Source: an uncultured Verrucomicrobiota bacterium (GTDB taxonomy: Bacteria > Verrucomicrobiota > Verrucomicrobiia > Opitutales > Seribacteraceae). Taken from it: 64,000 nucleotides of DNA. Below are positions 1 to 64,000 of the stretch, piece after piece. The stretch is from assembly GCA_902580225.1 (NCBI GenBank), contig CACHJU010000004.1:1-64000 (forward strand), in the 5' to 3' direction. The notes beneath the pieces are model-generated. The model had not been told where the DNA came from. It worked only from the letters and a program-made list of their open reading frames with translations, and did no database searches. The position numbers and the translations under genes are program-made. How positions within the stretch are numbered: the stretch's first letter is position 1; the number at the start of each line of letters is the position of its first letter.

Positions 1-2
1 GG

Positions 3-1445
3 AATGGTAAAACTACCGTTCTCCCATTGTCCATGTTTGATCAAGATTCTCAAGCTATGGCTGCCAGATTACAAAACGAGAATACAAGTGATTCAGTTTC
101 GTCCAACAGTAAGCCTTTGGCGAAAGTCGATTTGAATGGAGAGCTTAATCTACTTTTTGAGTATCCATGGTCAAACTCTCAGGGTAAAACTGTCAGTGGA
201 CGATTTCTTGATTTAAATAAAGAGGATTTGAAATTATCCATTAATAGAGGTTCACAGGAGGTTTCTATTCCCCTACTTTCGCTTTCTAAGGATTCGCAGA
301 ATTTAGCCAAGAAACTGGAGTTGATCTTGAAACAAGCACAAAAAAATGGAGCAATTTTGGCTAAAAAAAGAAAGATGATGAAAGTACCTGCAGTTACCGA
401 TTCGGACCTTGATGATGAGCATGAGTTTGAGGATGTTGAGGGAAGGACTGTGAAAGCTCAGTTCATAGATTCCGATGATCAGTTTGTAACTGTTGTGATA
501 AGGTCGAAATCCAGGAATACCATCCAGTTGGCCTGGGATAAGTTTGATACAGCTTCGATTGCCAAGTTGGAAGCGTTACGCAGAAAAAAACTGGAAATTT
601 CATCCAGGAAACCCAAAATTATCCCTGCTAAAGGTAACCGCTTGGCTTGTTATGGGAATGGTAAATTTAAGGATTATAATACCATCTTTGAAGGTGATTC
701 CTATACAATTGGGTTACCTTACAGTGGGAGTGGTCTGCATGTGTGGATTAATCCAGATACTGATAAACTGCCAGACTCCGCCAAAGCAAACCCGCTTGGG
801 TTGAAAAGAATGAGTATTGGTTTTAATTCAAGGTTTATTGATCGTACTAATCCGAAGCGTGCAAGAAATAAGAGTAGAAGGATAACCAGTTTTGATTCAT
901 CACCCGAGCCTTCCCTTGAGCGTGAAAAAATTACCTTGACTGGGAAGTATGAGAACGGGGGCACTTTCGAATATAATATGGAAATTAATCGAAACGGTAT
1001 GCAATTTTGGTCACGGATTAAGGATCCACCCGGTAATGAATGGCCAACTAACACAAGTGTGGGCGTCAGTCTTCATGGAGTTGTTCCTAGAGCTAAAGAT
1101 ATGGCAATGAGTAAGATTAAACCACTCATCGGGGATGGTGCATTTTACATGACTCCACTCGAGGGAAAAAGAATCAAGTTACCTTTCGAAAAAAAATGGG
1201 TGGACCTTAAAATACCTAGGGGAGCCTTGACTTATTTAAAGGGAGTTGAGGTGATGGGATTTCCCTACTATCAGTTTAAATTTAATATCTCACCTAATAA
1301 TGTGAAGGATATGAATTTTAATTATTCTAAGGGATACGGGGGAACATTCCCATTTCAGGGCATTAGCTTAGGCTATTCTTCAAAAGTGAAAAAAACGGAA
1401 GTTCCGAGAAGCCGGAGTTTGAAAGTTTCGGTTACTAAAAGGTAG
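3..1445 (+). CDS. SHD1-domain protein, 5'-truncated by window edge
   Basis: The ORF track starts this at a TTG at 27, but the frame is open back to base 3 and reads NGKTTVLPLSMFDQDSQ, which looks like the end of an SHD1-like domain, so the true start is outside the window. Two further SHD1-like modules follow: about residues 40-100 of the listed ORF (FEYPWSNSQGKTVSGRFLDL, ending IPLLSLSKDSQ) and about 130-190 (EDVEGRTVKAQF, ending IQLAWDKFD). The remaining 280 residues are basic, beta-rich and unrecognised. SHD1-like domains are common in secreted or surface proteins of PVC bacteria, often in small tandem arrays; their ligand in bacteria is unknown. It converges on the isomerase gene, whose stop is 3 bp away. 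No function is assigned. Confidence 0.7.
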   Translation, partial: NGKTTVLPLSMFDQDSQAMAARLQNENTSDSVSSNSKPLAKVDLNGELNLLFEYPWSNSQGKTVSGRFLDLNKEDLKLSINRGSQEVSIPLLSLSKDSQNLAKKLELILKQAQKNGAILAKKRKMMKVPAVTDSDLDDEHEFEDVEGRTVKAQFIDSDDQFVTVVIRSKSRNTIQLAWDKFDTASIAKLEALRRKKLEISSRKPKIIPAKGNRLACYGNGKFKDYNTIFEGDSYTIGLPYSGSGLHVWINPDTDKLPDSAKANPLGLKRMSIGFNSRFIDRTNPKRARNKSRRITSFDSSPEPSLEREKITLTGKYENGGTFEYNMEINRNGMQFWSRIKDPPGNEWPTNTSVGVSLHGVVPRAKDMAMSKIKPLIGDGAFYMTPLEGKRIKLPFEKKWVDLKIPRGALTYLKGVEVMGFPYYQFKFNISPNNVKDMNFNYSKGYGGTFPFQGISLGYSSKVKKTEVPRSRSLKVSVTKR

Positions 1446-1448
1446 ATT

Positions 1449-2264
1449 TTAGACTGCAAAACTTTTCCGTAAATTTTCCAGACTGATCCTTGCACAATCC
1501 TCGGGGGTGGGGTGGTAATCAAAAGGTTCAACCGATACCCATCCATCGTATTTAATTTCCTTTAAGACTTTTGCCACTGCATCGAGATCGGTTGGGCCCT
1601 GTCCGGGGCCACGGTGGTTAACATCATTGCCGTGAAAGTGTGCGACCTCCCAACGATGATCATAAATAGTGGCAATGGTACCCGCGGGTTCGTGGGCCAT
1701 GGCTTTCATGTCGAGGTGCATTCTGCAGGCGGGTCGGTTGACTCCCGAGATGAATCGACGTGCTTCGGCACAGGAAGACAGGAAACTAGTTTCAACTGGC
1801 GATAGTGGTTCCACCACAAGAGTAACGCCATTTTCGCCTGCCAAATCGCAGACTTCACGAATGATTTCAACTGCCCGGGCAAAAGCATCTTCGTAAACAG
1901 TTCCAGGTTCAAGGTTGCGTTGTTGGGGGCTCCCAAGAACCATAATGGTTCCACCCATTTGTGCGGTCATATAGGTAAGTTGTTTGAGGTAGTCACACGC
2001 TGCCCGCCTCATTCCTTCATCAGAACAGGTTAAGTGCAAGCCTTCTGTCTTGGCCATTAACCAATGGAGACCGACAATTTTCAGACCAGCAGATTGAGCG
2101 GCTTTGCGACTGCGTTCCGCATCATCTTCGTTAATTTCTAGTGGGTTTTTCTTTAGTGTAAACGGGGCAATTTCCACGCCCTTATAGCCAATTTCAGCAA
2201 TTTTAGAAAAGCCTTCTTCGATTGATAAATCGTGAAAAACTTCGTTACAGAGAGCAAATTTCAT
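1449..2264 (-). CDS. Sugar phosphate isomerase/epimerase (xylose isomerase-like TIM barrel)
   Basis: A 271-aa protein of the AP-endonuclease-2/xylose-isomerase-like TIM-barrel family. It opens with KFALCNEVFHDLSIEEGFSKIAEIGYKGVEIAPF, the first strand-helix unit of this family. Metal-ligand candidates are the Glu in VVEPLSP, the Asp/His pair in HLDMKAM, the His pair in VAHFHGNDVNH and the Glu in WVSVEPFDY. Length is normal for the family (260-290 aa). Such enzymes isomerise or epimerise keto-sugars or inositol derivatives and are strongly expanded in Verrucomicrobia and Planctomycetes. The substrate cannot be told from sequence. It stands alone, about 35 bp downstream of the next minus-strand gene's end, so could be in one transcript with the two genes upstream of it. 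Confidence 0.85.
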   Translation of the reverse strand: MKFALCNEVFHDLSIEEGFSKIAEIGYKGVEIAPFTLKKNPLEINEDDAERSRKAAQSAGLKIVGLHWLMAKTEGLHLTCSDEGMRRAACDYLKQLTYMTAQMGGTIMVLGSPQQRNLEPGTVYEDAFARAVEIIREVCDLAGENGVTLVVEPLSPVETSFLSSCAEARRFISGVNRPACRMHLDMKAMAHEPAGTIATIYDHRWEVAHFHGNDVNHRGPGQGPTDLDAVAKVLKEIKYDGWVSVEPFDYHPTPEDCARISLENLRKSFAV

Positions 2265-2299
2265 ACACTATTAGATATGAGGTTATCGGATTATTTTAT

Positions 2300-4738
2300 T
2301 TAATTGGAAAGATAATTCTCTGGGTAACCCGGGTGTTCAGGCATAATTGAGGTGGGGTGTCCGGAGTCTTTGGCATATTCAGAAAACCGTTGGCCAATTT
2401 TAGCATCCTTGGCCGGACCGCTATGAAAAACAAACCGGTAGCGAAGTTTTAAACTTTGCCCCTTTTTAATGGTGTGTTCTCCGTCCCCTCCAATTTTGAC
2501 CGGGGCAAATGGATTCGCCGATATAAGGCCGTAATCGCGGGCATGCCACCATGATTTATCCCCTCTTTTGGTCAGATTACTCGGATGGCTGAAGAATGCG
2601 ATGCCGGCTTTCTTATTTTCAATTGTTCCATAATAATGCACCCAGTCCGCCCGTTTCCCCCAGATATTTTTTCCTTCGATTCCTTCGCTGTTTCGAGCAT
2701 TACCAAATACTTTTTCCACCCCGTGTTTCAGGCTCGGGCTTAGGCGGAGGTGCGGATGGGTTCGGATTCCCACAAAGCCGTCCTTGAATTCGTTGAAAAC
2801 TATGTCTTGATTGGTTGCGTGCATATTGATTTCCAGATCCAAATAACGGGCAATACTATCTCCACCAAATGTCATAGTTCGGGTATCTGCTCCAATTGTT
2901 TTCCCATCTTTGTCTTTCCATGCGTTCAATGTCTTAATGAAGGCACGATCTTTGCCGGAGCGAGTTTCAATCACTTTCAGGTGTTCAACGGTTCCAGCAT
3001 TTTTGTTTTGATTGTGCCAATAATTGACACCGCTCATTCCCTGATGGCCAATGAAAATTGCTCGGTGATGTGGATGGTCTCTCGCTTCTCCGGGCGTACC
3101 GTCTTTGAGCGGGTAATCACGGAGCATACGAATTCCGCCCGGTCCCTGGACTGGCCAGATAATCGGCTGGGATAATTTCTGGAAATTATATTTGGCGAAG
3201 AATTCTCCTGCAATCCTCACCTCGATACCGTCATCCGATTCAATCAAACTTGCTGTATAGGTGGAGTCGGGGCGTTTTATGCGGTTGAGGGTGTACTGCA
3301 CCCTTGGTTGCTTAATTAATTCCCCCTTTAGGGAGAGTACTTTCGGACTGAACTCCAGTTCAAAAATCCTGCCCGCTTCCAGACCATCGATTTGGATTTC
3401 GAACGGTCCGGTTCCAGTAAGTTTTAGAATTTTGTGTTCTTTTTTATCTTTCTCACTGGATCCGTAACGATACCCGTATTCAAACTGGAAACTGCGGACG
3501 CTTATTTTTTCAGCGAGTTTTTCGGGATCCTGGATCGCTTTGGTGAACCAAAGTTTGAAACCACCGGTGATTACTTTGAGGTCTTTGACATGGAACGGAG
3601 TTTTTCCATTGTAGGTAATTCTTTGCAGTCCCTCATCGGGTCTTTGCCATCCCCGGGCAGTCGAGGCGTAGTAAATAGACTTACCCGATGGATCCATGGC
3701 AATTCGCACTCCGCCTGACCGCAATTCTTTGGTGTAGAGAAAAAGGGTGGAGGCACCCTGCCAAGCACCGTCGACTTTTTCCATCATTATCCGGTTGATC
3801 CGTGGGCCGTTTTCGTCGGGAACAAGCATTTGCCCGTTGAACGGACCAAAGTTATTACTTTCAATTATGAAGGGTTCGCCACACGAGTTCATCGTTTTCC
3901 TCGTCAATTGAACGGATGGATGGTTGTGGAGATCATCGAGCATTTTACGGGGTAAGAAAATCGGTGTACCAAAGTTTTTTAGATCAGGATCCCAGACCAA
4001 GCTCGAGGGATGTCCATTAAAGGAACCAGGACGAACATTGTAAATAGGCGACCCACCCCGCCAGTCTCCCTGATTGTCCCCACACCAAACTTCACCGTCC
4101 GGTGAACAAGTGATTCCATTGTGCATTCGAAATCCGCTCGCAAAGGGAGTTAGTTTTCGGTTTTTGTCATAATGAACGACCCAACCGCGTAAATGATTTG
4201 AGGAAAAATTACGTCCTCTACGTCCGTCTTTAGAGTAGACTCCACGGGGAGAGAAAAAAGTGGGGCCGTTATGAGAAGCGGTGCCAAGGGAAATGTAATA
4301 TCCTTTATCTCCATCCCGGCAAATTGCATTGGTTTCGTGATAGTTTCCGCTAATACCGAACTCGGTGGAAAGATTATTGTAATGATCGGCAACTCCATCC
4401 AGATTGGTATCTAGGATTTCGGTCAGTTCGGCCATTTGAGAGATGAGAATATGACCGGGTGCAACTAGTACCATTCCCATCGGGTTATGAAGACCGGTGG
4501 CAAATATTTTCCACTTGGTTGACTTTGGGTCCTTTCCTGGCTTGGTGACCACCACATCGCCCCTTCTTAGACATGCGTAGAGATTACCATTTTTGTCAAA
4601 AGCCAATCCACCCACTTCAGGGGGCATGTCATCAGGGAAGGCAATATTTTCTACGGTATAGCTTGACGCGGAAACCGAATAATTAAGGCATAAGAAAAAA
4701 AGAATAAAGGCTTTCATAGATAAATGGAGTCTGATCAT
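2300..4738 (-). CDS. Secreted propeller (PVC dehydrogenase-type) fused to DUF6807 domain
   Basis: An 812-aa exported protein. A signal peptide follows either the first Met or Met8 (MKAFILFFLCLNYSVSASS). Residues about 28-385 are a beta-propeller of the sorbosone/glucose dehydrogenase-like type found in PVC bacteria (PPEVGGLAFDKNGNLYACLR; GFRMHNGITCSPDGEVWCGD). Residues about 490-805 match the DUF6807/PmoA-like domain (IIWPVQGPGGIRMLRDYPL; DHPHHRAIFIGH; LRLSPSLKHGVEKVFGN). The two are usually separate proteins encoded near each other in polysaccharide-use loci, so this looks like a fusion. Its start overlaps the stop of the upstream cytochrome gene (TAATG), implying translational coupling. Role inferred as periplasmic carbohydrate oxidation or binding; substrate unknown. 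Confidence 0.75.
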   Translation of the reverse strand: MIRLHLSMKAFILFFLCLNYSVSASSYTVENIAFPDDMPPEVGGLAFDKNGNLYACLRRGDVVVTKPGKDPKSTKWKIFATGLHNPMGMVLVAPGHILISQMAELTEILDTNLDGVADHYNNLSTEFGISGNYHETNAICRDGDKGYYISLGTASHNGPTFFSPRGVYSKDGRRGRNFSSNHLRGWVVHYDKNRKLTPFASGFRMHNGITCSPDGEVWCGDNQGDWRGGSPIYNVRPGSFNGHPSSLVWDPDLKNFGTPIFLPRKMLDDLHNHPSVQLTRKTMNSCGEPFIIESNNFGPFNGQMLVPDENGPRINRIMMEKVDGAWQGASTLFLYTKELRSGGVRIAMDPSGKSIYYASTARGWQRPDEGLQRITYNGKTPFHVKDLKVITGGFKLWFTKAIQDPEKLAEKISVRSFQFEYGYRYGSSEKDKKEHKILKLTGTGPFEIQIDGLEAGRIFELEFSPKVLSLKGELIKQPRVQYTLNRIKRPDSTYTASLIESDDGIEVRIAGEFFAKYNFQKLSQPIIWPVQGPGGIRMLRDYPLKDGTPGEARDHPHHRAIFIGHQGMSGVNYWHNQNKNAGTVEHLKVIETRSGKDRAFIKTLNAWKDKDGKTIGADTRTMTFGGDSIARYLDLEINMHATNQDIVFNEFKDGFVGIRTHPHLRLSPSLKHGVEKVFGNARNSEGIEGKNIWGKRADWVHYYGTIENKKAGIAFFSHPSNLTKRGDKSWWHARDYGLISANPFAPVKIGGDGEHTIKKGQSLKLRYRFVFHSGPAKDAKIGQRFSEYAKDSGHPTSIMPEHPGYPENYLSN

Positions 4739-5838
4739 TATCGTATAGATTTGATGAACAGATTCAAGGAATCGTATTCAGCTGGTTGGAGCTTGTATGG
4801 TGGCATCATTCCAGTTAGATATCCTTTAACAGTTTTGGCCATCGGATGCTCAATTGATTCGCGGATATAGGCTTCATCTACAATAAGTGGTGAAGCTTTC
4901 AAAAATTGCCTTTTTGAACCGAAGGAACCTTTTAGGGTTGGACCATGATTTTTTCCTCCATCCAAAGAATGACAGGCAATGCAACCGAGAGATGTGTATA
5001 GCTTTTCCCCAATTTCCTTAGTAGGTTTTTTTATTGGTTCTTTTTTCTCCTCGGATGAAAACCGCTCTCCGGCGTTGGGTCGTATTACTATGCTAAGTTT
5101 TCCCGCAGTTTTACTTTTAACTTCGACCTGTGTGCTGGGTGAGGAAAATTCTAGAATCTCTTTGTTTTTAGATGAGAAATCTAGTCTTAGAGTCTGTGTG
5201 GATGGCCCGGGTTGTATCTTGATTGAAACTTTACTTGAGCCCGTTTCAAATTCATAAACGGGTAAACGATCCGAACCGATTGAATAACCGCTATACTTGG
5301 GTGACCCTAAATCGGAGAGCGATTTCCCATTAATGGAAACTGGATGCTTGCCTATTGCTTTGTAAAAAACGAAACCATATAACCTTGGGACATAACCAAA
5401 CCCTTTTCTTCTTCCGCTGTCACGATCACCCCAGTAATTTTTCATATCAAGGAATCCATCAGTCCAGGCGTAAAGGAGACGGCATTCGGTAGTGTCCCAA
5501 ACATACGAAAGAGGCTTGCCCAGATTTACAGCAATAGCAGCAGGAATACCATCTATCGGTTGATATTGCTTGGTTGCTTCTTTTCCACTGCCGGGGCTGT
5601 ATTTAGGGGAGGGTAGACCTTTTGAATGGTTTTGTAATACATTATTTTGTGGTAATCCCAGAGTTGGTACGAAGGTTCGTAGAATGAGGGGCCGATCTTG
5701 GCTCCCCATAGGTTTTAAATCAAATGTGAGGTAACCCTTCTCTGCATAAGGACTTATTTGTTTTTTTACTTGAGCGTTTGTTTCACCAAAAGGGTGACTA
5801 TACACAAGTAAAGCAGTTAGAGTTAAGAGAAATCTCAT
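4738..5838 (-). CDS. Secreted c-type cytochrome domain protein
   Basis: I prefer the ATG at 5838 over the listed TTG at 5856, because it gives a clean signal peptide (MRFLLTLTALLVYSHPFGETNAQ), for 366 aa. The first 270 residues are an unrecognised beta-rich region (WDTTECRLLYAWTDGFLDMKNYWGDR) seen in PVC cytochromes. The last 90 residues are a class I cytochrome c fold with the haem motif CIACH and a distal Met candidate in TGMMPPY. It is probably a periplasmic electron acceptor for the coupled dehydrogenase-like propeller encoded immediately downstream, with which it shares one base (TAATG). Only one haem site is visible. The electron-transfer partnership is inferred from gene order and coupling. 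Confidence 0.8.
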   Translation of the reverse strand: MRFLLTLTALLVYSHPFGETNAQVKKQISPYAEKGYLTFDLKPMGSQDRPLILRTFVPTLGLPQNNVLQNHSKGLPSPKYSPGSGKEATKQYQPIDGIPAAIAVNLGKPLSYVWDTTECRLLYAWTDGFLDMKNYWGDRDSGRRKGFGYVPRLYGFVFYKAIGKHPVSINGKSLSDLGSPKYSGYSIGSDRLPVYEFETGSSKVSIKIQPGPSTQTLRLDFSSKNKEILEFSSPSTQVEVKSKTAGKLSIVIRPNAGERFSSEEKKEPIKKPTKEIGEKLYTSLGCIACHSLDGGKNHGPTLKGSFGSKRQFLKASPLIVDEAYIRESIEHPMAKTVKGYLTGMMPPYKLQPAEYDSLNLFIKSIR

Positions 5839-6060
5839 AGCTAAAAAAGTTTTCAAAAAAATAGATTAGTCATTGGAAGGCTAAACCATAAAAAGTCTCT
5901 TTTAAATCATTAATACAACTAAATTTTTGATGGTTTTAATATTTAAAAAACCAAACCAGATAGAAGATTATTCTTCTTGAATCAAATTTTATAATCTATG
6001 GCTTGATATAAAATAATAAATTGATTCGTCGGTTTGCCCGTCAGCTGATATTTCTTGATT

Positions 6061-6252
6061 ATGAAATTAAAGCAGGGCCAAGTTTGGGTTAAAGGTAAGG
6101 ATAGTTATCGGATTACAGAGTGGGCTCGATTGACCATTCAATACAAACAATCCCACAAATCTAAATTTAAAGAATCGGATGTGATTGAGGTTTCAAAGAA
6201 GGAATTTTGCCGACTGATCAAGGGAGCGATACTTGAAGAATCTGATGATTAA
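6061..6252 (+). CDS. Small conserved-looking hypothetical protein (63 aa)
   Basis: The track starts at a TTG (6055); an ATG two codons later is more likely. The product begins MKLKQGQVWVKGKDSYRITEW and is basic in the middle with an acidic tail (EESDD). It has no signal peptide or membrane segment. It lies 45 bp upstream of purT on the same strand and may share its promoter, since about 220 bp of A+T-rich DNA precede it. No domain recognised; the beta-rich opening could be a small SH3-like or DUF fold, but that is a guess. Confidence 0.5.
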   Translation: MKLKQGQVWVKGKDSYRITEWARLTIQYKQSHKSKFKESDVIEVSKKEFCRLIKGAILEESDD

Positions 6253-6297
6253 CTTTTGTCTCGACCCACTCTTTATCAGCTTTAGTAAATTATAAGA

Positions 6298-7485
6298 ATG
6301 TCAATTTCTATAGGAACTCCCTTCACAGAAAAAGCGAAAAAAGTACTCCTTTGTGGTTCAGGTGAATTGGGAAAGGAGGTGGTGATTGAACTTCAGCGCT
6401 TTGGCGTGGAAGTGATTGCCCTAGATTCTTATGCAGATGCCCCTGCTATGCAAGTTGCCGACCGGAATCATGTAATTGATATGCTAAATGGAGAAGAACT
6501 TAAACGGATAATCAAATTAGAGAAACCCGACTTGGTTGTCCCAGAGGTGGAGGCGATTGCCACAGCTACACTCGCCTATCTGGAAACAGCAGGCGTAACC
6601 ACCATCATTCCCACCGCCCGTGCTACTCAATTGACAATGAACCGGGAAGGGATTCGCCGTTTAGCTGCCGAAGAACTTAGTTTGAAAACTTCTCCTTTTC
6701 GCTTTGCCAGGAATGTAACTGAATTTCACCAATCGGTGAATGAGATTGGTATGCCATGCGTGGTAAAGCCAATTATGAGTTCTTCCGGAAAGGGGCAGAG
6801 TACGATTCGTTCGGCTGATCAAATTGAGAATGCCTGGCAGTATGCTCAGGAAGGGGGCCGTGCTGGGCATGGAAAAGTAATAGTCGAAGGATTTGTTGAG
6901 TTTGACTATGAAATCACTCAATTGACGGTTCGGCATGTTGGTGGAACTTCTTTTTGCGAGCCAATTGGGCATGTTCAGGTAGACGGGGATTACCGTGAAT
7001 CCTGGCAGCCCCAGACAATGTCTGATTCCGCCCAGCAGGAAGCCCGTCGATATGCCAGGGCAGTCACGGAAGCCTTGGGTGGCTACGGTGTGTTCGGGGT
7101 CGAACTTTTTATTAAAGATAATGAGGTCCTGTTCAGTGAAGTTTCTCCCCGACCACATGACACTGGTATGGTCACAATGATCTCACAGGATCTTTCCCAG
7201 TTTGCTCTGCACGCACGAGCAATCCTTGGTTTGCCCATACCGGTTATTCGCCAATTTGGTCCATCGGCATCCAGTGTAATTTTAGTGGAGGGCGAATCAT
7301 CAAATGTTTCTTTTGGCAATTTAGATCAGGCTTTGACGAAAACCGATACCCAACTTCGCCTTTTCGGGAAACCCGAAGTGCATGGGCAAAGAAGAATGGG
7401 GGTTGCACTTGGTCGTGCAGATTCGATTAAAGAGGCGCGTGAAAAAGCGAATGAGGTGGTATCCAAAGTGAATGTTTCTTTATGA
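6298..7485 (+). CDS. purT: Formate-dependent phosphoribosylglycinamide formyltransferase
   Basis: A 395-aa ATP-grasp enzyme that makes N-formyl-GAR from GAR, formate and ATP in purine synthesis. The N-terminal preATP-grasp domain has [20 protein letters not shown]. The ATP-grasp part has [17 protein letters not shown] (nucleotide loop) and the metal-binding segment [27 protein letters not shown], typical of PurT. C-terminal residues [17 protein letters not shown] fit the family too. Length equals that of E. coli PurT (392 aa). Its last bases overlap the start of the next gene (ATGA), so the two are translated from one message. Confidence 0.96.
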
Positions 7486-7820
7486 GCGATTTTCAGGAGT
7501 TGATAGATTTACTTGTTCAGTTCAGGGATGAACGGGATTGGGGACAATTTCATGACTCAAAAAACCTTGCCCTTGCTCTCTCGATAGAGGCTGCTGAATT
7601 GAACGAATTGTTTCTTTGGAAAAAAGATTCTGATTCTAAAAATATTGACAGAGAGCGGCTAAAAGAGGAATTAGCTGATGTCTTCGCTTATGCCCTTATG
7701 TTAGCAGAAAGAAACAATCTTTCTGTTTCTGATATTGTGAAACAGAAAATTCGGAAAAATGCCGAAAAATATCCGGTTGAAGAATGCAGAGGTTCTTCAG
7801 TAAAGTATAAGGAAACTTAA
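7482..7820 (+). CDS. MazG-like nucleotide pyrophosphohydrolase
   Basis: A 112-aa all-alpha NTP-PPase of the MazG/dCTPase (RS21-C6) superfamily. The metal-binding pattern is visible: [18 protein letters not shown] (ExxE) and [16 protein letters not shown] (E-x2-D). Such enzymes hydrolyse non-canonical or excess dNTPs to NMP and pyrophosphate. It overlaps purT by four bases (ATGA), linking it to nucleotide metabolism. Its stop overlaps the stop of the convergent dehydrogenase gene: the palindrome TTAA supplies TAA on both strands. Exact nucleotide specificity cannot be read from the sequence. Confidence 0.88.
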
Positions 7821-8716
7821 CTCCCTGAACCCCGGCCCTTGAAGGTCAATTCAGCGATACCCGACTTATCAAGTTCGCCGAGACCAAGTTTGACCATCTT
7901 TTGATATTGGGCAAGAGTTGCTTTTGCCAGGGGTACCTGAATGCCAGCTTCCTCCGCCACTGAAATTGCAATCCCAGAATCCTTGGCTGCATGGTCAGCG
8001 GAAAAATAACATTCATGGTCCTGTTCAAGCATGTCTTCCGCATCCGTTTCAAGTACGCGGGAATTGGCCCCGGTCTGGGAAAAAATTTCGCAAAGCATCT
8101 TTAGATCGAGCCCTAGGGCATCACCAATGCCCAAGCCTTCGGCCAGGGCAGCGGTGTTTATATTCATCACCATATTAACCAAAGCCTTCACCTGGGCAGC
8201 CCGACCGGCTTCACCCACAAAGCGTAGGTTTATACTCAGGTCATCAAGTAAATCTTTTGCATTTTCGAAAACTTCGCGTTTGCCTCCGATCATTAGGTAA
8301 AGCGTTCCCTTCCGAGCTTGAGTTATACTCGATGCCATGCATCCTTCCAATGTTTGTGCATTTACCTCAGCAGCTTCATTTTCCAGCTTAATGTGCATTG
8401 AAGGAGAGAGGGTAGCGCAGTTGATAAAAAGTTTGCCTGCTGCCTCTTTGAACAAATTATCATCGGAATCAAAGAAGATTGCCTCCATTGCCGCATCGTT
8501 CGTGACTACGGTTGTAATGATGTCCGAAAGGGCAGTTACCTCTGCCAAAGTATTGGCATGGTTACATTCGAGCTCTCCAGCAAGAGAAGAGGCAATATCT
8601 TTGGCGATATCATGGACACAGCTAATATCATATCCCTTGTCTTTTAAATTGCGGGCCATATTTGCCCCCATTCGCCCAACGCCGACTAATCCGATTTTCT
8701 TCTCTTTTGAATTCAT
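7817..8716 (-). CDS. 3-hydroxyisobutyrate dehydrogenase-like NAD(P)-dependent oxidoreductase
   Basis: A 299-aa beta-hydroxyacid dehydrogenase. The N-terminal Rossmann fold has KIGLVGVGRMGANMARNL (GxGxMG). The substrate-binding signature is partly atypical: after NCATLSP comes LEGCMASSITQARKGTLYLMIGG, where the family often has DAPVSGG. The catalytic Lys region is AAQVKALVNMVMNINTAALAEGLGIG, and KDSGIAISVAEEAG matches the C-terminal all-helical domain. Relatives oxidise 3-hydroxyisobutyrate, tartronate semialdehyde, glyoxylate or sulfonates; the changed substrate loop argues against plain MmsB. It is convergent with the pyrophosphohydrolase and has its own promoter region of about 170 bp. Confidence 0.85.
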   Translation of the reverse strand: MNSKEKKIGLVGVGRMGANMARNLKDKGYDISCVHDIAKDIASSLAGELECNHANTLAEVTALSDIITTVVTNDAAMEAIFFDSDDNLFKEAAGKLFINCATLSPSMHIKLENEAAEVNAQTLEGCMASSITQARKGTLYLMIGGKREVFENAKDLLDDLSINLRFVGEAGRAAQVKALVNMVMNINTAALAEGLGIGDALGLDLKMLCEIFSQTGANSRVLETDAEDMLEQDHECYFSADHAAKDSGIAISVAEEAGIQVPLAKATLAQYQKMVKLGLGELDKSGIAELTFKGRGSGS

Positions 8717-8887
8717 AAATACTCGTTTTTGTAAAATTAATTAAAACTTCTCGTTGAATGCCTACTCTTTTTGCCTAAGTCGAATAAAATTCTTTTAACT
8801 AGATCACAGTAAATAAAGATTGTTGAAAATTCAATGAATGGATTGGCAATGATAAACTGAACTTGCCAATATCCCTAATCTTGGAAT

Positions 8888-9631
8888 ATGCCTGCTCTGA
8901 TGTTTGGAACAATAAAAAACAAGCTCGGGGAAACGCTCGATTACACTTTTCATGAAAGCTCAGATAATTGCAGGGATTTGTTGATCATCGGACACGGAGT
9001 CACCGGAAATAAAGATAGACCGTTAGTGGTCGCCTTAGCCGATGCGGTTTCGGCTTGCTGCATAAATGTGATTCGCTTCTCTTTTGCCGGTAATGGAGAT
9101 TCTGACGGTGAGTTTCGGGACTGTACGATTTCTAAGGAGGTGGATGATTTACAGGCAGTTTTATCCGTGGTGGAAGAGAAAAATTATCGGGCAATTTATG
9201 CCGGTCATAGTATGGGTGCTGCAGTCGGAGTTTTGACTGCGGCCAAGGATTCGCGAATCAAATTCCTTATCTCTATAGCTGGAATGGTGAGCACAGAAAA
9301 ATTTTATGATACTGAGTTCGGCAAGGAAGCACCTGATACCGACTGTATGTGGGAGGAACCAGACTGTCCACTGTCCTCTGCTTTTAAAAATGATTTGAAA
9401 GGCATCCATTCCACCGCCCCACAAGCCGCTCAGATCACGGTGCCCTGGCTGCTTGTTCACGGAAATGCCGACGATGTGGTCTTAATAGACGATTCCCGCG
9501 AAGCATACTCTCTCGCATCCGAACCCAAGAAACTAGTTGAGATTCAGGGGGCTAATCATGTTTTTTCCGAGGATGGACAGAAACCCATGATTGAGGCAGT
9601 CACAGGATGGTTACAGACTCACCTTGATTAG
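8888..9631 (+). CDS. Alpha/beta hydrolase (S33/acyl-esterase-like)
   Basis: A 247-aa cytoplasmic alpha/beta hydrolase. The oxyanion region is LLIIGHGVTGNKDRP, the nucleophile elbow is YAGHSMGAAVG (GxSxG), the acid is probably Asp in LLVHGNADDVVLIDDSRE, and the catalytic His is in IQGANHVFSEDG. This arrangement resembles serine aminopeptidase S33/monoglyceride-lipase-type hydrolases. It has no signal peptide. It converges on the next gene with 2 bp between stops. The substrate is not predictable. Confidence 0.88.
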   Translation: MPALMFGTIKNKLGETLDYTFHESSDNCRDLLIIGHGVTGNKDRPLVVALADAVSACCINVIRFSFAGNGDSDGEFRDCTISKEVDDLQAVLSVVEEKNYRAIYAGHSMGAAVGVLTAAKDSRIKFLISIAGMVSTEKFYDTEFGKEAPDTDCMWEEPDCPLSSAFKNDLKGIHSTAPQAAQITVPWLLVHGNADDVVLIDDSREAYSLASEPKKLVEIQGANHVFSEDGQKPMIEAVTGWLQTHLD

Positions 9632-9633
9632 AT

Positions 9634-10953
9634 TTATTTAGATTGTAGTCCGACAGTATTAATCGAAATAATCTGATAATTATATTTCTTTCCACTTACT
9701 GCTGACTCATCAATGAAAACCATTTCTCGCAAGGGCATTATTGGAGTATCGCTATACAATAATCCTTGAAAAAGCGGGCGGCCAAATTTATTGGTCGGGA
9801 CTTCCGGTACCTGTCCGATTACTTTTCCATTCCGTTTTATCAGGAAGTGGGAAATTCCACTTTCCAAATCTGCTTTCGCATTCCAGGATAATTGATTCCC
9901 ATTTCTTTTTAAATGAGTCGGAGATGGAGGGGGAGTGTGATCAGTGACCTTGGTGTCCTCTACAAATTGCATCCAAGTATGGGCAATTTTTGCACTCGGT
10001 AACCAGACTGCTTTCAATGGGTTTCCTTGAAATTTTAACATGGATTGAGCTTTTTTGCCAAGTAGGGGAGCGAGCCATACATTTTTGGTTGGCATTGGGC
10101 GAAGTTTTCTTCCAGAGGTTTTAGGCAATCGTGCGGATAGGCAGTTATCAAGCCAAGGAATTGCCATGTAGCGGGAATTTCCACATTCATGAGAACTGAG
10201 CGGGTCAATCGATACTCCCACCAATCCACCTGCACCCCTTACTTTTTGGAAGAAAGTTAAGTTGCTCGGCCAGACGCGGGCGAATCTTCCTTTTTTATCC
10301 GTGACCCCTTCTTTTGTTCCCGGGTTGCACATAATTGGAACCTTTAGGGCATCTGACTCTAGTTGATGCGGTTTAACTTGGGGACGCTCCGAATTTGCTT
10401 CCAGCATTGGAACCCCAGAACGTAACCAACACGCGACCACTCGATTGGGGTAGAGCATGGTCATTCCCCCCACCCAGTGCCCACCACCACTATGTCCCCA
10501 AAATGCCCACGGTACGATGCTTAATTCGGTATGTCCGCTCATTTTGCCCAAGTCCTGTAAACTTTTGAGAAAGGTCTTATCTGAGCCATTACGTGGATCA
10601 CACCACATTTGACAATCCGCTTTACTGGGCTGTTCATAAGTTGGGGAGAGCAGGGCACAGTCATGCTTTTGGGCGAGGGCTTGCCAGTGAAGATCCCACG
10701 CACCGGTAAGTCCTGATTTGCAAGACCCTTCTCCACACCCGTGCTGATGAACCACCACCCCTTTCAGTTTTTCGACCCCTTTTGGGATCCAAATGGTATA
10801 TTGTACCGGAAATATGAGTTCGCCGGGTTTTACGGAAGCTTGGTATCTTACCCGGTAGTACGGGGGTTCGGCTTCTGGAGAAATATCATAGGGTGGATTT
10901 TGTCCAAAGAGAAACGAGGATGAAAAGCTGAAGAGTATGAAAAGTCTTGTCAT
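9634..10953 (-). CDS. Secreted alpha/beta hydrolase (esterase/depolymerase-like)
   Basis: The ATG at 10953 gives a good signal peptide ([21 protein letters not shown]) and 439 aa; the track begins at a TTG four codons earlier. The core has [18 protein letters not shown], a nucleophile elbow in [14 protein letters not shown] and paired cysteines (DCQMWCDP), resembling the PHB-depolymerase/acetyl-xylan-esterase type. About residues 345-440 form a beta-sandwich-like tail ([20 protein letters not shown], then [11 protein letters not shown]) that looks like a fibronectin type III domain, often carbohydrate- or surface-binding. Predicted periplasmic or extracellular. Substrate unknown. Confidence 0.75.
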
Positions 10954-11035
10954 TAAAAATTTCAACCATGGTTTAGTATTTTAGTAAATAACCGAAGATA
11001 GGTTTGAATTTTATATAATCGAGCAGGAGTTACTT

Positions 11036-11064
11036 TTCAGAGGGTTTGCAGTACATTTTATAAT
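11036..11064 (+). promoter_or_regulatory. Possible sigma-70-type promoter for the ABC transporter operon
   Basis: A perfect TATAAT (11059-11064) lies 41 bp upstream of the ATPase start codon, with TTCAGA (four of six matches to TTGACA) 17 bp further upstream. This is the only recognisable promoter in the 152 bp divergent gap. It is a pattern match only. Confidence 0.35.
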
Positions 11065-11105
11065 TCCCTTTTGGACTTTTAGTCTACCATCAGTAGTATG
11101 AGTGA

Positions 11106-11804
11106 ATGATTTCTTCCCCTTCATCCCCGCATGCGGAGAGTGTTCAAAAATTTGCCTTGGAGATAAACTCGGTCCATAAGTCATTTGGACAGGTTGGTGT
11201 ACTTAAGGGGGTCGATCTAAAATTAGGTATTGGTGAACGGGTTGCATTAATGGGTCCCAGTGGTAGTGGTAAATCCACCTTGCTCAATTGTATTTGTGGG
11301 ATTGAATCAATGGACCATGGGGAAATTAAGTTGGGTGGTGTATCCCTTAACGATATGAGCCCAAAAAATCTTGAGCAAATCAGGCGACATTCAATCGGGT
11401 ATGTTTTTCAATCCTTTCACCTTTTGCCCACACTTTCAGCGATGGAAAATATAGAATTCCCTGCTCAGTTAGTTGATATGCCCAAAAGAGAACGCAGGGA
11501 AAGAGTCGAGAAGTTACTCGATGCAATTGGCTTGTCTCATCGGGCTCATCATAAACCGGATGCACTGAGTGGAGGGGAATGCCAACGAGTAGCTATTGCC
11601 CGTGCTTTGATTCACCTGCCGAACCTAATCCTAGCCGATGAACCAACTGGTAGTTTGGATTCGGATATTGGTGGACAGGTTCTTGACCTGTTGGAGGACT
11701 TGTCAAAAGAATTTCAGGTCGCCCTTTTATTAGTTACCCATGATCAGGTATCCACTCGAATTTGCAACCGGGTGATTTCCATGAAAGATGGAATGCTGGT
11801 CTAA
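11106..11804 (+). CDS. ABC transporter ATPase, LolD/MacB type
   Basis: A 232-aa ATPase of the LolD/MacB/AttE class. Walker A is MGPSGSGKSTLLNCI, the Q-loop is YVFQSFHLLPTLSAMENI, the signature is LSGGECQRVAIARAL and Walker B is LILADEPTGSLDS, followed by the H-loop VTHD. FQSFHLLPTL is characteristic of this class, which powers mechanotransmission rather than classical transport. The permease gene follows after 8 bp and a lipocalin-like gene after that, so the three form one operon. Probably works with the FtsX-like permease to extract or deliver a lipid or protein at the inner membrane. Confidence 0.93.
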   Translation: MISSPSSPHAESVQKFALEINSVHKSFGQVGVLKGVDLKLGIGERVALMGPSGSGKSTLLNCICGIESMDHGEIKLGGVSLNDMSPKNLEQIRRHSIGYVFQSFHLLPTLSAMENIEFPAQLVDMPKRERRERVEKLLDAIGLSHRAHHKPDALSGGECQRVAIARALIHLPNLILADEPTGSLDSDIGGQVLDLLEDLSKEFQVALLLVTHDQVSTRICNRVISMKDGMLV

Positions 11805-11812
11805 GTTCCTGC

Positions 11813-14401
11813 ATGTCCATACTTCCACATTCTATCCGTCTTGTCCTGCTCATTCTTGTCCGGACAACACTTAGGCATTGGAAGCAAAAGCTGGGTAGTT
11901 ATCTTTTACTCCTCGCCATCGTTGCAGTCGGCGTAGGTGCATTTAATGGAATTCGCCAGGCAAGCCGTTCGGCTTCGGCCAATTTCGGTCTTTTTAATCA
12001 GGCGGTTTCCGGACAGAGCGATTTTCTGATCGAATCACCAACCCAAAGGTTATCCACTGATGTTTTGCCCAGGCTGAGTAATTTGGCCGGAGATCCGGAT
12101 TGGCATATGGTCCCTGTTATAGAAGGTTCTGTCACTGCGCTTGATTCCGAAAATCAACCAGCCCAGCAACTTCGTCTGGTCGGACTCGATTTAATGTCAC
12201 TCGCCAACCTCCCCGACTTGGTTGAAAATAAAATTGATTTTGGTGAGGATGAGTCCTCTTGGTATGATTGGCTGGGGAGTGAAAACCAGGTCTGGATTGG
12301 CCAAGACACTGCGGATAAACTTGGAGTGGAGGAGGGTGGTGAGATCACAATTCTTGCCAGTGGTCGCCGTCAGCAAATGGGAATCCGGAAAATTTTAAAG
12401 CAGGACGGCTCGCCTCTTCCGGACGATTTGGTCATCGCAGATATTCCCACCGTTCAATCCCTCCTTAGCCGGCCCCGGGAAATCAACCGGGTCGAGGTTA
12501 TCCTCAATCGCCCGGATCTTCGACAGGATTCAGGATACCTGAAGGAGGTTGAGAAACGCCTAATCCGCGAGCTTCCCGAAAATATCTCCCTGAGCCCGAC
12601 CGAAAATCGGGCGGTCGATCGGGCGGCCATGACCGCGGCCTTTCGCCTGAACCTTACCATTCTTTCCCTGATTGCAATTTTGGTCGGAGCCTACCTTATT
12701 TTACAGGCTCTAGACGCCGCTGTGGTTCGTAAAAGAACTGAATTTGCCACTCTTATTTCACTTGGTGTCAGCCGCCAAGTGCTCTTTATCACTTCCTTGT
12801 TGGAATCAATTATCATTGGATTAATTGGATCAGTTGCGGGGATTGGGGTGGGTTGGTTCTTTGCTTATTTTTCCGCCCAGATGTTAGCGGACACCGTAAA
12901 TGCTCTTTATTTTGCAACCTCACTGGATGCGATTTCACTGACCTGGATGGATTGCGTGTTCGGGGTGGGACTGGGTCTTTTCTTTACCCTCGTTGCTGGT
13001 TGGCTACCGGCTCGTGATGCGATGCAAACCCCACCGGCTCAGGTTCTTTCCAAGGGTGATTGGTCACCTGGTTTTACCTGGTTGCAAAAACCAAAGGTCG
13101 GATTGGGTCTATTACTTTTCGGTGGAGTATGTCTTTTATTCCCTCCCTTACCTTTGGAGGGAGGGGGCAAAATGCCAGTGGGCGGGTTTTTCTCTGCCGG
13201 TGTATGGATTCTGGGTTCGGCCCTTCTTGCAGGTCATGTCTTGGTTATGCTTGCACGGTGGTTTCGTCCCGTTTGTACACAACCGGTCAGTCGTTTAGCC
13301 TGTAGCCGATTACAGGATGGTTCGAGCAGGCATCGATTGGCAGTGGCTGGATTGGTCGTGGCGGTTGGGATGGTTACTGGAATGTTCCAAATGGTGGACA
13401 GTTTTAGGTATACGATTGAGGAATGGTTCGATATTCGTTTCCAGGCAGAACTCTACATTTCAGAACGGGGAGTTACAGGTGCGGGGACGATTAACGGGAT
13501 CGATCCAACCATCATGAATGAGCTTGTCCGGGACGAAACGATTGCCTATGCGGATGTGGTTTACATCTCCTATGCGAAACCAAAAGAGGGAATTACTCTT
13601 TTATCCGGCGTGGATATGAAAGCATGGACTACTTCAATTAAGCAACTTTGGTATAAACCACCCGGCTCATTCATTGCCGAGGAGGGGGCAGAGCCTGCTC
13701 TAATTAGTGAGACTTTTGCCCGGCGATTTGATTTGATTAATGGTGGATCAACTGAATTGGATACTCCTTCCGGTCGAAAGAAGATTTCTCCGATTGGTAT
13801 ATTTTCGGATTATGGAAATGAGTTTGGCACCGCCGCAGTCGATATAAAAACCTGGAAAGCATGGACTCAATCTGAAAGACCTATCAATGTAAGCCTGTAC
13901 TTAAAAGAAGGTACAGATGTAAACCAGATTCGGGATCGGTTGCGCCTTTCTTTTCCTGGATTAGATGTTCGCAATGGTAAGGAATTACGCGATGTGGCCT
14001 TGGGTATTTTCGAACAGACTTTTAAAGCCACTTCCGCACTCAATATCATCGGTCTGGTTGTTGCCTTTGCGGGTTTATTGCTTGGTCTGTTTTCGATTTT
14101 TGATGAGTCCAGTCGTACCTGGCTCACTCTGCGCCATCTTGGTTTTTCGAATCGTCAGTTTTTAATCTCTGCGGGTATTGAAGGTGCGGGGATCGGTCTT
14201 ACCGCGTGGTTCAGTGGTTCAATCATCGGGTTGGTTCTTGGTTGGTTGTTGGTTAAGGTAATTAATGTGCAGTCTTTTGGCTGGACCCTACTTTGGCATG
14301 TGCCGTACATCGATTTCTTTATCTTTGGCATTCTCCTAGTTCTGACTGGTTTTCTTTCCGGTTGTCTGGCATCTACTTATTGGAATTTTAAACGTACATG
14401 A
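11813..14401 (+). CDS. FtsX-like ABC permease (two-module, 862 aa)
   Basis: The track starts at a TTG inside the ATPase gene; the ATG at 11813, 8 bp after that gene's stop, is preferred. TM1 is KLGSYLLLLAIVAVGVGAFNG, followed by a large periplasmic domain (about 40-270), three TM segments (LTILSLIAILVGAYLILQAL onward), a second set of TM segments near 430-530, a second periplasmic domain, and three C-terminal TM segments. This duplicated layout is that of predicted permeases of the YbbP/AttF-G type rather than single-module LolC/E. The stop overlaps the start of the lipocalin gene (ATGA). A CCCTCC/GGAGGG inverted repeat at about 13140 is inside the coding sequence. Confidence 0.9.
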   Translation: MSILPHSIRLVLLILVRTTLRHWKQKLGSYLLLLAIVAVGVGAFNGIRQASRSASANFGLFNQAVSGQSDFLIESPTQRLSTDVLPRLSNLAGDPDWHMVPVIEGSVTALDSENQPAQQLRLVGLDLMSLANLPDLVENKIDFGEDESSWYDWLGSENQVWIGQDTADKLGVEEGGEITILASGRRQQMGIRKILKQDGSPLPDDLVIADIPTVQSLLSRPREINRVEVILNRPDLRQDSGYLKEVEKRLIRELPENISLSPTENRAVDRAAMTAAFRLNLTILSLIAILVGAYLILQALDAAVVRKRTEFATLISLGVSRQVLFITSLLESIIIGLIGSVAGIGVGWFFAYFSAQMLADTVNALYFATSLDAISLTWMDCVFGVGLGLFFTLVAGWLPARDAMQTPPAQVLSKGDWSPGFTWLQKPKVGLGLLLFGGVCLLFPPLPLEGGGKMPVGGFFSAGVWILGSALLAGHVLVMLARWFRPVCTQPVSRLACSRLQDGSSRHRLAVAGLVVAVGMVTGMFQMVDSFRYTIEEWFDIRFQAELYISERGVTGAGTINGIDPTIMNELVRDETIAYADVVYISYAKPKEGITLLSGVDMKAWTTSIKQLWYKPPGSFIAEEGAEPALISETFARRFDLINGGSTELDTPSGRKKISPIGIFSDYGNEFGTAAVDIKTWKAWTQSERPINVSLYLKEGTDVNQIRDRLRLSFPGLDVRNGKELRDVALGIFEQTFKATSALNIIGLVVAFAGLLLGLFSIFDESSRTWLTLRHLGFSNRQFLISAGIEGAGIGLTAWFSGSIIGLVLGWLLVKVINVQSFGWTLLWHVPYIDFFIFGILLVLTGFLSGCLASTYWNFKRT

Positions 14402-15528
14402 AATTGCTTCTTTTTCTCGTAGTTCTTACCTCAAATATTGTTTGGGGTAAATGGATTGAACCACCCGCCCGTTCAGCCAAAGGGTATCTCATACCTACTC
14501 CTGATTATCAGCCGGTTTTTCCAATGGATCATGGTTCCCATCCCGAGCATGGGATTGAATGGTGGTATTGGGTAGGTCATTTAAATGCGGTTGATTCGGA
14601 AGAAATTTTTGGTTTTCAATCCACTATTTTTCGCCTCGCCGGAGATCCTGAGAAGTCAGGTGTCACTCAATCAGAACCTTTTGGTAATCAGAACCTCTTT
14701 TTAGTTCATACAGCTTTAAGCGATTTAGAAGAGGGGAAATATATTCATCATGAAAGGGTTATGAGGGAAGGTTGGCAGGCCCGTTCTTCGGAGAAAACGC
14801 TCAGCTTAAAAGTTGGCGGGGTGAAAGTGAACCTTCTTGAAGAAGAGGATGGGCATAAAGTAGTTACCCGTTATCCCGACGGGGAAAAACTGGAGTTAAC
14901 TTTTAAACCAGCCAAGCCATTAGTTTCTTTTGGTGATCGCGGGTTGAGTCGAAAAGGAGGCGATCCAGCTTCGGTCAGTTGGTATTGGTCCTACACTCGT
15001 CTGCAGGCAAAGGGTACACTTTTCCGGAATGGTGAGGAGACTGCAGTGGAAGGAATCGCTTGGATGGATCACGAAATTTCATCCAGTCAATTGGGGGAAG
15101 ATTTAGAGGGTTGGGATTGGACATGTATGCAACTCGATGATGGTAGCGAATTGAAAGCTTACCGGTTGAGAAAAAAAGATGGAGGTAGTGATCCTTGGTC
15201 TGCTGTTTACTGGATTGATCAAGAGGGAAATACCGAAAGGGTATACGCAGATTCCTTTACCTGGAAAACTCTAGATACATGGACCAGTCCAAAAACGGAA
15301 CTCCAATATCCCAACTCGCTTGAAGTGTCAGTCAAACATCCAACCAATGGGCAACAGGTATACCGACTTCGTCCTTTACTTGACGCCCAAGAATTCACCG
15401 GGAATCGATCGGACAATGCTTACTGGGAAGGTGCTTGTGAAGTTTTGGATTCAAAAGATAAGCGAATTGGAAGTGCCTACCTGGAACTGGCTGGGTATGG
15501 CGGGGGTTTGAATGCCCGTTTGAATTAA
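14398..15528 (+). CDS. AttH/CrtC-like lipocalin-family secreted protein
   Basis: A 376-aa protein with a signal peptide (LLLFLVVLTSNIVWG). The body matches the AttH/CrtC-type double lipocalin fold: MDHGSHPEHGIEWWYWVGHL near the N-terminus, and SWYWSYTRLQAKGTL, GIAWMDHEISSSQLG and GWDWTCMQLDDGSELKAYRL in the middle. In attEFGH-type loci this protein is encoded with an ABC ATPase and large permeases, as here. CrtC relatives hydrate carotenoids, but most AttH proteins have no proven activity. Probably a periplasmic lipid- or hydrophobe-binding partner of the transporter. Coupled to the permease by a four-base overlap. Confidence 0.88.
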   Translation: MKLLLFLVVLTSNIVWGKWIEPPARSAKGYLIPTPDYQPVFPMDHGSHPEHGIEWWYWVGHLNAVDSEEIFGFQSTIFRLAGDPEKSGVTQSEPFGNQNLFLVHTALSDLEEGKYIHHERVMREGWQARSSEKTLSLKVGGVKVNLLEEEDGHKVVTRYPDGEKLELTFKPAKPLVSFGDRGLSRKGGDPASVSWYWSYTRLQAKGTLFRNGEETAVEGIAWMDHEISSSQLGEDLEGWDWTCMQLDDGSELKAYRLRKKDGGSDPWSAVYWIDQEGNTERVYADSFTWKTLDTWTSPKTELQYPNSLEVSVKHPTNGQQVYRLRPLLDAQEFTGNRSDNAYWEGACEVLDSKDKRIGSAYLELAGYGGGLNARLN

Positions 15529-15660
15529 TATTTGCTAAGCATCGAGCTTCTAACAGGACCAAAAGTATCTAGGGTTTGGAAGTTAGTATCTATTTCTTTA
15601 TGTAATCGGTTTCGAACAAACATTCTTGACAGTTATTTGCTGGGTGGTCTGTTTACATTT

Positions 15661-16776
15661 ATGCCCGATATCAAAGACTCCTTCCAAGAAGCCCGCAACA
15701 ATTCCGGTATTCAGGTTACCGAGTTTAACGGCGAAAAAATCCCCTTTGTCCTGGGCTTAAAAGACATTCGTAAAACTCTAAAGGACTGGCAAAACTTCAG
15801 TAGCGATCATCCCTTCAAGATCGTTCCTCACTCCGAGGATGAATTGCGTTCGATGCGTCAAATTCCCATTGAAATGGACCCACCCGAACATACTGATTTT
15901 CGTGCTCTAGTGGAGCCTTTTTTTAACCGACCCACCGAACCGGACTACATGGAAGATATGTCGAGACTGATCAACTCGATGATTACAGATATCATCACTG
16001 GGAGAGAAGTGGAGGTGGTGAATGAATTTGCGTTACCTTTACAATGCCGGGCACTAGCTAGGTTGTTGAAGGTTCCCGAGTCAGAAGCAGACCAGTGGAT
16101 GGAGTGGGGTATGCATGCCTTGACTGAAGGAAGCGGACTTGAACAATATACCGCTGAACAGTTTGCCCGTGCGGAAAAGCAACCGGAAGATAATTTTTTT
16201 AGCATGCTGAATAAGGCGGAGTTAAATGGTGTGAAGTTGACCTTCGAAGAAAAACAGGGAATCGCCAATGTGACTTTTGCCGGTGGTAAAGACACCGTGA
16301 TTAATGTGGTCAGCAGTATTATTGTTTATTTTGCCGAACATCCGGAAGATCTTATTTTTCTGAAAGAAGATGAGCGGTATATCATGACAGCTTGTGAAGA
16401 ATTTGTTCGTTATGTCAGCCCGCTTACTGCGATTACTCGGACTTGTCCTCATGCCACTCAGGTGGCGGGGCATAATGTGCCTGCGGCGAGTCGGGTGGGG
16501 TTGTGCTGGCCATCGGCAAATCGGGATGAGTCGGTATTTGAAGAGCCCGAAAAAGTTATATTGGACCGTATGCCAAATCCGCACCTTGGTTTTGGTTTTG
16601 GCATTCATAACTGTCTCGGTGCACCGCAGGCCCGATTAATTATCCGTAGCCTGCTCCGGGCTTTGTGTGAACAGGTAAAAAGTATTGAATTAATTTCTTT
16701 TGAACCCCGAATTGAAAACGAGGAATCCTTCACCCGTCAGGTTGGATATGACCGGGTGGTGGTGAAAATAAGTTAA
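15661..16776 (+). CDS. Cytochrome P450
   Basis: The ATG at 15661 (MPDIKDSFQEARNN) is preferred to the listed TTG at 15532, whose extra 43 residues look non-coding; this gives 371 aa, slightly short for a bacterial P450. The I-helix motif is FAGGKDTVINV, the K-helix ExxR is EEFVRY and the haem-binding loop is FGFGIHNCLGAPQARL with the Cys ligand. MDPPEHTDFRALVEPFF is the usual C-helix region. No ferredoxin or reductase gene lies next to it. The 132 bp before the start carry no gene. Substrate unknown. Confidence 0.92.
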   Translation: MPDIKDSFQEARNNSGIQVTEFNGEKIPFVLGLKDIRKTLKDWQNFSSDHPFKIVPHSEDELRSMRQIPIEMDPPEHTDFRALVEPFFNRPTEPDYMEDMSRLINSMITDIITGREVEVVNEFALPLQCRALARLLKVPESEADQWMEWGMHALTEGSGLEQYTAEQFARAEKQPEDNFFSMLNKAELNGVKLTFEEKQGIANVTFAGGKDTVINVVSSIIVYFAEHPEDLIFLKEDERYIMTACEEFVRYVSPLTAITRTCPHATQVAGHNVPAASRVGLCWPSANRDESVFEEPEKVILDRMPNPHLGFGFGIHNCLGAPQARLIIRSLLRALCEQVKSIELISFEPRIENEESFTRQVGYDRVVVKIS

Positions 16777-16810
16777 TTCTTAGGTTCATTTTGAGTGCAA
16801 AGGATTTCCA

Positions 16811-17541
16811 TCACTTCACCCGCAGAATTCCCTGCATCGCCATCCAGTGACCGGGAAAGGTACAGATGTAAGGATAATCCCTCGGTTTGCTCGGAGTCCG
16901 AAAATGAAGTGCATGGGATTTACCTGGTTCAATAACCGGTATGATATGAAGGACTTCATTAAGATCCGGGGCATAGTTTTTTTCGCCCGCCTTTGGGTCA
17001 CTGATCATTTTAAAAGAAGCTTCCCCCACTTTCTTGGCTGAACCTGGCTGGATGATGACAAGGTTGTGTGGCATCGCATCGATATTTTTCAATTTGAGTA
17101 AGAGGGCTTCATTGGGTTTTGCTTCAATCAAAGTCTTGGAATATTTTAGACCGCTAATCGTATCGATCTGAATTTCGCGTTCACCTTCAATCGTATTTCC
17201 AGTGTAGTTTAATTTATCTTTCGATTCCTTTCTCGCCACTCGCAAGGATACAAAGGATAGCTTGTCTTTCCTCGGCTTGGCCAATCCCTTTGCGGTGAAG
17301 TCGGCATCCGGTAACATGGGCGAACAGAAAAGGTCGGTCTTAAATTTTGTACAGTCTATGTCCTGCATGTGCATACGAATATGGAGTTGCATGATGGGTT
17401 CGAGATCCGGCATTTCCACAAAAATGGAATTTCCATTCTCGAGTAACTGGACGGATCGAATCTTGATTTGGTCGTGCCCGAGGCCTCTACGATGGAAAGC
17501 GTGAGTAAGAGTGGGAGAATTGAAATAATTACGAATTTCAC
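16811..17541 (-). pseudogene. Azurin/plastocyanin-like PVC copper protein, split by a frameshift
   Basis: The listed 202-aa ORF begins at an internal Met. Its frame continues upstream as HDQIKIRSVQLLENGNSIFV, with no start codon before a stop. A second frame, starting at GTG 17541, encodes a clean signal peptide (MKFVIISILPLLLTLSIVEASG). Adding one G to the GGG run near 17485 would join them as VEASG-HDQIKIRS. The C-terminal 100 residues are a type 1 copper fold: the His of MPHNLVI, the Cys and His of CTFPGHW and a Met in MAMQG. This domain commonly ends large PVC membrane-bound dehydrogenases; here it is alone. The frameshift may be real or a sequencing error. Confidence 0.65.
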
Positions 17542-17661
17542 GGTGTTTAATCTGTAGTGTCTCTCTCTTTTAGCAAGTTGAATGTATATCTACTCAAAGC
17601 TTGGTTTCAAAACAGAATTCCCCAAAAATTAAATCACTCGCTTGCTTATTTTAGACGGGAG

Positions 17662-17681
17662 ACATAGATTTAAATCTATGT
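17662..17681. repeat. Perfect 20-bp palindrome
   Basis: ACATAGATTT followed directly by AAATCTATGT is a perfect inverted repeat without spacer. Its right arm contains the likely ATG (17678) of the small membrane protein, so it overlaps the translation start. It could be an operator or a structured leader. No other copy was noticed in this window. Confidence 0.6.
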
Positions 17682-17923
17682 TTCATCCTGGAGGTTTTGG
17701 AGATTATAATTATGGCAAACCTAATTTACCGATGCGGGAGGATCCTTCCATCGTTAGGGCACTTTTGTTGTTTGTAGGTATATTATTTATCTGGGTTGCC
17801 TGTTTTTTGATCGGACTTTCACTTGGTTTTGGCTGGTATGCTTGGCCACTTGGGACTTTTGTATTGGGCTTTTTTTTCTGTATCAAAATTTTGTATTCTG
17901 GTACCAAAGACCGAAATTCGTAG
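17678..17923 (+). CDS. Small two-TM membrane protein (81 aa)
   Basis: Starting at the ATG inside the palindrome (not the upstream TTG at 17642) gives 81 aa. There are two hydrophobic helices, IVRALLLFVGILFIWVACFL and WYAWPLGTFVLGFFFCIKIL, separated by a short Gly-rich loop, with a Gly/Tyr-rich cytosolic N-terminus (MFHPGGFGDYNYGKP). No family recognised. A short inverted repeat (GTAGA/TCTAC) spans the stop codon but is not followed directly by a T-run. The 255 bp after it hold no gene I can support. Confidence 0.5.
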   Translation: MFHPGGFGDYNYGKPNLPMREDPSIVRALLLFVGILFIWVACFLIGLSLGFGWYAWPLGTFVLGFFFCIKILYSGTKDRNS

Positions 17924-18178
17924 ATTAATTTCTACAATTAAAGTGGGCCTTTTTTTTCATCTGGGGTACCGGATGCGAGTACAAAAATTAGTCTTCCCAG
18001 TAATAACAACGAAAGTAAATCTAGCGGAAAATTTAGGGTAAGTTCTAAAATGATTCCAATATCGAAGAAGGATCAAGTAATTCCCTGAAATTAAATCTTA
18101 ATAAAAATCGGCTTTCAGATTAACAGATTAAGTACCGACATTGACAATTTTGAAGAAGACTTAGATCATTCAGCTTTA

Positions 18179-19204
18179 ATGAACAAATTAATTCACCTCT
18201 TTTCCCTTTTGTCACCCTTCATTGTTTACTCTTCGAACTGGTACAAGGGAAATACTCATGTACATACCATACTCTGTGGACATGCTGATTCAACTCCTGA
18301 AGTGGTCGCTCAATGGTACCACGATTACGGATATAATTTTCTTATCCTTAGTGAACATAATAAGTTTATCGATCCCTCCACTGTGAAACTCTCGGGAGAA
18401 ATAAGGGATGATTTTTTATTAATTCCCGGAGAAGAAGTAACCGGACCGGTGCACAGTACGGCTATGAATGTTACCCGTTTAGTTCCATGGGAATTTAAAG
18501 ACAAGAATCGGTCTAAAATCGTGCAATGGCAAATTGATGAAACCAAAAAAGCTGGCGGAATTACCATTTTGAATCATCCCAATGCCCCCATCATTCGAGC
18601 CGCGGAACTTTTCCCTGTCAATGATCTTTACCTTTTTGAACTCTATAATGCTCATCCAATGACCAAGAACTTTGGCGATGCCCACCGTCCCTCCACTTCA
18701 TCTCTCTGGAATGCATTGCTTGATAAAGGAATGACTATTTATGGAGTTGCCTCTGATGATAGTCACAAGTTTGCAAAATGGGATGAGAAATATGATAACC
18801 CTGGCCGGGGGTGGGTTATGGTATTCTCCGATGAGCTCAGTTCCGATGCCATCACCCTTGCGATGAACCGGGGCGAATTTTATTCCTCCTCCGGAGTGAT
18901 TTTAAAAAAAGTGGTTGTAGGGAAGAGCCAAATCGAAATCGAAGTGGATGAAGAGGCAACCGCCCGTGAGCTTACTTCTAAATTTCTGTTTGGCCGTTCA
19001 GTGAAGAAAGGGAAGCCCGGTACTTTTGTTGATTTCATTGGACCAGGTGGGGAAGTGGAGGAAACCATTTCCGGTATTAAAGCTAGTCGAATAGCCACGC
19101 AGGAATACCTGCGTTGTATGATCACTCATCGGATAAAAAAAGAAGACGGTTTACTGCGTGAGTACTATGCTTGGACACAACCCGTCTTTACGGACGGGCG
19201 TTAG
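18179..19204 (+). CDS. Secreted PHP-domain phosphoesterase
   Basis: A 341-aa protein with a signal peptide (MNKLIHLFSLLSPFIVYSSN). The PHP motifs are visible in order: motif I NTHVHT, motif II FLILSEHNKF, motif III PGEEVTG and GGITILNHPN, and motif IV GVASDDSH. These His/Asp/Glu residues bind the metal cluster of histidinol-phosphatase/PolX-type phosphoesterases. Residues beyond about 245 form a beta-rich tail. Exported PHP proteins are common in PVC bacteria; the substrate is unknown. It is followed 70 bp later by another secreted protein on the same strand. Confidence 0.85.
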   Translation: MNKLIHLFSLLSPFIVYSSNWYKGNTHVHTILCGHADSTPEVVAQWYHDYGYNFLILSEHNKFIDPSTVKLSGEIRDDFLLIPGEEVTGPVHSTAMNVTRLVPWEFKDKNRSKIVQWQIDETKKAGGITILNHPNAPIIRAAELFPVNDLYLFELYNAHPMTKNFGDAHRPSTSSLWNALLDKGMTIYGVASDDSHKFAKWDEKYDNPGRGWVMVFSDELSSDAITLAMNRGEFYSSSGVILKKVVVGKSQIEIEVDEEATARELTSKFLFGRSVKKGKPGTFVDFIGPGGEVEETISGIKASRIATQEYLRCMITHRIKKEDGLLREYYAWTQPVFTDGR

Positions 19205-19274
19205 TTTAAATCTGCTATTTGCAAATTCAACTCTTTAGGGAGTACTCGGTTGACATAGTTTTGAAATAGGCGAC

Positions 19275-20246
19275 ATGTTTGATATCTCAAAAAAACCGTT
19301 ATTTTCAATTCCTATGTATATTCGAATTTTTGGCCTTTTTTTCTTTCTTTTTACCAGCTCTTTTTTGCAGGCTGATCGTTTGGTCCTGGTCAGTGCTTCC
19401 TATGGTAAAAACTTAATCGCGATTACCGAGGCCAATGGCGATGTGATTTGGTCTCACAAAACCGCCGGTCAGGAAAAAGGTCATGCCGGGCATCACGATG
19501 TTCATATGCTATCCAATGGAAATATCCTTTTTCATGAGACCTGGCAGGATGTGAAGGAAATCACTTTGGGCAAGAAAATCATGATGGATTACGACTGTGC
19601 CACAGCTAATGGTAATAGGGGTAAGCGGGTTCATGTGCACGCTTTTTCCCGTTTAGCTAACGGACATACCCAGATTGTGGAGAGTGGAGTGGGGCGGGTG
19701 ATCAATGTGGATTCTTCCGGAAAATTAAAACATTCCTTTGATTTAAAGCCTGGAGGTACACAAAATTCACGTTGGGCCCGGGCCACCCCTCAGGGCACAC
19801 TGCTTGTCTGTTCCGAACAACCCGGAGTGGTCACAGAGTATGATAAAAACGGAAAAGTGATCTGGGACTATTTAATCAAGACCCGGGTCTATGGGGCGAT
19901 ACGCCTGAAGAACGGAAACACTTTGATTGCATCTGGAAGTGGCAACAGCGTGGTTGAAGTGACTCCGGAAAAGAATGTGGTCTGGGAAATTAAGGGCAAG
20001 GTCCCCGACACTGATATCAGTTTACACTGGATGACCTGCTTGCAGGAAAGAAAGAACGGAAACTTTATAGTCGGAAATTGCCACGCCGGTCCGGATAATC
20101 CTCAGATTTTCGAAATTACCCGCGATAAAAAAGTGGTCTGGGAATTCAATGAATTTGAACTAGTCGGTAACGGCTTAGCCTGTTGGCAAGTATTGGATGG
20201 CAAATCTGCCACTCGATTACGCAAACAACTAGCAGATTTAAAATAG
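19275..20246 (+). CDS. Secreted PQQ-like/arylsulfotransferase-like beta-propeller protein
   Basis: A 323-aa exported protein with a signal peptide after residue 14 (MYIRIFGLFFFLFTSSFLQA). Repeated blades end in W-x2-K/D patterns: DVIWSHKTAG, KVIWDYLIKT, NVVWEIKGK and KVVWEFNEF. This is the PQQ-like repeat/arylsulfotransferase-like propeller common in Verrucomicrobia and Planctomycetes. There is no catalytic signature to assign an enzyme. GNILFHETWQDVKEI and GNTLIASGSGNSVVEV are typical blade openings. Probably a periplasmic binding or scaffold protein. Confidence 0.75.
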   Translation: MFDISKKPLFSIPMYIRIFGLFFFLFTSSFLQADRLVLVSASYGKNLIAITEANGDVIWSHKTAGQEKGHAGHHDVHMLSNGNILFHETWQDVKEITLGKKIMMDYDCATANGNRGKRVHVHAFSRLANGHTQIVESGVGRVINVDSSGKLKHSFDLKPGGTQNSRWARATPQGTLLVCSEQPGVVTEYDKNGKVIWDYLIKTRVYGAIRLKNGNTLIASGSGNSVVEVTPEKNVVWEIKGKVPDTDISLHWMTCLQERKNGNFIVGNCHAGPDNPQIFEITRDKKVVWEFNEFELVGNGLACWQVLDGKSATRLRKQLADLK

Positions 20247-20305
20247 CCAACACCTGTTTTCGATTTAGGGTGCCCGAAGAGGATACTATCGATGGGAAGT
20301 GGAAA

Positions 20306-23074
20306 TTAGTTATACATCGCCTTAAGAGGCGGTGAAAACTTGGTCAGATTGATTCCCTGCACTGCGGCTTCGTATTCCTCCATGGTGGGGATTCGTCCGA
20401 GGATTGCAGAAAGAACTACAACCGGGGTGGAGGCAAGCAGAGACTCTCCTTTTTTACGCTCGGAATCTTCCACCACCCGTCCTTGAAATAGACGGGTCGA
20501 AGTAGCCATGACCGTGTCTCCACGGGCTGCTTTTTCCTGATTGCCCATACACAGATTACATCCAGGGCGTTCAAGGTACATCATATTTTCGTACTCTTCG
20601 CGGGCGGTGTTTTTGGGGGCGTCATCATTAAAAACAAAGCCTGAATATTTTTGGAGCATATTCCAGTCACCCTCCTCTTTGAGTTCATCAATAATATTGT
20701 AGGTAGGGGCGGCAACCACGAGAGGAGCCTGAAATTCAACTTTTCCTTTTTCCTTTTCCAAATTCTTGAGCATTTGAGAAACAATTTTCAGGTCTCCCTT
20801 ATGCACCATGCAGGAGCCGACAAATCCGAGGTCCACTTTCTTGGTGCCCTGATAATATGATACTGTACGAATTGTATCATGAGTGTAGCGTTTGGACACA
20901 TCATCATTATTTACATCAGGATCTGCGATCATGGGCTCGTTAATTTTATCCAGATCGACCACAAATTCTTCAAAGTATTTCGCATTTTCATCCGGGGCAA
21001 GGGCCGGTTTCTCGCCGGATTGAATCTCAGTGATCCGTTTGTTGGCAATATCAATTAGGCCCTGTAGCACCTGTCCTTCATTATCCATTCCCTTGCTGAT
21101 CATTACCTGAATTCTGCTCTTCGCAATTTCAAGAGATTCAATCAGGGTATCATCCTGGGATATACAGATAGACGCCTTTGCTTTCATCTCGGCAGTCCAG
21201 TCCGTAAAGGTGAATGCCTGATCAGAGGGCAGGGTACCTATATGCACTTCGATAATTCTGCCCTGAAACACATTATCCCCAAATTCTTTTAACATTTGTG
21301 CCTGTGTAGCATGCACAACATCACGGAAATCCATATGGTCTTTAAGGTCTCCCTTAAAAGTCACCTTTACCGATTCGGGAATAGGCATGGTGGCTTCTCC
21401 GGTTGCCAAGGCGAGGGCAACGGTTCCGGAATCAGCTCCAAAAGCCACGCCCTTGGACATTCGAGTGTGGGAATCTCCACCGATAATGATCGACCAATCA
21501 TCAACGGTAAGATCATTGAGTACCTTGTGGATCACATCCGTCATCGCGTGATATTCGCCCTTGGGATCCCGTGCGGTAATCAGTCCGAAGTCATGCATGA
21601 AATTCATCAATTTGGGAATATTTCTCTGGGCTTTTTTGTCCCATACCGATGCGGTGTGACAACCCGACTGGTACGCACCGTCCACGGTGGGGGAAATAAT
21701 TGTGGCCGCCATCGCTTCCAGTTCCTGCGAGGTCATTAATCCGGTGGTGTCCTGGGAACCGACAATGTTCACTTTTACCCGCACATCCGAACCGGCGTGT
21801 AAAATGGATCCCTCCTTCACACCAACCATATTTTTATTAAAGATTTTTTCCACTGCGGTGAGTCCCTGACCGTCAATTGAAATTTCCCGGGCGGGTGCAA
21901 ATACAGGTTTCAGTTCCTGCCCTAGAATTTTGGCGGCAATACTCTGCAATTTTTTTCCAAATACGATCGCATAGGATCCACCTGCTTTAATGAATTCAAT
22001 CTTCTGGGGGGTGAGAGCAGCAGAAATGTCGGTGAGTTCTTGATCTCCCTCATATAACTTTTTATCTTTGGTATTGATGGTCAAAACCTTTCCGGTTTCT
22101 ACCGAGTATGTCTGCTCCAAAACCGGGTCTCCATTTCCATCGAGAATCGGGTTTCCTTCGGCATCCAGTTTTTTGATCCAATTATCTAAATCGATTCCAA
22201 TTCCCCCGGTCACACTCACCGTGGTTAGAAAGATCGGGGAAATTCCATTGGTTCCGGCAACAACTGGTGCAAAGTTCACAAATGGCACATATTTGCTTGC
22301 CTGCTTTCCGGTCCACAATGCCACATTGTTCACTCCGGACATGCGTGAAGAACCCACCCCCATGGTTCCCTTCTCTGCAATCAGCATGACTCTTTTCCCG
22401 GGATGTTTTTCCTTAAGTGCGGTAATTTCTTCCTGAGCCTCCGCGGAGATCAGACATTTTCCATGAAGTTCGCGATCGGAACGGGAATGAGCCTGTTTTC
22501 CAGGGGAAAGTAAATCCGTTGAAATATCTCCCTCTCCGGCAATGTAAGTCACAACCTCAATTTCCTCTTCCACCTCGGGAAGATTGGTGAAGAATTCCGC
22601 GTTGGCATAACTCTCTAGAACACTCTTTGCAACTGGATTCCCTGCATTGTACGCTTCCTCAAGACGATCGGTATCCGCTTCATACAGGAAGACTTGAGTT
22701 TTTAAAACTTCCGCAGCATGTCCGGCAATGGATGCATCCTCACTCAATGCCAAATCGAGCAGAACTCTTACCGATGGCCCGCCCTTCATATGAGATAATA
22801 ATTCAAAGGCAAAAGTCGGGGTAATTTCCTCCACCATGGATTCGCCCAGAATAATCTCTTTTAGAAAAGTAGCCTTTTCTCCCGCCGCACTAGTGGTTCC
22901 CGGCAGTGTGTTATAGATAAAAAAGTCGAGCGATTCCTTCCTGTGCTCGTTACCGGAGTCCTTAATTTGGGAGATTATTTCCGCAATTAACTCACTCCCG
23001 TCTATTGGCTTCGGACTTAAGCCCTGAGTTTTTCTTGCTTCAATTTCTTGAATATATTCTTGGTAGTTATTCAT
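20306..23074 (-). CDS. acnB: Aconitate hydratase B
   Basis: A 922-aa AcnB, a TCA-cycle enzyme interconverting citrate and isocitrate and also hydrating 2-methyl-cis-aconitate. The N-terminal helical HEAT-like domain (EYIQEIEARKTQGLSPKPIDG) is specific to AcnB, followed by the swivel domain (GKCLISAEAQEEITALK). The [4Fe-4S] ligands are visible in YQSGCHTASVWDKK (first Cys) and ERPGCNLCMGNQEKAARGD (two Cys). SIIIGGDSHTRMSKGVAFGADSG is the catalytic signature. Length is near that of E. coli AcnB (865 aa), with a small insertion around residues 300-345. Monocistronic, with about 190 bp to the divergent gene. Confidence 0.97.
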   Translation of the reverse strand: MNNYQEYIQEIEARKTQGLSPKPIDGSELIAEIISQIKDSGNEHRKESLDFFIYNTLPGTTSAAGEKATFLKEIILGESMVEEITPTFAFELLSHMKGGPSVRVLLDLALSEDASIAGHAAEVLKTQVFLYEADTDRLEEAYNAGNPVAKSVLESYANAEFFTNLPEVEEEIEVVTYIAGEGDISTDLLSPGKQAHSRSDRELHGKCLISAEAQEEITALKEKHPGKRVMLIAEKGTMGVGSSRMSGVNNVALWTGKQASKYVPFVNFAPVVAGTNGISPIFLTTVSVTGGIGIDLDNWIKKLDAEGNPILDGNGDPVLEQTYSVETGKVLTINTKDKKLYEGDQELTDISAALTPQKIEFIKAGGSYAIVFGKKLQSIAAKILGQELKPVFAPAREISIDGQGLTAVEKIFNKNMVGVKEGSILHAGSDVRVKVNIVGSQDTTGLMTSQELEAMAATIISPTVDGAYQSGCHTASVWDKKAQRNIPKLMNFMHDFGLITARDPKGEYHAMTDVIHKVLNDLTVDDWSIIIGGDSHTRMSKGVAFGADSGTVALALATGEATMPIPESVKVTFKGDLKDHMDFRDVVHATQAQMLKEFGDNVFQGRIIEVHIGTLPSDQAFTFTDWTAEMKAKASICISQDDTLIESLEIAKSRIQVMISKGMDNEGQVLQGLIDIANKRITEIQSGEKPALAPDENAKYFEEFVVDLDKINEPMIADPDVNNDDVSKRYTHDTIRTVSYYQGTKKVDLGFVGSCMVHKGDLKIVSQMLKNLEKEKGKVEFQAPLVVAAPTYNIIDELKEEGDWNMLQKYSGFVFNDDAPKNTAREEYENMMYLERPGCNLCMGNQEKAARGDTVMATSTRLFQGRVVEDSERKKGESLLASTPVVVLSAILGRIPTMEEYEAAVQGINLTKFSPPLKAMYN

Positions 23075-23265
23075 GGGTAGGAATTTAAAATAAATTCATA
23101 AAGCATGATTCTTTCAAGAAGAATTTAAATAAACAGTGCTCAAATCTCAAAATTTCCTTGAAAAAAAATGGGAAAAACGAACCAGAAAAAATACTTTAAC
23201 AATTCACATCTTGAAGGATGACTTTTGCGATTTACTGAAATTGTAATTTAGTAAATGATGTTTAC

Positions 23266-23625
23266 ATGACTATTACTATGCCAGTTGCCTTAGAAATCCT
23301 TTCCATCCTTGTGTTCGGTTCCATTATTTTTGTTTGGGGTATTCGTTACAACAATATTAAAGATGAATTTAAACATTTTAACTTGCCTAACTGGTTACGC
23401 GATCTGGTTGGTATATTCAAATTTTCCTTCGCGATCATGTTGTTTAACGATAACCTAGAAATTGTGCGTCTCGGTGCCTTGGGAATTGCAGTCCTCATGC
23501 TTGCCGCTCTCATTACCCATGTTCGTTTGAAAAGTGAAGTGCCCCGCATGCTACCCTCCTTTTCCTTACTCTGTGCTTGCTTGGTCATTGCCTATATGAG
23601 CACGGAAATGTTACTCCCGGCTTAG
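23266..23625 (+). CDS. DoxX-like small membrane protein
   Basis: A 119-aa protein with four predicted TM helices: ALEILSILVFGSIIFVWGI, LVGIFKFSFAIMLF, IVRLGALGIAVLMLAALITH and LPSFSLLCACLVIAYM. The size and topology, with H-V-R after helix 3, resemble the DoxX family. A second protein of the same type starts 5 bp after the stop codon, so the two may form a complex. DoxX proteins are linked to quinone or thiosulfate redox in some species, but most members have no proven function. Confidence 0.7.
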   Translation: MTITMPVALEILSILVFGSIIFVWGIRYNNIKDEFKHFNLPNWLRDLVGIFKFSFAIMLFNDNLEIVRLGALGIAVLMLAALITHVRLKSEVPRMLPSFSLLCACLVIAYMSTEMLLPA

Positions 23626-23630
23626 TTCTG

Positions 23631-23993
23631 ATGCCAACCTTGCAAGTTTCGCTGCAGGTCTTGCTTTTTTTAATCTTCGGTCTCGGCGGAGCTTACAGAT
23701 TGCTCAAACCCATTGATGTGCTAGCCAAACGTATGCTCTGGGTGAACTATTTTAAACCTATCACTGTCCGCTCGATTGCGGTCATTGAAGTAATCTGTGG
23801 AACCGGAATGATTCTCGCACTCCTTCTTACCGATTCAACCATTCCTTTCCTTTTATTTTCCGGACTCCTGCTCATGCTCACCATGGTTGGGGCTGCAATT
23901 ACACATTTTATTATTGGTGATTACAAACAAATCATTGGCAATCTTCTGCTCCTCGGAATTCTGTACCAAGTCACCTTCCCCATCTGGGTTTAA
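23631..23993 (+). CDS. DoxX-like small membrane protein, second copy
   Basis: The ATG at 23631 (MPTLQVSLQVLLFLIFGLGG) is preferred to the listed TTG inside the upstream gene; this gives 120 aa. There are four TM helices with FGLGGAYRLLKPIDVLAKRM at the start and LMLTMVGAAITHFIIGDYKQ later, typical of DoxX-like proteins. It follows its partner by 5 bp, an obvious operon. The two share topology but little sequence, so the duplication is old if they are paralogues. Confidence 0.75.
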   Translation: MPTLQVSLQVLLFLIFGLGGAYRLLKPIDVLAKRMLWVNYFKPITVRSIAVIEVICGTGMILALLLTDSTIPFLLFSGLLLMLTMVGAAITHFIIGDYKQIIGNLLLLGILYQVTFPIWV

Positions 23994-24183
23994 TTCGGTT
24001 TTTTATTTTATCTTAAACCGCTTCACGCTTCCCAAAATTTTAAGATTTAATCAGACAGGTTGATTTTGATGTTTTTCTCTTCAGAGAGGAAATGTAAATA
24101 GTAAAACATCTGACATAATAATAATATACATAATATTTTTTAATTCTCTCGATTTTTCTAAATCAATCATTTTATTGGTGCGT

Positions 24184-25260
24184 ATGATTACTTGTTTTAC
24201 ATTCCTGAGGGTTAATATTTGTTTTCTTGCGGTAATCCTTTCTTTTCCCTTGGCTCTCTTGGGTAACCAATGGACCACAACCGTTACCACCGAGGAGGGA
24301 GTTGTTAATTTTGGCGGTCCTTTACTTGATGAGGAAAAGCCATTAGTGGGCAAATGGAAGGGTGAGAATGAGGAAGGTGACGAGTGGGAGATTTTCCGTC
24401 GCCCTAACCATATTTATACCATTATGATTAGCTGGATGGAAGACGGGAACAAGGAAATTTTTCGAGGACACGGACTTTGGTCGGTCCGCAATAATCAATT
24501 TGCCTATGTCGACATTCTAGACCGCGATTTAGAGACAGACGAAGGATGGCCCGTCGAAGTTAAATATCGTATTCCCAATGAGGAAATCATGGTAGTCATT
24601 GAAAAACTTAAATCTGCCACTGATGAAAAAGTGATAACAAGCACGGAAGATTTTGGGGACTGTGTGGAAACCAAGGTGGATAAATTTGATCAGTCATGGA
24701 TGACCATATTTCATACTCCGGATCCCCTGAGTGAAGCTCTTTTATTCGACCAGATCCAACTTGCACGCATTCAAGATCTAAAAGGAATTGTAGACTTTTT
24801 TACCAACCCGGCTTTTGCGGTGGGCAGCAAATTGGCGGGTAAATGGGAAACGACTGATAACGACCCTGAATCCGAGGTGGATTGGAAATCTGAACTTTTT
24901 CGCCGTGCAGATGGGACGAACTCCAATGTCTACCTTGAGGAGGGGGACGAAAGTGAACCGGTCATGACTCATGGTATGTGGGGTATCCGTAACGGTAAAT
25001 TCTACGGGGTGGAACTTATTTCTGAGAACGAAGTATTTCCTTTTGAAGAAACCTTTTTATTCTCAGAGAAAATTGTCCAATCAACCCCGAAAAAATTTGT
25101 TACCCAGTGGGTGGACACGGAGCGAAAAGTACTGATGATTTTACCTATGGTCGTTACCGTGACCGATCAACGGATCAAGGAATTTGAATCCGATATCTTG
25201 AACAAAGAATTCAAGGAAAATAAATACGGTCTGGAGTACATCCGCAAAAAAATTAAGTAA
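24184..25260 (+). CDS. Secreted protein with a duplicated domain
   Basis: Starting at the ATG at 24184 rather than the TTG three codons earlier gives 358 aa with a signal peptide (CFTFLRVNICFLAVILSFPLALLG). Two copies of one domain follow: about residues 45-120 (LVGKWKGENEEGDEWEIFRR, later GLWSVRNNQFAYVDIL) and about 215-285 (LAGKWETTDNDPESEVDWKS, later GMWGIRNGKFYGVELI). The pattern G-K-W ... FRR ... H-G-x-W-x-x-R-N resembles lipocalin-like or calycin repeats. Function unknown. It has its own promoter region (about 180 bp) and converges on the allophanate hydrolase gene. Confidence 0.6.
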   Translation: MITCFTFLRVNICFLAVILSFPLALLGNQWTTTVTTEEGVVNFGGPLLDEEKPLVGKWKGENEEGDEWEIFRRPNHIYTIMISWMEDGNKEIFRGHGLWSVRNNQFAYVDILDRDLETDEGWPVEVKYRIPNEEIMVVIEKLKSATDEKVITSTEDFGDCVETKVDKFDQSWMTIFHTPDPLSEALLFDQIQLARIQDLKGIVDFFTNPAFAVGSKLAGKWETTDNDPESEVDWKSELFRRADGTNSNVYLEEGDESEPVMTHGMWGIRNGKFYGVELISENEVFPFEETFLFSEKIVQSTPKKFVTQWVDTERKVLMILPMVVTVTDQRIKEFESDILNKEFKENKYGLEYIRKKIK

Positions 25261-25366
25261 GTTCAATTCGACATTTATGCTCTGAAGGTAGGGTTATCTA
25301 TGATTGTTATGTTTTTTTGGTTTAATGCCTCATTAAACTTTACTAAATTGATTACCATTCTTTCGA

Positions 25367-27154
25367 TCATTTCGTGCCAAGGAACGCACGCCAACCACCA
25401 TGATTGGTGATTTCCTTGCAGTTTTTAACCCCAGTTAAGTCGCAGCAGAAACCGTATTCCATATCTCCGTTATTCAATTGGACTTGGGAAATACCTAGCG
25501 GATAACTAATTTTCAGCATGAAGGCCCCGAAGTTTTTCAATGGGATTCTCCAGAGCTCTCCCGGGAGGGACTCAGTTTTCTCTGAGCATCGAACCAATCC
25601 CGGACGTACTGGAAGCGACTCTGTCGGAGATAGAACAAACATTCGGTAATGGGGAGCGGTTTCTACTTTTCGAAGAAATTCCGCTCCCAGTTCTGTGAGT
25701 TGTCCGTTGAGGGATAATCCGGACATATGGGAACCGCAGACAAAAAGATTGATACTTTCCTTAAAGCCCGGTTGGTCAATAGAATCGGGTTCAAATTCAA
25801 GTTCCAGGCCCGCTCCAGTTTGAGCGTTTCGATGGATTTCACCGGCCCATCGAAGGACTTCTCGGTCGTGATAAGCGGGGGCAAAAAGAGTTAGGCCTGC
25901 CGGCAGTCCGTCTTCCCGGATTGCAGTGGGCACGGCACATCCGCAGAGATCAAGCAAATTCATGAAATTAGTGTACCGACCCAGTTTAGAGTTTAATTCT
26001 ATTGGATCTTTGGAGATTTCCTCGCGGGTAAAGATTGATCCGGTTGTGGGTAGGGCAAGAAAATCAAAACTCGCCCAAACTTTTTCCGCCTCCCTGCATA
26101 AACCAGCCAGTTTGTACTGAGCCCGAAACGCGTCCCGTGCCGAGGGCTTATTTCCCCCACTAATAATTCTCAGGGTCTCGGGAAGGAATGACTGAGGGGA
26201 CTCTGTGATCAGGGGACTGGTGGCGAGATACCTCTCCGCAACCCACGGACCGTCGTACAGCAATTCGGCAGCTTGGAGAAATGGACTCAGGTCGGCGGGA
26301 TTGGGATCGAGCCCGGATTCGGCGAGTACTCGGATACTTTTTTTATAGGCTTTTTGAGCGTTTGAATCACCAAAGAAATCGAGCTGATCTGGTTGTAAAA
26401 GAGCCACTTTTGGAGAGCCGTTAAGACAGGATGAAATCAGGTCTGCTCCTCCTCTGGAATAGGGATCGAGGGGATCCCATTCCTCCAAAACTGACAGCAC
26501 ATCCAAAATATCCGTAACTTGTAGACCAAAGACGGATACACAATCCAGACTTTGACAGGCGGGGACGATTCCGCGATTACTCAGTTTCCCCCGGGTCGGC
26601 TTGTAGCCAAGCAGATTGTTAAAGGAGGCCGGAACCCGACCGGACCCTGCAGTGTCGGTGCCAAGTGAGAAAGACACCAAACCCTTTGCGAGGGCTACAG
26701 CGGACCCGGAACTTGATCCACCAGGAATGAACCGGGAGTCAAATGCATTGCCGGGCACCCCGTATGGACTTCGGGTTCCGACAAGCCCGGTGGCAAACTG
26801 GTCCATGTTTGTCTTGCCGATCAGGATGGCACCGGCAGAAAGTAAAAGCTCGACCACTCGGGCATGAGTTTTTGTATGGTAGGTAAAATCCGGGCATCCG
26901 GCGGAGGTGGGGCAGCCGGCAACATCCATATTGTCCTTTACGGCAAAGGGAATTCCGTAAAGCGGCAGTTCTAGAGTCGACTTGGTTTCCAGTTCAGCCG
27001 CCCGAGCAAGGAGGGATTCCTTCGCTATTCGATGGATCCAGATCGCCGGATCTCCGCTCTCCAGCTTGGGCCAAAGCTTTTCGATCAGGATGGTCGGCGT
27101 CAGTTCGTTTCTTTGATACTGCTTCCTTAGTGTACTTAGAGTGATTGCAGGCAT
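25367..27154 (-). CDS. atzF: Allophanate hydrolase
   Basis: A 595-aa amidase-signature enzyme that splits allophanate to CO2 and ammonia. The Ser-cisSer-Lys triad is visible: Lys in GIPFAVKDNMDVAG, Ser in GGSSSGSAVALAKG and the nucleophile region SFSLGTDTAGSGRVPASFN. The C-terminal about 130 residues (INLFVCGSHMSGLSLNGQLT onward) are the extra AtzF domain that sets allophanate hydrolase apart from plain amidases. Its start shares one base with the carboxylase stop (TGATG), so it is coupled to it. Last step of the urea/guanidine route in this operon. Confidence 0.95.
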   Translation of the reverse strand: MPAITLSTLRKQYQRNELTPTILIEKLWPKLESGDPAIWIHRIAKESLLARAAELETKSTLELPLYGIPFAVKDNMDVAGCPTSAGCPDFTYHTKTHARVVELLLSAGAILIGKTNMDQFATGLVGTRSPYGVPGNAFDSRFIPGGSSSGSAVALAKGLVSFSLGTDTAGSGRVPASFNNLLGYKPTRGKLSNRGIVPACQSLDCVSVFGLQVTDILDVLSVLEEWDPLDPYSRGGADLISSCLNGSPKVALLQPDQLDFFGDSNAQKAYKKSIRVLAESGLDPNPADLSPFLQAAELLYDGPWVAERYLATSPLITESPQSFLPETLRIISGGNKPSARDAFRAQYKLAGLCREAEKVWASFDFLALPTTGSIFTREEISKDPIELNSKLGRYTNFMNLLDLCGCAVPTAIREDGLPAGLTLFAPAYHDREVLRWAGEIHRNAQTGAGLELEFEPDSIDQPGFKESINLFVCGSHMSGLSLNGQLTELGAEFLRKVETAPHYRMFVLSPTESLPVRPGLVRCSEKTESLPGELWRIPLKNFGAFMLKISYPLGISQVQLNNGDMEYGFCCDLTGVKNCKEITNHGGWRAFLGTK

Positions 27155-30100
27155 CAGGAATCTTTCTCCTTTTCTGTCTTCAGGAAGAGTAAAAATTCCC
27201 CGGTTTTGACCAGGTCTCCTTCGGTTATCAAAATGGAGTGAACTGATCCATTGGCGGGAGATTCGATAAAGATTTCCATTTTCATCGATTCAATGACCGC
27301 CAGATTTTGGCCAGCCACGACCTCTTCGCCCAATTGGACCAACCATTTCCAAAGATTTCCGGTCACCTGGCTTTCCACCCCTTGGGTTCCGATAGGAATC
27401 ACTTGTTCGGATTCTAATTCCGGTTCTGGGGGAATATCGGAAAAATCACTTTCTTCATCCTGCCATCTTGATCGTTCCTCTTCAAAAGCTTTCTGCTGGA
27501 CAGATTTGAACCTTGAGATGTCTTCTTGATTATCCAATAAAAAGTCTTCGTATTGCCTAAGGTCAAAATTCGTTTCTTCCATCCGAAGCGAGTATCTTCC
27601 CAATGGGAAGTCGTGTCGAATCTCCTCCAGTTCTTGAGCCGAGACCGGGTAAAACCGGATTTGATCAAAGAAACGGAGGAGCCATGGTTTTCCCCCCGGA
27701 AAAGTTCCCCCTTGATTATAACGGTTCCACATCTGGATGGTCCGACCCATCAACTGGTATCCCCCAGGACCCTCCATTCCGTAGATACAGAGGTAAGCAC
27801 CGCCAATTCCTACCGCATTCTCAGGAGTCCAGGTTCGGGCTGGATTGTACTTGGTAGTCACGAGGCGGTGACGGGGGTCCAGTGGAGTTGCGACCGGGGC
27901 TCCGAGGTAAACATCGCCCAGTCCGAGCACTAGATAACTTGCTTCGTAAGCAATTTGACGGACTTTTTCAATACCTGACAATCCATTAATCCTTCGTATA
28001 AATTCAATGTTGTCCGGACACCAAGGTGCGTCCGGACGAACTGATTTCTGATATTTTTGCACCGCTTCTTGGGTGGAGGGATCATTCCAGGAAAGCGGCA
28101 GCCAAAGAATCCTCGAAGGGACTGAGGTTTGGTTTTCCTGTTCGAGCATACTGGTGTTGGAAGTGATCCATTCGATCACCTGATTGCGGGTGCATGAGCG
28201 TGGATCGAAGTGAACCTGTAAGGAACGAATTCCTGGAGTCAGGTCGAGAATGCCCTGTATTTTGCTTTGTACAAGAAGTTGGTAAAAGAGATGAACCTTA
28301 AACCTTACCCGCAAGTCAAGTGCCGGTTCTCCGAATTCAATCAGTAAATTCTGGTCACCCGATTGACGAACGGTCCATCCGTCCACTCCACTTTGTCCGG
28401 ATTCAAGCACACTTTTCATATCGTCGGGTGTTCGGGCGGGAATCGAGAAGAGTGTTTCGGGTTCGTGGTTCTGGGTAAGGAGATTTTCCTGCCGGTTGAG
28501 CAGACCGATTGATTCCGGGTGGGAAACCAGCCGGAACTGGACCCGGTCACCGGGGCGGAGCTGGCCGAGTTTCCAAAGGTCGGCGGTGATCACGTTGGCC
28601 GGACAGGCAAATCCTCCGAGACTCGGTCCGTCCGGACCGAGGATCACCGGCATATCCCCGGTGAAGTCGACCGCACCCACCGCATAAGGGTTATCGTGCA
28701 GGTTAGAAGGATGAAGCCCAGCTTCTCCCCCGTCAGGTCGAGACCATTGCGGTTGGGGTCCGAGTAACCGCACACCGGTTCGATCTGAGTTATAGTGTAC
28801 TTCCCATTCCTCTGCGAAGAAAGTTTTCATATACTCCTGGGTTAGGAAATCCGGTGCAGCATGGGGTCCATAAAGGGTGTGAAGTGTCCAACGGTCAGAA
28901 ATATTCGGAATTTCATCAGGCCTTAGCAACTGGGATAAAGAATTAGTTTCACATTTCCCCAACCTGAGAATGTCACCGGTTTGTAATGCCCGTCCGCAAT
29001 GTCCGCCGAATTTGCCAAGTGTGAAAGTGGACTGACTCCCGAGATAATCGGGAATTTCCAGCCCGCCGGACACTGACAGGTAGTATCTCATTCCGTGAGG
29101 CCGGACTTGTCCAAGATCGAGTAGATCTCCGGGGGATACCTCATGGGCCTGCCAAAAATCAAGTGGCTTGTCATTGAGAAAGACCTCCGCCGATGCTCCG
29201 CAAATTGCGATCACACAGGATTGATTGAACTGTAGCTTTGGTCCGAGAGTGGTGATTTCGAGCCCGGCCGCTCGTTCATGATTTCCCACAATCCGGTTAC
29301 CCAGCCGGAAAGACAGGCTGTCCATCGGTCCGGAAGGGGGTATGCCCACATCCCAATACCCGATCCTTCCCGGGTGATCCTGAACTGTGGTCTGCGTGCC
29401 CGGTCGGAGAACCTCAATCGATTGGGGAGTGAAGGAAAATTTTTGCAGGCTTCGGGTGTGAACCGGTTGGGTCTGGGACCAGTGTTTACTCACCCATTCA
29501 CTCAGGTATTCCAGGTTAGTTTGAATTCCATGGATTTCGGTTTGGGAAAGAGCCTCTTGAAGTTTTTGTATGGCTTCTTTCCGGTCTTTTCCATGAACGA
29601 GGATCTTGGCGAGTAGAGGATCGTAAAACGGAGTGATCTCCGTTCCGCCTTCTATCCATCCGTCCCAGCGGATCTGTTCGGGTAATTTTACATGGGAGAT
29701 CAATCCACTGCATGGTTCGAAATTTCGGGCAGGATTTTCCGCATAGACCCGTGCCTGAACCGCATGGCCTTGAACAGGATTTAGCACATCCCCGAACATT
29801 CCGGTATCTCCCTGTGCCAATCGGATCATCCATTCGACCAGATCGATCCCATGGACAAGCTCGGTGACACCGTGCTCCACCTGTAGTCGGGTATTGACTT
29901 CAAGAAAGAAGAAAGAATCTGATTCCTCATCATAAAGAAACTCAACCGTGCCAGCGGAACGGTAGCGGACACTCATGGCAAGATTCCGAGCGGATTCTTG
30001 AAGTGATTTCAAGGTTTCGGGATTCACGCCAATCGGAGGGGTTTCCTCAAGCACTTTTTGATTGCGACGCTGGGCGGAACAATCCCGCACTCCGAGGGAA

Positions 30101-30771
30101 AGGGCTCGTCCCTCTCCGTTCCCAAAGACCTGGACTTCGAGGTGCCGGGCTCGGGAAAAAAACTTTTCCAGAAATATTCCTGCATTTCCAAAATTAGATT
30201 CGGCGAGTCGGCGGACCTTTTCGAAATTACGGTTAAGTTCTTCTGAATTTGCACACAGAGCCATTCCAATTCCCCCGCCACCGGCGGTGCCCTTGAGCAT
30301 CACGGGATAGCCAATCGTTTCCGCCTCCCGCTGAGCGGTCACGGGATCGTTGAGCAAGTCCGAACCCGGAGCCAGTGGAACTTTGGCATCCGAGGCAAGA
30401 GCCCGGGCCCGGTGTTTTAATCCGAATTCAAGTATCTGTCTGGATGTAGGTCCGATGAAAACGAGTCCATTCCGTTCACAGGACTCAGCGAAGTCAGCAT
30501 CCTCGCTTAGTAGACCGTAACCGGGATGAATTGCGTCCGCACCGTGCGTCCGGGCGACTTGTAAAATTTTATCGGTGTTAAGATAGCTTTGATCTACCGG
30601 GGAGGGGCCAATGCATTCGGCCCGGTCTGCCATCTGGACATGGGGTGCACCACGGTCGGCCTCCGAAAAAACCGCAACTATTTCCAAGCCCATTTTTTGG
30701 GCCGTCTTTATAATTCGGACTGCGATTTCACCCCGATTGGCCACAAGGATCCGTTCAATCGGATTCATCAT
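27154..30771 (-). CDS. Biotin-dependent urea/guanidine carboxylase
   Basis: A 1205-aa protein. Residues 1-450 are biotin carboxylase (ILVANRGEIAVRIIKTAQKM; MLKGTAGGGGIGMALC; FFLEVNTRLQVEHGVTE). About 465-770 is the KipA/AHS2 half of the carboxyltransferase (GTQTTVQDHPGRIGYWDVGI) and 800-1090 the KipI/AHS1 half. The C-terminal biotinyl domain carries the biotin lysine in AVIESMKMEIFIES. The two DUF1989 genes next to it are the feature that separates guanidine carboxylase loci (guanidine to carboxyguanidine) from plain urea carboxylase loci, so guanidine is the likelier substrate. That is inference from context; the substrate residue was not checked. Confidence 0.93.
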   Translation of the reverse strand: MMNPIERILVANRGEIAVRIIKTAQKMGLEIVAVFSEADRGAPHVQMADRAECIGPSPVDQSYLNTDKILQVARTHGADAIHPGYGLLSEDADFAESCERNGLVFIGPTSRQILEFGLKHRARALASDAKVPLAPGSDLLNDPVTAQREAETIGYPVMLKGTAGGGGIGMALCANSEELNRNFEKVRRLAESNFGNAGIFLEKFFSRARHLEVQVFGNGEGRALSLGVRDCSAQRRNQKVLEETPPIGVNPETLKSLQESARNLAMSVRYRSAGTVEFLYDEESDSFFFLEVNTRLQVEHGVTELVHGIDLVEWMIRLAQGDTGMFGDVLNPVQGHAVQARVYAENPARNFEPCSGLISHVKLPEQIRWDGWIEGGTEITPFYDPLLAKILVHGKDRKEAIQKLQEALSQTEIHGIQTNLEYLSEWVSKHWSQTQPVHTRSLQKFSFTPQSIEVLRPGTQTTVQDHPGRIGYWDVGIPPSGPMDSLSFRLGNRIVGNHERAAGLEITTLGPKLQFNQSCVIAICGASAEVFLNDKPLDFWQAHEVSPGDLLDLGQVRPHGMRYYLSVSGGLEIPDYLGSQSTFTLGKFGGHCGRALQTGDILRLGKCETNSLSQLLRPDEIPNISDRWTLHTLYGPHAAPDFLTQEYMKTFFAEEWEVHYNSDRTGVRLLGPQPQWSRPDGGEAGLHPSNLHDNPYAVGAVDFTGDMPVILGPDGPSLGGFACPANVITADLWKLGQLRPGDRVQFRLVSHPESIGLLNRQENLLTQNHEPETLFSIPARTPDDMKSVLESGQSGVDGWTVRQSGDQNLLIEFGEPALDLRVRFKVHLFYQLLVQSKIQGILDLTPGIRSLQVHFDPRSCTRNQVIEWITSNTSMLEQENQTSVPSRILWLPLSWNDPSTQEAVQKYQKSVRPDAPWCPDNIEFIRRINGLSGIEKVRQIAYEASYLVLGLGDVYLGAPVATPLDPRHRLVTTKYNPARTWTPENAVGIGGAYLCIYGMEGPGGYQLMGRTIQMWNRYNQGGTFPGGKPWLLRFFDQIRFYPVSAQELEEIRHDFPLGRYSLRMEETNFDLRQYEDFLLDNQEDISRFKSVQQKAFEEERSRWQDEESDFSDIPPEPELESEQVIPIGTQGVESQVTGNLWKWLVQLGEEVVAGQNLAVIESMKMEIFIESPANGSVHSILITEGDLVKTGEFLLFLKTEKEKDS

Positions 30772-30772
30772 A

Positions 30773-31411
30773 TTACCAGATGAACACCTGAACGGGGGTG
30801 GGATTGTAGGCGTTGCAAGGATTGTTAATTTGTGGGCAATTGGAAATCAGGCAAAGTACACTGGTTTCGGCCCGCAATTCCACATAGCGTCCGGGGGCTG
30901 AGATTCCGTCTTCGAAAGACAGCCTGCCTTCGGGAGTGACTGGTACATTCATGAAGAAATTAATGTTGCAGGTAATGTCCCGCTTTTCCAGATCCGAGCT
31001 CCAGTCCTGAAGTCCGCGGAGAAAACTGTCCCGGCAGGCATGGAGGTGTTCCTTATCGAGGGAATAGCGCATTGTATTGCTCTCCCTTGAACAGGCTCCC
31101 CCGAGAGTGTCGTGCCGGCCGCAGGTATCCGAAGTAACGGTGAGCAGGTGGGTCCGCCGGTTGGACATCAGTTTGGATCCCGTGGTGAGGTAAAGTTTTC
31201 CCTGTTCCTGAATGGTGTCGCTCGCACTGTAACGGTCCGCCGTATCGTTTGCATTGTAAAAAAGGGTGTCCACTGCCTGATTTCCCTCGAGGTCAAGGAT
31301 TCTCAGGGTCTGTCCTTTCTCTACTTTTCGCATCCAGTGATCGCCAGCGGGAATCACTCTGGTGTGTACCGCGTCTTCGGGAATCAGCTCACTTTCAATC
31401 AGTTCGTTCAT
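30773..31411 (-). CDS. Urea-carboxylase-associated protein 2 (DUF1989; carboxyguanidine deiminase subunit)
   Basis: A 212-aa DUF1989 protein. It has [22 protein letters not shown] and the Cys-containing [16 protein letters not shown], where Asp, Cys and His are metal-ligand candidates, and [24 protein letters not shown]1 and UAAP2 together form the deiminase that turns carboxyguanidine into allophanate in guanidine-degrading bacteria. The start codon lies 2 bp after the UAAP1 stop, and the carboxylase gene begins 1 bp after its own stop. This tight order fits a single polycistronic message. Confidence 0.9.
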
Positions 31412-31413
31412 GG

Positions 31414-32142
31414 TTAAAATCTTAGTTTGTGATAATCTTCGGTGTTACGAAATGCCCGCTCATTTTCAGGACTTGATTGAAGGCAGGGATCATCTGGACC
31501 AGGTGGGGCGGACCGATGGACACTAAGTTTAACTGAATGCGTGCGGTATTCTGGATCAGGGTTCAGGGGATGGGCACAGGTGTTGAGCACAATCAGGGCA
31601 TTCATTTCCATCCTTAATTCGATGAAGTCTCCAGCTTGGCTGTTTCCTGGGATGTACTTGAGAGCACCTTGGTCATCTGGGGTTACCTTACTGAACCAGT
31701 TGAGATTGGGAACGAGATCCCGTTCACCAAGTCCCCACTTTCCAAGTTCGGTCAGAAAACAGTCCCTTGCATTCTGGTAGTGGTGATTGCCGGCATCCTG
31801 AAAAGACCGGGTTCCAAATTTAGCTTTCACCTGATCAGCATCCAGAAATCCGCACACGGTATCATGCCAACCGCAACGGTCCTCGGTAATTGAACAAAGG
31901 AGGCGACCCATGTCGGAATGGAGGCAATAAGGATTTCGGAGAAAGAAGATTTGTTGTCCTTTAAGGGTGTCCGGCATATTGTAGCGTTCCTGTCTTTCAT
32001 CGGCGTTGTAGATCAGCATGCCGACATTGGCCCCTCCATCTAGGTCTTCGATACGAAGGGTTTTTCCCCGGCCCACTACTTTGGACCACATACCTGCACC
32101 GGTCAGTTCAACTTCATACAGAACTTCTTTGGATTCAGTCAT
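31414..32142 (-). CDS. Urea-carboxylase-associated protein 1 (DUF1989; carboxyguanidine deiminase subunit)
   Basis: A 242-aa DUF1989 protein, paralogous to the next gene. Typical segments are [40 protein letters not shown] and the metal-site region [33 protein letters not shown] and [16 protein letters not shown] match the C-terminal part of the family. It is the first enzyme gene after the ABC transporter and precedes its partner by 2 bp. Probably forms the heteromeric carboxyguanidine deiminase with UAAP2; if the carboxylase acts on urea, its role would be unclear. Confidence 0.9.
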
Positions 32143-32175
32143 GATTGAGGATGGTTTGTTTGGTTTTGCATTTTT

Positions 32176-33075
32176 TTATTCCACTTCATCGCCCACTTCA
32201 GTCAAGCGAATCATTGGAATTTCTTCGTTTTGAGCCAGTTCCGGTGGTCTGATCAGTTCCTCGAGGCGTTTTTTGGTGGCAAGAAATTCCGGGGTAAGAA
32301 ATTGTCCGGGATCACGGGGGCGGGGGACTGGAACTTCAATCAGTTCATCAATTTCCCCGGGATTGGCACGCAGGACCAGAATTCGGTCGGACAGGTAAAC
32401 CGCTTCATCTAGATCATGAGTAACAAACAAAACGGTCACATCTACATTTTGCCAGATTTTAAGAAGATAGGCCTGCATGGATGCACGGGTCTGGGCATCG
32501 AGGGCCCCAAACGGTTCATCGAGAAAGAGAATTTCCGGTCGGTTGGCAAGGGAACGGGCAATCGCCACCCGTTGTTTCATCCCTCCGGAAAGTTGTCCGG
32601 GGTAGGCTTCCGCAAATTTTGCCAGTCCCACTATTTCGAGCCATTCCATTGCTTCCGCCTCTGCTTTCTGCGAACCAAGACCTTTAATTTCCAGCCCGAA
32701 CATTACATTCTTTTTAACCGAAAGCCAGGGAAACAGGGTGTAGTCCTGAAAGACCATTCCCCGTTCCGCTCCCGGTCCTTCCATCTTCTTTCCTTCCAAC
32801 TTGACCTTACCGGAGGTGGGGAAGTCAAGTCCGGCAAGGATACGGATCAGCGTGGTTTTTCCGCATCCGGAAGGACCAATTACAGTGATGAATTCACGAC
32901 GATGAATTTCAAGATTGATTTGGTTGAGAGCCACAAGCTCTCCTTTGGGAGTTTCGAATTTTTTGCTCAGGTCCTCGACCTTGAGCTTGACCGGTCGGCG
33001 GTGAAGTTTTTTAAACCGTTCAGATACTGCAGCCGATTTTTCCAGATAAGAGGGGAGTTCGAGTGAATTGCTCAT
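32176..33075 (-). CDS. ABC transporter ATPase (nitrate/taurine/urea-type)
   Basis: A 299-aa ATPase of the SsuB/TauB/NrtD class. Walker A is [16 protein letters not shown], the Q-loop is [18 protein letters not shown], the signature is [16 protein letters not shown] and Walker B is [16 protein letters not shown]. It has an N-terminal extension of about 28 residues and a C-terminal tail after the usual domain (residues 245-299). It overlaps the permease gene by four bases (ATGA). It energises import of the operon's substrate, probably guanidine or urea. Confidence 0.93.
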
Positions 33076-34436
33076 GAATCCGATTTTTTGAAGTAGGCTG
33101 TGCGGTCACGGAACGAAAGTACAAACCGGGTAAGCGGTCCTTTCGGGGCTTGCCGTGCATCCTCGGTCCATGGAAAAAAAAGATTGCGCAACCAGAAAAG
33201 TAGACGGTCGGTGAAAAAGCCGGTCAGTCCGATTAGGATAATTACCGGAAAGACACGGTCGAAATTATAACGGGTTCCCTGAGTGTCAATAAATCCAGTC
33301 AATCCGGTCTTTTCTCCAATCAGTTCGGCAATAACCAGCCAGGTCCAGGCCCAACCAAGCAGGATACGAAGATCATTGTAAAGATTGGGAAGAATCCCAG
33401 GCAGGATGACCCGTGCCAGCAATTGCCTGCGATTTGCTCCCAGAGTCTGGGCGGCTTCCAAAAGAGAGTTTTCCAGCAGTCGGGTGGTGTTGGCAATCAC
33501 TAGAACGAGTTGAAAAAAAGTCCCCACAAACACAAGCATGATCTTGGGTGCATCCGAGGTTCCCAAAAAAGCGACGAACAGAACACTGAATGTGGGGGCG
33601 GGCATGTATCGGAAAAAATCCACGAAGGGTTCGTGGAGTTTGGAGAAGAAATCAAAGGATCCGCATAGGATGGCCAGAGGAATACCAAGTAGGCAGGAGT
33701 AGGCAAATCCCCAGAAGATGATACTGAGGGAATGACGATATCGTTCCCACATCGTGGGCATTCCGTTATCCGGCTGGGTGTTGAAATCGAGCCAGCCTGC
33801 GGCAATCACTTCGTGGGGAGCGGGCAGGTAGACTGGATTGGAGGACACACCTTGCGGGATGAGTTTGAGGAGTGCTTCAGTTGGGTAGAGCTTGGAATTG
33901 AATGTGGGGGTAGCTTTAGACAAGGCACGCCAGTTGTCCTTGATGATTTCCAAGTTTTCCTTGCTGAGGGAAATTGCTTTGGAGGTCAGCGTTTCCTCAG
34001 CCAGCCCCTTCCAGATTTCAAAAAGTTTCTCGTCATCCTGCCGCTGGTTATTTTCAAGCCATCCGTTGGCCACTCCCACCGGAGAGAGGTGACGAAGTTT
34101 TTTGATATTGTCACGGCGTGAACCGGATAGGGGCTTACCTTTTTTCTGGGCATCAAGAGTTGTACGGTTTTCCTGACGAACAGCTTCTACAAAGGTGGGA
34201 AAGAAATCTTTACTCATTCGGTCCCCGGCGGTGAATACGGTGGTCACTCCGACCCGGTCGGCAGAGAGTTGAAGTTTGATATCCGGATGCCAGATAAAGG
34301 GAACATAACTCACCGTGATCCATACAAGTAAGGGAAGAAAAAACGAACAAGCAGTCAGCAGGGTCCGTCGAGCGGGTGGCAATTCCTTGCGAATGCTAAA
34401 CCAATGATCCTTATTTTTGGCTTTTTTTTTGATCAT
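33072..34436 (-). CDS. ABC permease with a large N-terminal periplasmic insert
   Basis: A 454-aa SsuC/TauC-like permease; family members are usually 250-290 aa. TM1 ([20 protein letters not shown]) is followed by about 180 polar residues (D-I-K-L-Q-L-S ... [11 protein letters not shown]) that should be periplasmic, then the normal core with about five TM helices. The coupling (EAA) loop is [28 protein letters not shown]. The insert is unlike anything I recognise and may contact the double-domain binding protein. The gene overlaps the ATPase gene by four bases and lies 78 bp after the binding-protein gene. Confidence 0.88.
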
Positions 34437-34514
34437 TAGCGGACAAAAGAGAAGGACTGACCATCGATTAAAATAGTCCGAAAGAGCGTGGGTCGATTGG
34501 GCGACCCGGACAAC

Positions 34515-36653
34515 TTACTTGGATTTTTCCGCGAAGGCCTTAGTCAAGGAAGGATCAAGGTATTTTCCGGTTTCTAAAGGCTCTTCATAGACCTCGAATT
34601 TTACATTAAAGTCATCGACGATGTCGGTGGATCCATAGACTGAATCCAAGCCCTCTCCTTTAGCCCAGAACTTGAGAGCCTCGTCAAGAGTTAGGATTTT
34701 GGTGCCTTTAAAAAATGGTTCATATTCGGCCGGTTCCAAAGATACACGGGCTGAAAGAATTTTGAGGGCTTCATCCATGTTTTCCTCGTCCATTAAATAA
34801 TCCACGATTCGATACCAGACCGAGACCACTTTTGCCCAGTCTTCTTGGTTGGTCTCTAAACTTTCCGAGGATACACAGAGAAGATCATAAATAATTCCGG
34901 GTGCATCGGCAGAAGTGAAAATAGGCTTGGACCCGGGTAAACTTTTAAGGGCCTGTCCGGAGTTGGGTTGCCAGGCGGCGATGGCGTCTACATCACCCGA
35001 AGCCAGCACCTGTGGAGTCTCATCTGTGGGGGTGTTGACAATGGTGACATCATCGGCAGACATGCCGTTTTCCTCCAGTGCCTTGAGTAAAAGAAGATGG
35101 CAGACAAAACCTTCTTCCACTCCGACCGATTTGCCCTTTAAATCCGCCACCGATTCTATACCAGGCTTCGCTACCACCATGTCATTCCCATTGGAATAAT
35201 CATTAACAATGATGCCAACGGATGGTTTACCGGTCGCTCCAGTGACAAGGGCGTCCCCGTTGGTCATGCAAACGGCGTCCACCTGACCGGCCACATAGGC
35301 ATCCATCGAGGCCACATAATCAAACCACAAAAATTCCACATCCACACCTTCTTCTTCAAACCACTTTTTTTGAATCGCGATTTCCCAAGCCACCCAGCCT
35401 GGCCAGTCGCTGTAGGCAATTTTGAGCGTGCTGGATTCGGATTCCGGAGCGGGGGTGGATTCAGGCACCTTGGATTTTTCGGCGAAAGCCTGAGTAAGGG
35501 AAGGGTCGAGGTATTTTCCGGTTTCCAAAGGTTCTTCATAGACTTCGAATTTTACATTAAAGTCATCTACGATATCGGTGGATCCATAAACAGAGTCCAA
35601 GCCGTCTCCCTTGGCCCAGAATTTGAGAGCCTCGTCAAGAGTTAGGATTTTGGTGCCTTTAAAAAACGGTTCATATTCGGCCGGTTCCAAGGAGACGCGG
35701 GCTGAAAGAATATTGAGGGCTTCATCCATGTTTTCCTCGTTCATTAAGTAGTCTACGATGCGATACCAGACCGAGACTACCTTTGCCCAGTCTTCTTTGT
35801 TGGCCTCCAAACTTTCCGAAGATACACAGAGAAGATCATAGATGATTCCGGGTGCATCGGCAGAAGTGAAAATGGGCTTGGACCCGGGTAAACTTTTAAG
35901 GGCCTGTCCGGAGTTGGGTTGCCAGGCGGCGATGGCGTCTACATCACCCGAAGCCAGCACCTGTGGAGTTTCATCTGTGGGGGTATTGACAATGGTGACA
36001 TCATCGGCAGACATGCCGTTTTCCTCCAGTGCCTTGAGTAAAAGAAGATGGCAGACAAATCCTTCTTCCACTCCTACTGATTTGCCCTTTAAATCCGCCA
36101 CCGATTCTATACCAGGCTTCGCTACCACCATGTCGTTCCCATTGGAATAATCATTTACAATGATGCCAACGGATGGTTTACCGGTCGCTCCAGTGACAAG
36201 GGCGTCCCCGTTGGTCATGCAAACGGCGTCCACCTGACCGGCCACATAGGCATCCATCGAGGCCACATAATCAAACCATAAAAATTCTACATCTACACCT
36301 TCTTCTTCAAACCACTTTTTTTGAATCGCGATTTCCCAAGCCACCCAGCCTGGCCAGTCGCTGTAGGCAATTTTAAGAGTGTTGGATTTGGATTCTACTT
36401 CCGGAGCGGTGGGTTCAGGCTCAGGTTCAGGGGTTGGTTCGGGTTCGGGTTCTGGTTCAGAGGTTGTTTCGGGGGTGGGTTCAGGGGCTAGTTCAGGTTC
36501 CGGTTCGGGGGCGGGTTCAGACTCCGTAGTTTCCGGTTCAGACGCAGCAACCTCTTCGGTCTCCACAGTCTCAGATGGAGCACCTCCACAGGAAACAAAG
36601 AATAGAGCGAGTAACGAAAAGAAAAATGAAAAAAGAATTCGGTAAGATTTCAT
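34515..36653 (-). CDS. ABC substrate-binding lipoprotein with two near-identical NMT1/SsuA-like domains
   Basis: A 712-aa lipoprotein. The signal ends in a lipobox (FFVSCGG, acylated Cys near residue 22). A Pro/Glu-rich linker ([15 protein letters not shown]) of about 60 residues follows, then two copies of a 306-residue binding domain (each [20 protein letters not shown] to AFAEKSK) joined by [11 protein letters not shown]. By eye the copies differ at only a handful of positions (for example [34 protein letters not shown]). Binding proteins of this family normally have one domain. It is the first gene of the operon, downstream of a sigma-54-type promoter. Substrate inferred as guanidine or urea. 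Confidence 0.92.
34518..35435 (-). repeat. Tandem intragenic duplication, C-terminal copy (918 bp)
   Basis: This is the second of two in-frame 918-bp copies within the binding-protein gene. Long stretches are base-for-base identical to the other copy, while scattered synonymous and amino-acid differences show the copies are distinct and not an obvious assembly duplication. Confidence 0.9.
35469..36386 (-). repeat. Tandem intragenic duplication, N-terminal copy (918 bp)
   Basis: First of the two in-frame copies, separated from the other by a 33-bp linker (11 codons). Exactly the same length (306 codons), so the event copied a whole domain without indels. Confidence 0.9.
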
Positions 36654-36700
36654 GTATTGAAGGGCTTTAGGTGGTTGAATATAATGGCAAATAGAAAGGT

Positions 36701-36721
36701 CCTGTTTGCAGCGAAAACAGG
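36701..36721 (-). other. Leader hairpin of the guanidine/urea operon
   Basis: CCTGTTT and AAACAGG form a 7-bp stem around a 7-base loop, about 48 bases upstream of the binding-protein start and inside the predicted leader. It is not followed by a U-run in the direction of transcription, so it is not a simple terminator. It does not match the guanidine-I riboswitch pattern I know. Confidence 0.4.
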
Positions 36722-36744
36722 TGTTAATTGTATTTAGCTACAAG

Positions 36745-36762
36745 TTGCAATTATCGTGCCAA
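36745..36762 (-). promoter_or_regulatory. Sigma-54 promoter (-24/-12) of the guanidine/urea operon
   Basis: On the minus strand the sequence reads TTGGCACGATAATTGCAA, a full match to the sigma-54 consensus TGGCACG-N4-TTGC with GG and GC 12 bp apart. Transcription would begin about 12 bases past the GC, near 36735, leaving a leader of about 80 bases. Sigma-54 control fits a nitrogen-scavenging operon. The activator gene and its binding sites were not identified in this window. Confidence 0.75.
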
Positions 36763-36941
36763 CGAAACCTCAAGGTGTAAAAATGTACAATTGAGTAGTA
36801 TTATTTACTTTGGTTACAAATCAGAGAAGAAAATCCTATTTATAAGCTTTCAGATAAGATTAATAACGATTCTAAAGAGTGAAAGTAATTGATCTAGGAT
36901 TCTCCTTGTGACGCTCGCCCTTCTCAGCTGATATAGAATCA

Positions 36942-37361
36942 ATGCTAAAGGTGTCTTCCAGAGTATCCATTCCAATGGAGGAAATTGAATTGAAAGCGAT
37001 TCGTTCGCAGGGTGCCGGGGGGCAGAATGTAAACAAGGCATCCACCGCGGTACATTTATTCTTCGATATCCGGGCCTCTTCACTTCCCGAAGTTTATAAG
37101 CAGCGTCTGCTGAATAAGAAAGACCGCCGGATCAGCCCGGCAGGCATCGTGATTATCAAGTCTCAGGAAGCACGCACTCAGGAGACTAACCGTGAAAAAG
37201 CATTGGCTCGACTAAAGGAGTTAATCAAAGAAGTGATGCAGGTTCGCAAATCCCGCCGGGCAACTGCTCCAACTCGCGGTTCAAAAGAACGCCGTCTACA
37301 GGCGAAAGAAACCCGTTCCAAAACCAAGAAATTCAGACGTCGTCCCAGTATGGACGATTAA
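36942..37361 (+). CDS. arfB: Peptidyl-tRNA hydrolase ArfB (ribosome rescue)
   Basis: A 139-aa class I release-factor-like protein that frees stalled ribosomes lacking a stop codon. The catalytic GGQ is in AIRSQGAGGQNVNKASTAV. The C-terminal about 40 residues are very basic (RKSRRATAPTRGSKERRLQAK), the tail that enters the empty mRNA channel in ArfB/YaeJ. Length matches E. coli ArfB (140 aa). It lacks the codon-recognition domain of true release factors. Divergent from the guanidine/urea operon across 288 bp. Confidence 0.95.
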   Translation: MLKVSSRVSIPMEEIELKAIRSQGAGGQNVNKASTAVHLFFDIRASSLPEVYKQRLLNKKDRRISPAGIVIIKSQEARTQETNREKALARLKELIKEVMQVRKSRRATAPTRGSKERRLQAKETRSKTKKFRRRPSMDD

Positions 37362-37443
37362 AAAATTATAATTTTTCTTACACTCTTCGGTAGGATTTAA
37401 AAAAATTATCGGCTCGCCACTTCAGCGATTTCAGCATCTATAG

Positions 37444-40191
37444 ATGCGCATGGTAGATGTGGATATACAACCCGGTCAGCGTTGGGTAAGTGATGCCGAG
37501 CCCGAGCTTGGGCTCGGAGTGGTTATGAGTGCGGGCAGTGGACGGGTTTCCATTCTCTTTCCCGCGGTCGATGACCGCCGCGAATATGCTCTCGATTCCG
37601 CACCCGTTCGTCGGGTCGCATTTGAAGAGGGAGACAATATAAAGACTCACGATGGACAATCCGGTTCCATTGAAGCGGTTAAGGAAGAGGGTGGCTTCTT
37701 ACATTACCAGGTAAAAGGGGAGTGGGTCCCGGAAGCCATCTTGGCGGATACCATCAGTTTTTCCAATCCTCTCGATCGTCTCATGGGCAGACAATTCGAT
37801 GAGCCCCACTTATTTAATGTTCGAAAAGAAGCCCTGAATTGGCAGTCCAAAATTCGCAAAGCCCCCAACCGTGGATTCACCGGTGGACGGATCGATCTCA
37901 TTGAACACCAGCTCTACCTCGCCCAGGAAGTCACCAGTCGCCTGCAACCACGCGTCCTCCTCGCCGATGAAGTCGGATTGGGAAAAACCATCGAGGCCTG
38001 TTTGATCCTTCATCGCCTCCATCTGACCGGCCGTGCCGAACGGGCCCTGATCATTTTGCCCGAGTCTTTAATGCACCAATGGTTTATTGAACTACTCCGC
38101 CGGTTCAACTTGGTTGCCAGTTTGTTCGATGAAGAACGCTGCCAGGCCATCGAAAGCGCCGATCCGGAAATGAACCCCTTTCTTGATAGCCAGATCGTCT
38201 GCGTCAGTCTTGATTATCTTACCCGTTCTATGGAACGCTACACCCAGGTACTCGATGCCGAGTGGGACCTCTTAATTGTCGACGAAGCCCACCACCTCGA
38301 ATGGACATCCGAACTTGCCAGCACCGCATACCAAATGGTGGAAGGATTGGCAGAGAAAATTCCTTCCGTCTTGCTCCTCACCGCCACTCCTCAACAACTC
38401 GGTCCAGAAGGGCACTTTGCCCGCCTCCGTCTGCTCGATCCCGCCCGCTACAACAACTTGGAAACTTTTATTGAAGAGAGCGATCACTACCAGGAAATGG
38501 CGGAACTCGTCGACCGGATCGATGGCAAAGAAGAACTCACATCTTCCGATTGGGAGATGATCCAAAAGAGTTCATCCCATCTCCACGACCAGTACTCCGG
38601 TAAAAATTCTCTCACCTCGGCCGAGCGTGCCCAACTGATTGAAAACATCATAGATAGTTTTGGACCCGGTCGAGTCATGTTTCGCAATACCCGGAAAGCC
38701 CTCAAGGGATTCCCCAAGCGCCAACCTGTGCTCCATCCACTAGATTCGGCCTCGGAGGAAAACCCTGCATTCGATCAAAAAATCCAATGGCTGATTTCCT
38801 GGTTAGCCGATAACGAAAAGGAAAAAGTTCTGCTTATCTGTAAGACCAAGGCAATGGTCGAAGAAATTTACGAAGCCGTCCAAAAACAGGTCAATTTAAA
38901 CCTCAGCCAATTTCATGAAGGATTAAACCTGATTCAACGCGACCGACAGGCCGCTTACTTTGCCGACCCCAAAGGTGCCCGTGTCCTCCTCTGCTCGGAG
39001 ATTGGAAGTGAAGGGCGCAACTTTCAGTTTGCCCACCATCTCATCCTTTGGGACCTCCCCGAAAATCCCGAACTCTTGGAACAAAGGATTGGCCGGCTCG
39101 ACCGAATTGGCCAGACCGATACCATCCACATTCATCTTCCCTACATTCAAAATTCGGCTGAAGAAGTGTGGGTCCAGTTTTATAACAAGGGAGTTAGCAT
39201 CTTTGAACAACCTGTCCCCACTGCTTTGATTATCGCAGAAACCTTTGGGGAAGAACTTGAAAAGTTGAGCAATGAATTTGATGCCAATGCTCTTCAGTCC
39301 CTTGTGACTGATGTAATCGATGCACGAAAAGACCTCGGTGAAAAACTCGAAAATGGCTACCTTCGCCTGCTGGCCCGCAACTCGAATAAACCCGGTCAAA
39401 GCGAACTGCTCCGTGAACAAATCCAGTCATCCGACACCGACTCCGCTTTCGAGACCTTTGCCACCGACCTCATGGAATATGTCGGCCTACGCGTCGAAGA
39501 CCTGAGCGATCGTCGCTACTTATTTAAGCCCGAGTATGGGCAAATCGACAGCCTGCCCGGACTCGACCCCGAAGGTATGATGGCCACCTTCGATCGTACC
39601 GATGCCCTTAATCGGGACGATATTCAATTTTTCACACCCGATCATCCACTCCTTCGCAATTCGCTCGACTCCCTACTTAGCAGTGAAAAAGGCAACGCCG
39701 TGCTCTCTGTTTACCAAGGCACCGAAGCCCCCGGTATCTTCCTCCAAGTTACTTACCTGGTTGAATGCGTAGCCCCCCGCCATTTACATATCGATCGCTA
39801 CCTACCGATTAGCCCCACCACCCTTTGGCTCAATCATGCTGGGGATGCTATATCCAATCCTGACTTTTCCGTTGGAAAATTGAACCCCTCTCCGGACACT
39901 GATGATATCCTGGCTAACTCTGGAATCAAACGTTTAGTCAAAAAAATGCTCCGATCCGCCGAGGCTCAAATGTATAAAGTGACCGAAGACCTGGTCACCG
40001 AAGCCGGTATTGCTGCAGAGAAAGAACTCCAATCTGAAATTTCCCGCCTACAAAACCTCGCCCGTCTCAACCCAGCCATTGATCAATCGGAAATCAAAAA
40101 CTTACAAACCCACCAAACCGAACTCGAAGAAGCCCTCGCCGAAACCCGCTTCCGCTTGGACTCCCTGCACCTTGTAGTTGTGGAGGATTGA
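37444..40191 (+). CDS. rapA: RNA polymerase-associated ATPase RapA
   Basis: A 915-aa SWI2/SNF2-family protein that recycles RNA polymerase. The N-terminal beta-rich domains begin PGQRWVSDAEPELGLGVV, as in RapA. Helicase motifs: I ADEVGLGKTIEACLIL, II LLIVDEAHHLEW, III LLLTATP, V ARVLLCSEIGSEGRNFQFAHHLILWD and VI EQRIGRLDRIGQ. The C-terminal regions match RapA-specific domains. Length is close to E. coli RapA (968 aa). The gene is visibly more G+C-rich than the island to its right, marking the likely end of the core-genome side. Confidence 0.95.
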   Translation: MRMVDVDIQPGQRWVSDAEPELGLGVVMSAGSGRVSILFPAVDDRREYALDSAPVRRVAFEEGDNIKTHDGQSGSIEAVKEEGGFLHYQVKGEWVPEAILADTISFSNPLDRLMGRQFDEPHLFNVRKEALNWQSKIRKAPNRGFTGGRIDLIEHQLYLAQEVTSRLQPRVLLADEVGLGKTIEACLILHRLHLTGRAERALIILPESLMHQWFIELLRRFNLVASLFDEERCQAIESADPEMNPFLDSQIVCVSLDYLTRSMERYTQVLDAEWDLLIVDEAHHLEWTSELASTAYQMVEGLAEKIPSVLLLTATPQQLGPEGHFARLRLLDPARYNNLETFIEESDHYQEMAELVDRIDGKEELTSSDWEMIQKSSSHLHDQYSGKNSLTSAERAQLIENIIDSFGPGRVMFRNTRKALKGFPKRQPVLHPLDSASEENPAFDQKIQWLISWLADNEKEKVLLICKTKAMVEEIYEAVQKQVNLNLSQFHEGLNLIQRDRQAAYFADPKGARVLLCSEIGSEGRNFQFAHHLILWDLPENPELLEQRIGRLDRIGQTDTIHIHLPYIQNSAEEVWVQFYNKGVSIFEQPVPTALIIAETFGEELEKLSNEFDANALQSLVTDVIDARKDLGEKLENGYLRLLARNSNKPGQSELLREQIQSSDTDSAFETFATDLMEYVGLRVEDLSDRRYLFKPEYGQIDSLPGLDPEGMMATFDRTDALNRDDIQFFTPDHPLLRNSLDSLLSSEKGNAVLSVYQGTEAPGIFLQVTYLVECVAPRHLHIDRYLPISPTTLWLNHAGDAISNPDFSVGKLNPSPDTDDILANSGIKRLVKKMLRSAEAQMYKVTEDLVTEAGIAAEKELQSEISRLQNLARLNPAIDQSEIKNLQTHQTELEEALAETRFRLDSLHLVVVED

Positions 40192-40283
40192 AGTTGGCAA
40201 TATCTGATTTGTGGATTTGCTACAAACAAAATCCTTTCTTTGCCTTTGTGCGATCTATTTTATCCCAAACAATCTCAGAAACT

Positions 40284-40718
40284 TTAATAATCTTCGTATT
40301 CTTCGGGAATTTCTTCATCCGGGCAAAGTATTCGGATCCGAAAATTTTCATCTGCCTCAATTTCCCGGACTATGTCATCGGGTGCCCATTCTTTTCCGAA
40401 AAGCGGAGCCGAATCTTTGATTGAATCTACGAGTTTAGGATCCTGCCAAGCGTGGCATTTTGTATCTCCAGTGGCATCGCCTACAAGTAGTTCCATTTCC
40501 TTCTTAACTTTTTCGGCCGAATCAAACCAGTCATAGGAATTTTCCCAACTGGAATCATACCGACCTAAAAGATAATATTTCCCAATTTTTGCCAATCTGT
40601 ATTCGCAACCAATTAATACATCAAAATCTTCATCTGGCTGAAAAGAAGCGACTTCCACTGGAGCTTCGTGCATGATTTTTCTTATCACTGCCGTCCACTT
40701 AGGTTTGTTTGGATTCAT
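40284..40718 (-). CDS. Acidic hypothetical protein (144 aa)
   Basis: Start placed at the ATG (MNPNKPKWTAVIRKIM) rather than the GTG two codons earlier. The protein is soluble and acidic, ending PDEEIPEEYEDY. FDVLIGCEYRLAKIGKYYLL and DSSWENSYDWFDSAEKVKKEM suggest a small alpha/beta fold. I do not recognise it. It is divergent from the GIY-YIG gene and faces rapA's end across 92 bp, at the edge of the defence island. Confidence 0.55.
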   Translation of the reverse strand: MNPNKPKWTAVIRKIMHEAPVEVASFQPDEDFDVLIGCEYRLAKIGKYYLLGRYDSSWENSYDWFDSAEKVKKEMELLVGDATGDTKCHAWQDPKLVDSIKDSAPLFGKEWAPDDIVREIEADENFRIRILCPDEEIPEEYEDY

Positions 40719-40761
40719 TAACACAAAGAAACTAGATTAAAGACATATAACAACATTTTTT

Positions 40762-41211
40762 ATGAAAATTTCCGATCTCGAAAAACTATGGGATGAATTG
40801 AACCGGCAGCCGGTTCATCGGTTTGCGGATTGGCCGAACCGATATGTGCCGAAGGGTAAACCCGGGGTCTATCTTATTTATCAAGAGGGCCGATGGATCT
40901 ATATCGGTATGTCCTTTAAGAATTTGCAGAGCAGATTGTCATCGCATGCCAGTGGGCGAAGAAGTGGTGATCAGTTTTGTGTCTATGTGTCTGATCGATT
41001 GGTTATGAAAAATTTAACCGATGAACAACTAGATGGAATTGTCGAAGGGACTTATTCTTTGGACCATCAAATACGGGACTTTATTCGAACGGAATTATCT
41101 TATCGTTATGTACTGGTTCCCGACGATCCCACCGCTCGTGCTCTAGAAAGGTATGGACTTAAAATTGCCAAAGGGCAGGGGGCGGAGTTGTTGACTACTG
41201 AAGCGAATTAG
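40762..41211 (+). CDS. GIY-YIG-like domain protein
   Basis: A 149-aa protein with the GIY-YIG core: GVYLIYQEGRWIYIGMSFKNLQSRLSSHASG gives the GVY/YIG strands and the following Arg. The downstream Glu that binds metal may be Glu in IVEGTYSLDHQIR or IRTELSYRY. It is a single-domain nuclease candidate with a short C-terminal tail. Members include restriction enzymes, repair nucleases and mobile-intron enzymes. Its position between rapA and a C5 methyltransferase suggests island membership; no partner is obvious. Confidence 0.7.
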   Translation: MKISDLEKLWDELNRQPVHRFADWPNRYVPKGKPGVYLIYQEGRWIYIGMSFKNLQSRLSSHASGRRSGDQFCVYVSDRLVMKNLTDEQLDGIVEGTYSLDHQIRDFIRTELSYRYVLVPDDPTARALERYGLKIAKGQGAELLTTEAN

Positions 41212-41354
41212 CCCATTGATTTTACAAGTTGGAAAATGAAAATTGTATTCATATAAGTAAATAACAAAATCCCAGCAATGATTTCCGTACATTTTTCTAA
41301 AAATTTATATATTTAACTTGTAAAGAATTTTATATTGAAGAATATTGATTTTGG

Positions 41355-42338
41355 ATGATACAGGAAATTGGTGGAAAATCTTTTCGGAAAAAAAGTAAAA
41401 AGAACTTGAAGTTCATTGATCTTTTTGCGGGCATTGGTGGAATCCGTCTTGGGATGGAAGCCGCAGGTGGAAAGTGTGTATTCTCTTCAGAATGGGATCC
41501 TCATGCTAAAAAAACTTACAAGCACATGTTTGGTGAAGAGCCCCATGGGGATATCAATGCTATTGACCATGATGAAATCCCTAAATTCGATGTTCTTACC
41601 GCAGGTTTCCCCTGCCAGCCGTTTAGCAGTATTGGTAAACGGGAGGGCTTTAGTCATGAAACACAAGGAACCTTGTTTCATGAGATTTTAAAGATCCTTG
41701 ATCACCATAAGCCATCTGCGTTCATTTTGGAAAATGTTAAAGGGCTCACTCATCATAAAAGCGGGGATAAGGATACCTTGGAAATTATCCACGATAAATT
41801 GGTTGAACATGGTTATTGCCCTCAAATAAAGCTCCTTGATGCATCTAAATTTGGTGTACCTCAGTACCGAGAGCGAATATTTATAGTTGGTTTCAGGAAG
41901 GATGAGCATTTCAGGGCATCCTGGCGTTTTAAATGGCCTGTTGAAAGTGAAGTAACCGCTACTCTTGGTAATGATATTATCCAGTCCGGTGTAGATGGTT
42001 ATTCCATATCCCAGCACCTTCAGAATTCATATATTTATAAAAAGAATGACGGAAGACCTAGAGTACTGATTCCAGGTGATTGTTCTGATATAACTTTGAA
42101 TACCCTTGTCTCGACCTATCATAAAATCCAAAGATTGACGGGAACATTTGTTCAGGATGGACCAACCGGTTTAAGGCTTCTCTCCGTTCAAGAGTGTCTC
42201 GATATTATGGGATTTCCAAGAGGTTTCGATATTCCCGTTTCAAGGACCCAGGCCTACAGGCAGTTGGGTAATTCAGTGGCAGTACCTGTCGTCAGGGAAG
42301 TCGCCCAATCAGTAGCAGCTGCGTTGGCTGTGAAATAA
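41355..42338 (+). CDS. DNA cytosine-5 methyltransferase (type II R-M)
   Basis: A 327-aa m5C methyltransferase. Motif I is FIDLFAGIGGIRLGMEAAGG, motif IV with the catalytic Cys is AGFPCQPFSSIGKREGF, motif VI is FILENVKGL, motif VIII is PQYRERIFIVGFR and motif X is RQLGNSVAVPVV. The target-recognition region between VIII and IX is short, typical of a 4-6 bp type II specificity. Vsr and a candidate restriction enzyme lie within 3 kb. The operator-like palindrome seen before the restriction and vsr genes has no clear copy here, so the methylase may be expressed independently. Confidence 0.95.
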   Translation: MIQEIGGKSFRKKSKKNLKFIDLFAGIGGIRLGMEAAGGKCVFSSEWDPHAKKTYKHMFGEEPHGDINAIDHDEIPKFDVLTAGFPCQPFSSIGKREGFSHETQGTLFHEILKILDHHKPSAFILENVKGLTHHKSGDKDTLEIIHDKLVEHGYCPQIKLLDASKFGVPQYRERIFIVGFRKDEHFRASWRFKWPVESEVTATLGNDIIQSGVDGYSISQHLQNSYIYKKNDGRPRVLIPGDCSDITLNTLVSTYHKIQRLTGTFVQDGPTGLRLLSVQECLDIMGFPRGFDIPVSRTQAYRQLGNSVAVPVVREVAQSVAAALAVK

Positions 42339-42373
42339 GTACTTTTTTTAAGCTTGGCTAGCCTGGAAAGAAA

Positions 42374-42751
42374 TCAGGCACTCAACCATTCCTTTATGCG
42401 GATTTTATATTTCTCTGCAATTTGTGGGAAATTATTCGATTCAATTTCAAGAAAGTTGCTGGCCTCCTGAAGTTGAACTTCAGTCCTATCAACTCCTTTG
42501 GGATAGTTCATTTCGAGGAAGCCAAAAACTAACCCTTTAAAAGAAGGTTCGCCGTCCATTCGAATTGAATCTATGAATTTTATTAAACCTGCCTCATCTG
42601 GTAGTTCAGGCAGGATGTCAGCAGGTAGAGTGTATTCAATTCCGCAGGAGTCATTGATCTTGAATGACCAACCATCTGAGGTTTGATTTGCGTTGAGCGA
42701 GGTGGAGTCTCCACCAGATGCAGTGTTTGTTGTTACTGTTATGATATTCAT
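42374..42751 (-). CDS. Hypothetical protein (125 aa) in R-M region
   Basis: Begins MNIITVTTNTASGGDSTSLN and continues with SDGWSFKINDSCGIEYTLPAD; soluble, mildly acidic and without signal peptide. No family recognised. It is 36 bp downstream of the 77-aa gene and probably co-transcribed with it. Convergent with the methyltransferase. Could be an R-M accessory, but nothing in the sequence shows that. Confidence 0.5.
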   Translation of the reverse strand: MNIITVTTNTASGGDSTSLNANQTSDGWSFKINDSCGIEYTLPADILPELPDEAGLIKFIDSIRMDGEPSFKGLVFGFLEMNYPKGVDRTEVQLQEASNFLEIESNNFPQIAEKYKIRIKEWLSA

Positions 42752-42787
42752 TTATTTTAAGATTCAGGATTAAAAATTAATTATTTA

Positions 42788-43021
42788 CTAGCGTCCAATA
42801 CAATCTCCCCCTTGTGAGATCAGTACAAAGCGGTTGGTATTTTCAGGGAAGTAAGGATTGTTACCAAGTTTGAATATTCCACGTAAGTGTGCCTTCAAGG
42901 ATTTCTGAAAATTCTTTCCATTGAGATTTTTTTGTCTTTCGAAGTAGTGACTCATTGCATTTATACCCGGTTGATTCTTCCGTGGTCGTTTTCTTCTTTT
43001 GTTTTTATTGAAATCGTTCAT
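42788..43021 (-). CDS. Small basic hypothetical protein (77 aa)
   Basis: The first 15 residues are strongly basic (NDFNKNKRRKRPRKNQPGIN), followed by MSHYFERQKNLNGKNFQKSL. The N-terminus could bind nucleic acid. It is divergent from vsr across 156 bp carrying two copies of the TTACT-N4-AGTAA element, so both genes could share regulation. Not recognised. Confidence 0.5.
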   Translation of the reverse strand: MNDFNKNKRRKRPRKNQPGINAMSHYFERQKNLNGKNFQKSLKAHLRGIFKLGNNPYFPENTNRFVLISQGGDCIGR

Positions 43022-43051
43022 CAGTTGATCTGAAAATGGAGTTTTTATAAA

Positions 43052-43065
43052 TTACTTACGAGATT
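43052..43065. promoter_or_regulatory. Degenerate operator-like site (TTACT-N4-AGATT)
   Basis: The left half-site is perfect and the right half keeps AG only. It lies 33 bp, about three helical turns, from the perfect site at 43085. Weak alone; listed because of that spacing. Confidence 0.35.
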
Positions 43066-43084
43066 TAAAAAAATAATAACACTT

Positions 43085-43098
43085 ACTTTTTAGTAATT
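43085..43098. promoter_or_regulatory. Palindromic operator TTACT-N4-AGTAA, vsr/77-aa intergenic
   Basis: Perfect TTACT-TTTT-AGTAA between divergent genes, about 80 bp before vsr. It contains T-N11-A, the core of LysR-type binding sites, and shares all ten fixed bases with sites at 45995 and 52745. A candidate -10 (TAATAT, 43105) lies just downstream. Confidence 0.65.
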
Positions 43099-43177
43099 TA
43101 TGTAATATTGAATCCAACCGGTTTCTAATGTTTTTTATTTGTGCCATTTCAGAAATTATAAATATAACTTTTTCTAA

Positions 43178-43606
43178 ATGGCTGATAAAATATCACCTCA
43201 AAGGCGTTCCTGGAATATGTCCAGAATCAGGTCTTCGAATACGAAACCAGAGATTGCAGTCCGTTCGGCACTGCACCGCAACGGATTCCGTTTTACAGTA
43301 AATGGACCATTAAACAAGAAGTTGCCTGGCAAGCCAGATCTCGTACTGCCCAGATACAGGACAATTATTTTTGTACACGGATGTTTCTGGCATGGACATG
43401 AGAATTGTAAGATATCCAGAATTCCAAAAACAAGGACGGACTGGTGGAAGTCAAAGATCGGGAAAAATCAGGACCGGGATAAGATAGTCAGAAAAACACT
43501 GCTTGAGATGGACTGGAATATTTTAACTATTTGGGAATGCGAAATAAAAGAAGATCCAACCCTTAAAGAGTTAATTCTCCAGGTTAATCAAAAAAGCGTA
43601 AGTTAA
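43178..43606 (+). CDS. vsr: Very short patch repair endonuclease
   Basis: A 142-aa Vsr endonuclease, which nicks next to T:G mismatches arising from deamination of 5-methylcytosine. Family landmarks: RSWNMSRIRSSNTKPEIAVRSALHRNGFRF (N-terminal helix), GKPDLVLPRYRTIIFVHGCFWHGHENC (catalytic Asp, then the zinc-binding His/Cys region) and WNILTIWECE. It partners the nearby C5 methyltransferase. Its last 23 bases overlap the 3' end of the convergent restriction gene. Confidence 0.95.
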   Translation: MADKISPQRRSWNMSRIRSSNTKPEIAVRSALHRNGFRFTVNGPLNKKLPGKPDLVLPRYRTIIFVHGCFWHGHENCKISRIPKTRTDWWKSKIGKNQDRDKIVRKTLLEMDWNILTIWECEIKEDPTLKELILQVNQKSVS

Positions 43607-44963
43607 GCTTCAATTGTATGCGGTCTCCCCTGTGGTCACTTGGGTATGTCCAGCTAAACACATCCCATGTTTTATCGAGTGGGATTGCCATAAGTTTATC
43701 TATATGAGAGTCCCAGGTTTGGCAGATTAGTTCCTCCCCACTTTCCCTTTTCCTCCTCATGAAAATATTTTGTGCAACCTGAAAGCCGTATTTCAAGTTA
43801 CCTTCAGGTTCCCATTGTCCTTTTAGGACCCATTCAGCCAACTTCCGCCTATGAGGTTCATAAGAAATATGAAAGTCCTGTTTGGTATAATTATAAGAAT
43901 TACTTACCATGCCTTCCCAACTACCATACTCCTGGAACTTGCTGAAGTATTCTCCTAACCTATGGGTTTCGGGTAAACCAAGTATTTCCATAAAATCACT
44001 TGCTCTTCTTTCATGGCATGAAACCTGGCTAGCAGTAGAGTTCTTTACCGAAAAAGTAACTTCTTTTTTCGTGTCCCTAATATGAACAGAGCAAATTATA
44101 TCCGTTTTCGCTTTGCCTCCATTAGATAATAACGGAACCGAGTCGGTTGCCACGAGCCTGTCTATTTCACTGCTATCAATTTTTAACTGTCTGGTAATAA
44201 AAGATGCAATCCTGTCAAATTCAGGTGAACCAGATTGGCCATTTTTCTTAAATTCTGTGAGGAGATCGGGTATGTTCAGGATACCAGTTAAGAATTTTTC
44301 GTACCGGTATCCGATTTTTTCGTAACGGCCTGGATCTTCCGTTGCAACATCTGAGCAAAACTCATCAAAATTAAGTTCCTCTGCGGATACAGCTTCAAAA
44401 GATTCCTGTATGTCCTGTTTCTGAAGTATAATGCCTCTTTCGTATTCAAGGAAAAAGGAATCAAGTTCCTCTACCAGCAGAATATTCTCAAACGGGCAGT
44501 ATTGTTCCTTGTTTTTTACTCTGTTTCTAAAGTTAATAAAACTTTGTTCATTCTCACCAATTACAAATAGCGAACTAACCAAACTGTCAGCGAATTCCGG
44601 GCTTTGAAGGACTCCTTCCATATCATAGTAACTTATCTTTCGCCTGTCCTGCCTGAAGGTATTGGAACCAAAAATAATAATTGTTTTCTCATCAATCGTA
44701 TCTACATAAAAATGCGGACAATGTTCGTTTTTGTAGGAATATCCAGTCTTTGCTAAACTACCAACTTCTCCCCAGTTCCGTATAAGGCTTTGTTTTTTAA
44801 GATTATCAAGAATCCAGCTTATTGCCTTTTTGAAGTCCCTGCCAGATTGAGCCTTCGACTTTTCTTGCCTGTCGAGATTAAATTCGTTCTGAGTCATCGT
44901 AATTGCTTTTGGCCCTCCATGCCCAGGAATGAAATGTTTTCGTTTATATTCATGCAACCACAT
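43584..44963 (-). CDS. Candidate type II restriction endonuclease
   Basis: About 459 aa from the ATG at 44963; another start at 44897 (MTQNEFNLDRQEKSK) has GGAGGG 15 bases upstream and is also possible. A PD-(D/E)XK-like core is suggested by GGKAKTDIICSVHIRDTKKE then VTFSVKNSTASQVSCHERRA: Asp, then a strand ending in S-V-K-N. Identity rests on that motif and on the adjacent C5 methyltransferase and Vsr. I do not recognise a named subfamily; an MspI/HpaII-like enzyme is one possibility. Expression may be controlled through the operator-like site 48 bp upstream. Confidence 0.6.
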   Translation of the reverse strand: MWLHEYKRKHFIPGHGGPKAITMTQNEFNLDRQEKSKAQSGRDFKKAISWILDNLKKQSLIRNWGEVGSLAKTGYSYKNEHCPHFYVDTIDEKTIIIFGSNTFRQDRRKISYYDMEGVLQSPEFADSLVSSLFVIGENEQSFINFRNRVKNKEQYCPFENILLVEELDSFFLEYERGIILQKQDIQESFEAVSAEELNFDEFCSDVATEDPGRYEKIGYRYEKFLTGILNIPDLLTEFKKNGQSGSPEFDRIASFITRQLKIDSSEIDRLVATDSVPLLSNGGKAKTDIICSVHIRDTKKEVTFSVKNSTASQVSCHERRASDFMEILGLPETHRLGEYFSKFQEYGSWEGMVSNSYNYTKQDFHISYEPHRRKLAEWVLKGQWEPEGNLKYGFQVAQNIFMRRKRESGEELICQTWDSHIDKLMAIPLDKTWDVFSWTYPSDHRGDRIQLKLNLRFFD

Positions 44964-45010
44964 TATCAAGGCGGTGGAATTAAACTAAACTAAATTAAAA
45001 GTCAGAATGC

Positions 45011-45024
45011 TTACTTAGTGGTAA
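45011..45024. promoter_or_regulatory. Operator-like site before the restriction gene (one mismatch)
   Basis: TTACT-TAGT-GGTAA differs from TTACT-N4-AGTAA at one base. It sits between the lysR-like stop and the restriction gene start on the minus strand, 48 bp upstream of the ATG at 44963. Confidence 0.5.
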
Positions 45025-45053
45025 TTCTTCTCCAAATTACCTTTTCAGCAGTG

Positions 45054-45995
45054 CTACTTTTTAATAGTAGTAGCTTTCTTGAAAATTTTTTGAATTTCTT
45101 TCGCTACGGTTTCGATCTCAGGTTTGTAGTGGAAAGTTTCCTTTTTCCACGCAATTACAAGTTTTCCATGCATATCTGCCAATTCTTTCACGGCGATATG
45201 TTTATAATAATCTAAGGGTAGGTCTTTTGCCAGGAAAGCCGGTAGTATACCGCAAAAGCAATTTGATTTTACGGCCTGAAGAACTTCGAAGTGTGAGCTG
45301 CATTCGAGTTCGTAATTTGGTTTCTTTCCAATTTTATCTGTTGCGTTGTCAACAAACCTTCTCCGCTCTCCAGAGCCAGAGAGTGAAGCATATGGTTCCT
45401 TGCAAATCATCTCCAGTGGAACTTTTCTATATTTAGAAAGATTTTCCCAGGTCAAGGGTGCATATAATTTATACTCGAGTTTTCCGAGAGAAAGCTTTTT
45501 TACATTTTTTCCCAAGCTTTTTTCGGAAACTATAATCAAATCAGCTTCTCCTGCATCCAAAGCATTAGGAAGTTCAGAGCTTCTCATGTTGCATAGATTA
45601 ACCCGTATTTCTTTGGTACTTTCTTTAAGATCGGCAAAGTTTGGCAGTATTACACTGGATAAAAATGTCTCTCCGGCTCCGATTGCAATGCTCGGTTGAA
45701 TGCCGTCGACCTTATCTAGAAAAGCTTGCATGGAAGTCAGGAAATTCTCGGCAATGGTTGCGAGTTCTTCACCCTCTGGTGATAGGCCTTTTAACTTTCC
45801 GTCTTTTTTTCTCAGGCTTACTTTTTCGAAAAACTCCTCGAGCTCTCCTATTTGTCTACTAATTTTTGCTGCTTCAGTTGTGTTACCATTTGCTGCCTTA
45901 AGTATGTAGCCCGCTTTTTTTACAGAAATAAGGCTTTTCAACCTGGCTAGTGAAAAGTTTTTGCTTGTTAACTTGTTAACTCCTTTCTCGAACAT
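45054..45995 (-). CDS. LysR-like transcriptional regulator
   Basis: A 313-aa protein. The N-terminal winged helix is divergent but recognisable as LysR-type: NFSLARLKSLISVKKAGYIL then AAKISRQIGELEEFFEKVSL, ending GLSPEGEELATIAENFL. Residues 95-305 look like the periplasmic-binding-protein-type effector domain (IAIGAGETFLSSVILPNFAD; ELPNALDAGEADLIIVSEKS). It is divergent from the 966-aa gene. Its start codon abuts a perfect TTACT-N4-AGTAA palindrome, fitting autoregulation. Related palindromes precede vsr, the restriction gene and the retron operon, so it is the best candidate regulator of the island. LysR proteins are unusual as R-M control proteins. Confidence 0.8.
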   Translation of the reverse strand: MFEKGVNKLTSKNFSLARLKSLISVKKAGYILKAANGNTTEAAKISRQIGELEEFFEKVSLRKKDGKLKGLSPEGEELATIAENFLTSMQAFLDKVDGIQPSIAIGAGETFLSSVILPNFADLKESTKEIRVNLCNMRSSELPNALDAGEADLIIVSEKSLGKNVKKLSLGKLEYKLYAPLTWENLSKYRKVPLEMICKEPYASLSGSGERRRFVDNATDKIGKKPNYELECSSHFEVLQAVKSNCFCGILPAFLAKDLPLDYYKHIAVKELADMHGKLVIAWKKETFHYKPEIETVAKEIQKIFKKATTIKK

Positions 45996-46008
45996 TACTA
46001 AACAGTAA
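45995..46008. promoter_or_regulatory. Palindromic operator TTACT-N4-AGTAA at the lysR-like start codon
   Basis: Perfect TTACT-AAAC-AGTAA; its first base is also the first base of the lysR-like ATG. Binding here would block lysR-like expression. The divergent 966-aa gene starts 183 bp away, with a TATAAT at 46164-46169. Confidence 0.65.
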
Positions 46009-46190
46009 GTAATAGAATTATTTGAGTTGTTGTCAATATAGCTTGGCCTGTTTATTTCTAATACGAAATTATTTGTTTGTAGGTGAGCAAGTCATTGATG
46101 AAAAGATAATAACAAAATTAGATATCCGGAAATTTTTTAGATGTGCTTACAGACAAATTTGAATATAATCCTTTATTAAAAATAAGTTAA

Positions 46191-49091
46191 GTGGAACAAA
46201 CAATAAAAAGAATTGCTGAACTGCAACTTCAGTACAGCCCCAATGCTACTTCGGCAATGAAGGAGAGGGGAGAGCTTGTAAATAAAACTTTACCCAATGA
46301 ATTAAAGGAAGTGGTAGATTCTTTCGGTAAAGAATATAAAGATCATAAATTTCAAATAAGTGGGCGTGACGGTGCCGGTTTACATGCCACTATCCCGTTT
46401 GTGGAAATAAGAGTACTAAATGGGTTGAATGTAGACTGTGACTTTTATGTTGCGATTTATTTCTCTAGAGACGGTGAGAGAATCTATGTGACCTTTGGTG
46501 CGGATGCTTTAAAGCACAATTTGCACTTACCCAAAAAGAGAAATGAAAGCCAAGCCATTCTTGGGGGAATGCAAGAAATTCTCAGTACGCACAAAATACT
46601 TTCTAAGGATAAAAAAGACTGGTCTCAAAACTTTAAAAGTAAATTAAATCTAAATATTTATTCTAAAGGCACTAGCCTTTCTTTGTACGAAGTTTGTACC
46701 ATTGCTGCCCAGGAGTTTTTCGTTCAGGATCTTGATTTAGAGGATTTTTTGGGATCCATACAGTATGCAATGGAATGCATGATGTGTTTGATCTCTCATT
46801 CTGAAAAAGAGTCATCAGAGACAACCAAAAAAAGTTTTGAAGACTATTTGCTGAGAAATAATAAAACGGGAAGCGGGAAGGCTTCTTCATACATTAGAGC
46901 ACTTTCATTACTTGAGCAGTTGTTAGACCGCCAGCCACAAGGCTTTGAGCATTGCTGTAACATCTGGAAAGTGGAATCAGTTTCAAAATTACATGAGCTT
47001 TATGAATTTGTTCTAATTCAGGCAAAGCAACCTAAGCAGAGTGGCTGGGTTTTTGACGATATTCCTGAAAGTTATCTTGAAAAGGGCTTTTGTAGTGCTG
47101 CATTAAGAGCTTACATCGAATTCAGGTCTTCTTTTGAAGTTCAGCCCCAGCTTTTCTGCCAGCTTGCCCTGCATTATTTACTCGGAGAAAGAGAAAAAAG
47201 TTTTTCCGAACATGGCCCTGGAAACGATTTCCATACTTTTTTCACAGGAGAAAATGAAAAGTACAGTTTTGATAAATTAATGTGCTTTAAACTGGATGAT
47301 CCAGGCCAGGCAGATTTCAAAGAAATAACAAAGGATCTTAAGTTTTTATTGGGTGAAGTTTTTCCATACTTGAGTTCTTTAAACAGATTGGCTCCCCAGG
47401 TTGCTTCTTTTTTTAATTCGAGTGCCTTTTCGGTTGGTAATGATTTATCTATTTATGTTTACCCTTACCTGGACTGTATTAAAGGTCTCCAAAGCTTAGA
47501 GGTATCAGAAGATTTCAAATTAGTTCCGTTTCTTTCCAGTCTGATAAATGCTCAGAATGATTTTAATACTGCAGGTTTCGCTTCTTCTGGGCTAATTAAA
47601 TTTGTATGTGAAAGTGCACTCAAGGAAGCGGGTCCAGGCAGTACAGTTTATGATCCAGCCTGCGGTATTGGAACTGTCCTGATTTGTGCATTAGATCAAA
47701 TTTCTGGAATAAGAGATCTTTATCAAATTTCAGGTTCTGAGATAAACCCCGTATTGGCAAATATAGCTAAAGCCGGATTTTTGCTTAAAGCATTTACAAT
47801 TCGCGACAAATTGGACCCTGTTGTTTTAAACGATTTAATTTTCAGAGTATCACCTAATATCCGCATTGAAGATTCCCTTAAATCCAACCAGCAAGTTATA
47901 AGAGATTTGAGTGAGCATTGGTCGAGTTATAATGAACTTCTTATGTATCCTCCGTACCGCGGCGATCATTTAAATAAGTATGATTATATTATTACTGAGC
48001 CACCTCAAGATGGGGCTGGTTTAAATGAGACTTTTCTCAAATTAGATCATCAACAATTTCTTTTATTCTGTGCATCCCGAAATATTCAAGCTCAACAGTC
48101 GTTGTTGATCCTGTCAGAATCAATCCGTAGGAGTGAAAGAGATGGGCAGCTGAGGGATTTGATGATTAGAAACTTTCCACCTACTGCTATTTATCATGCA
48201 CATGCAGAAAAAAAAGTGATTCTTCATTTTGAAGAGTTCCGCCCTGACAAGTTAATATTTGGCGATATTGCTGATAATAACAACTCAAATGCGGAGAATG
48301 TCCCTCTAGAAATTAGTAATCTAATTACAGCAAGTAAGGACGAAATAGTTTCTGGAAACCGGGAACTTGTATTTTCGAGAGAGACTAAAACCGAGAATGA
48401 ATCAACAAAAGTTAGTTTTGAAAAAGCCCGTCAATACTTTGAGTTTCAAATTGATAAATTCAATGATTTATTAAGAGAGTCCCGTCAAATTCATGACGAA
48501 ATTGAAAATACGAAACAAGAATATCAACCTAAAAGAAAATTGGCTGAGTATTTATCGGGAGGCCAGGGATGGCTGGATGTATCTGGTAGTTCGTTGAAAG
48601 GATTGGACATAGGTTTAATGGAAGAAAGCAAATCCGAAAAGGTTGCTGTTATTGAAGTATTCAGTAACCGCACGAAACTTAAACTACAGAAAAAAATTGG
48701 CCTCATGGAACAACTTAACCGTGAGCATTTAGAGACAACACCTCCATATCAGATCTACTTCGTGCATAATGAGAGAGAAAAAATCGACCCCAGTTTCTTA
48801 TACTATTGGATTAGAGCACAATTGAGCTCAAAAATAGAAAAACAGCTCCGCCGTAAAAGTATTGTTGAAGTGCCAGTAAGAGTAGATTTTTTAATGCATG
48901 AAATTTGTAATCAAAAAATCACAATCCCACCTTTTTATTTACAAGGTACAATTGCCAAATTTTTGCGTAAATTATTTCCTCTTGCTGGAATCAATATGAG
49001 TGGTGGATTTGGACTAAAGATGGGTAGTGGAACGAGTTCTTCCCGCACTCCTCATATCGTTGACATGATAAGGTATTTATTGTGTCTATAA
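46191..49091 (+). CDS. McrB-N (DUF3578) + altered N6-methylase-like + specificity-like fusion
   Basis: A 966-aa protein with a GTG start. About residues 1-200 resemble the McrB N-terminal modified-base-binding domain (SGRDGAGLHATIPFVEIRVL; YVAIYFSRDGERIYVTFGAD). About 455-680 resemble HsdM-type N6-adenine methylases: motif I is STVYDPACGIGTVLICAL, but motif IV, normally NPPF/Y, reads DYIITEPPQDG near residue 600. About 790-935 look like a type I specificity half (QGWLDVSGSSLKGLDIGLM, then VPVRVDFLMHEICNQKITIP). The loss of the catalytic Asn suggests a DNA- or SAM-binding reader rather than a methylase. First gene of a four-gene set. Confidence 0.7.
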   Translation: MEQTIKRIAELQLQYSPNATSAMKERGELVNKTLPNELKEVVDSFGKEYKDHKFQISGRDGAGLHATIPFVEIRVLNGLNVDCDFYVAIYFSRDGERIYVTFGADALKHNLHLPKKRNESQAILGGMQEILSTHKILSKDKKDWSQNFKSKLNLNIYSKGTSLSLYEVCTIAAQEFFVQDLDLEDFLGSIQYAMECMMCLISHSEKESSETTKKSFEDYLLRNNKTGSGKASSYIRALSLLEQLLDRQPQGFEHCCNIWKVESVSKLHELYEFVLIQAKQPKQSGWVFDDIPESYLEKGFCSAALRAYIEFRSSFEVQPQLFCQLALHYLLGEREKSFSEHGPGNDFHTFFTGENEKYSFDKLMCFKLDDPGQADFKEITKDLKFLLGEVFPYLSSLNRLAPQVASFFNSSAFSVGNDLSIYVYPYLDCIKGLQSLEVSEDFKLVPFLSSLINAQNDFNTAGFASSGLIKFVCESALKEAGPGSTVYDPACGIGTVLICALDQISGIRDLYQISGSEINPVLANIAKAGFLLKAFTIRDKLDPVVLNDLIFRVSPNIRIEDSLKSNQQVIRDLSEHWSSYNELLMYPPYRGDHLNKYDYIITEPPQDGAGLNETFLKLDHQQFLLFCASRNIQAQQSLLILSESIRRSERDGQLRDLMIRNFPPTAIYHAHAEKKVILHFEEFRPDKLIFGDIADNNNSNAENVPLEISNLITASKDEIVSGNRELVFSRETKTENESTKVSFEKARQYFEFQIDKFNDLLRESRQIHDEIENTKQEYQPKRKLAEYLSGGQGWLDVSGSSLKGLDIGLMEESKSEKVAVIEVFSNRTKLKLQKKIGLMEQLNREHLETTPPYQIYFVHNEREKIDPSFLYYWIRAQLSSKIEKQLRRKSIVEVPVRVDFLMHEICNQKITIPPFYLQGTIAKFLRKLFPLAGINMSGGFGLKMGSGTSSSRTPHIVDMIRYLLCL

Positions 49092-49116
49092 GTATAATTT
49101 TTAATTTTTTAAATCC

Positions 49117-51015
49117 GTGAGCAAAGATAAAACCGAAAGTATCCAAGCCGAGTTAGAGCGGCTTACACCTAAGCAGCAAATTCACGCATTAAATTCGCTT
49201 CCAAGTAAGTTCGATAAGAACGATTCGTTTCTTCATAGTTTAAAGTTAGGGAAATTTAAAGCTTTTGATGAGCCTCAACTAGTTGAGTCGCCTTTAATTT
49301 CTCTTTTGTATGGTAAAAATAGTGCTGGGAAATCAAGCCTTGTTCAGTCTTTACTCTATCTGAATGAAGCGAGAAAAGGGAATTTTGATGCACATGATAC
49401 GGAACTTGGTGGTGATTCTGTAAACCTTGGAGGATTTTATAATTTTATTCACAAGAGGGATGAAAAAGACAAAGTCCAAATCGATTGTGAGCTAAATATT
49501 CCAGAATTTGGCCGTTGTATCTTAAAATTCGATTTTGGAGAAATCGAAATGGCTAGCACCTCACACTTTACTGACATACCTAAAGGTGCAACTGATTTAG
49601 ATCAAGAAATCATAAACCAGTTTTTTGTTTACAAAAAAGATCCAGAAGTGGTTAAAAAGCTTCTTGGATTAAAACCTGACGAAGAGATCAAAGTTAGTTT
49701 TCAAACTGAACAAAGGGCGAGTTTTGAAAAACAGATTAAGTTACTCGATATATCAGTTGTTTTGGGTGAAGTTGAAATTATAAGCTTCTCCCAAAGTCAC
49801 TTTAGTGAATGTTTCAAAATAAATTTTACTGAGGGTCTTGAAAAAATTGGTCTTAACAAAGAAGACTGGGAGCCTTTTGCAAATTCGCTTCAGGCCAAAA
49901 CTGCTTTTAATAAACTGGTTCCAGAAAATCTTTTTCATAAAAAAATAATGGAAAACGATGGTCCGTTTGATAAAAAGCAGGAGGCGGAACACAAAAGCCT
50001 TCGAAATTTAATAGTACATGGGAAAGATAAAAATCTGTTGGGTAAACTTGGTGGTTTTCTCAGTAAGATTTCAACGGAGTTAGGCGCTGTTCTTGATAGC
50101 TTCAATTATTTTAGTGGGAACAGGGCAATGCCATCACAAAACATTCTGGATGGTTCGTCTGGTACCAAAAGCTCTGGTGATGCGGGAGGAGAAAGATGCT
50201 GGGCGGATATAAAGAAAGATAAAAAGCTGATGGACAGGGTTAATAAATACCTGGGAGATCTTTTTGATAACAGATACCAGCTCGTTCTCATCAAAAGTTT
50301 TTCAGCAGAAATAGCCTCCAAGGTTGCAGGTGAAGCCTTGAGCGAGTCATTGGGGTTAAGTGGAGAAAGTAAGGATGAAGAAGGTGGCAGAGAGGTGTAT
50401 GCAGATGATCATATTGTTGAAGATGAGTCCTTCGAGTATGGCTCACCTGTAAATTCACTTGATCCTGAAGATCTTAAAAGTAAAGTTCTAAACAAATTAA
50501 ATTCTAATAAGCAAGTCCCAGAGTTCACTTCGTTGAGAATTTGGGATAATGTGCCCGATCTACCGCTCAGGCTACAAGACTTGGGCCGTGGTGTAGGCCA
50601 GGTGATTCCAATCATCGCAGCTAGTTGCGAACCTGGCCGCACAATTATCGTTGAGCAGCCGGAATCTGATTTACATCCTAAGCAACAGTCGATTCTTGCT
50701 GATATGCTTATCGAAAATGCAGTTAAGTATGGAACAAGGTTTATTATCGAAACCCATAGTGAATTTTTGCTTCTTCGGCTTTTAAGAAGAATTGGGGAAA
50801 CGGATGCGGATAAATTATCAGACGAAGATAAAAACTATGCCCTCGATGTTGAACAGTTAGGCGTTTACTATGTACACGCTGCCGATCAGGATGAAGGGCG
50901 TACTGGTGTAAAGGTGGAAAGAATGGAAATCTCTCCCAAGGGCCGGTTAAGAAATCCATGGCCAAAAGGTTTTTTCTCGGAAAAGAAAGAAGATATTTTC
51001 TGGCATGCAGGCTAA
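49117..51015 (+). CDS. AAA15-type ATPase with DUF3696
   Basis: A 632-aa SMC/ABC-like ATPase, GTG start. LGKFKAFDEPQLVESPLISLLYGKNSAGKSSLVQ holds the Walker A (about residue 65); an ABC-like LQDLGRGVGQVIPI and Walker B TIIVEQPESDLHPKQQ (about 511) follow, then FIIETHSEFLLLRLLRR. The C-terminus (MEISPKGRLRNPWPKGFFSE) is DUF3696. No TOPRIM domain is fused, unlike OLD nucleases. Such ATPases act as sensors or motors in several defence systems (PARIS AriA is an analogue). It overlaps the next gene by 11 bases. Probably drives the nuclease encoded two genes downstream. Confidence 0.85.
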   Translation: MSKDKTESIQAELERLTPKQQIHALNSLPSKFDKNDSFLHSLKLGKFKAFDEPQLVESPLISLLYGKNSAGKSSLVQSLLYLNEARKGNFDAHDTELGGDSVNLGGFYNFIHKRDEKDKVQIDCELNIPEFGRCILKFDFGEIEMASTSHFTDIPKGATDLDQEIINQFFVYKKDPEVVKKLLGLKPDEEIKVSFQTEQRASFEKQIKLLDISVVLGEVEIISFSQSHFSECFKINFTEGLEKIGLNKEDWEPFANSLQAKTAFNKLVPENLFHKKIMENDGPFDKKQEAEHKSLRNLIVHGKDKNLLGKLGGFLSKISTELGAVLDSFNYFSGNRAMPSQNILDGSSGTKSSGDAGGERCWADIKKDKKLMDRVNKYLGDLFDNRYQLVLIKSFSAEIASKVAGEALSESLGLSGESKDEEGGREVYADDHIVEDESFEYGSPVNSLDPEDLKSKVLNKLNSNKQVPEFTSLRIWDNVPDLPLRLQDLGRGVGQVIPIIAASCEPGRTIIVEQPESDLHPKQQSILADMLIENAVKYGTRFIIETHSEFLLLRLLRRIGETDADKLSDEDKNYALDVEQLGVYYVHAADQDEGRTGVKVERMEISPKGRLRNPWPKGFFSEKKEDIFWHAG

Positions 51016-51985
51016 AGAGCATCTCTCGATTTTTGGTTTAGATCCTAAGATTTTTATAAATCGAATTGATAGGGATGAGGATGATTTCCAGATCAAAACA
51101 TCTTGGGGTAAATTGGAAGAACGTTTACTTGGGCCTGCTGCAAAAAATCGGACCAGTGAGATTGGTGCTTTGATTTGGGATGCCATTGATGAAGATGGGA
51201 ATCGTTTTTCGAGTTTGGTTATGGAAAATTATGAACTGCTTGAAAATGAGCCAAAAGCAATATTTGATGAGCTTATGCAATCAGGAAGAATAGTTGATGA
51301 GCTGTACAAAGAAGATTCTGAACAGGAAACTTTTGGAATTGTTGCTGAAAGATTAACTTTAAGTGATTTGGAGGAGATAGGGGATGATTGCATTTCATCT
51401 CTCTTGGAAGAAAGTGAATCTTTAAATGGTTTTATCTCATACACCAGTTTCTTTTCAGTCAGCTACACTAGAGAAGATTGGTGGTTGCAGTTTGAGCCTG
51501 ATTACACTGAGTGTAATCTTGATACTCAGTTAAGCGAATTTCGAAACATACTCCTATATTCAGAAGACATTAGTATTTTTGATAGAGAGTGGGAGCCTGA
51601 CAACAAAACTGGCTACTTATCAGTAAATAAGATCTTTGAGCTAATCCAATGCAACCGACTTGACCCCGTTGTAAGAATCCATAGAAAAAACACTGATGAT
51701 TTTCACAATTGGCTTGGTCCTACAAAAGTAGAAGCATTTTGTGATCGTGCAAAAGCTAAAGTAGGTAATGTGAAAGTTAAGATCTATTTTTGGCGAAAGC
51801 AGTACATCCATTTTAGGGCAATATGTTGCAGTTATGGTGGTTATCATTCAAGTTATGGAGTCCAGGAATTTGATGATGCCAGTCAGTTGTACACTCCGAT
51901 TCCTGCGAAGACATTAACGTCCATTCATCATGCTTTTATACCTGACGATAATAATAAAGCATTTTCAGCAATTATGGATGTGTAA
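51005..51985 (+). CDS. Hypothetical protein linked to the DUF3696 ATPase
   Basis: A 326-aa soluble protein overlapping the ATPase gene by 11 bases, so co-translated. It is acidic in the middle (LSDLEEIGDDCISSLLEESE); the C-terminal third has VVRIHRKNTDDFHNWLGPTK and KVKIYFWRKQYIHFRAICC, resembling the end of phospholipase-D-like or sensor domains, though that is weak. No motif is conclusive. A one-mismatch copy of the operator palindrome lies inside it (51613) and is probably chance. Obligate partner of the ATPase by context. Confidence 0.6.
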   Translation: MQAKEHLSIFGLDPKIFINRIDRDEDDFQIKTSWGKLEERLLGPAAKNRTSEIGALIWDAIDEDGNRFSSLVMENYELLENEPKAIFDELMQSGRIVDELYKEDSEQETFGIVAERLTLSDLEEIGDDCISSLLEESESLNGFISYTSFFSVSYTREDWWLQFEPDYTECNLDTQLSEFRNILLYSEDISIFDREWEPDNKTGYLSVNKIFELIQCNRLDPVVRIHRKNTDDFHNWLGPTKVEAFCDRAKAKVGNVKVKIYFWRKQYIHFRAICCSYGGYHSSYGVQEFDDASQLYTPIPAKTLTSIHHAFIPDDNNKAFSAIMDV

Positions 51986-52018
51986 GTATGTGGATTTACA
52001 TTTTTATATACTAATTTA

Positions 52019-52642
52019 ATGCCTAAAAGTATTTCTACACAACTGAAGTCTTTAAATCTAATTTCAGGCGAAAAAACTATAAATGTTTTTGATAACCTGT
52101 TTAAAAATATTCTTAAAAAAAAGATCACTTCTAGTTCGGGTTTTATAAATACAAGTTGTAAGCAGTTTAAAGCAAGCCCTGCATACAACTCTAAAAACTA
52201 CAGTCTTAATGGTAATGTTTTTGAAGGTCTGCTTGCAGTCCTTTTTTACCGAGTTGGGATTTACCCTCTATTCCGTCAGGCGAAAATGGCTTTTATTCCA
52301 AATATCGAATTCGATTTTGTGGCATATTCAAAAGAGATAGGGCCAATAGTACTTTCGGCCAAAACTTCCCTGCGGGAAAGGTATAAGCAGGCAGACCTGG
52401 AAGGGATAATGATGAGGCAGGTTCACCGTCGTGCGAAGTCTTATCTTCTGACCTTGGATGAAGATGAGGCAATGAATGTTAATTCTAAGATTAAGGAGGG
52501 GAAGGTGCTTGGCATTGACCGTGTGTATGTTGCCTCTGAGCCAGAGTTTGATGATCTTGTTGAGGAGTTGAAAAGCTGGACTCTTATAGAGCCTCAAGCC
52601 GAGCCTGTAGTCGAAAGTAGCAGGATTATCAGGCCTTCCTGA
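52019..52642 (+). CDS. PD-(D/E)XK-like nuclease
   Basis: A 207-aa protein with a nuclease-like core: GNVFEGLLAVLFYRVGIYPL (Glu of the first helix), IPNIEFDFVAYSKEIGPIVLSAKTSLRERYKQADLEG (Asp, then the S-A-K strand and the following Arg-rich helix). This E...D...xAK pattern is typical of restriction-type nucleases and of small BsuBI/type IV-like effectors. It starts 34 bp after the preceding gene and ends the four-gene cassette. It is the likely DNA-cutting component. The 176 bp after it hold an operator and the next promoter but no gene. Confidence 0.65.
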   Translation: MPKSISTQLKSLNLISGEKTINVFDNLFKNILKKKITSSSGFINTSCKQFKASPAYNSKNYSLNGNVFEGLLAVLFYRVGIYPLFRQAKMAFIPNIEFDFVAYSKEIGPIVLSAKTSLRERYKQADLEGIMMRQVHRRAKSYLLTLDEDEAMNVNSKIKEGKVLGIDRVYVASEPEFDDLVEELKSWTLIEPQAEPVVESSRIIRPS

Positions 52643-52744
52643 GCCTGTTGCATTGAGTGCTTGCCTCTCTGGAGCGAGCTTATTTTTGCGAACAAGCAGT
52701 TTTGAGGTGCGTAGTTTTTATGCAAAAAATAAGGACCCCATAAA

Positions 52745-52758
52745 TTACTATTAAGTAA
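52745..52758. promoter_or_regulatory. Palindromic operator TTACT-N4-AGTAA before the retron operon
   Basis: Perfect TTACT-ATTA-AGTAA, 61 bp before the first gene of the retron operon and just upstream of a possible -10 (TATACT, 52774). Same ten fixed bases as the sites at 43085 and 45995. Confidence 0.65.
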
Positions 52759-52818
52759 GTGTAAATATTTTTTTATACTTTGCTGGTAATTTAAATTAGT
52801 GATCTTCTCTTTTTCGTA

Positions 52819-53310
52819 ATGAAGTTTAACCAGCGTATAAATTCGAATTCCCAGCCACTCCAAAAGAATGATCTTTTGATTGTTGATTTTGCGAAGATGT
52901 TATTCGGGCCATTGTCCGAGGGTTATGTGATAGCAGGATATGGTATACATACACACAACAAGTTTCTGTTAATGAGTGGGCGTGGGAGTGTGTATGAGGA
53001 TGCATTTGAGCCATGCAGGGAAACATTCTGCGAATGGATGAGTTCTGAAAAAGAGCAGTTCCCTGATCAGGAATTTGAACAGGCAAAGATCCCAGTTGAG
53101 CAAGGAAAAGAGGCAGATGGGGTTACAGATTTGGACCAGGCAGTGGAGAGGTTTTCTCTGGCATCGGATGCGTTTCTCATGTTCGGATATTTTGGAAATC
53201 ATAAGGTTTTTAAATCGTATGCATCTGATCCGTTAAAGGCGGATGCGGTAATGTATTTGCAGATGGTTGCCATGAAGTTATGGGGCAAGGAAAAGAAGGC
53301 ACAGCAATGA
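52819..53310 (+). CDS. Hypothetical first gene of the retron operon (163 aa)
   Basis: A soluble 163-aa protein. DLLIVDFAKMLFGPLSEGYV and ASDAFLMFGYFGNHKVFKSY are the ordered-looking parts; the centre is acidic (EKEQFPDQEFEQAKIPVEQG). No family recognised. It ends with a four-base ATGA overlap with a 43-aa basic ORF and sits upstream of the retron RNA, so it probably belongs to the same transcription unit. It could be an effector, antitoxin or regulator. Confidence 0.65.
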   Translation: MKFNQRINSNSQPLQKNDLLIVDFAKMLFGPLSEGYVIAGYGIHTHNKFLLMSGRGSVYEDAFEPCRETFCEWMSSEKEQFPDQEFEQAKIPVEQGKEADGVTDLDQAVERFSLASDAFLMFGYFGNHKVFKSYASDPLKADAVMYLQMVAMKLWGKEKKAQQ

Positions 53311-53438
53311 AGGTGAGGTCAAAAATACAGGCTAGACCACAGGTTGCACATATGTTGCGGAAGAAAGTGCAATCGCGGAATGCATGCAGGAAGTCAAAGG
53401 GTAAGCGGGTGTACAAAACAGGAAGGGATATTTCCTGA
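53307..53438 (+). CDS. Very small basic protein (43 aa), not in the ORF track
   Basis: Reads MKVRSKIQARPQVAHMLRKK and goes on to KSKGKRVYKTGRDIS. Its ATG overlaps the preceding stop by four bases (ATGA), the usual mark of translational coupling. About one third of residues are Lys or Arg, suggesting nucleic acid binding. It lies between the 163-aa gene and the retron RNA. It could be a chance ORF, but the coupling argues for a real gene. Confidence 0.5.
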   Translation: MKVRSKIQARPQVAHMLRKKVQSRNACRKSKGKRVYKTGRDIS

Positions 53439-53467
53439 GGTGAGGATTTTCAAAAATATTTTAAAAG

Positions 53468-53484
53468 GCCTGAAAATGTCAGGC
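53468..53484 (+). other. Hairpin upstream of the retron RNA
   Basis: GCCTGA-AAATG-TCAGGC, a perfect 6-bp stem, 65 bp before the proposed a1 segment. A second short inverted repeat (AACCA/TGGTT, 53488-53505) follows directly. Neither is followed by a T-run. They may belong to a longer msr or be processing signals. Confidence 0.4.
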
Positions 53485-53532
53485 ATGAAACCACTAATGG
53501 ATGGTTGCCGAATCCCTTTTATTTTTAAGAGT

Positions 53533-53735
53533 GGCGGTCATGGTCCGGGATTGGGGTACCGTGTGGACGGTGCAGTCGTTGCAAGGGCATTTTTGCCTGA
53601 ATTCGCGACAAGTCAGGTAGTACCCAGTTACGACAGATACCTTACAGCTATCTATCGTAACTCTACTACCCTTCTACTACCACTGGAAGTCTGGAAGTTT
53701 TCTGGACGCAATAGGCCATCCCGGATCATGCCGTC
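53533..53735 (+). ncRNA. Candidate retron msr-msd RNA
   Basis: Directly upstream of the RT gene. The ends can pair: CATGGTCCGGGAT (53539-53551) with ATCCCGGATCATG (53718-53730), 13 bp with one G-U, extended outward by GGCGG/CCGTC across a one-base bulge and inward by GG/CC; these would be a1 and a2. Just inside a1 is a 7-bp hairpin closing on GTGG (53556-53573), then GGCA/TGCC with a T loop (about 53585-53597), as in an msr. The long hairpin at 53616-53670 would be the msd. Order a1-msr-msd-a2-RT is the standard retron layout. The branching G and exact ends cannot be fixed by eye. Confidence 0.7.
53616..53670 (+). repeat. Long msd-like inverted repeat
   Basis: GGTAGTA-ccc-AGTTACGA-c-AGATA pairs with TATCT-a-TCGTAACT-c-TACTACC around a 9-base loop, giving about 20 bp. 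The 3' arm end TCTACTACC is repeated 11 bp later (53673-53681), and CTGGAAGT occurs twice in tandem after that. Confidence 0.85.
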
Positions 53736-53762
53736 CAATCTATTTTGCGGAGGTACGAAATA

Positions 53763-55742
53763 ATGAAGGAGGAGGAGTTGAACTTTATTAGAACCTGGGG
53801 AACTTTGCTTTGTTCAACCGAGCGGAGATTAAAGGAATTAGCCTGGGAGCTTGCGGATGCAAGAAGGTACAAACAGTTTGCGATTCCAAAGTCTAATGGA
53901 GGGCTGCGGATAATTAGTGAGCCGATTGATTCTCTAAAGGAGATTCAGCGTTTGTTGCTTGTTATTATGGAAAGGTCATACGAGCCACTCGGGAATTCTC
54001 ATGGTTTTATTTCACGGCGTAGCATACTCACGAATGCAAAGCCGCATGTCCGGAAGCCCTGGGTTTTTAATACTGATATAGAAAAGTTTTTTCCGACAAT
54101 ACGAATGGAAAGAATCAAACAGGTACTATCCGATATAAGGTTGAAATTTCTACTCGATGTTCCAGGTAATCAAAATGCAGTCACTTTTAAAGAGGTAAGA
54201 TTGAGTGCAGAGATTGTATCATTGCTTGCGAATCTGTGCTGTTTCCGACAAGTCGAGGGTAGTGACGATCCAGAAAGCTGGTATGGTTTGCCACAGGGGG
54301 CACCTACATCTCCGATATTATCAGATATGGTAGCCCGAAAAATGGATGAGGACATACTCAGCTTTTGTGCGGATAGGGGTATTGAATATACCAGGTATGC
54401 GGATGATTTATCTTTTTCCCCTTTGGATCCGAAGGACTACTATGGGTACAAGCAATTAATTGTTGGGAGAGTTTCTAAAAACCCTGAGCTATGGACGGAA
54501 TTGAAGGAAATTATCAATAGTTATGGATTCCGTATTAACGCCAAGAAAAATAAATTGTTTTGTGGGAAGTCATGTAAGCAGGTGACCGGACTTTCAGTAA
54601 ATGAATTTCCTAATGTTCCAAGGAAGGTCATTCGTTCGATTCGACAGGATTTATATCTTTGGGATAAGCATGGGCACGACCGTGCAAATGATATTATTCA
54701 TGAAAGAAAGAATTACCGTCATAAAAAATGCCCTAAGCGTTTGAAGAATATGCTTCATGGTAAACTTATGTTCTTGTCTATGGTAAGAGGGAAGGGTGAT
54801 CCTGTTTATTTGCGGTTTGTACGTCGGTTTCAGGAATTGGAGAAACGGGATATGCTGAATTCATCCAGCGGGAATTTTTCCTGTAAATGGAGCCCCGTTA
54901 ATATGTGGGATGCAAACAGTAACTGGATGTCTCAGGCAGGAAGTGAGGAGATGAGATTCAGGGTAAACCTCGAGGATTTCCCTAGGCGGTCGGCCAAGCA
55001 CTTTGGTGACAGGAGAAGAATTTTTCTTCAAAAATCAGGGGATTTACGTGGCATGCTTAGAACCGAAGTGGGTGCCTGGGCGTATGAGCGTTTGCAGCAT
55101 ACTTTTAATCTACGGCAAAACCTGATGGATGAATTTACTTATGATCCATTTGTAAAGGGTGGTAAATGCCTACTTGAATATATGCTGGAAGCAGAGGCGT
55201 CTTACTTGCATCTTTTACATGATGAATTGATTGAAAGTCAGGCACATGATGCGTGGAGTGCGTTGTTCTTTCGACTCATGGAAATTAATGGAAATACTTG
55301 TTCAACAAAACTTTTGGATCCTGCATTCCGATGCCATATGGAGCATATCGACTGGGGTACTTTTTTCCGTCATCAAAATGACGAGTTTCTTTCTAAGCGG
55401 TATGGTTATGAAAAATTTGATCTTAATGATTTGTTAAGCATTGCGTCATCCCCCAAAAGGCGGGTAACACCAACATCTTCGCTTATGCTTTGGACTGCCT
55501 TGGCACCCATGGCCCTCAATACAAAGGACGAGGGTTTAGGTTCGCACCGTAAATTATTCCAACAGACTTTGGAGGATACTCCTCATTTTTTCCCACTTTT
55601 TGATGATGTGCTTACAAGTTGTGGCAGAACACGAAACGGGAACCCGCCGAGCTTATCCATGCACACTATGAGAAAAGGTATTTTTACTTTCATAAAAGCA
55701 TTTGGAGCAAAGCCTATTCATAAACAACTAGCACTTATTTAA
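53763..55742 (+). CDS. Retron-type reverse transcriptase with long C-terminal extension
   Basis: Start moved from the listed TTG (53745) to the ATG at 53763, which has GGAGG 9 bases upstream; 659 aa. RT motifs: VFNTDIEKFFPTIRMERI, LPQGAPTSPILSDMVARKMD and YTRYADDLSFS (catalytic YADD, about residue 211). The retron marks are NAKPH (X region, about 90) and VTGLSVNE (Y region, about 274). A normal retron RT ends near residue 340; here about 320 more residues follow (for example RTEVGAWAYERLQHTFNLRQ; DWGTFFRHQNDEFLSK), an alpha-rich region I do not recognise that could be the effector or a docking part. Two bases separate it from the next gene. Confidence 0.92.
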   Translation: MKEEELNFIRTWGTLLCSTERRLKELAWELADARRYKQFAIPKSNGGLRIISEPIDSLKEIQRLLLVIMERSYEPLGNSHGFISRRSILTNAKPHVRKPWVFNTDIEKFFPTIRMERIKQVLSDIRLKFLLDVPGNQNAVTFKEVRLSAEIVSLLANLCCFRQVEGSDDPESWYGLPQGAPTSPILSDMVARKMDEDILSFCADRGIEYTRYADDLSFSPLDPKDYYGYKQLIVGRVSKNPELWTELKEIINSYGFRINAKKNKLFCGKSCKQVTGLSVNEFPNVPRKVIRSIRQDLYLWDKHGHDRANDIIHERKNYRHKKCPKRLKNMLHGKLMFLSMVRGKGDPVYLRFVRRFQELEKRDMLNSSSGNFSCKWSPVNMWDANSNWMSQAGSEEMRFRVNLEDFPRRSAKHFGDRRRIFLQKSGDLRGMLRTEVGAWAYERLQHTFNLRQNLMDEFTYDPFVKGGKCLLEYMLEAEASYLHLLHDELIESQAHDAWSALFFRLMEINGNTCSTKLLDPAFRCHMEHIDWGTFFRHQNDEFLSKRYGYEKFDLNDLLSIASSPKRRVTPTSSLMLWTALAPMALNTKDEGLGSHRKLFQQTLEDTPHFFPLFDDVLTSCGRTRNGNPPSLSMHTMRKGIFTFIKAFGAKPIHKQLALI

Positions 55743-55744
55743 TT

Positions 55745-56134
55745 ATGATTAATTCGACAAAAAATACTGGATGGCTTTCGAAGAAGCCAAATACAAATCA
55801 CTTGGGTAAGGCGACCCATTCCGAGAGGGACCTGGTAGAGAGCACTTTGAGCTTACCTGGGCGGGTTCATGTAGTGGGAGATCTTGTTGAGCATGAAAGC
55901 GGATTTTCGAAACGGGAGCTGGTTATCTTGACTGACGATTATAGACCATCCCTTATCAGGTTTGAATTCCTGAACAAGGCCGCTGCTAGCCTGGATGGAT
56001 TGGTGGAAGAAGAAAAGGTGAAGGTAATCTTCCGGATTGAAGGCAGGGAGTGGAATGACAAGGTTTTGAATAATTTAATTGGCACTCAAGTTGATAGAAT
56101 CAGCGAGCAAGTGATCAAAACGGTACAGAATTAA
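55745..56134 (+). CDS. DUF3127-like OB-fold (SSB-like) protein
   Basis: A 129-aa protein starting 2 bp after the RT stop. Residues about 35-110 resemble DUF3127, an OB-fold family related to single-stranded DNA-binding proteins: PGRVHVVGDLVEHESGFSKR, ELVILTDDYRPSLIRFEFLN and VKVIFRIEGREWNDKVLNNL. An SSB-like partner beside a retron RT would be well placed to bind msDNA. The N-terminal 30 residues are polar and may be disordered. Similarity judged by eye. Confidence 0.65.
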   Translation: MINSTKNTGWLSKKPNTNHLGKATHSERDLVESTLSLPGRVHVVGDLVEHESGFSKRELVILTDDYRPSLIRFEFLNKAAASLDGLVEEEKVKVIFRIEGREWNDKVLNNLIGTQVDRISEQVIKTVQN

Positions 56135-56155
56135 GTTAACAGGAAGGATAAAAAT

Positions 56156-56389
56156 ATGAGTATGGAAGATGGAAAAAGGGAATCATTGGAAGCAGAGACT
56201 TTTGAGCTTTATGAAACAATCAGGCCAAGGGTGGAAGAGTTTTTGGATGAATGGTTTATCGTTGGAATATGTCCAGGATGTGGAAGCCGTGTTCTTATGG
56301 GAAGCCGAAACAATGGCTGGAATAAACTTCAACCTACTTATGATGCGGTTAAGAAGTGGAAAAAAGATAATCCAGTAGGTGGGGCGTGA
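56156..56389 (+). CDS. Small hypothetical protein A (77 aa), paralogue of the next
   Basis: It has a strong ribosome-binding site (AGGAAGG, 8 bases before ATG). The core RPRVEEFLDEWFIVGICPGC is followed by GSRVLMGSRNNGWNKLQPTYDAVKKWKK. The next small protein shares the pattern (RISEFMDEYIIIGKKAGRRQ), so they look like diverged copies. CPGC is a possible metal or redox pair but lacks a second Cys pair. Function unknown. Confidence 0.6.
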   Translation: MSMEDGKRESLEAETFELYETIRPRVEEFLDEWFIVGICPGCGSRVLMGSRNNGWNKLQPTYDAVKKWKKDNPVGGA

Positions 56390-56459
56390 TTGAAAATTTA
56401 CTCCATCATGTCTCAACCACAGGAAAACGGGAAATCTAAGAATATAATTTTTTGTTTAA

Positions 56460-56684
56460 ATGAATAATCATAGTGATGGAGAAGTGTTGCACGATGCAGT
56501 AGATGGCAGGATTTCTGAATTTATGGATGAATATATCATCATTGGAAAAAAAGCAGGACGCAGACAGAAAATGATTATCAGTACTATAAAGCAGGAGGAT
56601 GGATTTCTGTCTAAAATTTATGAGGAATGCCTGGAATGGGCCTACAGAAAAGGAAAGTATAATAAGGAAAATGAATATGAGTGA
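56460..56684 (+). CDS. Small hypothetical protein B (74 aa), paralogue of the previous
   Basis: RISEFMDEYIIIGKKAGRRQ parallels RPRVEEFLDEWFIVGICPGC of protein A, and DGFLSKIYEECLEWAYRKGK parallels its C-terminus, but the CPGC pair is absent. Its end overlaps the start of the acidic protein gene by 8 bases. A 70-bp gap with only an 18-codon ORF separates it from protein A. Confidence 0.6.
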   Translation: MNNHSDGEVLHDAVDGRISEFMDEYIIIGKKAGRRQKMIISTIKQEDGFLSKIYEECLEWAYRKGKYNKENEYE

Positions 56685-57012
56685 TGATATGCAATTAATT
56701 TTACCATTGGTAATGGATGAAAACATACAGATGGAAATCGAAATTTCGATGAGGGAAGATCTCATTCCAGGTTATGATTTAGCAGTTGTTGGTGAAACAG
56801 CAGATGGCCGTTTGATATATTCAGACGAAAAGATTGTAGAGATTCTTATGCAGAATGGAGTTGAATCCGAGGTGGATGCATACGAATACTTGGAGAATAA
56901 TATTCAGGGCAGTTACAGGATGCATTTGTTTGTTTCAGAAGAGGGGGGGATAGAGTCTATTTTTGAGGAGCATTATGAAAATGTTGAAATTTTATTATGT
57001 GATAATGAATAG
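56677..57012 (+). CDS. Highly acidic 111-aa protein
   Basis: Start placed at ATG 56677 (MSDDMQLILPLVMDENIQME), with AGGA upstream; the listed start is inside the previous gene. I count 28 Asp/Glu and 4 Lys/Arg, so it carries a strong negative charge. ESEVDAYEYLENNIQGSYRM is the most structured part. Such charge is typical of DNA-mimic or nucleic-acid-displacing proteins, but also of many small unrelated proteins. No family recognised. The 83 bp before the ATPase gene show no further ORF. Confidence 0.6.
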   Translation: MSDDMQLILPLVMDENIQMEIEISMREDLIPGYDLAVVGETADGRLIYSDEKIVEILMQNGVESEVDAYEYLENNIQGSYRMHLFVSEEGGIESIFEEHYENVEILLCDNE

Positions 57013-57095
57013 AAGTATACGGAATTTATAGATCTAGATAGAAATTTTTTTGTTGTTGCTAAAGTTAAAGTCTTGTCACTCATTAAATAACTTTT

Positions 57096-59219
57096 ATGGA
57101 CGAATCAGCTGCAGATATTATTCAATCGGTTAAACCCATTTATCCAGAAGGCTTAATTAACTGGATGGGCAATCGCGAGGGCGGCGTACGAATACCATTT
57201 CAAAAATCTTCTGGTCGGCCAAGTGGTGAGCAAATTGAAACGCCGTTAGTGAACAAATTGAACAGATGGGCGGCTGCTATTGCTAAAGGGGAAGAAGTTC
57301 CAAGAAATATAATCCTAGTCGGAGGTCCGGGAAATGGGAAGACCGATACTATTGAGGGGTGTATTGAATCTCTGGATTCAGAGATGGGTGCGGAGGGAAA
57401 GCTATTGGAAGCTTTTGAGAAAAAGTTTATCACTGAAGGTGAAGATTTGGCTCCCAGACGGGTTGATGTTGAAATCAAGAAATTAGGATTAAAGAAACCT
57501 CCTGAAAACATAGGCTCAATCATTCTAGTTCAGGACGCAACGGCCAACGATCCAGTCGCTGGAAAAAGTGCAGCCAGCCTCTTGTATGAGGAACTGGAAA
57601 CACTTTTAAATGCTGATTCGAAGGATATATATCTGTGCTGTGTGAACAGAGGGATTTTATCGCAGGCTGTGGCGATAGCATCGGGTCAGAATAGCAAGGC
57701 CCAGAAGCTTGTTTCTTTAATGACAAAAGCAGTCACAAGCAGTGCAGAGCCACCATCTTGTTGGCCGCTTGATGGATATCCTCAAATTGGCATATGGCCA
57801 ATGGATGTGGAGTCTCTTGTTTTTACTCCAGCAGGAAATGTAAAAACAGTTGCACACCAGATAATCTCGGCAGCTGTGGATAAGGAAAAATGGCCAGAAC
57901 CTTGTGAATCAGGTAGCAGGTGTCCATTTTGCCAAAACAGAAAATTACTCGAAAAAAGCTCTAATCAGGATGGGCTGGTTTCAATACTGCATTATTACGA
58001 GCTTTCATCAGGCAAGCGTTGGACATTCAGGGATCTGTTTTCTTTGATTCCATACATTATAGTCGGGGATCTAAACGAATTTGAGATAAAGGGTAAAAGG
58101 TTCAGCCCTTGTGAATGGTCAGCACAGCAGTTAAAAATAGCGAATGAGGGGCCAGCTGGTAGTCGGGAAAGAGTTTTGGCCCCTTTTCTACTTGCATCAC
58201 GCCTGTATTATCATCGCCTATTTCCGGTGTGGCCGTCTTTTAATAAAGGAGATTTCCTAAAGGCAAAACGTGAACTACTCAAATCTGGACAGAAAGATGA
58301 AGGTCTGCAAGCAGGAGCGGATTTATTCAAATTTTTCGCGGCTTCCGGGAAACTTTCAAGGATTTCGGGTGGAGAAATAATGGAGCGGGTTTGCGATAGT
58401 TTATGTCCAAACCTGGACCCTGGTAATATCACAGGTGAGCAAGTGTTGATTGAAAGAAATGGAGAGGGAATTACCATTGCAGATATTGAGAGTGATTTCA
58501 GCTTGTCCGTTAAAGATGGCCTGGAGGGTGTTAAGTTTCAGGTCGAGCAATTGGAGCGGGATATTCTCAAATTAGTTGCAAAAGCGGATGAATCTCTGAC
58601 GGAGGATAAGTTCCCCAGAAATCATTCAAGAAAGTGCCGCTTACTCCAGATTACGGTCAGGCAATTTTCATCCAGGCTGGTTAAACGCAGTTTGGGGACA
58701 AGACTGGGAATATGCAGCGACTCCATTCATTTTAAAGGTTATATAAATAAGGTCATGAACGGTGACGACGGTTTAAGCGAAGTCAGGAAGGCGATGAAGC
58801 TTTTAATTCACGAATCAAATTCATTTAAAGCAAACCTTGCTACAACCTTTGGGCAACCAATGGCAGAACGTTCGAGGGAAATATCCCTTATCATTGAAAG
58901 AACAATTAACCCTAAGCCATGTTCATCCGAATTAACATGTGAGTCGCGGCCTAAGGAGTCATTTTCTTTTCTGAAGATAGAAGGCCATTTTGTGCCTGTT
59001 ACTTTTCAACTTTATAAGGCCTTGCAAAATATAAAAGATGGGCTTCTTCAGGCCTCTCTTCCTAATGAAATTTTTTCTATGCTGGATTTGATAAAAGCTC
59101 TGGTATCTGGGAAGGTCGTCCGTGATAAAGACTACTTGCAGGAAGACGCAAAGATCGTAGTTGGCCGCAACAAAGAAAAAATATCTTTCTCGAATGGTAA
59201 GTTTTACTTTCTGAAATGA
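57096..59219 (+). CDS. Large P-loop ATPase (defence-type)
   Basis: A 707-aa protein. Walker A is NIILVGGPGNGKTDTIEG near residue 75. GSIILVQDATANDPVAGKSA (about 145) and the following IYLCCVNRGILSQAVA look like Walker B/sensor regions of an AAA-type domain. CPFCQNRKLL suggests a half zinc site with an upstream Cys in PCESGSRC. The last 250 residues are helical and unknown. Order and size (ATPase, 499-aa unknown, very large protein) recall DptF-DptG-DptH restriction modules, but homology is unproven by eye. It overlaps the next gene by four bases (ATGA). Confidence 0.7.
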   Translation: MDESAADIIQSVKPIYPEGLINWMGNREGGVRIPFQKSSGRPSGEQIETPLVNKLNRWAAAIAKGEEVPRNIILVGGPGNGKTDTIEGCIESLDSEMGAEGKLLEAFEKKFITEGEDLAPRRVDVEIKKLGLKKPPENIGSIILVQDATANDPVAGKSAASLLYEELETLLNADSKDIYLCCVNRGILSQAVAIASGQNSKAQKLVSLMTKAVTSSAEPPSCWPLDGYPQIGIWPMDVESLVFTPAGNVKTVAHQIISAAVDKEKWPEPCESGSRCPFCQNRKLLEKSSNQDGLVSILHYYELSSGKRWTFRDLFSLIPYIIVGDLNEFEIKGKRFSPCEWSAQQLKIANEGPAGSRERVLAPFLLASRLYYHRLFPVWPSFNKGDFLKAKRELLKSGQKDEGLQAGADLFKFFAASGKLSRISGGEIMERVCDSLCPNLDPGNITGEQVLIERNGEGITIADIESDFSLSVKDGLEGVKFQVEQLERDILKLVAKADESLTEDKFPRNHSRKCRLLQITVRQFSSRLVKRSLGTRLGICSDSIHFKGYINKVMNGDDGLSEVRKAMKLLIHESNSFKANLATTFGQPMAERSREISLIIERTINPKPCSSELTCESRPKESFSFLKIEGHFVPVTFQLYKALQNIKDGLLQASLPNEIFSMLDLIKALVSGKVVRDKDYLQEDAKIVVGRNKEKISFSNGKFYFLK

Positions 59220-60715
59220 AAATAGAAGATTTTATAAAGAAGCCTTTTTCCAATGATTGCCATGAATATGGATGCAGCTTGTTGGACATTTCGCCTAAAC
59301 CAGAATATGCAACTGGTGAGGTAGTCCTTGCATCTACATTAAGACGAATTGGATTCTCTGAATCTGGAGTCTCAGAGAAAAAAGTCTATTCCAATGGTAC
59401 AAATCTTGAAAAGAATCTTCGAAAGCAAAAACGGCCTAATATGGAAGAGGGTGCAAGTTATGTAGGTTTTGACCTGTGGGATTCTATAGTGCATGAAGCG
59501 ATAAAAAGCCCCAAGAAACCTCAGCAATCAGAAAGCAGATTTTTGCAGATTAGCCCTCTTGTCCCTGATGCCTCTTTATACTCTTCAACAAGTCGAGTCC
59601 GTGGTAATTCTTGGAATCCAGGTAGCTTGGTAGAAAAAATAGTTATTTTGGGATCTGAAGACGATGCCGCTGCAAATAAGAACTGGAAAGAGTTTTTTAA
59701 TGCTTTAAGCGTTGGTGAAAATGATGATGTCTGGGCCCGGTTTCTCCAAATGGAATTTACTGCCTGGAGGTCTGAAAAAAACATCAAGTGGACAGAGCCA
59801 TCGAAACTGAAAGCCTCTCAATTCAGCAATAAGTTTCTCTCAAAAGAAAGTCAGATACCTGCACAACAGTTTGTGTCAGATCTTTTGAAGATCATTGAGT
59901 TGAAGGATTATCTTACCAGAAGGCAATGGATAAGTATGATCGAATCAATTTTGAGAGTAGGGTCAGCTACGCATGTTCTGTGGCTATGCCGTGCTAATGA
60001 AAAATGCTTTGATCTGATTTACAACTTACTTGAAGGAGGGGAAGTTAAGAAGGATTTCAACTTGAATGAAATTTTTGCGGGGGGAGCTGGATTTTGGAGG
60101 TATGGTCAGCTTGCATACAATACGATTAATGATCTGGCTTCAGGCTTCATGCGTTCAAGGTTGGGAATTAATTTGATTATTTTGCATCTTAAGGAAGCAG
60201 GCTGTAAAGTTAGTGATAAGTGCTTAAGCGACGAGAAGAGCTTTGCCCAATTCCTAAAACAGATCGAATCCTTTCGTGGAAAGATTAGCTTTAAAGATTT
60301 CCGTGAGTCTTTTCAGAAAGCACTTGAGATTAATAAGAAAGAAATTGGTAAATCCAAAGTAGTTGAGTTTGTCAGAAGTGTTCTTGGCCAGAGGCAAACG
60401 AATGAGCATGGTCTGGAGAGCTATGATCAAGGGTTTTATCTTGGGAAAAAAGGAGACTACCGATCTTCTCCCTGGATTGTGTCCATGGGACCTGTTGCGG
60501 TAATCTCAATTGCTTATGCATGTACAAGTTTGAAAGACGGACCCGCTACTATCGACGATTTTTGTAATCATTTGAAAAATTATGGAATAGTTGTGGATGT
60601 TGAGGAGGTAGGCCGAAGTGGAATTGGAGAGACCTTAAGGAACCTGGGTCTGGTATTGGATAGTCCAGATGCTGAGGGTGGCATGATTATTATAAACCCT
60701 TTCAACCGCTCCTAG
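59216..60715 (+). CDS. Hypothetical middle component of the ATPase triad (499 aa)
   Basis: A soluble 499-aa protein coupled to the ATPase by an ATGA overlap. The first half is polar (SLLDISPKPEYATGEVVLAS). The most conserved-looking part is near the C-terminus: SYDQGFYLGKKGDYRSSPWIVSMGPVAVIS followed by DFCNHLKNYGIVVDVEE and GIGETLRNLGLVLDSPDAEG, reading like a winged-helix or HTH domain. No family recognised. Probably a subunit of a complex with its two neighbours. Confidence 0.6.
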   Translation: MKIEDFIKKPFSNDCHEYGCSLLDISPKPEYATGEVVLASTLRRIGFSESGVSEKKVYSNGTNLEKNLRKQKRPNMEEGASYVGFDLWDSIVHEAIKSPKKPQQSESRFLQISPLVPDASLYSSTSRVRGNSWNPGSLVEKIVILGSEDDAAANKNWKEFFNALSVGENDDVWARFLQMEFTAWRSEKNIKWTEPSKLKASQFSNKFLSKESQIPAQQFVSDLLKIIELKDYLTRRQWISMIESILRVGSATHVLWLCRANEKCFDLIYNLLEGGEVKKDFNLNEIFAGGAGFWRYGQLAYNTINDLASGFMRSRLGINLIILHLKEAGCKVSDKCLSDEKSFAQFLKQIESFRGKISFKDFRESFQKALEINKKEIGKSKVVEFVRSVLGQRQTNEHGLESYDQGFYLGKKGDYRSSPWIVSMGPVAVISIAYACTSLKDGPATIDDFCNHLKNYGIVVDVEEVGRSGIGETLRNLGLVLDSPDAEGGMIIINPFNRS

Positions 60716-60727
60716 GGTTATTTTATT

Positions 60728-63700
60728 ATGAATAATTTACTTAAGTATTTAGCCGAGTATGTACAGGGACAGTTTGATAAGCAATATGGTCAAAATATTA
60801 AGGAGCTAAGACTTAATTTCACCGGTATTCCAGAAGAACTTAGAAATAAGCTATTTGATTATTTTAAAGATCCTGCGGTAAGGCCATCTATTGAAATAGC
60901 CGAGGAAAAGTTTCACGTGCCAGTTTACTTGTTTGAGGACAAATCTTCAGACCCTGAAGACTGCCCTGATTTTGCCAAGTGTTCTGAAAGTTGGTGGGTG
61001 CGGGCAGTAAGAAATAATCAAAGCAAAAAGGTGTGCTTGATACTTTCCGACATGATTTCACAAGGTTCAGTGCTTTCCACAATAAATGTGATAGGTGTTC
61101 CACGTGAGATTAATACCGTTGATGAGTGGCTTGAGCAAGATCTCCTAAGAGAACTCGCAGATAAAATTTTAACGAGTATTTTTACAAATATTAAAATCGC
61201 TGAGAAAGCAAAGTTATTGCTGAACTGTGCGATTCAAAACGCCTGGGACTCAGAAGAGGGGTATAGGGAGAAAACGATATGCTGGAACCTTCTAGAAAAG
61301 GCTGCAGAGGTTCATGGCACAAATGAACATGATACAATCCTCAATTTTCTAGCTCATTTGGGTTTTCCATCCATTTCTAAATTGGAAGATTTTGGATCGA
61401 AGGAACACTTGTCAGTTCTTCTTGGACTGGCATCATTTTTAAATGATAGTGGTCTAAATGCTGGGTTTAGAAAACTAATTGAAAGGGCTGATAATCCTCC
61501 CGTTAAAAAAGCCCTTGAGAATTTTGAGAACCATTTGTTCGAAATGGGAGTAAACGACGCAACTGAGTTTGCAACCAGTCCGTTCAGATTCTTTAACCCT
61601 TTAGGAAAGACAAACTTTGAAATATCGGAGTGGTGGAATACTTTAAATTGTGTATGTCTCGCTGATCTACTTGATTACAATCAAGCGGTTTCTGAAGGCA
61701 GTATAATAATTGAGCCGCAGGACCCTTTTTTACCAGCCCAGTCAGGACTCCCGCACCTTTTTAGAAACAAAATCACTTTCTCGATCTCAATTGGAGATAC
61801 CGAAAGTGAAGTTTTAAACGGAATAGAAATAAAGATATACCGTGCTAGTGGCAGTGCAAAACTTCAGTTAATCAAAGATGGAATTTCCATTTCTAATGAG
61901 GAGCCAATCGAATATGAGGATGATGATTTACCTGAACATGACAGGTTTGTACGGTATAAAATAGAAGCAGAAGGTTTTAAGCCATCGGTAGTAAAAGTAA
62001 TATCACTGGATAATTATAAACCTGGAGTGGTGGTTTTTTCACGATCAGCAAAAAAAGTTTCTCTTTTTAAAGAAAATACAAAGGCAAAAAGTAGGGCTAA
62101 TGAAAATAAGAAACAGCCACGCTTTGAGTCTAACTTATCCCTTAAAAATATGGGTAAGCACAATCTGGAATTGTTTGCCTCTAAGAATTTCGATCCAGGT
62201 GAAATTATGCATGGGTATGAGATTGATTCTGAGCATATAAATGAGGATGTTGAGAGGCCAATAAACAAGGTTGATGAGAATAAATATGTTTGCCTTATTG
62301 ATACCGACGAGGAGTGCGAATGGGAGTTTTTTACAGTTGGTAATGATAAATCTGCTGTACCTTATTTGATTTATGTAACGGCAGAAGACATCCCGCAACA
62401 GGGAGTATCTACTGAGTTTGAGAGGCTTGTCCTGTCAAATCTTCCAGATTATGAAGGAGGAAATTCAACAAATGTAAAAGTTGAACCTAAAATCTCCAGA
62501 ATATCTGAGTACGAAGAATGGATCCTGAACAACGATGATTCATATTACCCTGTTATTATAGGACCGGATTATATTGATTGTTGGAAAAATCCAGACTGGA
62601 AAGAAAAGCCAGTTCTTTCGCAATACCGTATTAATGAAGATCCGCGACCCTTAGGTAATGATTTTAATGTTCCCGAGGATTTTATTTCTTCCAGAACTGA
62701 ACTATTTAAGATTTTGAGGGAATCGTTTGGGGATAACATAAATTTGGCATCAGTATCGATGCTCAAATTTGGCGATCTGATGAAGAGCGAAGGCTTCAAT
62801 GGTAAACTTAATACTTTCTTGAAATCTTATATCAACTGGATTGAAAATGACTTTTTATCTGCTTTTTGGGCTGATACACTAACCGTTTTTGGTAACATTC
62901 AGGATATGGAGGTCCTCGGTGCAAAACCTTATGCTATACTTTTGTCACCTTTTCATCCTTTAAAACTTGCCTGGCAGTGTAATGCTCAGCATATCCTGCA
63001 AGACGCAGCTGAGAAAAATATGAATTGTCCAGCTGCGAGCTTGTTAAACCCCGGATCTTTTCCCGATTGCATTACCCTGCCATGCCGTACTGCTAGTAAT
63101 CAGCTTAATTATATTGATTTTGTGGCAATGCCAAGCACTTCAAGTTACTGGGGCGTTCTTTGGTCAGTTGAAGCTCTTGATCTACTTGCTAGCTCTGATT
63201 CCCAAACTATTTTTGATGTTGAATTTGGAATTGAAGTACAAGGGTTGTCGGGTGGATTCAGTTCAAAGCAGGTAGAGCGTTCGATTGATGAAGTCTGGCG
63301 TTTGCTTTCTGCTAAATCTTCGCTGAGGTTAGGAATCCGAAGCAGAATAAGGGCACAAACCAGTTGCAATCAAGGAATTGAGGACTGGTGTTTGAACAAC
63401 CTTGGTGCTGAGTCAGATCCATGGAATATTTCTGCACCACGTTCATTAATCGTTAATGATCAAAGGGAACCAGAGTTGCATCCAGAACAATCAGCCTTGT
63501 CAATACTAACCAGATCAACTGGTTCCGCTGTTAGCTGGTTTCATTCAGGTGATACGAATGGTAAAATGGATGATCTTGCAGTCATTGCTCATTTGGGCCT
63601 AATGAATTCAAGGACTGAGAAACATGGAATAAATTCTGCCATTGATGGCAGTTGTTTGTCTAGGTGGCGGGTAAGGAAAGGAATAGATCAATCCTTTATA

Positions 63701-64000
63701 GCAGAATCAAGGATCGGAAAGTCGATTGTTGCACAGGATGGTGAAACACTTGGATCTCTTATAATTGAAACTGTAGACAAAATAGAAAGCCGTTGTAGCG
63801 AATCATTCGACAGTTTCGTATTTGCCCCAAACATCGCTGAACTGGATATTGCTTTGACCAGTTCATCTTATGCCGCGGTATCGTCAGCACAAGTAGATGC
63901 TTCCAGCTTTTTTGGACGTAATGATAGGTCTTACCTTTGGGACTACGAACTCCCTAATTATGGAAAAAGGGCAATCGATAATGCGGGTTATTTTCTTTTG
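60728..64000 (+). CDS. Very large protein, truncated by the window edge (at least 1091 aa)
   Basis: Not in the ORF track because no stop is reached: from ATG 60728 the frame is open to base 64000, exactly 1091 codons. It begins MNNLLKYLAEYVQGQFDKQY, 12 bp after the preceding stop. Around residue 737 it reads AKPYAILLSPFHPLKLAW, and near 825 VEFGIEVQGLSGGFSSKQVE. No P-loop is seen in the visible part; if this is a DptH- or FtsK/HerA-like translocase, the motor would lie further right. Its place as the last member of an ATPase-unknown-giant triad supports that idea, but it is inference. Confidence 0.65.
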   Translation, partial: MNNLLKYLAEYVQGQFDKQYGQNIKELRLNFTGIPEELRNKLFDYFKDPAVRPSIEIAEEKFHVPVYLFEDKSSDPEDCPDFAKCSESWWVRAVRNNQSKKVCLILSDMISQGSVLSTINVIGVPREINTVDEWLEQDLLRELADKILTSIFTNIKIAEKAKLLLNCAIQNAWDSEEGYREKTICWNLLEKAAEVHGTNEHDTILNFLAHLGFPSISKLEDFGSKEHLSVLLGLASFLNDSGLNAGFRKLIERADNPPVKKALENFENHLFEMGVNDATEFATSPFRFFNPLGKTNFEISEWWNTLNCVCLADLLDYNQAVSEGSIIIEPQDPFLPAQSGLPHLFRNKITFSISIGDTESEVLNGIEIKIYRASGSAKLQLIKDGISISNEEPIEYEDDDLPEHDRFVRYKIEAEGFKPSVVKVISLDNYKPGVVVFSRSAKKVSLFKENTKAKSRANENKKQPRFESNLSLKNMGKHNLELFASKNFDPGEIMHGYEIDSEHINEDVERPINKVDENKYVCLIDTDEECEWEFFTVGNDKSAVPYLIYVTAEDIPQQGVSTEFERLVLSNLPDYEGGNSTNVKVEPKISRISEYEEWILNNDDSYYPVIIGPDYIDCWKNPDWKEKPVLSQYRINEDPRPLGNDFNVPEDFISSRTELFKILRESFGDNINLASVSMLKFGDLMKSEGFNGKLNTFLKSYINWIENDFLSAFWADTLTVFGNIQDMEVLGAKPYAILLSPFHPLKLAWQCNAQHILQDAAEKNMNCPAASLLNPGSFPDCITLPCRTASNQLNYIDFVAMPSTSSYWGVLWSVEALDLLASSDSQTIFDVEFGIEVQGLSGGFSSKQVERSIDEVWRLLSAKSSLRLGIRSRIRAQTSCNQGIEDWCLNNLGAESDPWNISAPRSLIVNDQREPELHPEQSALSILTRSTGSAVSWFHSGDTNGKMDDLAVIAHLGLMNSRTEKHGINSAIDGSCLSRWRVRKGIDQSFIAESRIGKSIVAQDGETLGSLIIETVDKIESRCSESFDSFVFAPNIAELDIALTSSSYAAVSSAQVDASSFFGRNDRSYLWDYELPNYGKRAIDNAGYFLL

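What the first reader, a model, noticed from the sequence alone, without database searches (positions are those of the whole stretch)
46191..49091. Methylase-like protein with EPPQ instead of NPPF/Y, fused to an McrB-N domain
Motif I is intact but the catalytic tetrapeptide is changed to EPPQ. Combined with an N-terminal domain of the modified-base-reading type and a specificity-like C-terminus, this looks like a protein that reads DNA modification rather than writes it.
Basis: partly seen in the sequence, partly recalled or inferred. Interest (0 to 1): 0.75.

Follow-up and report, generated by a model that had tools for sequence, protein, structure and literature searches.

The report
Dead methylase fused to base-reading domain
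A bacterial gene that looks like a DNA-methylating enzyme has lost its active site and been fused to DNA-binding parts, apparently turning a self-marking immune system into one that only recognises DNA and hands it to a partner ATPase and nuclease-like protein.

Summary
The 966-aa ORF at 46191-49091 (+) is real. It contains a MrcB_N domain, a module otherwise found on HNH endonucleases, a HsdM-like methylase region with motif I intact (DPACGIGT), EPPQ where HsdM has NPPF, and a weak half-HsdS. A YPPY 14 residues upstream is a rival site that all MAFFT runs preferred; profile alignment, strand context and spacing favour EPPQ, and neither is canonical. It heads an operon with a DUF3696 ATPase and a PLD-fold protein, divergent from a LysR-like gene. 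The only three other genomes of 384 matched by its methylase region all carry LysR | HsdR-HsdM(NPPF)-HsdS-ATPase-PLD, so the window looks like a remodelled version with HsdR gone and HsdM/HsdS fused and inactivated. An independently degenerate HsdM~half-HsdS fusion stands before ATPase-PLD in Poseidonibacter. Best reading: a non-writing DNA-recognition subunit that triggers the ATPase-PLD pair. 'Does not write' is well supported; 'reads modification' is inferred only. Weak points: no orthologue, the methylase structure model failed, one 66.6%-complete genome, partial decay elsewhere in the locus.

The parts
45054..45995 (-). LysR-like regulator (313 aa), divergent; substrate-binding domain clear, HTH degenerate
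   Evidence: Pfam LysR_substrate 66.1 bits, HTH_1 only 12.3 bits (cut-off 26.6); 30% identity, 2e-33, to the LysR of L038; that one's HTH_1 scores 58.4
45996..46190 (.). divergent intergenic region, 25% GC, probable promoter region
   Evidence: no strong promoter match
46191..49091 (+). 966-aa fused protein: MrcB_N ~ HNH-associated module ~ HsdM-like (degenerate motif IV) ~ half-HsdS-like
46254..46745 (+). MrcB_N domain (aa 22-185)
   Evidence: Pfam 32.5 bits, cut-off 25; 30% identity to the MrcB_N~NOV_C protein in L019
46812..47144 (+). module (aa 208-318) otherwise the N-terminal part of HNH_2 endonuclease-type proteins
   Evidence: 33-50% identity to 18 loci; HNH_2 45.8 bits in L002
47313..47702 (+). 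HsdM N-terminal region and start of the methylase fold (about aa 375-504)
   Evidence: BLASTP 3e-9 to L038 HsdM; hhalign 97%
47652..47675 (+). motif I DPACGIGT (aa 488-495), intact
47946..47957 (+). YPPY (aa 586-589), rival motif IV position
   Evidence: MAFFT 8 of 8 runs; against:
47997..48008 (+). motif IV position, EPPQ (aa 603-606) in place of NPPF
   Evidence: hhalign -glob; upstream-strand profile 10.1 bits; coordinates
48663..48974 (+). half HsdS-like specificity region (aa 825-928)
   Evidence: PADLOC Specificity_I models, best 25 bits; no BLAST hit printed among fetched HsdS
49117..51015 (+). DUF3696 ABC/SMC-type ATPase (632 aa), Walker A, Walker B and H-loop intact
   Evidence: Pfam AAA_21, AAA_15, DUF3696; motifs
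51005..51985 (+). PLD-fold effector-like protein (326 aa), overlaps the ATPase gene; H269 and R271 kept, D of HxRx4D replaced by S
   Evidence: alignments A1, A6; model aa 165-326 confident, blocks mostly 77-90 pLDDT; fold matches to PLD enzymes

Best explanation
The operon is a remodelled LysR | HsdR-HsdM-HsdS-ATPase-PLD locus. HsdR is gone; HsdM and half of HsdS are fused into one protein that keeps the SAM-site motif I but has lost the catalytic tetrapeptide, and that gained a MrcB_N domain and a module from HNH-type nucleases. It most likely acts as a non-writing DNA-recognition subunit: the TRD-like end and the MrcB_N domain choose DNA by sequence and/or modification state, and the bound complex activates the DUF3696 ATPase, which drives the PLD-fold partner against invading DNA or the cell. 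Shown by computation: domain make-up, loss of motif IV, gene order, relation to the six-gene locus, PLD fold, intact ATPase motifs. Inferred: DNA binding, the state recognised, activation of the ATPase, the effector's target.
For: A class-wide search with aa 331-770 alone matched 3 of 384 genomes besides its own (own included in the 384), and all three places (L038, L231, L232) are LysR | HsdR-HsdM-HsdS-ATPase-PLD with NPPF. ATPase and PLD stand next to each other in 43 of 80 genome loci fetched by the ATPase, 33 of the 43 with HsdM and 30 with HsdR, HsdM and HsdS. Motif IV is NPPF in 43 of 46 distinct HsdM-like ORFs. Poseidonibacter L129 has another HsdM~half-HsdS fusion, degenerate in motif I (LDLNLESSN) and IV (IPVF), directly before ATPase-PLD; it has no BLAST similarity to the window protein, so the same change seems to have occurred independently. 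ATPase motifs are kept and reading frames are intact with normal codon-position GC, which argues against plain decay. EPPL of METTL14 is a tested inactive analogue. Inactive Argonautes pair with PLD and other nucleases (PMC6299218, passages), and a Deinococcus plasmid has a Piwi-like protein before the same ATPase-PLD pair (Piwi 24.0 bits, below its cut-off of 28.9).
Against: No orthologue of the full protein in any search, so conservation of EPPQ cannot be tested. The structure model of aa 331-966 failed (mean pLDDT 45.5). The half-HsdS call is weak (25 bits). MAFFT favours YPPY as the motif IV site. The LysR HTH and the PLD aspartate are also degraded, and the ATPase sits on a very long branch (3.2), as early decay or fast evolution would give. 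The recalled pocket residues of MrcB_N are only partly kept.
Confidence: 0.5

Rival explanations
1. Decoy or guard for anti-restriction proteins: the dead HsdM~HsdS body is bait for DNA mimics that attack type I methylase cores, and capture of one fires the ATPase-PLD pair, as PARIS and PrrC answer anti-restriction.
For: The ATPase has AriA as a weak family match (53.4 bits; 90.3 bits for L127). PARIS sensing of Ocr and PrrC sensing of inhibition of its host RM system are described in PMC12707154 (passages). The Poseidonibacter pseudo-enzyme lies beside an intact HsdM-HsdS-HsdR set. Fast divergence.
Against: MrcB_N would have no clear role. No type I system was found in the window's genome (the genome is 66.6% complete, so this is weak).
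Confidence: 0.15
2. Decaying pseudo-operon: an acquired system in early loss, still open by chance.
For: Degraded LysR HTH, PLD aspartate changed to S, long branch, third gene found in no other of 42 family genomes.
Against: 5.8 kb of three open, tightly spaced frames; all ATPase motifs kept; H and R of the PLD motif kept; motif I kept; codon-position GC normal; fusion and domain gain are not decay.
Confidence: 0.2
3. Still a methyltransferase with an unusual active site (EPPQ or YPPY), possibly with a separate partner.
For: Motif I intact; a PP pair followed by G at both candidate sites.
Against: No N/D/S at either site; EPPL in METTL14 is inactive; no HsdM partner in the operon, and the only other PF02384 hit in the genome is a PrmC-like gene next to a PrfA-like gene (names from my reading).
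Confidence: 0.08
4. Sequence-specific regulator or binding protein with no defence role, with ATPase and PLD acting on their own.
For: ATPase-PLD also occurs without HsdM in the fetched stretch (10 of 43 genome loci; e.g. LysR, a 211-aa ORF, ATPase-PLD in L131).
Against: A gap of about 25 bases and overlapping frames within the operon; synteny with the RM loci.
Confidence: 0.07

Closest known systems
LysR | HsdR-HsdM-HsdS-ATPase(DUF3696)-PLD loci (L038, L130, L231, L232)
   Same: Divergent LysR, HsdM-like region, HsdS-like end, ATPase and PLD in the same order
   Different: No HsdR; HsdM and HsdS fused and motif IV lost; MrcB_N and HNH-associated module added
Poseidonibacter lekithochrous HsdM~half-HsdS fusion before ATPase-PLD (L129:1907-3808)
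   Same: Fused, degenerate HsdM~half-HsdS directly before ATPase-PLD
   Different: No MrcB_N or module; motif I also lost; sits beside an intact HsdM-HsdS-HsdR; no BLAST similarity
E. coli McrB (type IV restriction)
   Same: MrcB_N domain at the N terminus
   Different: No AAA_5 GTPase, no McrC; MrcB_N is joined to a methylase-like body
METTL14
   Same: Methylase-fold protein with E-P-P-x in motif IV, non-catalytic, serves substrate binding (literature)
   Different: RNA, eukaryotic, works beside an active paralogue
Inactive prokaryotic Argonautes with PLD or other nucleases
   Same: Recognition protein without catalysis plus a separate effector; a Piwi-like protein precedes the same ATPase-PLD pair in a Deinococcus plasmid (L028)
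   Different: Guide-directed instead of TRD-directed recognition

Membership tests
N6-adenine DNA methyltransferase (PF02384) | Family profile above cut-off | tested here: met
   22.4 bits, cut-off 20.4
N6-adenine DNA methyltransferase (PF02384) | Motif IV (N/D/S)PP(F/Y/W) (definition recalled) | tested here: not met
   EPPQ at aa 603-606; rival YPPY also lacks N/D/S
N6-adenine DNA methyltransferase (PF02384) | Rossmann-like fold with motif IV beside the SAM site | tested here: inconclusive
   model mean pLDDT 45.5
Type I RM system | HsdR subunit in the locus | tested here: not met
   No such ORF between the LysR and the ATPase. Genome search with an HsdR was empty, but the genome is 66.6% complete
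Type I RM system | HsdS with two target-recognition domains | tested here: not met
   Only one weak half, 25 bits
Type IV McrBC | MrcB_N domain | tested here: met
   32.5 bits, cut-off 25
Type IV McrBC | McrB GTPase and McrC nuclease | tested here: not met
   No AAA_5 in the protein and no McrC match in the operon
MADS defence system | MAD2, MAD3 and MAD5 models above cut-off | tested here: not met
   mad2 22.9 bits; MAD3 14.4 against a cut-off of 420
PARIS | AriA-type ATPase with a TOPRIM effector (AriB; recalled) | tested here: not met
   ATPase weakly AriA-like; third gene is PLD-fold, not TOPRIM
PLD superfamily (third gene) | PLD fold | tested here: met
   Z up to 11.7, aa 161-325
PLD superfamily (third gene) | HxKx4D catalytic motif (recalled) | tested here: not met
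   HxR then S; relatives have HxRx4 followed by D, E or N in 50 of 57 ORFs
LysR | HsdRMS-ATPase-PLD locus | LysR, ATPase and PLD in this order with HsdR, HsdM, HsdS | tested here: not met
   LysR, ATPase, PLD present; HsdR absent; HsdM/HsdS fused
Modification reader | Binds a modified base or distinguishes methylation states | not testable with these tools
   needs binding assays

The most novel reading that the evidence does not exclude
Type I restriction machinery has more than once been turned into a dead HsdM~HsdS body that serves as a sensor or decoy, either of site-specific methylation state or of anti-restriction DNA mimics, and that fires an ATPase-PLD effector: a catalytically silent methylase as an immune receptor.
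Probability: 0.3. Interest if true: 0.85.

Novelty: new variant of a known kind. Interest (0 to 1): 0.62.

Why it matters
Restriction systems tell self from non-self by writing a mark and cutting DNA that lacks it. Here the writer seems to have been silenced and kept as a recognition part for a different effector, as METTL14 and inactive Argonautes are kept for binding. Two cases without detectable sequence similarity in front of the same ATPase-PLD pair would make this a repeatable route by which a methylase becomes a receptor, and it makes a clear prediction: no methylation, but binding-dependent defence.

Tried and rejected
Search for orthologues of the 966-aa protein: none full length in 387 phylum genomes (27 genomes matched, own included; most matches are the module, one is MrcB_N, the rest short pieces of the methylase or HsdS region); none in 372 order genomes with aa 331-966 (own plus four methylase matches); none in plasmids or phages or IMG/VR. 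At E up to 10, the 20 listed plasmid rows of 622 are methylase matches or unannotated. The single-protein viral scans and the alignment scans for the module and MrcB_N found no relative.

Orthologues of the Poseidonibacter pseudo-enzyme: none full length in 199 genomes of its order (own included) or in plasmids.

Structure of the methylase part: model failed, so no fold search was made with it. A profile search of the PDB with the third gene's alignment gave nothing; the fold search did. A phmmer search of the PDB with the 966-aa protein gave one methylase at E 0.82.

The BsaWI-like gene 52019-52642 was first taken as the operon's nuclease; relatives in two of three plasmids stand directly beside a cytosine methylase (the third, does not), so it is treated as separate. 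The idea that YPPY is motif IV was tested and disfavoured, not excluded. Literature: DUF3696 gives one unrelated paper; searches for a dead HsdM reader or a type I RM with ATPase and PLD found no description (open-licence library only, seen mostly as listings). That is no proof that it is unpublished.

Full report
The object. The ORF at 46191-49091 (+) is 966 aa, opens with GTG and is uninterrupted. Pfam finds MrcB_N at aa 22-185 and N6_Mtase at aa 468-537, both above their cut-offs. PADLOC adds weak matches to type I methylases and to the type I specificity subunit at aa 825-928, best 25 bits. Two parts were not in the finding. Aa 208-318 is a module that otherwise forms the N terminus of about 290-aa HNH_2 proteins (33-50% identity in 18 loci; HNH_2 in L002). 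Aa 375-470 aligns to the N-terminal region of HsdM (BLASTP 3e-9 to L038 HsdM; hhalign 97%).

Motif IV. DPACGIGT is intact at aa 488-495. EPPQ is aa 603-606 and YPPY aa 586-589. All 8 MAFFT runs set YPPY on NPPF; hhalign in global mode set EPPQ there. As a tie-break I scored the 8 residues before NPPF in 43 HsdMs as a profile: NKYDYIIT before EPPQ scores 10.1 bits and is the best site of the whole protein (next 4.7); SSYNELLM before YPPY scores -3.1. 72 of 1000 shuffles reach 10.1 somewhere, so the score alone is only suggestive, but it falls exactly before a PP pair. Spacing to the next block is 19 for EPPQ and 36 for YPPY, against 24-26 in HsdMs. The structure model that might have settled it failed (pLDDT 45.5). 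Whichever site is right, the N/D/S of the motif is gone. METTL14, whose motif is EPPL, was shown inactive (PMC5023411, abstract and passages).

The operon. The ATPase gene starts about 25 bases after the methylase-like gene and overlaps the third gene. The ATPase has AAA_21, AAA_15 and DUF3696 matches and keeps Walker A, Walker B and the H-loop, as do 51, 51 and 50 of 51 ATPases that have a PLD partner. The third gene had no family match of note. Its alignment shows an invariant HxR in 33 of 33 sequences, and the confident part of the model, aa 165-326, matches PLD enzymes, among them the restriction nucleases SauUSI and BfiI and the R protein of NgoAVII (best Z 11.7, to phosphatidylserine synthase). 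The aspartate of the motif is S in the window; relatives show HxRx4D in 29, HxRx4E in 15, HxRx4N in 6, HxKx4N in 1 and HxRx4P in 1 of 57 ORFs, 5 not being caught by the pattern. HxR for HxK and the changed aspartate leave catalysis open.

Where it comes from. ATPase and PLD are adjacent in 43 of the 80; 33 of these have HsdM, and 30 have HsdR, HsdM and HsdS. Among 79 viral-collection loci, 7 have the pair and 4 of these all three Hsd genes. The window's methylase region matches 9 of the 80 loci. The least biased test is the class search with aa 331-770 alone: of 384 genomes, own included, 4 matched at 1e-5, and the three others are all LysR | HsdR-HsdM-HsdS-ATPase-PLD with NPPF (L038; L231 and L232; HsdR of L232 is in two frames). 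The window's LysR is 30% identical to that of L038 (2e-33). Of the 12 loci with this HsdM type that I hold (L038, L123, L124, L128, L130, L134, L141, L155, L156, L195, L231, L232), 4 show the LysR (L038, L130, L231, L232); in L131 the LysR stands before an ATPase-PLD pair without RM. In the ATPase tree the window falls in a 17-row set (99/95) with all 8 loci of this type that were in the tree, on a very long branch of 3.2 whose place is unsure.

A second case. In Poseidonibacter lekithochrous (L129) a 634-aa ORF directly before ATPase-PLD matches N6_Mtase (54.2 bits) and Methylase_S (77.6 bits). Its motif I reads LDLNLESSN and its motif IV IPVF, by my reading of the profile alignment. It has no BLAST similarity to the window protein and no full-length orthologue in 199 genomes of its order. 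An intact HsdM-HsdS-HsdR follows, with NPPF; the half-HsdS of the pseudo-enzyme is 25% identical to the first half of that HsdS, so nothing says that both read the same site. So a degenerate HsdM fused to half a HsdS before the same effector pair occurs twice.

What it does. 43 of 46 distinct HsdM-like ORFs of the fetched loci have NPPF; the other three are two fragments and the L129 pseudo-enzyme. The window's gene therefore departs from an almost fixed motif while keeping motif I, the frame and the operon. I infer a recognition subunit without catalysis that activates the ATPase and the PLD protein. What it recognises is open: modified cytosine through MrcB_N (as E. coli McrB does, PMC11090510, passages), an unmethylated site through the TRD-like end, or an anti-restriction protein. 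The pocket positions recalled for McrB (Y41, W49, Y64, L68) read A, F, Y, Y here (alignment), so base specificity has probably changed.

Against this. There is no orthologue, one 66.6%-complete genome, a degenerate LysR HTH, a changed PLD aspartate and a long branch. A decaying operon is the main rival (0.2). The four genes of the locus have 37-39% GC against 46-51% for four longer genes sampled outside the island, as for acquired DNA.

Novelty. MrcB_N, HsdM, HsdS, DUF3696 ATPases and PLD proteins are all known; inactive recognition proteins with separate nucleases are known for Argonautes (PMC6299218, passages); restriction-linked effectors are known for PrrC and PARIS (PMC12707154, passages). 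I found no description of a dead HsdM~HsdS fusion in this role in the searches. I rate it a new variant of a known kind.

Noticed in passing
window 41355-44969: C5-cytosine methylase, Vsr endonuclease and a MspI-type restriction enzyme (129.8 bits) beside the operon: apparently a complete type II RM island.
   Followed up: no
window 52019-52642: BsaWI-like restriction enzyme (24.6 bits, just under its cut-off of 26.2) without a methylase next to it; two plasmid relatives stand beside a cytosine methylase.
   Followed up: partly
window 53745-55742: 665-aa reverse transcriptase nearest to PADLOC RT-Protease_XI and RT-TIR_XII models, followed by a DUF3127 protein: possible defence RT.
   Followed up: no
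window 45054-52642: GC 37-40% per gene against 46-51% in four longer genes outside the island.
   Followed up: partly
L028 5138-9897: Deinococcus plasmid p96k: Piwi-like protein (24.0 bits, below cut-off) followed by the same ATPase-PLD pair.
   Followed up: partly
L133 7386-12017, L160 2992-7178, L058 1-7417: ATPase-PLD near a sigma54-activator-like protein that I take, from recall, to be RtcR-like.
   Followed up: no
L039 9221-13081, L041 54-3914, L042 2148-5966: A 1272-1286-aa protein (L039 copy without a significant Pfam match) stands before ATPase-PLD in three genomes of the window's order, behind HsdS in L039 and L042.
   Followed up: no
L131 7378-11754: Verrucomicrobia: LysR, a 211-aa ORF without Pfam match, then ATPase-PLD, without any RM genes in the fetched stretch.
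   Followed up: partly

What the first reader, a model, noticed from the sequence alone, without database searches (positions are those of the whole stretch)
46191..52642. Four-gene modification-reading restriction cassette
Pseudo-methylase reader, AAA15/DUF3696 ATPase, 326-aa unknown and PD-(D/E)XK-like nuclease are adjacent, co-directional and in two cases nearly touching or overlapping. I know of no named system with this exact set. A division into reader, motor, adaptor and cutter is a sensible hypothesis.
Basis: inference. Interest (0 to 1): 0.75.

Follow-up and report, generated by a model that had tools for sequence, protein, structure and literature searches.

The report
Dead methylase sensor with ATPase-PLD pair
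Three neighbouring bacterial genes look like a phage-defence unit in which a DNA-methylating enzyme that has lost its chemistry may have become a sensor of marked foreign DNA, coupled to an ATPase and to a phospholipase-D-fold protein that turn up together across many bacteria; the fourth gene is more likely an ordinary restriction enzyme of a neighbouring system.

Summary
The four ORFs are real and in the stated places, but the unit is better drawn as three genes plus one. (1) The 966-aa reader is a chimera: MrcB_N modified-base domain, a domain otherwise N-terminal to HNH_2 nucleases, an HsdM-like methylase with a destroyed motif IV (EPPQ; relatives NPPF), and an HsdS-like target domain. (2) The ATPase (AAA15/21 + DUF3696) is followed by a homologue of the '326-aa unknown' in 65 of 80 loci across many phyla, mostly downstream of Type I restriction genes. 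(3) That unknown is a divergent phospholipase-D-fold protein (conserved HxR; homologous to the HKD domain of some BrxL proteins), so it is the likelier effector, not an adaptor. (4) The 207-aa nuclease belongs elsewhere: its relatives sit beside CCGG-type cytosine methylases, and the window carries such a methylase (53% identical to M.MspI) with Vsr and an MspI-type nuclease. No other locus carries all four genes. Poseidonibacter has an independent three-gene analogue (dead methylase-S fusion, ATPase, PLD partner). Best reading: a new variant of the known 'ABC ATPase + nuclease' defence modules, gated by a Type I-derived, methylation-dead sensor. Mechanism is inferred, not shown.

The parts
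46191..49091 (+). Reader: 966-aa chimera (MrcB_N, HNH_2-associated domain, dead HsdM-like methylase, HsdS-like target domain)
46254..46745 (+). MrcB_N (DUF3578) domain, aa 22-185
   Evidence: Pfam PF12102 E 8.5e-8, 32.5 bits against cut-off 25
46812..47144 (+). Domain shared with the N-terminus of HNH_2 endonucleases, aa 208-318
   Evidence: up to 48% identity to ~280-aa proteins in many genomes, which carry HNH_2
47226..48185 (+). HsdM-like N6-methylase region, motif I DPACGIGT kept, motif IV EPPQ instead of NPPF
48663..48974 (+). HsdS-like target-recognition region, aa 825-928
   Evidence: PADLOC Specificity_I models, best E 2.4e-6
49117..51015 (+). OLD/ABC-type ATPase with C-terminal DUF3696; Walker A GKNSAGKS and EQPE motif intact
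   Evidence: best PADLOC model NsnB E 5.6e-38
51005..51985 (+). PLD-fold partner of the ATPase (the '326-aa unknown'); PLD domain about aa 159-326, H269-x-R271 conserved
52019..52642 (+). 207-aa PD-(D/E)XK-type restriction enzyme (SAKTSLRERYKQAD motif), probably not part of the unit but of a CCGG-type II system
41355..42338 (+). 5-methylcytosine methylase of the M.MspI kind (CCGG), probable protector against the 207-aa nuclease; context
   Evidence: 53-56% identity to M.MspI and to methylases paired with the nuclease's relatives
43178..43606 (+). Vsr mismatch endonuclease; context
   Evidence: TIGR00632 E 9.6e-41
43584..44969 (-). MspI-family restriction endonuclease; context
   Evidence: PF09208 E 1.7e-37

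Best explanation
46191-51985 is a three-gene defence unit built from Type I restriction parts. Binding is relayed to the OLD/ABC-type DUF3696 ATPase, whose ATP cycle releases or activates the PLD-fold partner, which attacks nucleic acid. The 207-aa nuclease downstream is a separate Type II enzyme of a CCGG system protected by the M.MspI-like methylase at 41355-42338. Shown here: domain make-up, loss of motif IV, homology of the 326-aa protein to a conserved ATPase partner, its PLD fold (as a model), the link of the pair to Type I genes, the nuclease's own kinship.
For: Reader domains. HsdM relatives with intact NPPF sit upstream of the same ATPase-partner pair in many loci, order HsdR-HsdM-HsdS-ATPase-partner: of 58 loci with at least 5 kb upstream, 33 have an N6-methylase, 30 a helicase, 26 both, against 0 of 142 minus-strand ORFs. 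Partner follows the ATPase in 65 of 80 loci. Window 326-aa protein found by a partner profile built without it at E 1e-9, next best window ORF 0.21; hhalign E 5.9e-5. PLD fold: window model about aa 159-326, pLDDT mostly 80-92, Z 11.2 to MITD1 and 10.4 to SauUSI; canonical member L101 pLDDT 94, same fold. H and R conserved in 60 of 61. Homology to the BrxL C-terminal domain, E 1.8e-10; the same H-R-D variant is described there and judged likely active (PMC12839542). Independent three-gene analogue in Poseidonibacter, L093: methylase-S fusion with lost motifs I and IV, ATPase, partner, beside a complete separate Type I system. Nuclease kinship.
Against: It shows no pairwise similarity to the Poseidonibacter fusion, so the parallel may be convergent. 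In the window's partner the motif Asp is Ser and the GLD motif is altered, so it may not cut. The nuclease gene starts only 33 bp downstream with no terminator found between, so co-transcription is possible. An active M.MspI-like methylase nearby would make a McrB-like reader of 5-methylcytosine dangerous to its own host, so the modification read must be another one, or the reading is not of modification.
Confidence: 0.5

Rival explanations
1. One reading: one four-gene modification-dependent restriction system in which the 207-aa PD-(D/E)XK nuclease is the cutter and replaces HsdR.
For: Close co-directional spacing, 33 bp gap, no terminator found between; the unit lacks HsdR, so a cutter could have been recruited; the PLD protein has lost part of its motif.
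Against: Nuclease absent from all 95 ATPase loci. Its relatives overlap or adjoin cytosine methylases on plasmids and lie between a methylase and an HpaII enzyme, with Vsr, in G091. The window has the matching methylase.
Confidence: 0.2
2. The ATPase-PLD pair is a guard like PARIS or RloAB: it detects phage attack on the restriction machinery (anti-restriction proteins) and triggers cell suicide. The reader is bait rather than detector of modified DNA.
For: OLD-ABC ATPase + nuclease pairs are described as phage-sensing backup effectors of BREX and RM-like systems, and PARIS senses Ocr (PMC12839542). The pair rides on intact Type I systems and also beside Piwi and RAMP genes.
Against: In the window and in Poseidonibacter the pair has its own fused dead methylase-S protein rather than an intact Type I system, and the MrcB_N domain is hard to explain as bait.
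Confidence: 0.2
3. A decaying Type I restriction locus: fused and mutated remnants without function.
For: Methylase motif lost, HsdR missing, partner motif eroded, ATPase on a long branch.
Against: Three long intact ORFs with tight or overlapping spacing; ATPase motifs and the partner's H, R and D193 kept; added MrcB_N and HNH-associated domains are gain, not decay.
Confidence: 0.1

Closest known systems
OLD-ABC ATPase + nuclease modules (PARIS AriAB, Gabija, RloAB/AbiL, HNH- and REase-linked OLD-ABC pairs)
   Same: ABC-type ATPase gene overlapping or touching a gene for a nuclease-fold partner, attached to RM or BREX loci (PMC12839542)
   Different: Partner is PLD-fold, not TOPRIM, HNH or PD-(D/E)XK; ATPase carries DUF3696; here gated by a dead methylase reader
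Menshen (NsnABC)
   Same: NsnB is the best PADLOC match of the window ATPase, E 5.6e-38, and of its relatives
   Different: No NsnA or NsnC match; a true NsnC is unrelated to the partner family by sequence
Type I restriction-modification
   Same: HsdM-like and HsdS-like regions; most relatives of the ATPase-partner pair lie directly downstream of hsdRMS
   Different: Methylase dead, M and S fused, no HsdR
McrBC (Type IV)
   Same: MrcB_N domain
   Different: No McrB GTPase and no McrC; the domain sits on a methylase scaffold
BrxL with C-terminal HKD domain (BREX)
   Same: The C-terminal domain is homologous to the 326-aa partner, with the same H-x-R variant
   Different: There it is fused to the BrxL AAA+ ATPase; here it is a separate protein beside an ABC ATPase
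MspI / HpaII / BsaWI Type II systems (CCGG)
   Same: Neighbouring methylase, Vsr and MspI-type enzyme; the 207-aa nuclease belongs with such systems
   Different: Methylase and 207-aa nuclease are separated by about 9.7 kb

Membership tests
Menshen | NsnB-like ATPase | tested here: met
   PDLC03878 E 5.6e-38
Menshen | NsnC | tested here: not met
   No match of the 326-aa protein or of G000; hhalign of partner family with an NsnC: probability 0.3%
Menshen | NsnA | tested here: not met
   Reader matches no NsnA model at E 0.01
Type I RM | Active HsdM with (N/D)PP(F/Y) | tested here: not met
Type I RM | HsdS target domain | tested here: met
   aa 825-928, Specificity_I E 2.4e-6
Type I RM | HsdR in the operon | tested here: not met
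   None among the genes scanned from 34.5 to 64 kb; the SNF2 gene at 37444 is RapA
McrBC Type IV | MrcB_N modified-base domain | tested here: met
   PF12102 above cut-off; base flipping itself not tested
McrBC Type IV | McrB GTPase and McrC | tested here: not met
   No such Pfam match in the unit
PARIS | AriA-like ATPase plus AriB (DUF4435/TOPRIM) | tested here: not met
   AriA E 9.2e-15, weaker than NsnB; no AriB match
PLD superfamily | PLD fold | tested here: met
   Z 8-11 to PLD, NucT, BfiI, SauUSI, MITD1 for the window model and for a well-modelled relative
PLD superfamily | Complete HxK(x)4D active site | tested here: inconclusive
   Family has HxR(x)4(D/E/N); window HxR(x)4S; activity not testable
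CCGG Type II restriction (207-aa nuclease) | Homologues paired with a cognate cytosine methylase | tested here: met
   L155, L157, L154
CCGG Type II restriction (207-aa nuclease) | Cleavage specificity | not testable with these tools
   Needs an enzyme assay
RE_BsaWI PF18643 | Score above the family cut-off | tested here: inconclusive
   24.6 bits against 26.2

The most novel reading that the evidence does not exclude
The DUF3696 ATPase and the PLD-fold protein are a portable, so far unnamed effector pair that different sensors have captured: intact Type I restriction complexes, a Piwi protein, type III CRISPR RAMP proteins and, in this window and in Poseidonibacter, methylase-S fusions that gave up methylation to become pure sensors, here with an added modified-base reader. 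A restriction enzyme that marks self would thus have been turned into a sensor of marked non-self.
Probability: 0.35. Interest if true: 0.75.

Novelty: new variant of a known kind. Interest (0 to 1): 0.55.

Why it matters
DUF3696 is named in only one open paper of the library searched, and not in connection with defence. Its partner is 'hypothetical protein' in public annotation and matches no Pfam family above cut-off, yet the pair recurs in Type I restriction loci over many phyla. Naming it gives a testable second arm of Type I restriction. The window's chimera suggests a route from self-marking methylase to modification-dependent sensor. The correction matters too: the nuclease that looked like the cutter probably belongs to another system.

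Tried and rejected
Searches for the 326-aa protein alone in plasmids, viral contigs, 387 phylum genomes and all genome contigs found nothing; only the neighbour position and a profile of the ATPase's downstream genes revealed its family. Reader in plasmids and viral contigs: nothing. phmmer against the PDB for reader and nuclease: nothing. Filing under Menshen was considered and rejected because NsnA and NsnC are not met. The 'motor' role was rejected because the ATPase is ABC/OLD-like with no helicase match. A tree of 88 ATPases leaves the window on a long branch without a supported sister, so no phylogenetic claim is made. A weak PIN-like match of the partner's N-terminal half (1v8p, Z 7.9) lies at the chance level the tool quotes and was not recovered as a clear Foldseek match; not claimed. 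Not readable in this library: Li et al. 2025 on Menshen domain polymorphism (NAR gkaf357) and Krishnan et al. 2020 on ABC ATPases; either may already mention the ATPase-PLD pair.

Full report
Observation. The four ORFs are present as described, with gaps of 25, -11 and 33 bp. They lie in an A+T-rich stretch (G+C 0.35-0.42 between 41 and 53 kb against 0.50 at 37-40 kb) with other defence genes: a cytosine methylase, Vsr and an MspI-family nuclease upstream, a retron-like reverse transcriptase downstream.

Reader. Pfam gives MrcB_N at aa 22-185 (E 8.5e-8, above cut-off) and N6_Mtase at 468-537; PADLOC gives Type I specificity models at 825-928 (E 2.4e-6). A genome search added a fourth domain: aa 208-318 is up to 48% identical to the N-terminal part of ~280-aa proteins found in many genomes, which end in an HNH_2 nuclease domain. 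The methylase part aligns with ~550-aa HsdM proteins. Loss of the catalytic Asn/Asp and of the aromatic residue makes methylation very unlikely (established for N6-methylases; my knowledge). MrcB_N of E. coli McrB binds modified cytosine by base flipping (PMC3874153; PMC11090510), so reading of a modified base is a fair inference, not a result.

ATPase. AAA_15/AAA_21 with DUF3696 at the C-terminus; Walker A and the EQPE motif are intact. The best PADLOC models are NsnB of Menshen (E 5.6e-38), PDC-M55A and HEC-03B; AriA and GajA are weaker.

The 326-aa protein. By itself it has no relatives in any search. The clue came from position. In a first set of ATPase relatives the next gene was repeatedly about 310 aa, and one of these matched the window protein at E 2.9e-5. 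A scan of 84,980 species genomes with an ATPase profile gave 80 loci. In 65 the ATPase is followed directly by a member of one family, recognised by a profile containing none of these loci. A profile of 83 such partners, without the window protein, finds it at E 1e-9 among all window ORFs, next best 0.21; hhalign agrees (E 5.9e-5 over aa 179-292). The family signature is LHNRYILTDxGGxxFxxGLD; H and R are conserved in 60 of 61. This has the spacing of the HKD motif with Arg for Lys. The AlphaFold2 model of the window protein is confident over about aa 165-326 and matches PLD-superfamily structures: MITD1 Z 11.2, bacterial PLD 10.5-11, SauUSI 10.4, NucT 9.7, BfiI 8.8. A canonical member (L101) modelled at pLDDT 94 gives the same. 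The profile also hits the C-terminal domain of BrxL proteins (E 1.8e-10; Pfam MIT_C), where others described an HKD nuclease with the same Lys-to-Arg change and judged it probably active (PMC12839542). In the window the motif Asp is Ser, so activity is open.

Where the pair lives. Of 58 loci with at least 5 kb upstream, 33 have an N6-methylase gene within 9 kb on the same strand, 30 a helicase and 26 both; none of 142 long minus-strand ORFs fit the methylase pattern. Pfam confirms HsdR, HsdM and HsdS, and an annotated plasmid of Vibrio coralliilyticus shows the plain order helicase, methylase, S subunit, DUF3696, 'hypothetical protein'. Other settings: a Piwi protein directly upstream on a Deinococcus plasmid, RAMP genes (L114, L124) and sigma-54 regulators (L092, L102, L121). 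In Poseidonibacter lekithochrous (L093) the pair follows a 615-aa methylase-S fusion whose motifs I and IV are gone, next to a complete separate Type I system. This is the nearest analogue in architecture of the window unit, though the two readers show no direct similarity. It has no BsaWI-type nuclease.

The nuclease. No relative lies in any of the 95 ATPase loci. Relatives at 34-43% identity overlap a cytosine methylase on plasmids of Desemzia and Bacillus subtilis; in another genome of the same order (G091) one lies between a cytosine methylase and an HpaII enzyme, with Vsr. The window's own methylase is 55-56% identical to the two plasmid methylases and 53% to M.MspI of plasmid pMsp22, with a matching target-recognition segment. 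Economical reading: methylase, Vsr, MspI-type enzyme and the 207-aa nuclease form a CCGG-type island into which, or beside which, the three-gene unit sits.

How it works, best guess. Sensor (reader) to switch (ATPase) to effector (PLD protein). The ATPase class argues for a switch or sensor as in PARIS (PMC12839542) rather than a motor. If the M.MspI-like methylase is active, a McrB-type reader of 5-methylcytosine would attack its own host (McrBC restricts M.MspI-modified DNA; my knowledge), so the mark is probably another one, such as hydroxymethylated or glucosylated cytosine; this is inference.

Limits. Two papers that may bear on the ATPase-PLD pair could not be read, so 'unnamed' means unnamed in what could be searched here.

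Noticed in passing
window 53745-55742 and 52819-53310: Retron-like reverse transcriptase of 665 aa with about 300 C-terminal residues that match nothing; best model RT-Protease_XI covers the RT part. A 163-aa ORF without relatives precedes it; no Rfam match nearby.
   Followed up: partly
window 57096-64000: Three large co-directional ORFs (707, 499 and at least 1094 aa) without any Pfam match directly after the defence island.
   Followed up: no
window 41355-44969: Probable CCGG island: M.MspI-like methylase, Vsr and a 461-aa MspI-family nuclease with a long N-terminal extension.
   Followed up: partly
L093:1964-6219: Poseidonibacter: methylase-S fusion with both catalytic motifs lost + ATPase + PLD partner + WYL regulator, beside an intact Type I system.
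   Followed up: partly
L175:6138-10897: Deinococcus plasmid: Piwi-domain protein, DUF3696 ATPase and PLD partner in a row.
   Followed up: partly
L114 and L124: RAMP-superfamily (type III CRISPR-like) genes directly upstream of DUF3696 ATPases.
   Followed up: no
L073:8807-9943: Predicted pPIWI-associating nuclease (pP_pnuc_1) inserted between hsdS and the ATPase.
   Followed up: no
L154:6760-9796: Relative of the 207-aa nuclease between a cytosine methylase and an HpaII enzyme: two restriction enzymes sharing one methylase.
   Followed up: partly
window 46812-47144 (reader aa 208-318): A widespread, unnamed domain N-terminal to HNH_2 nucleases, here without the nuclease.
   Followed up: partly
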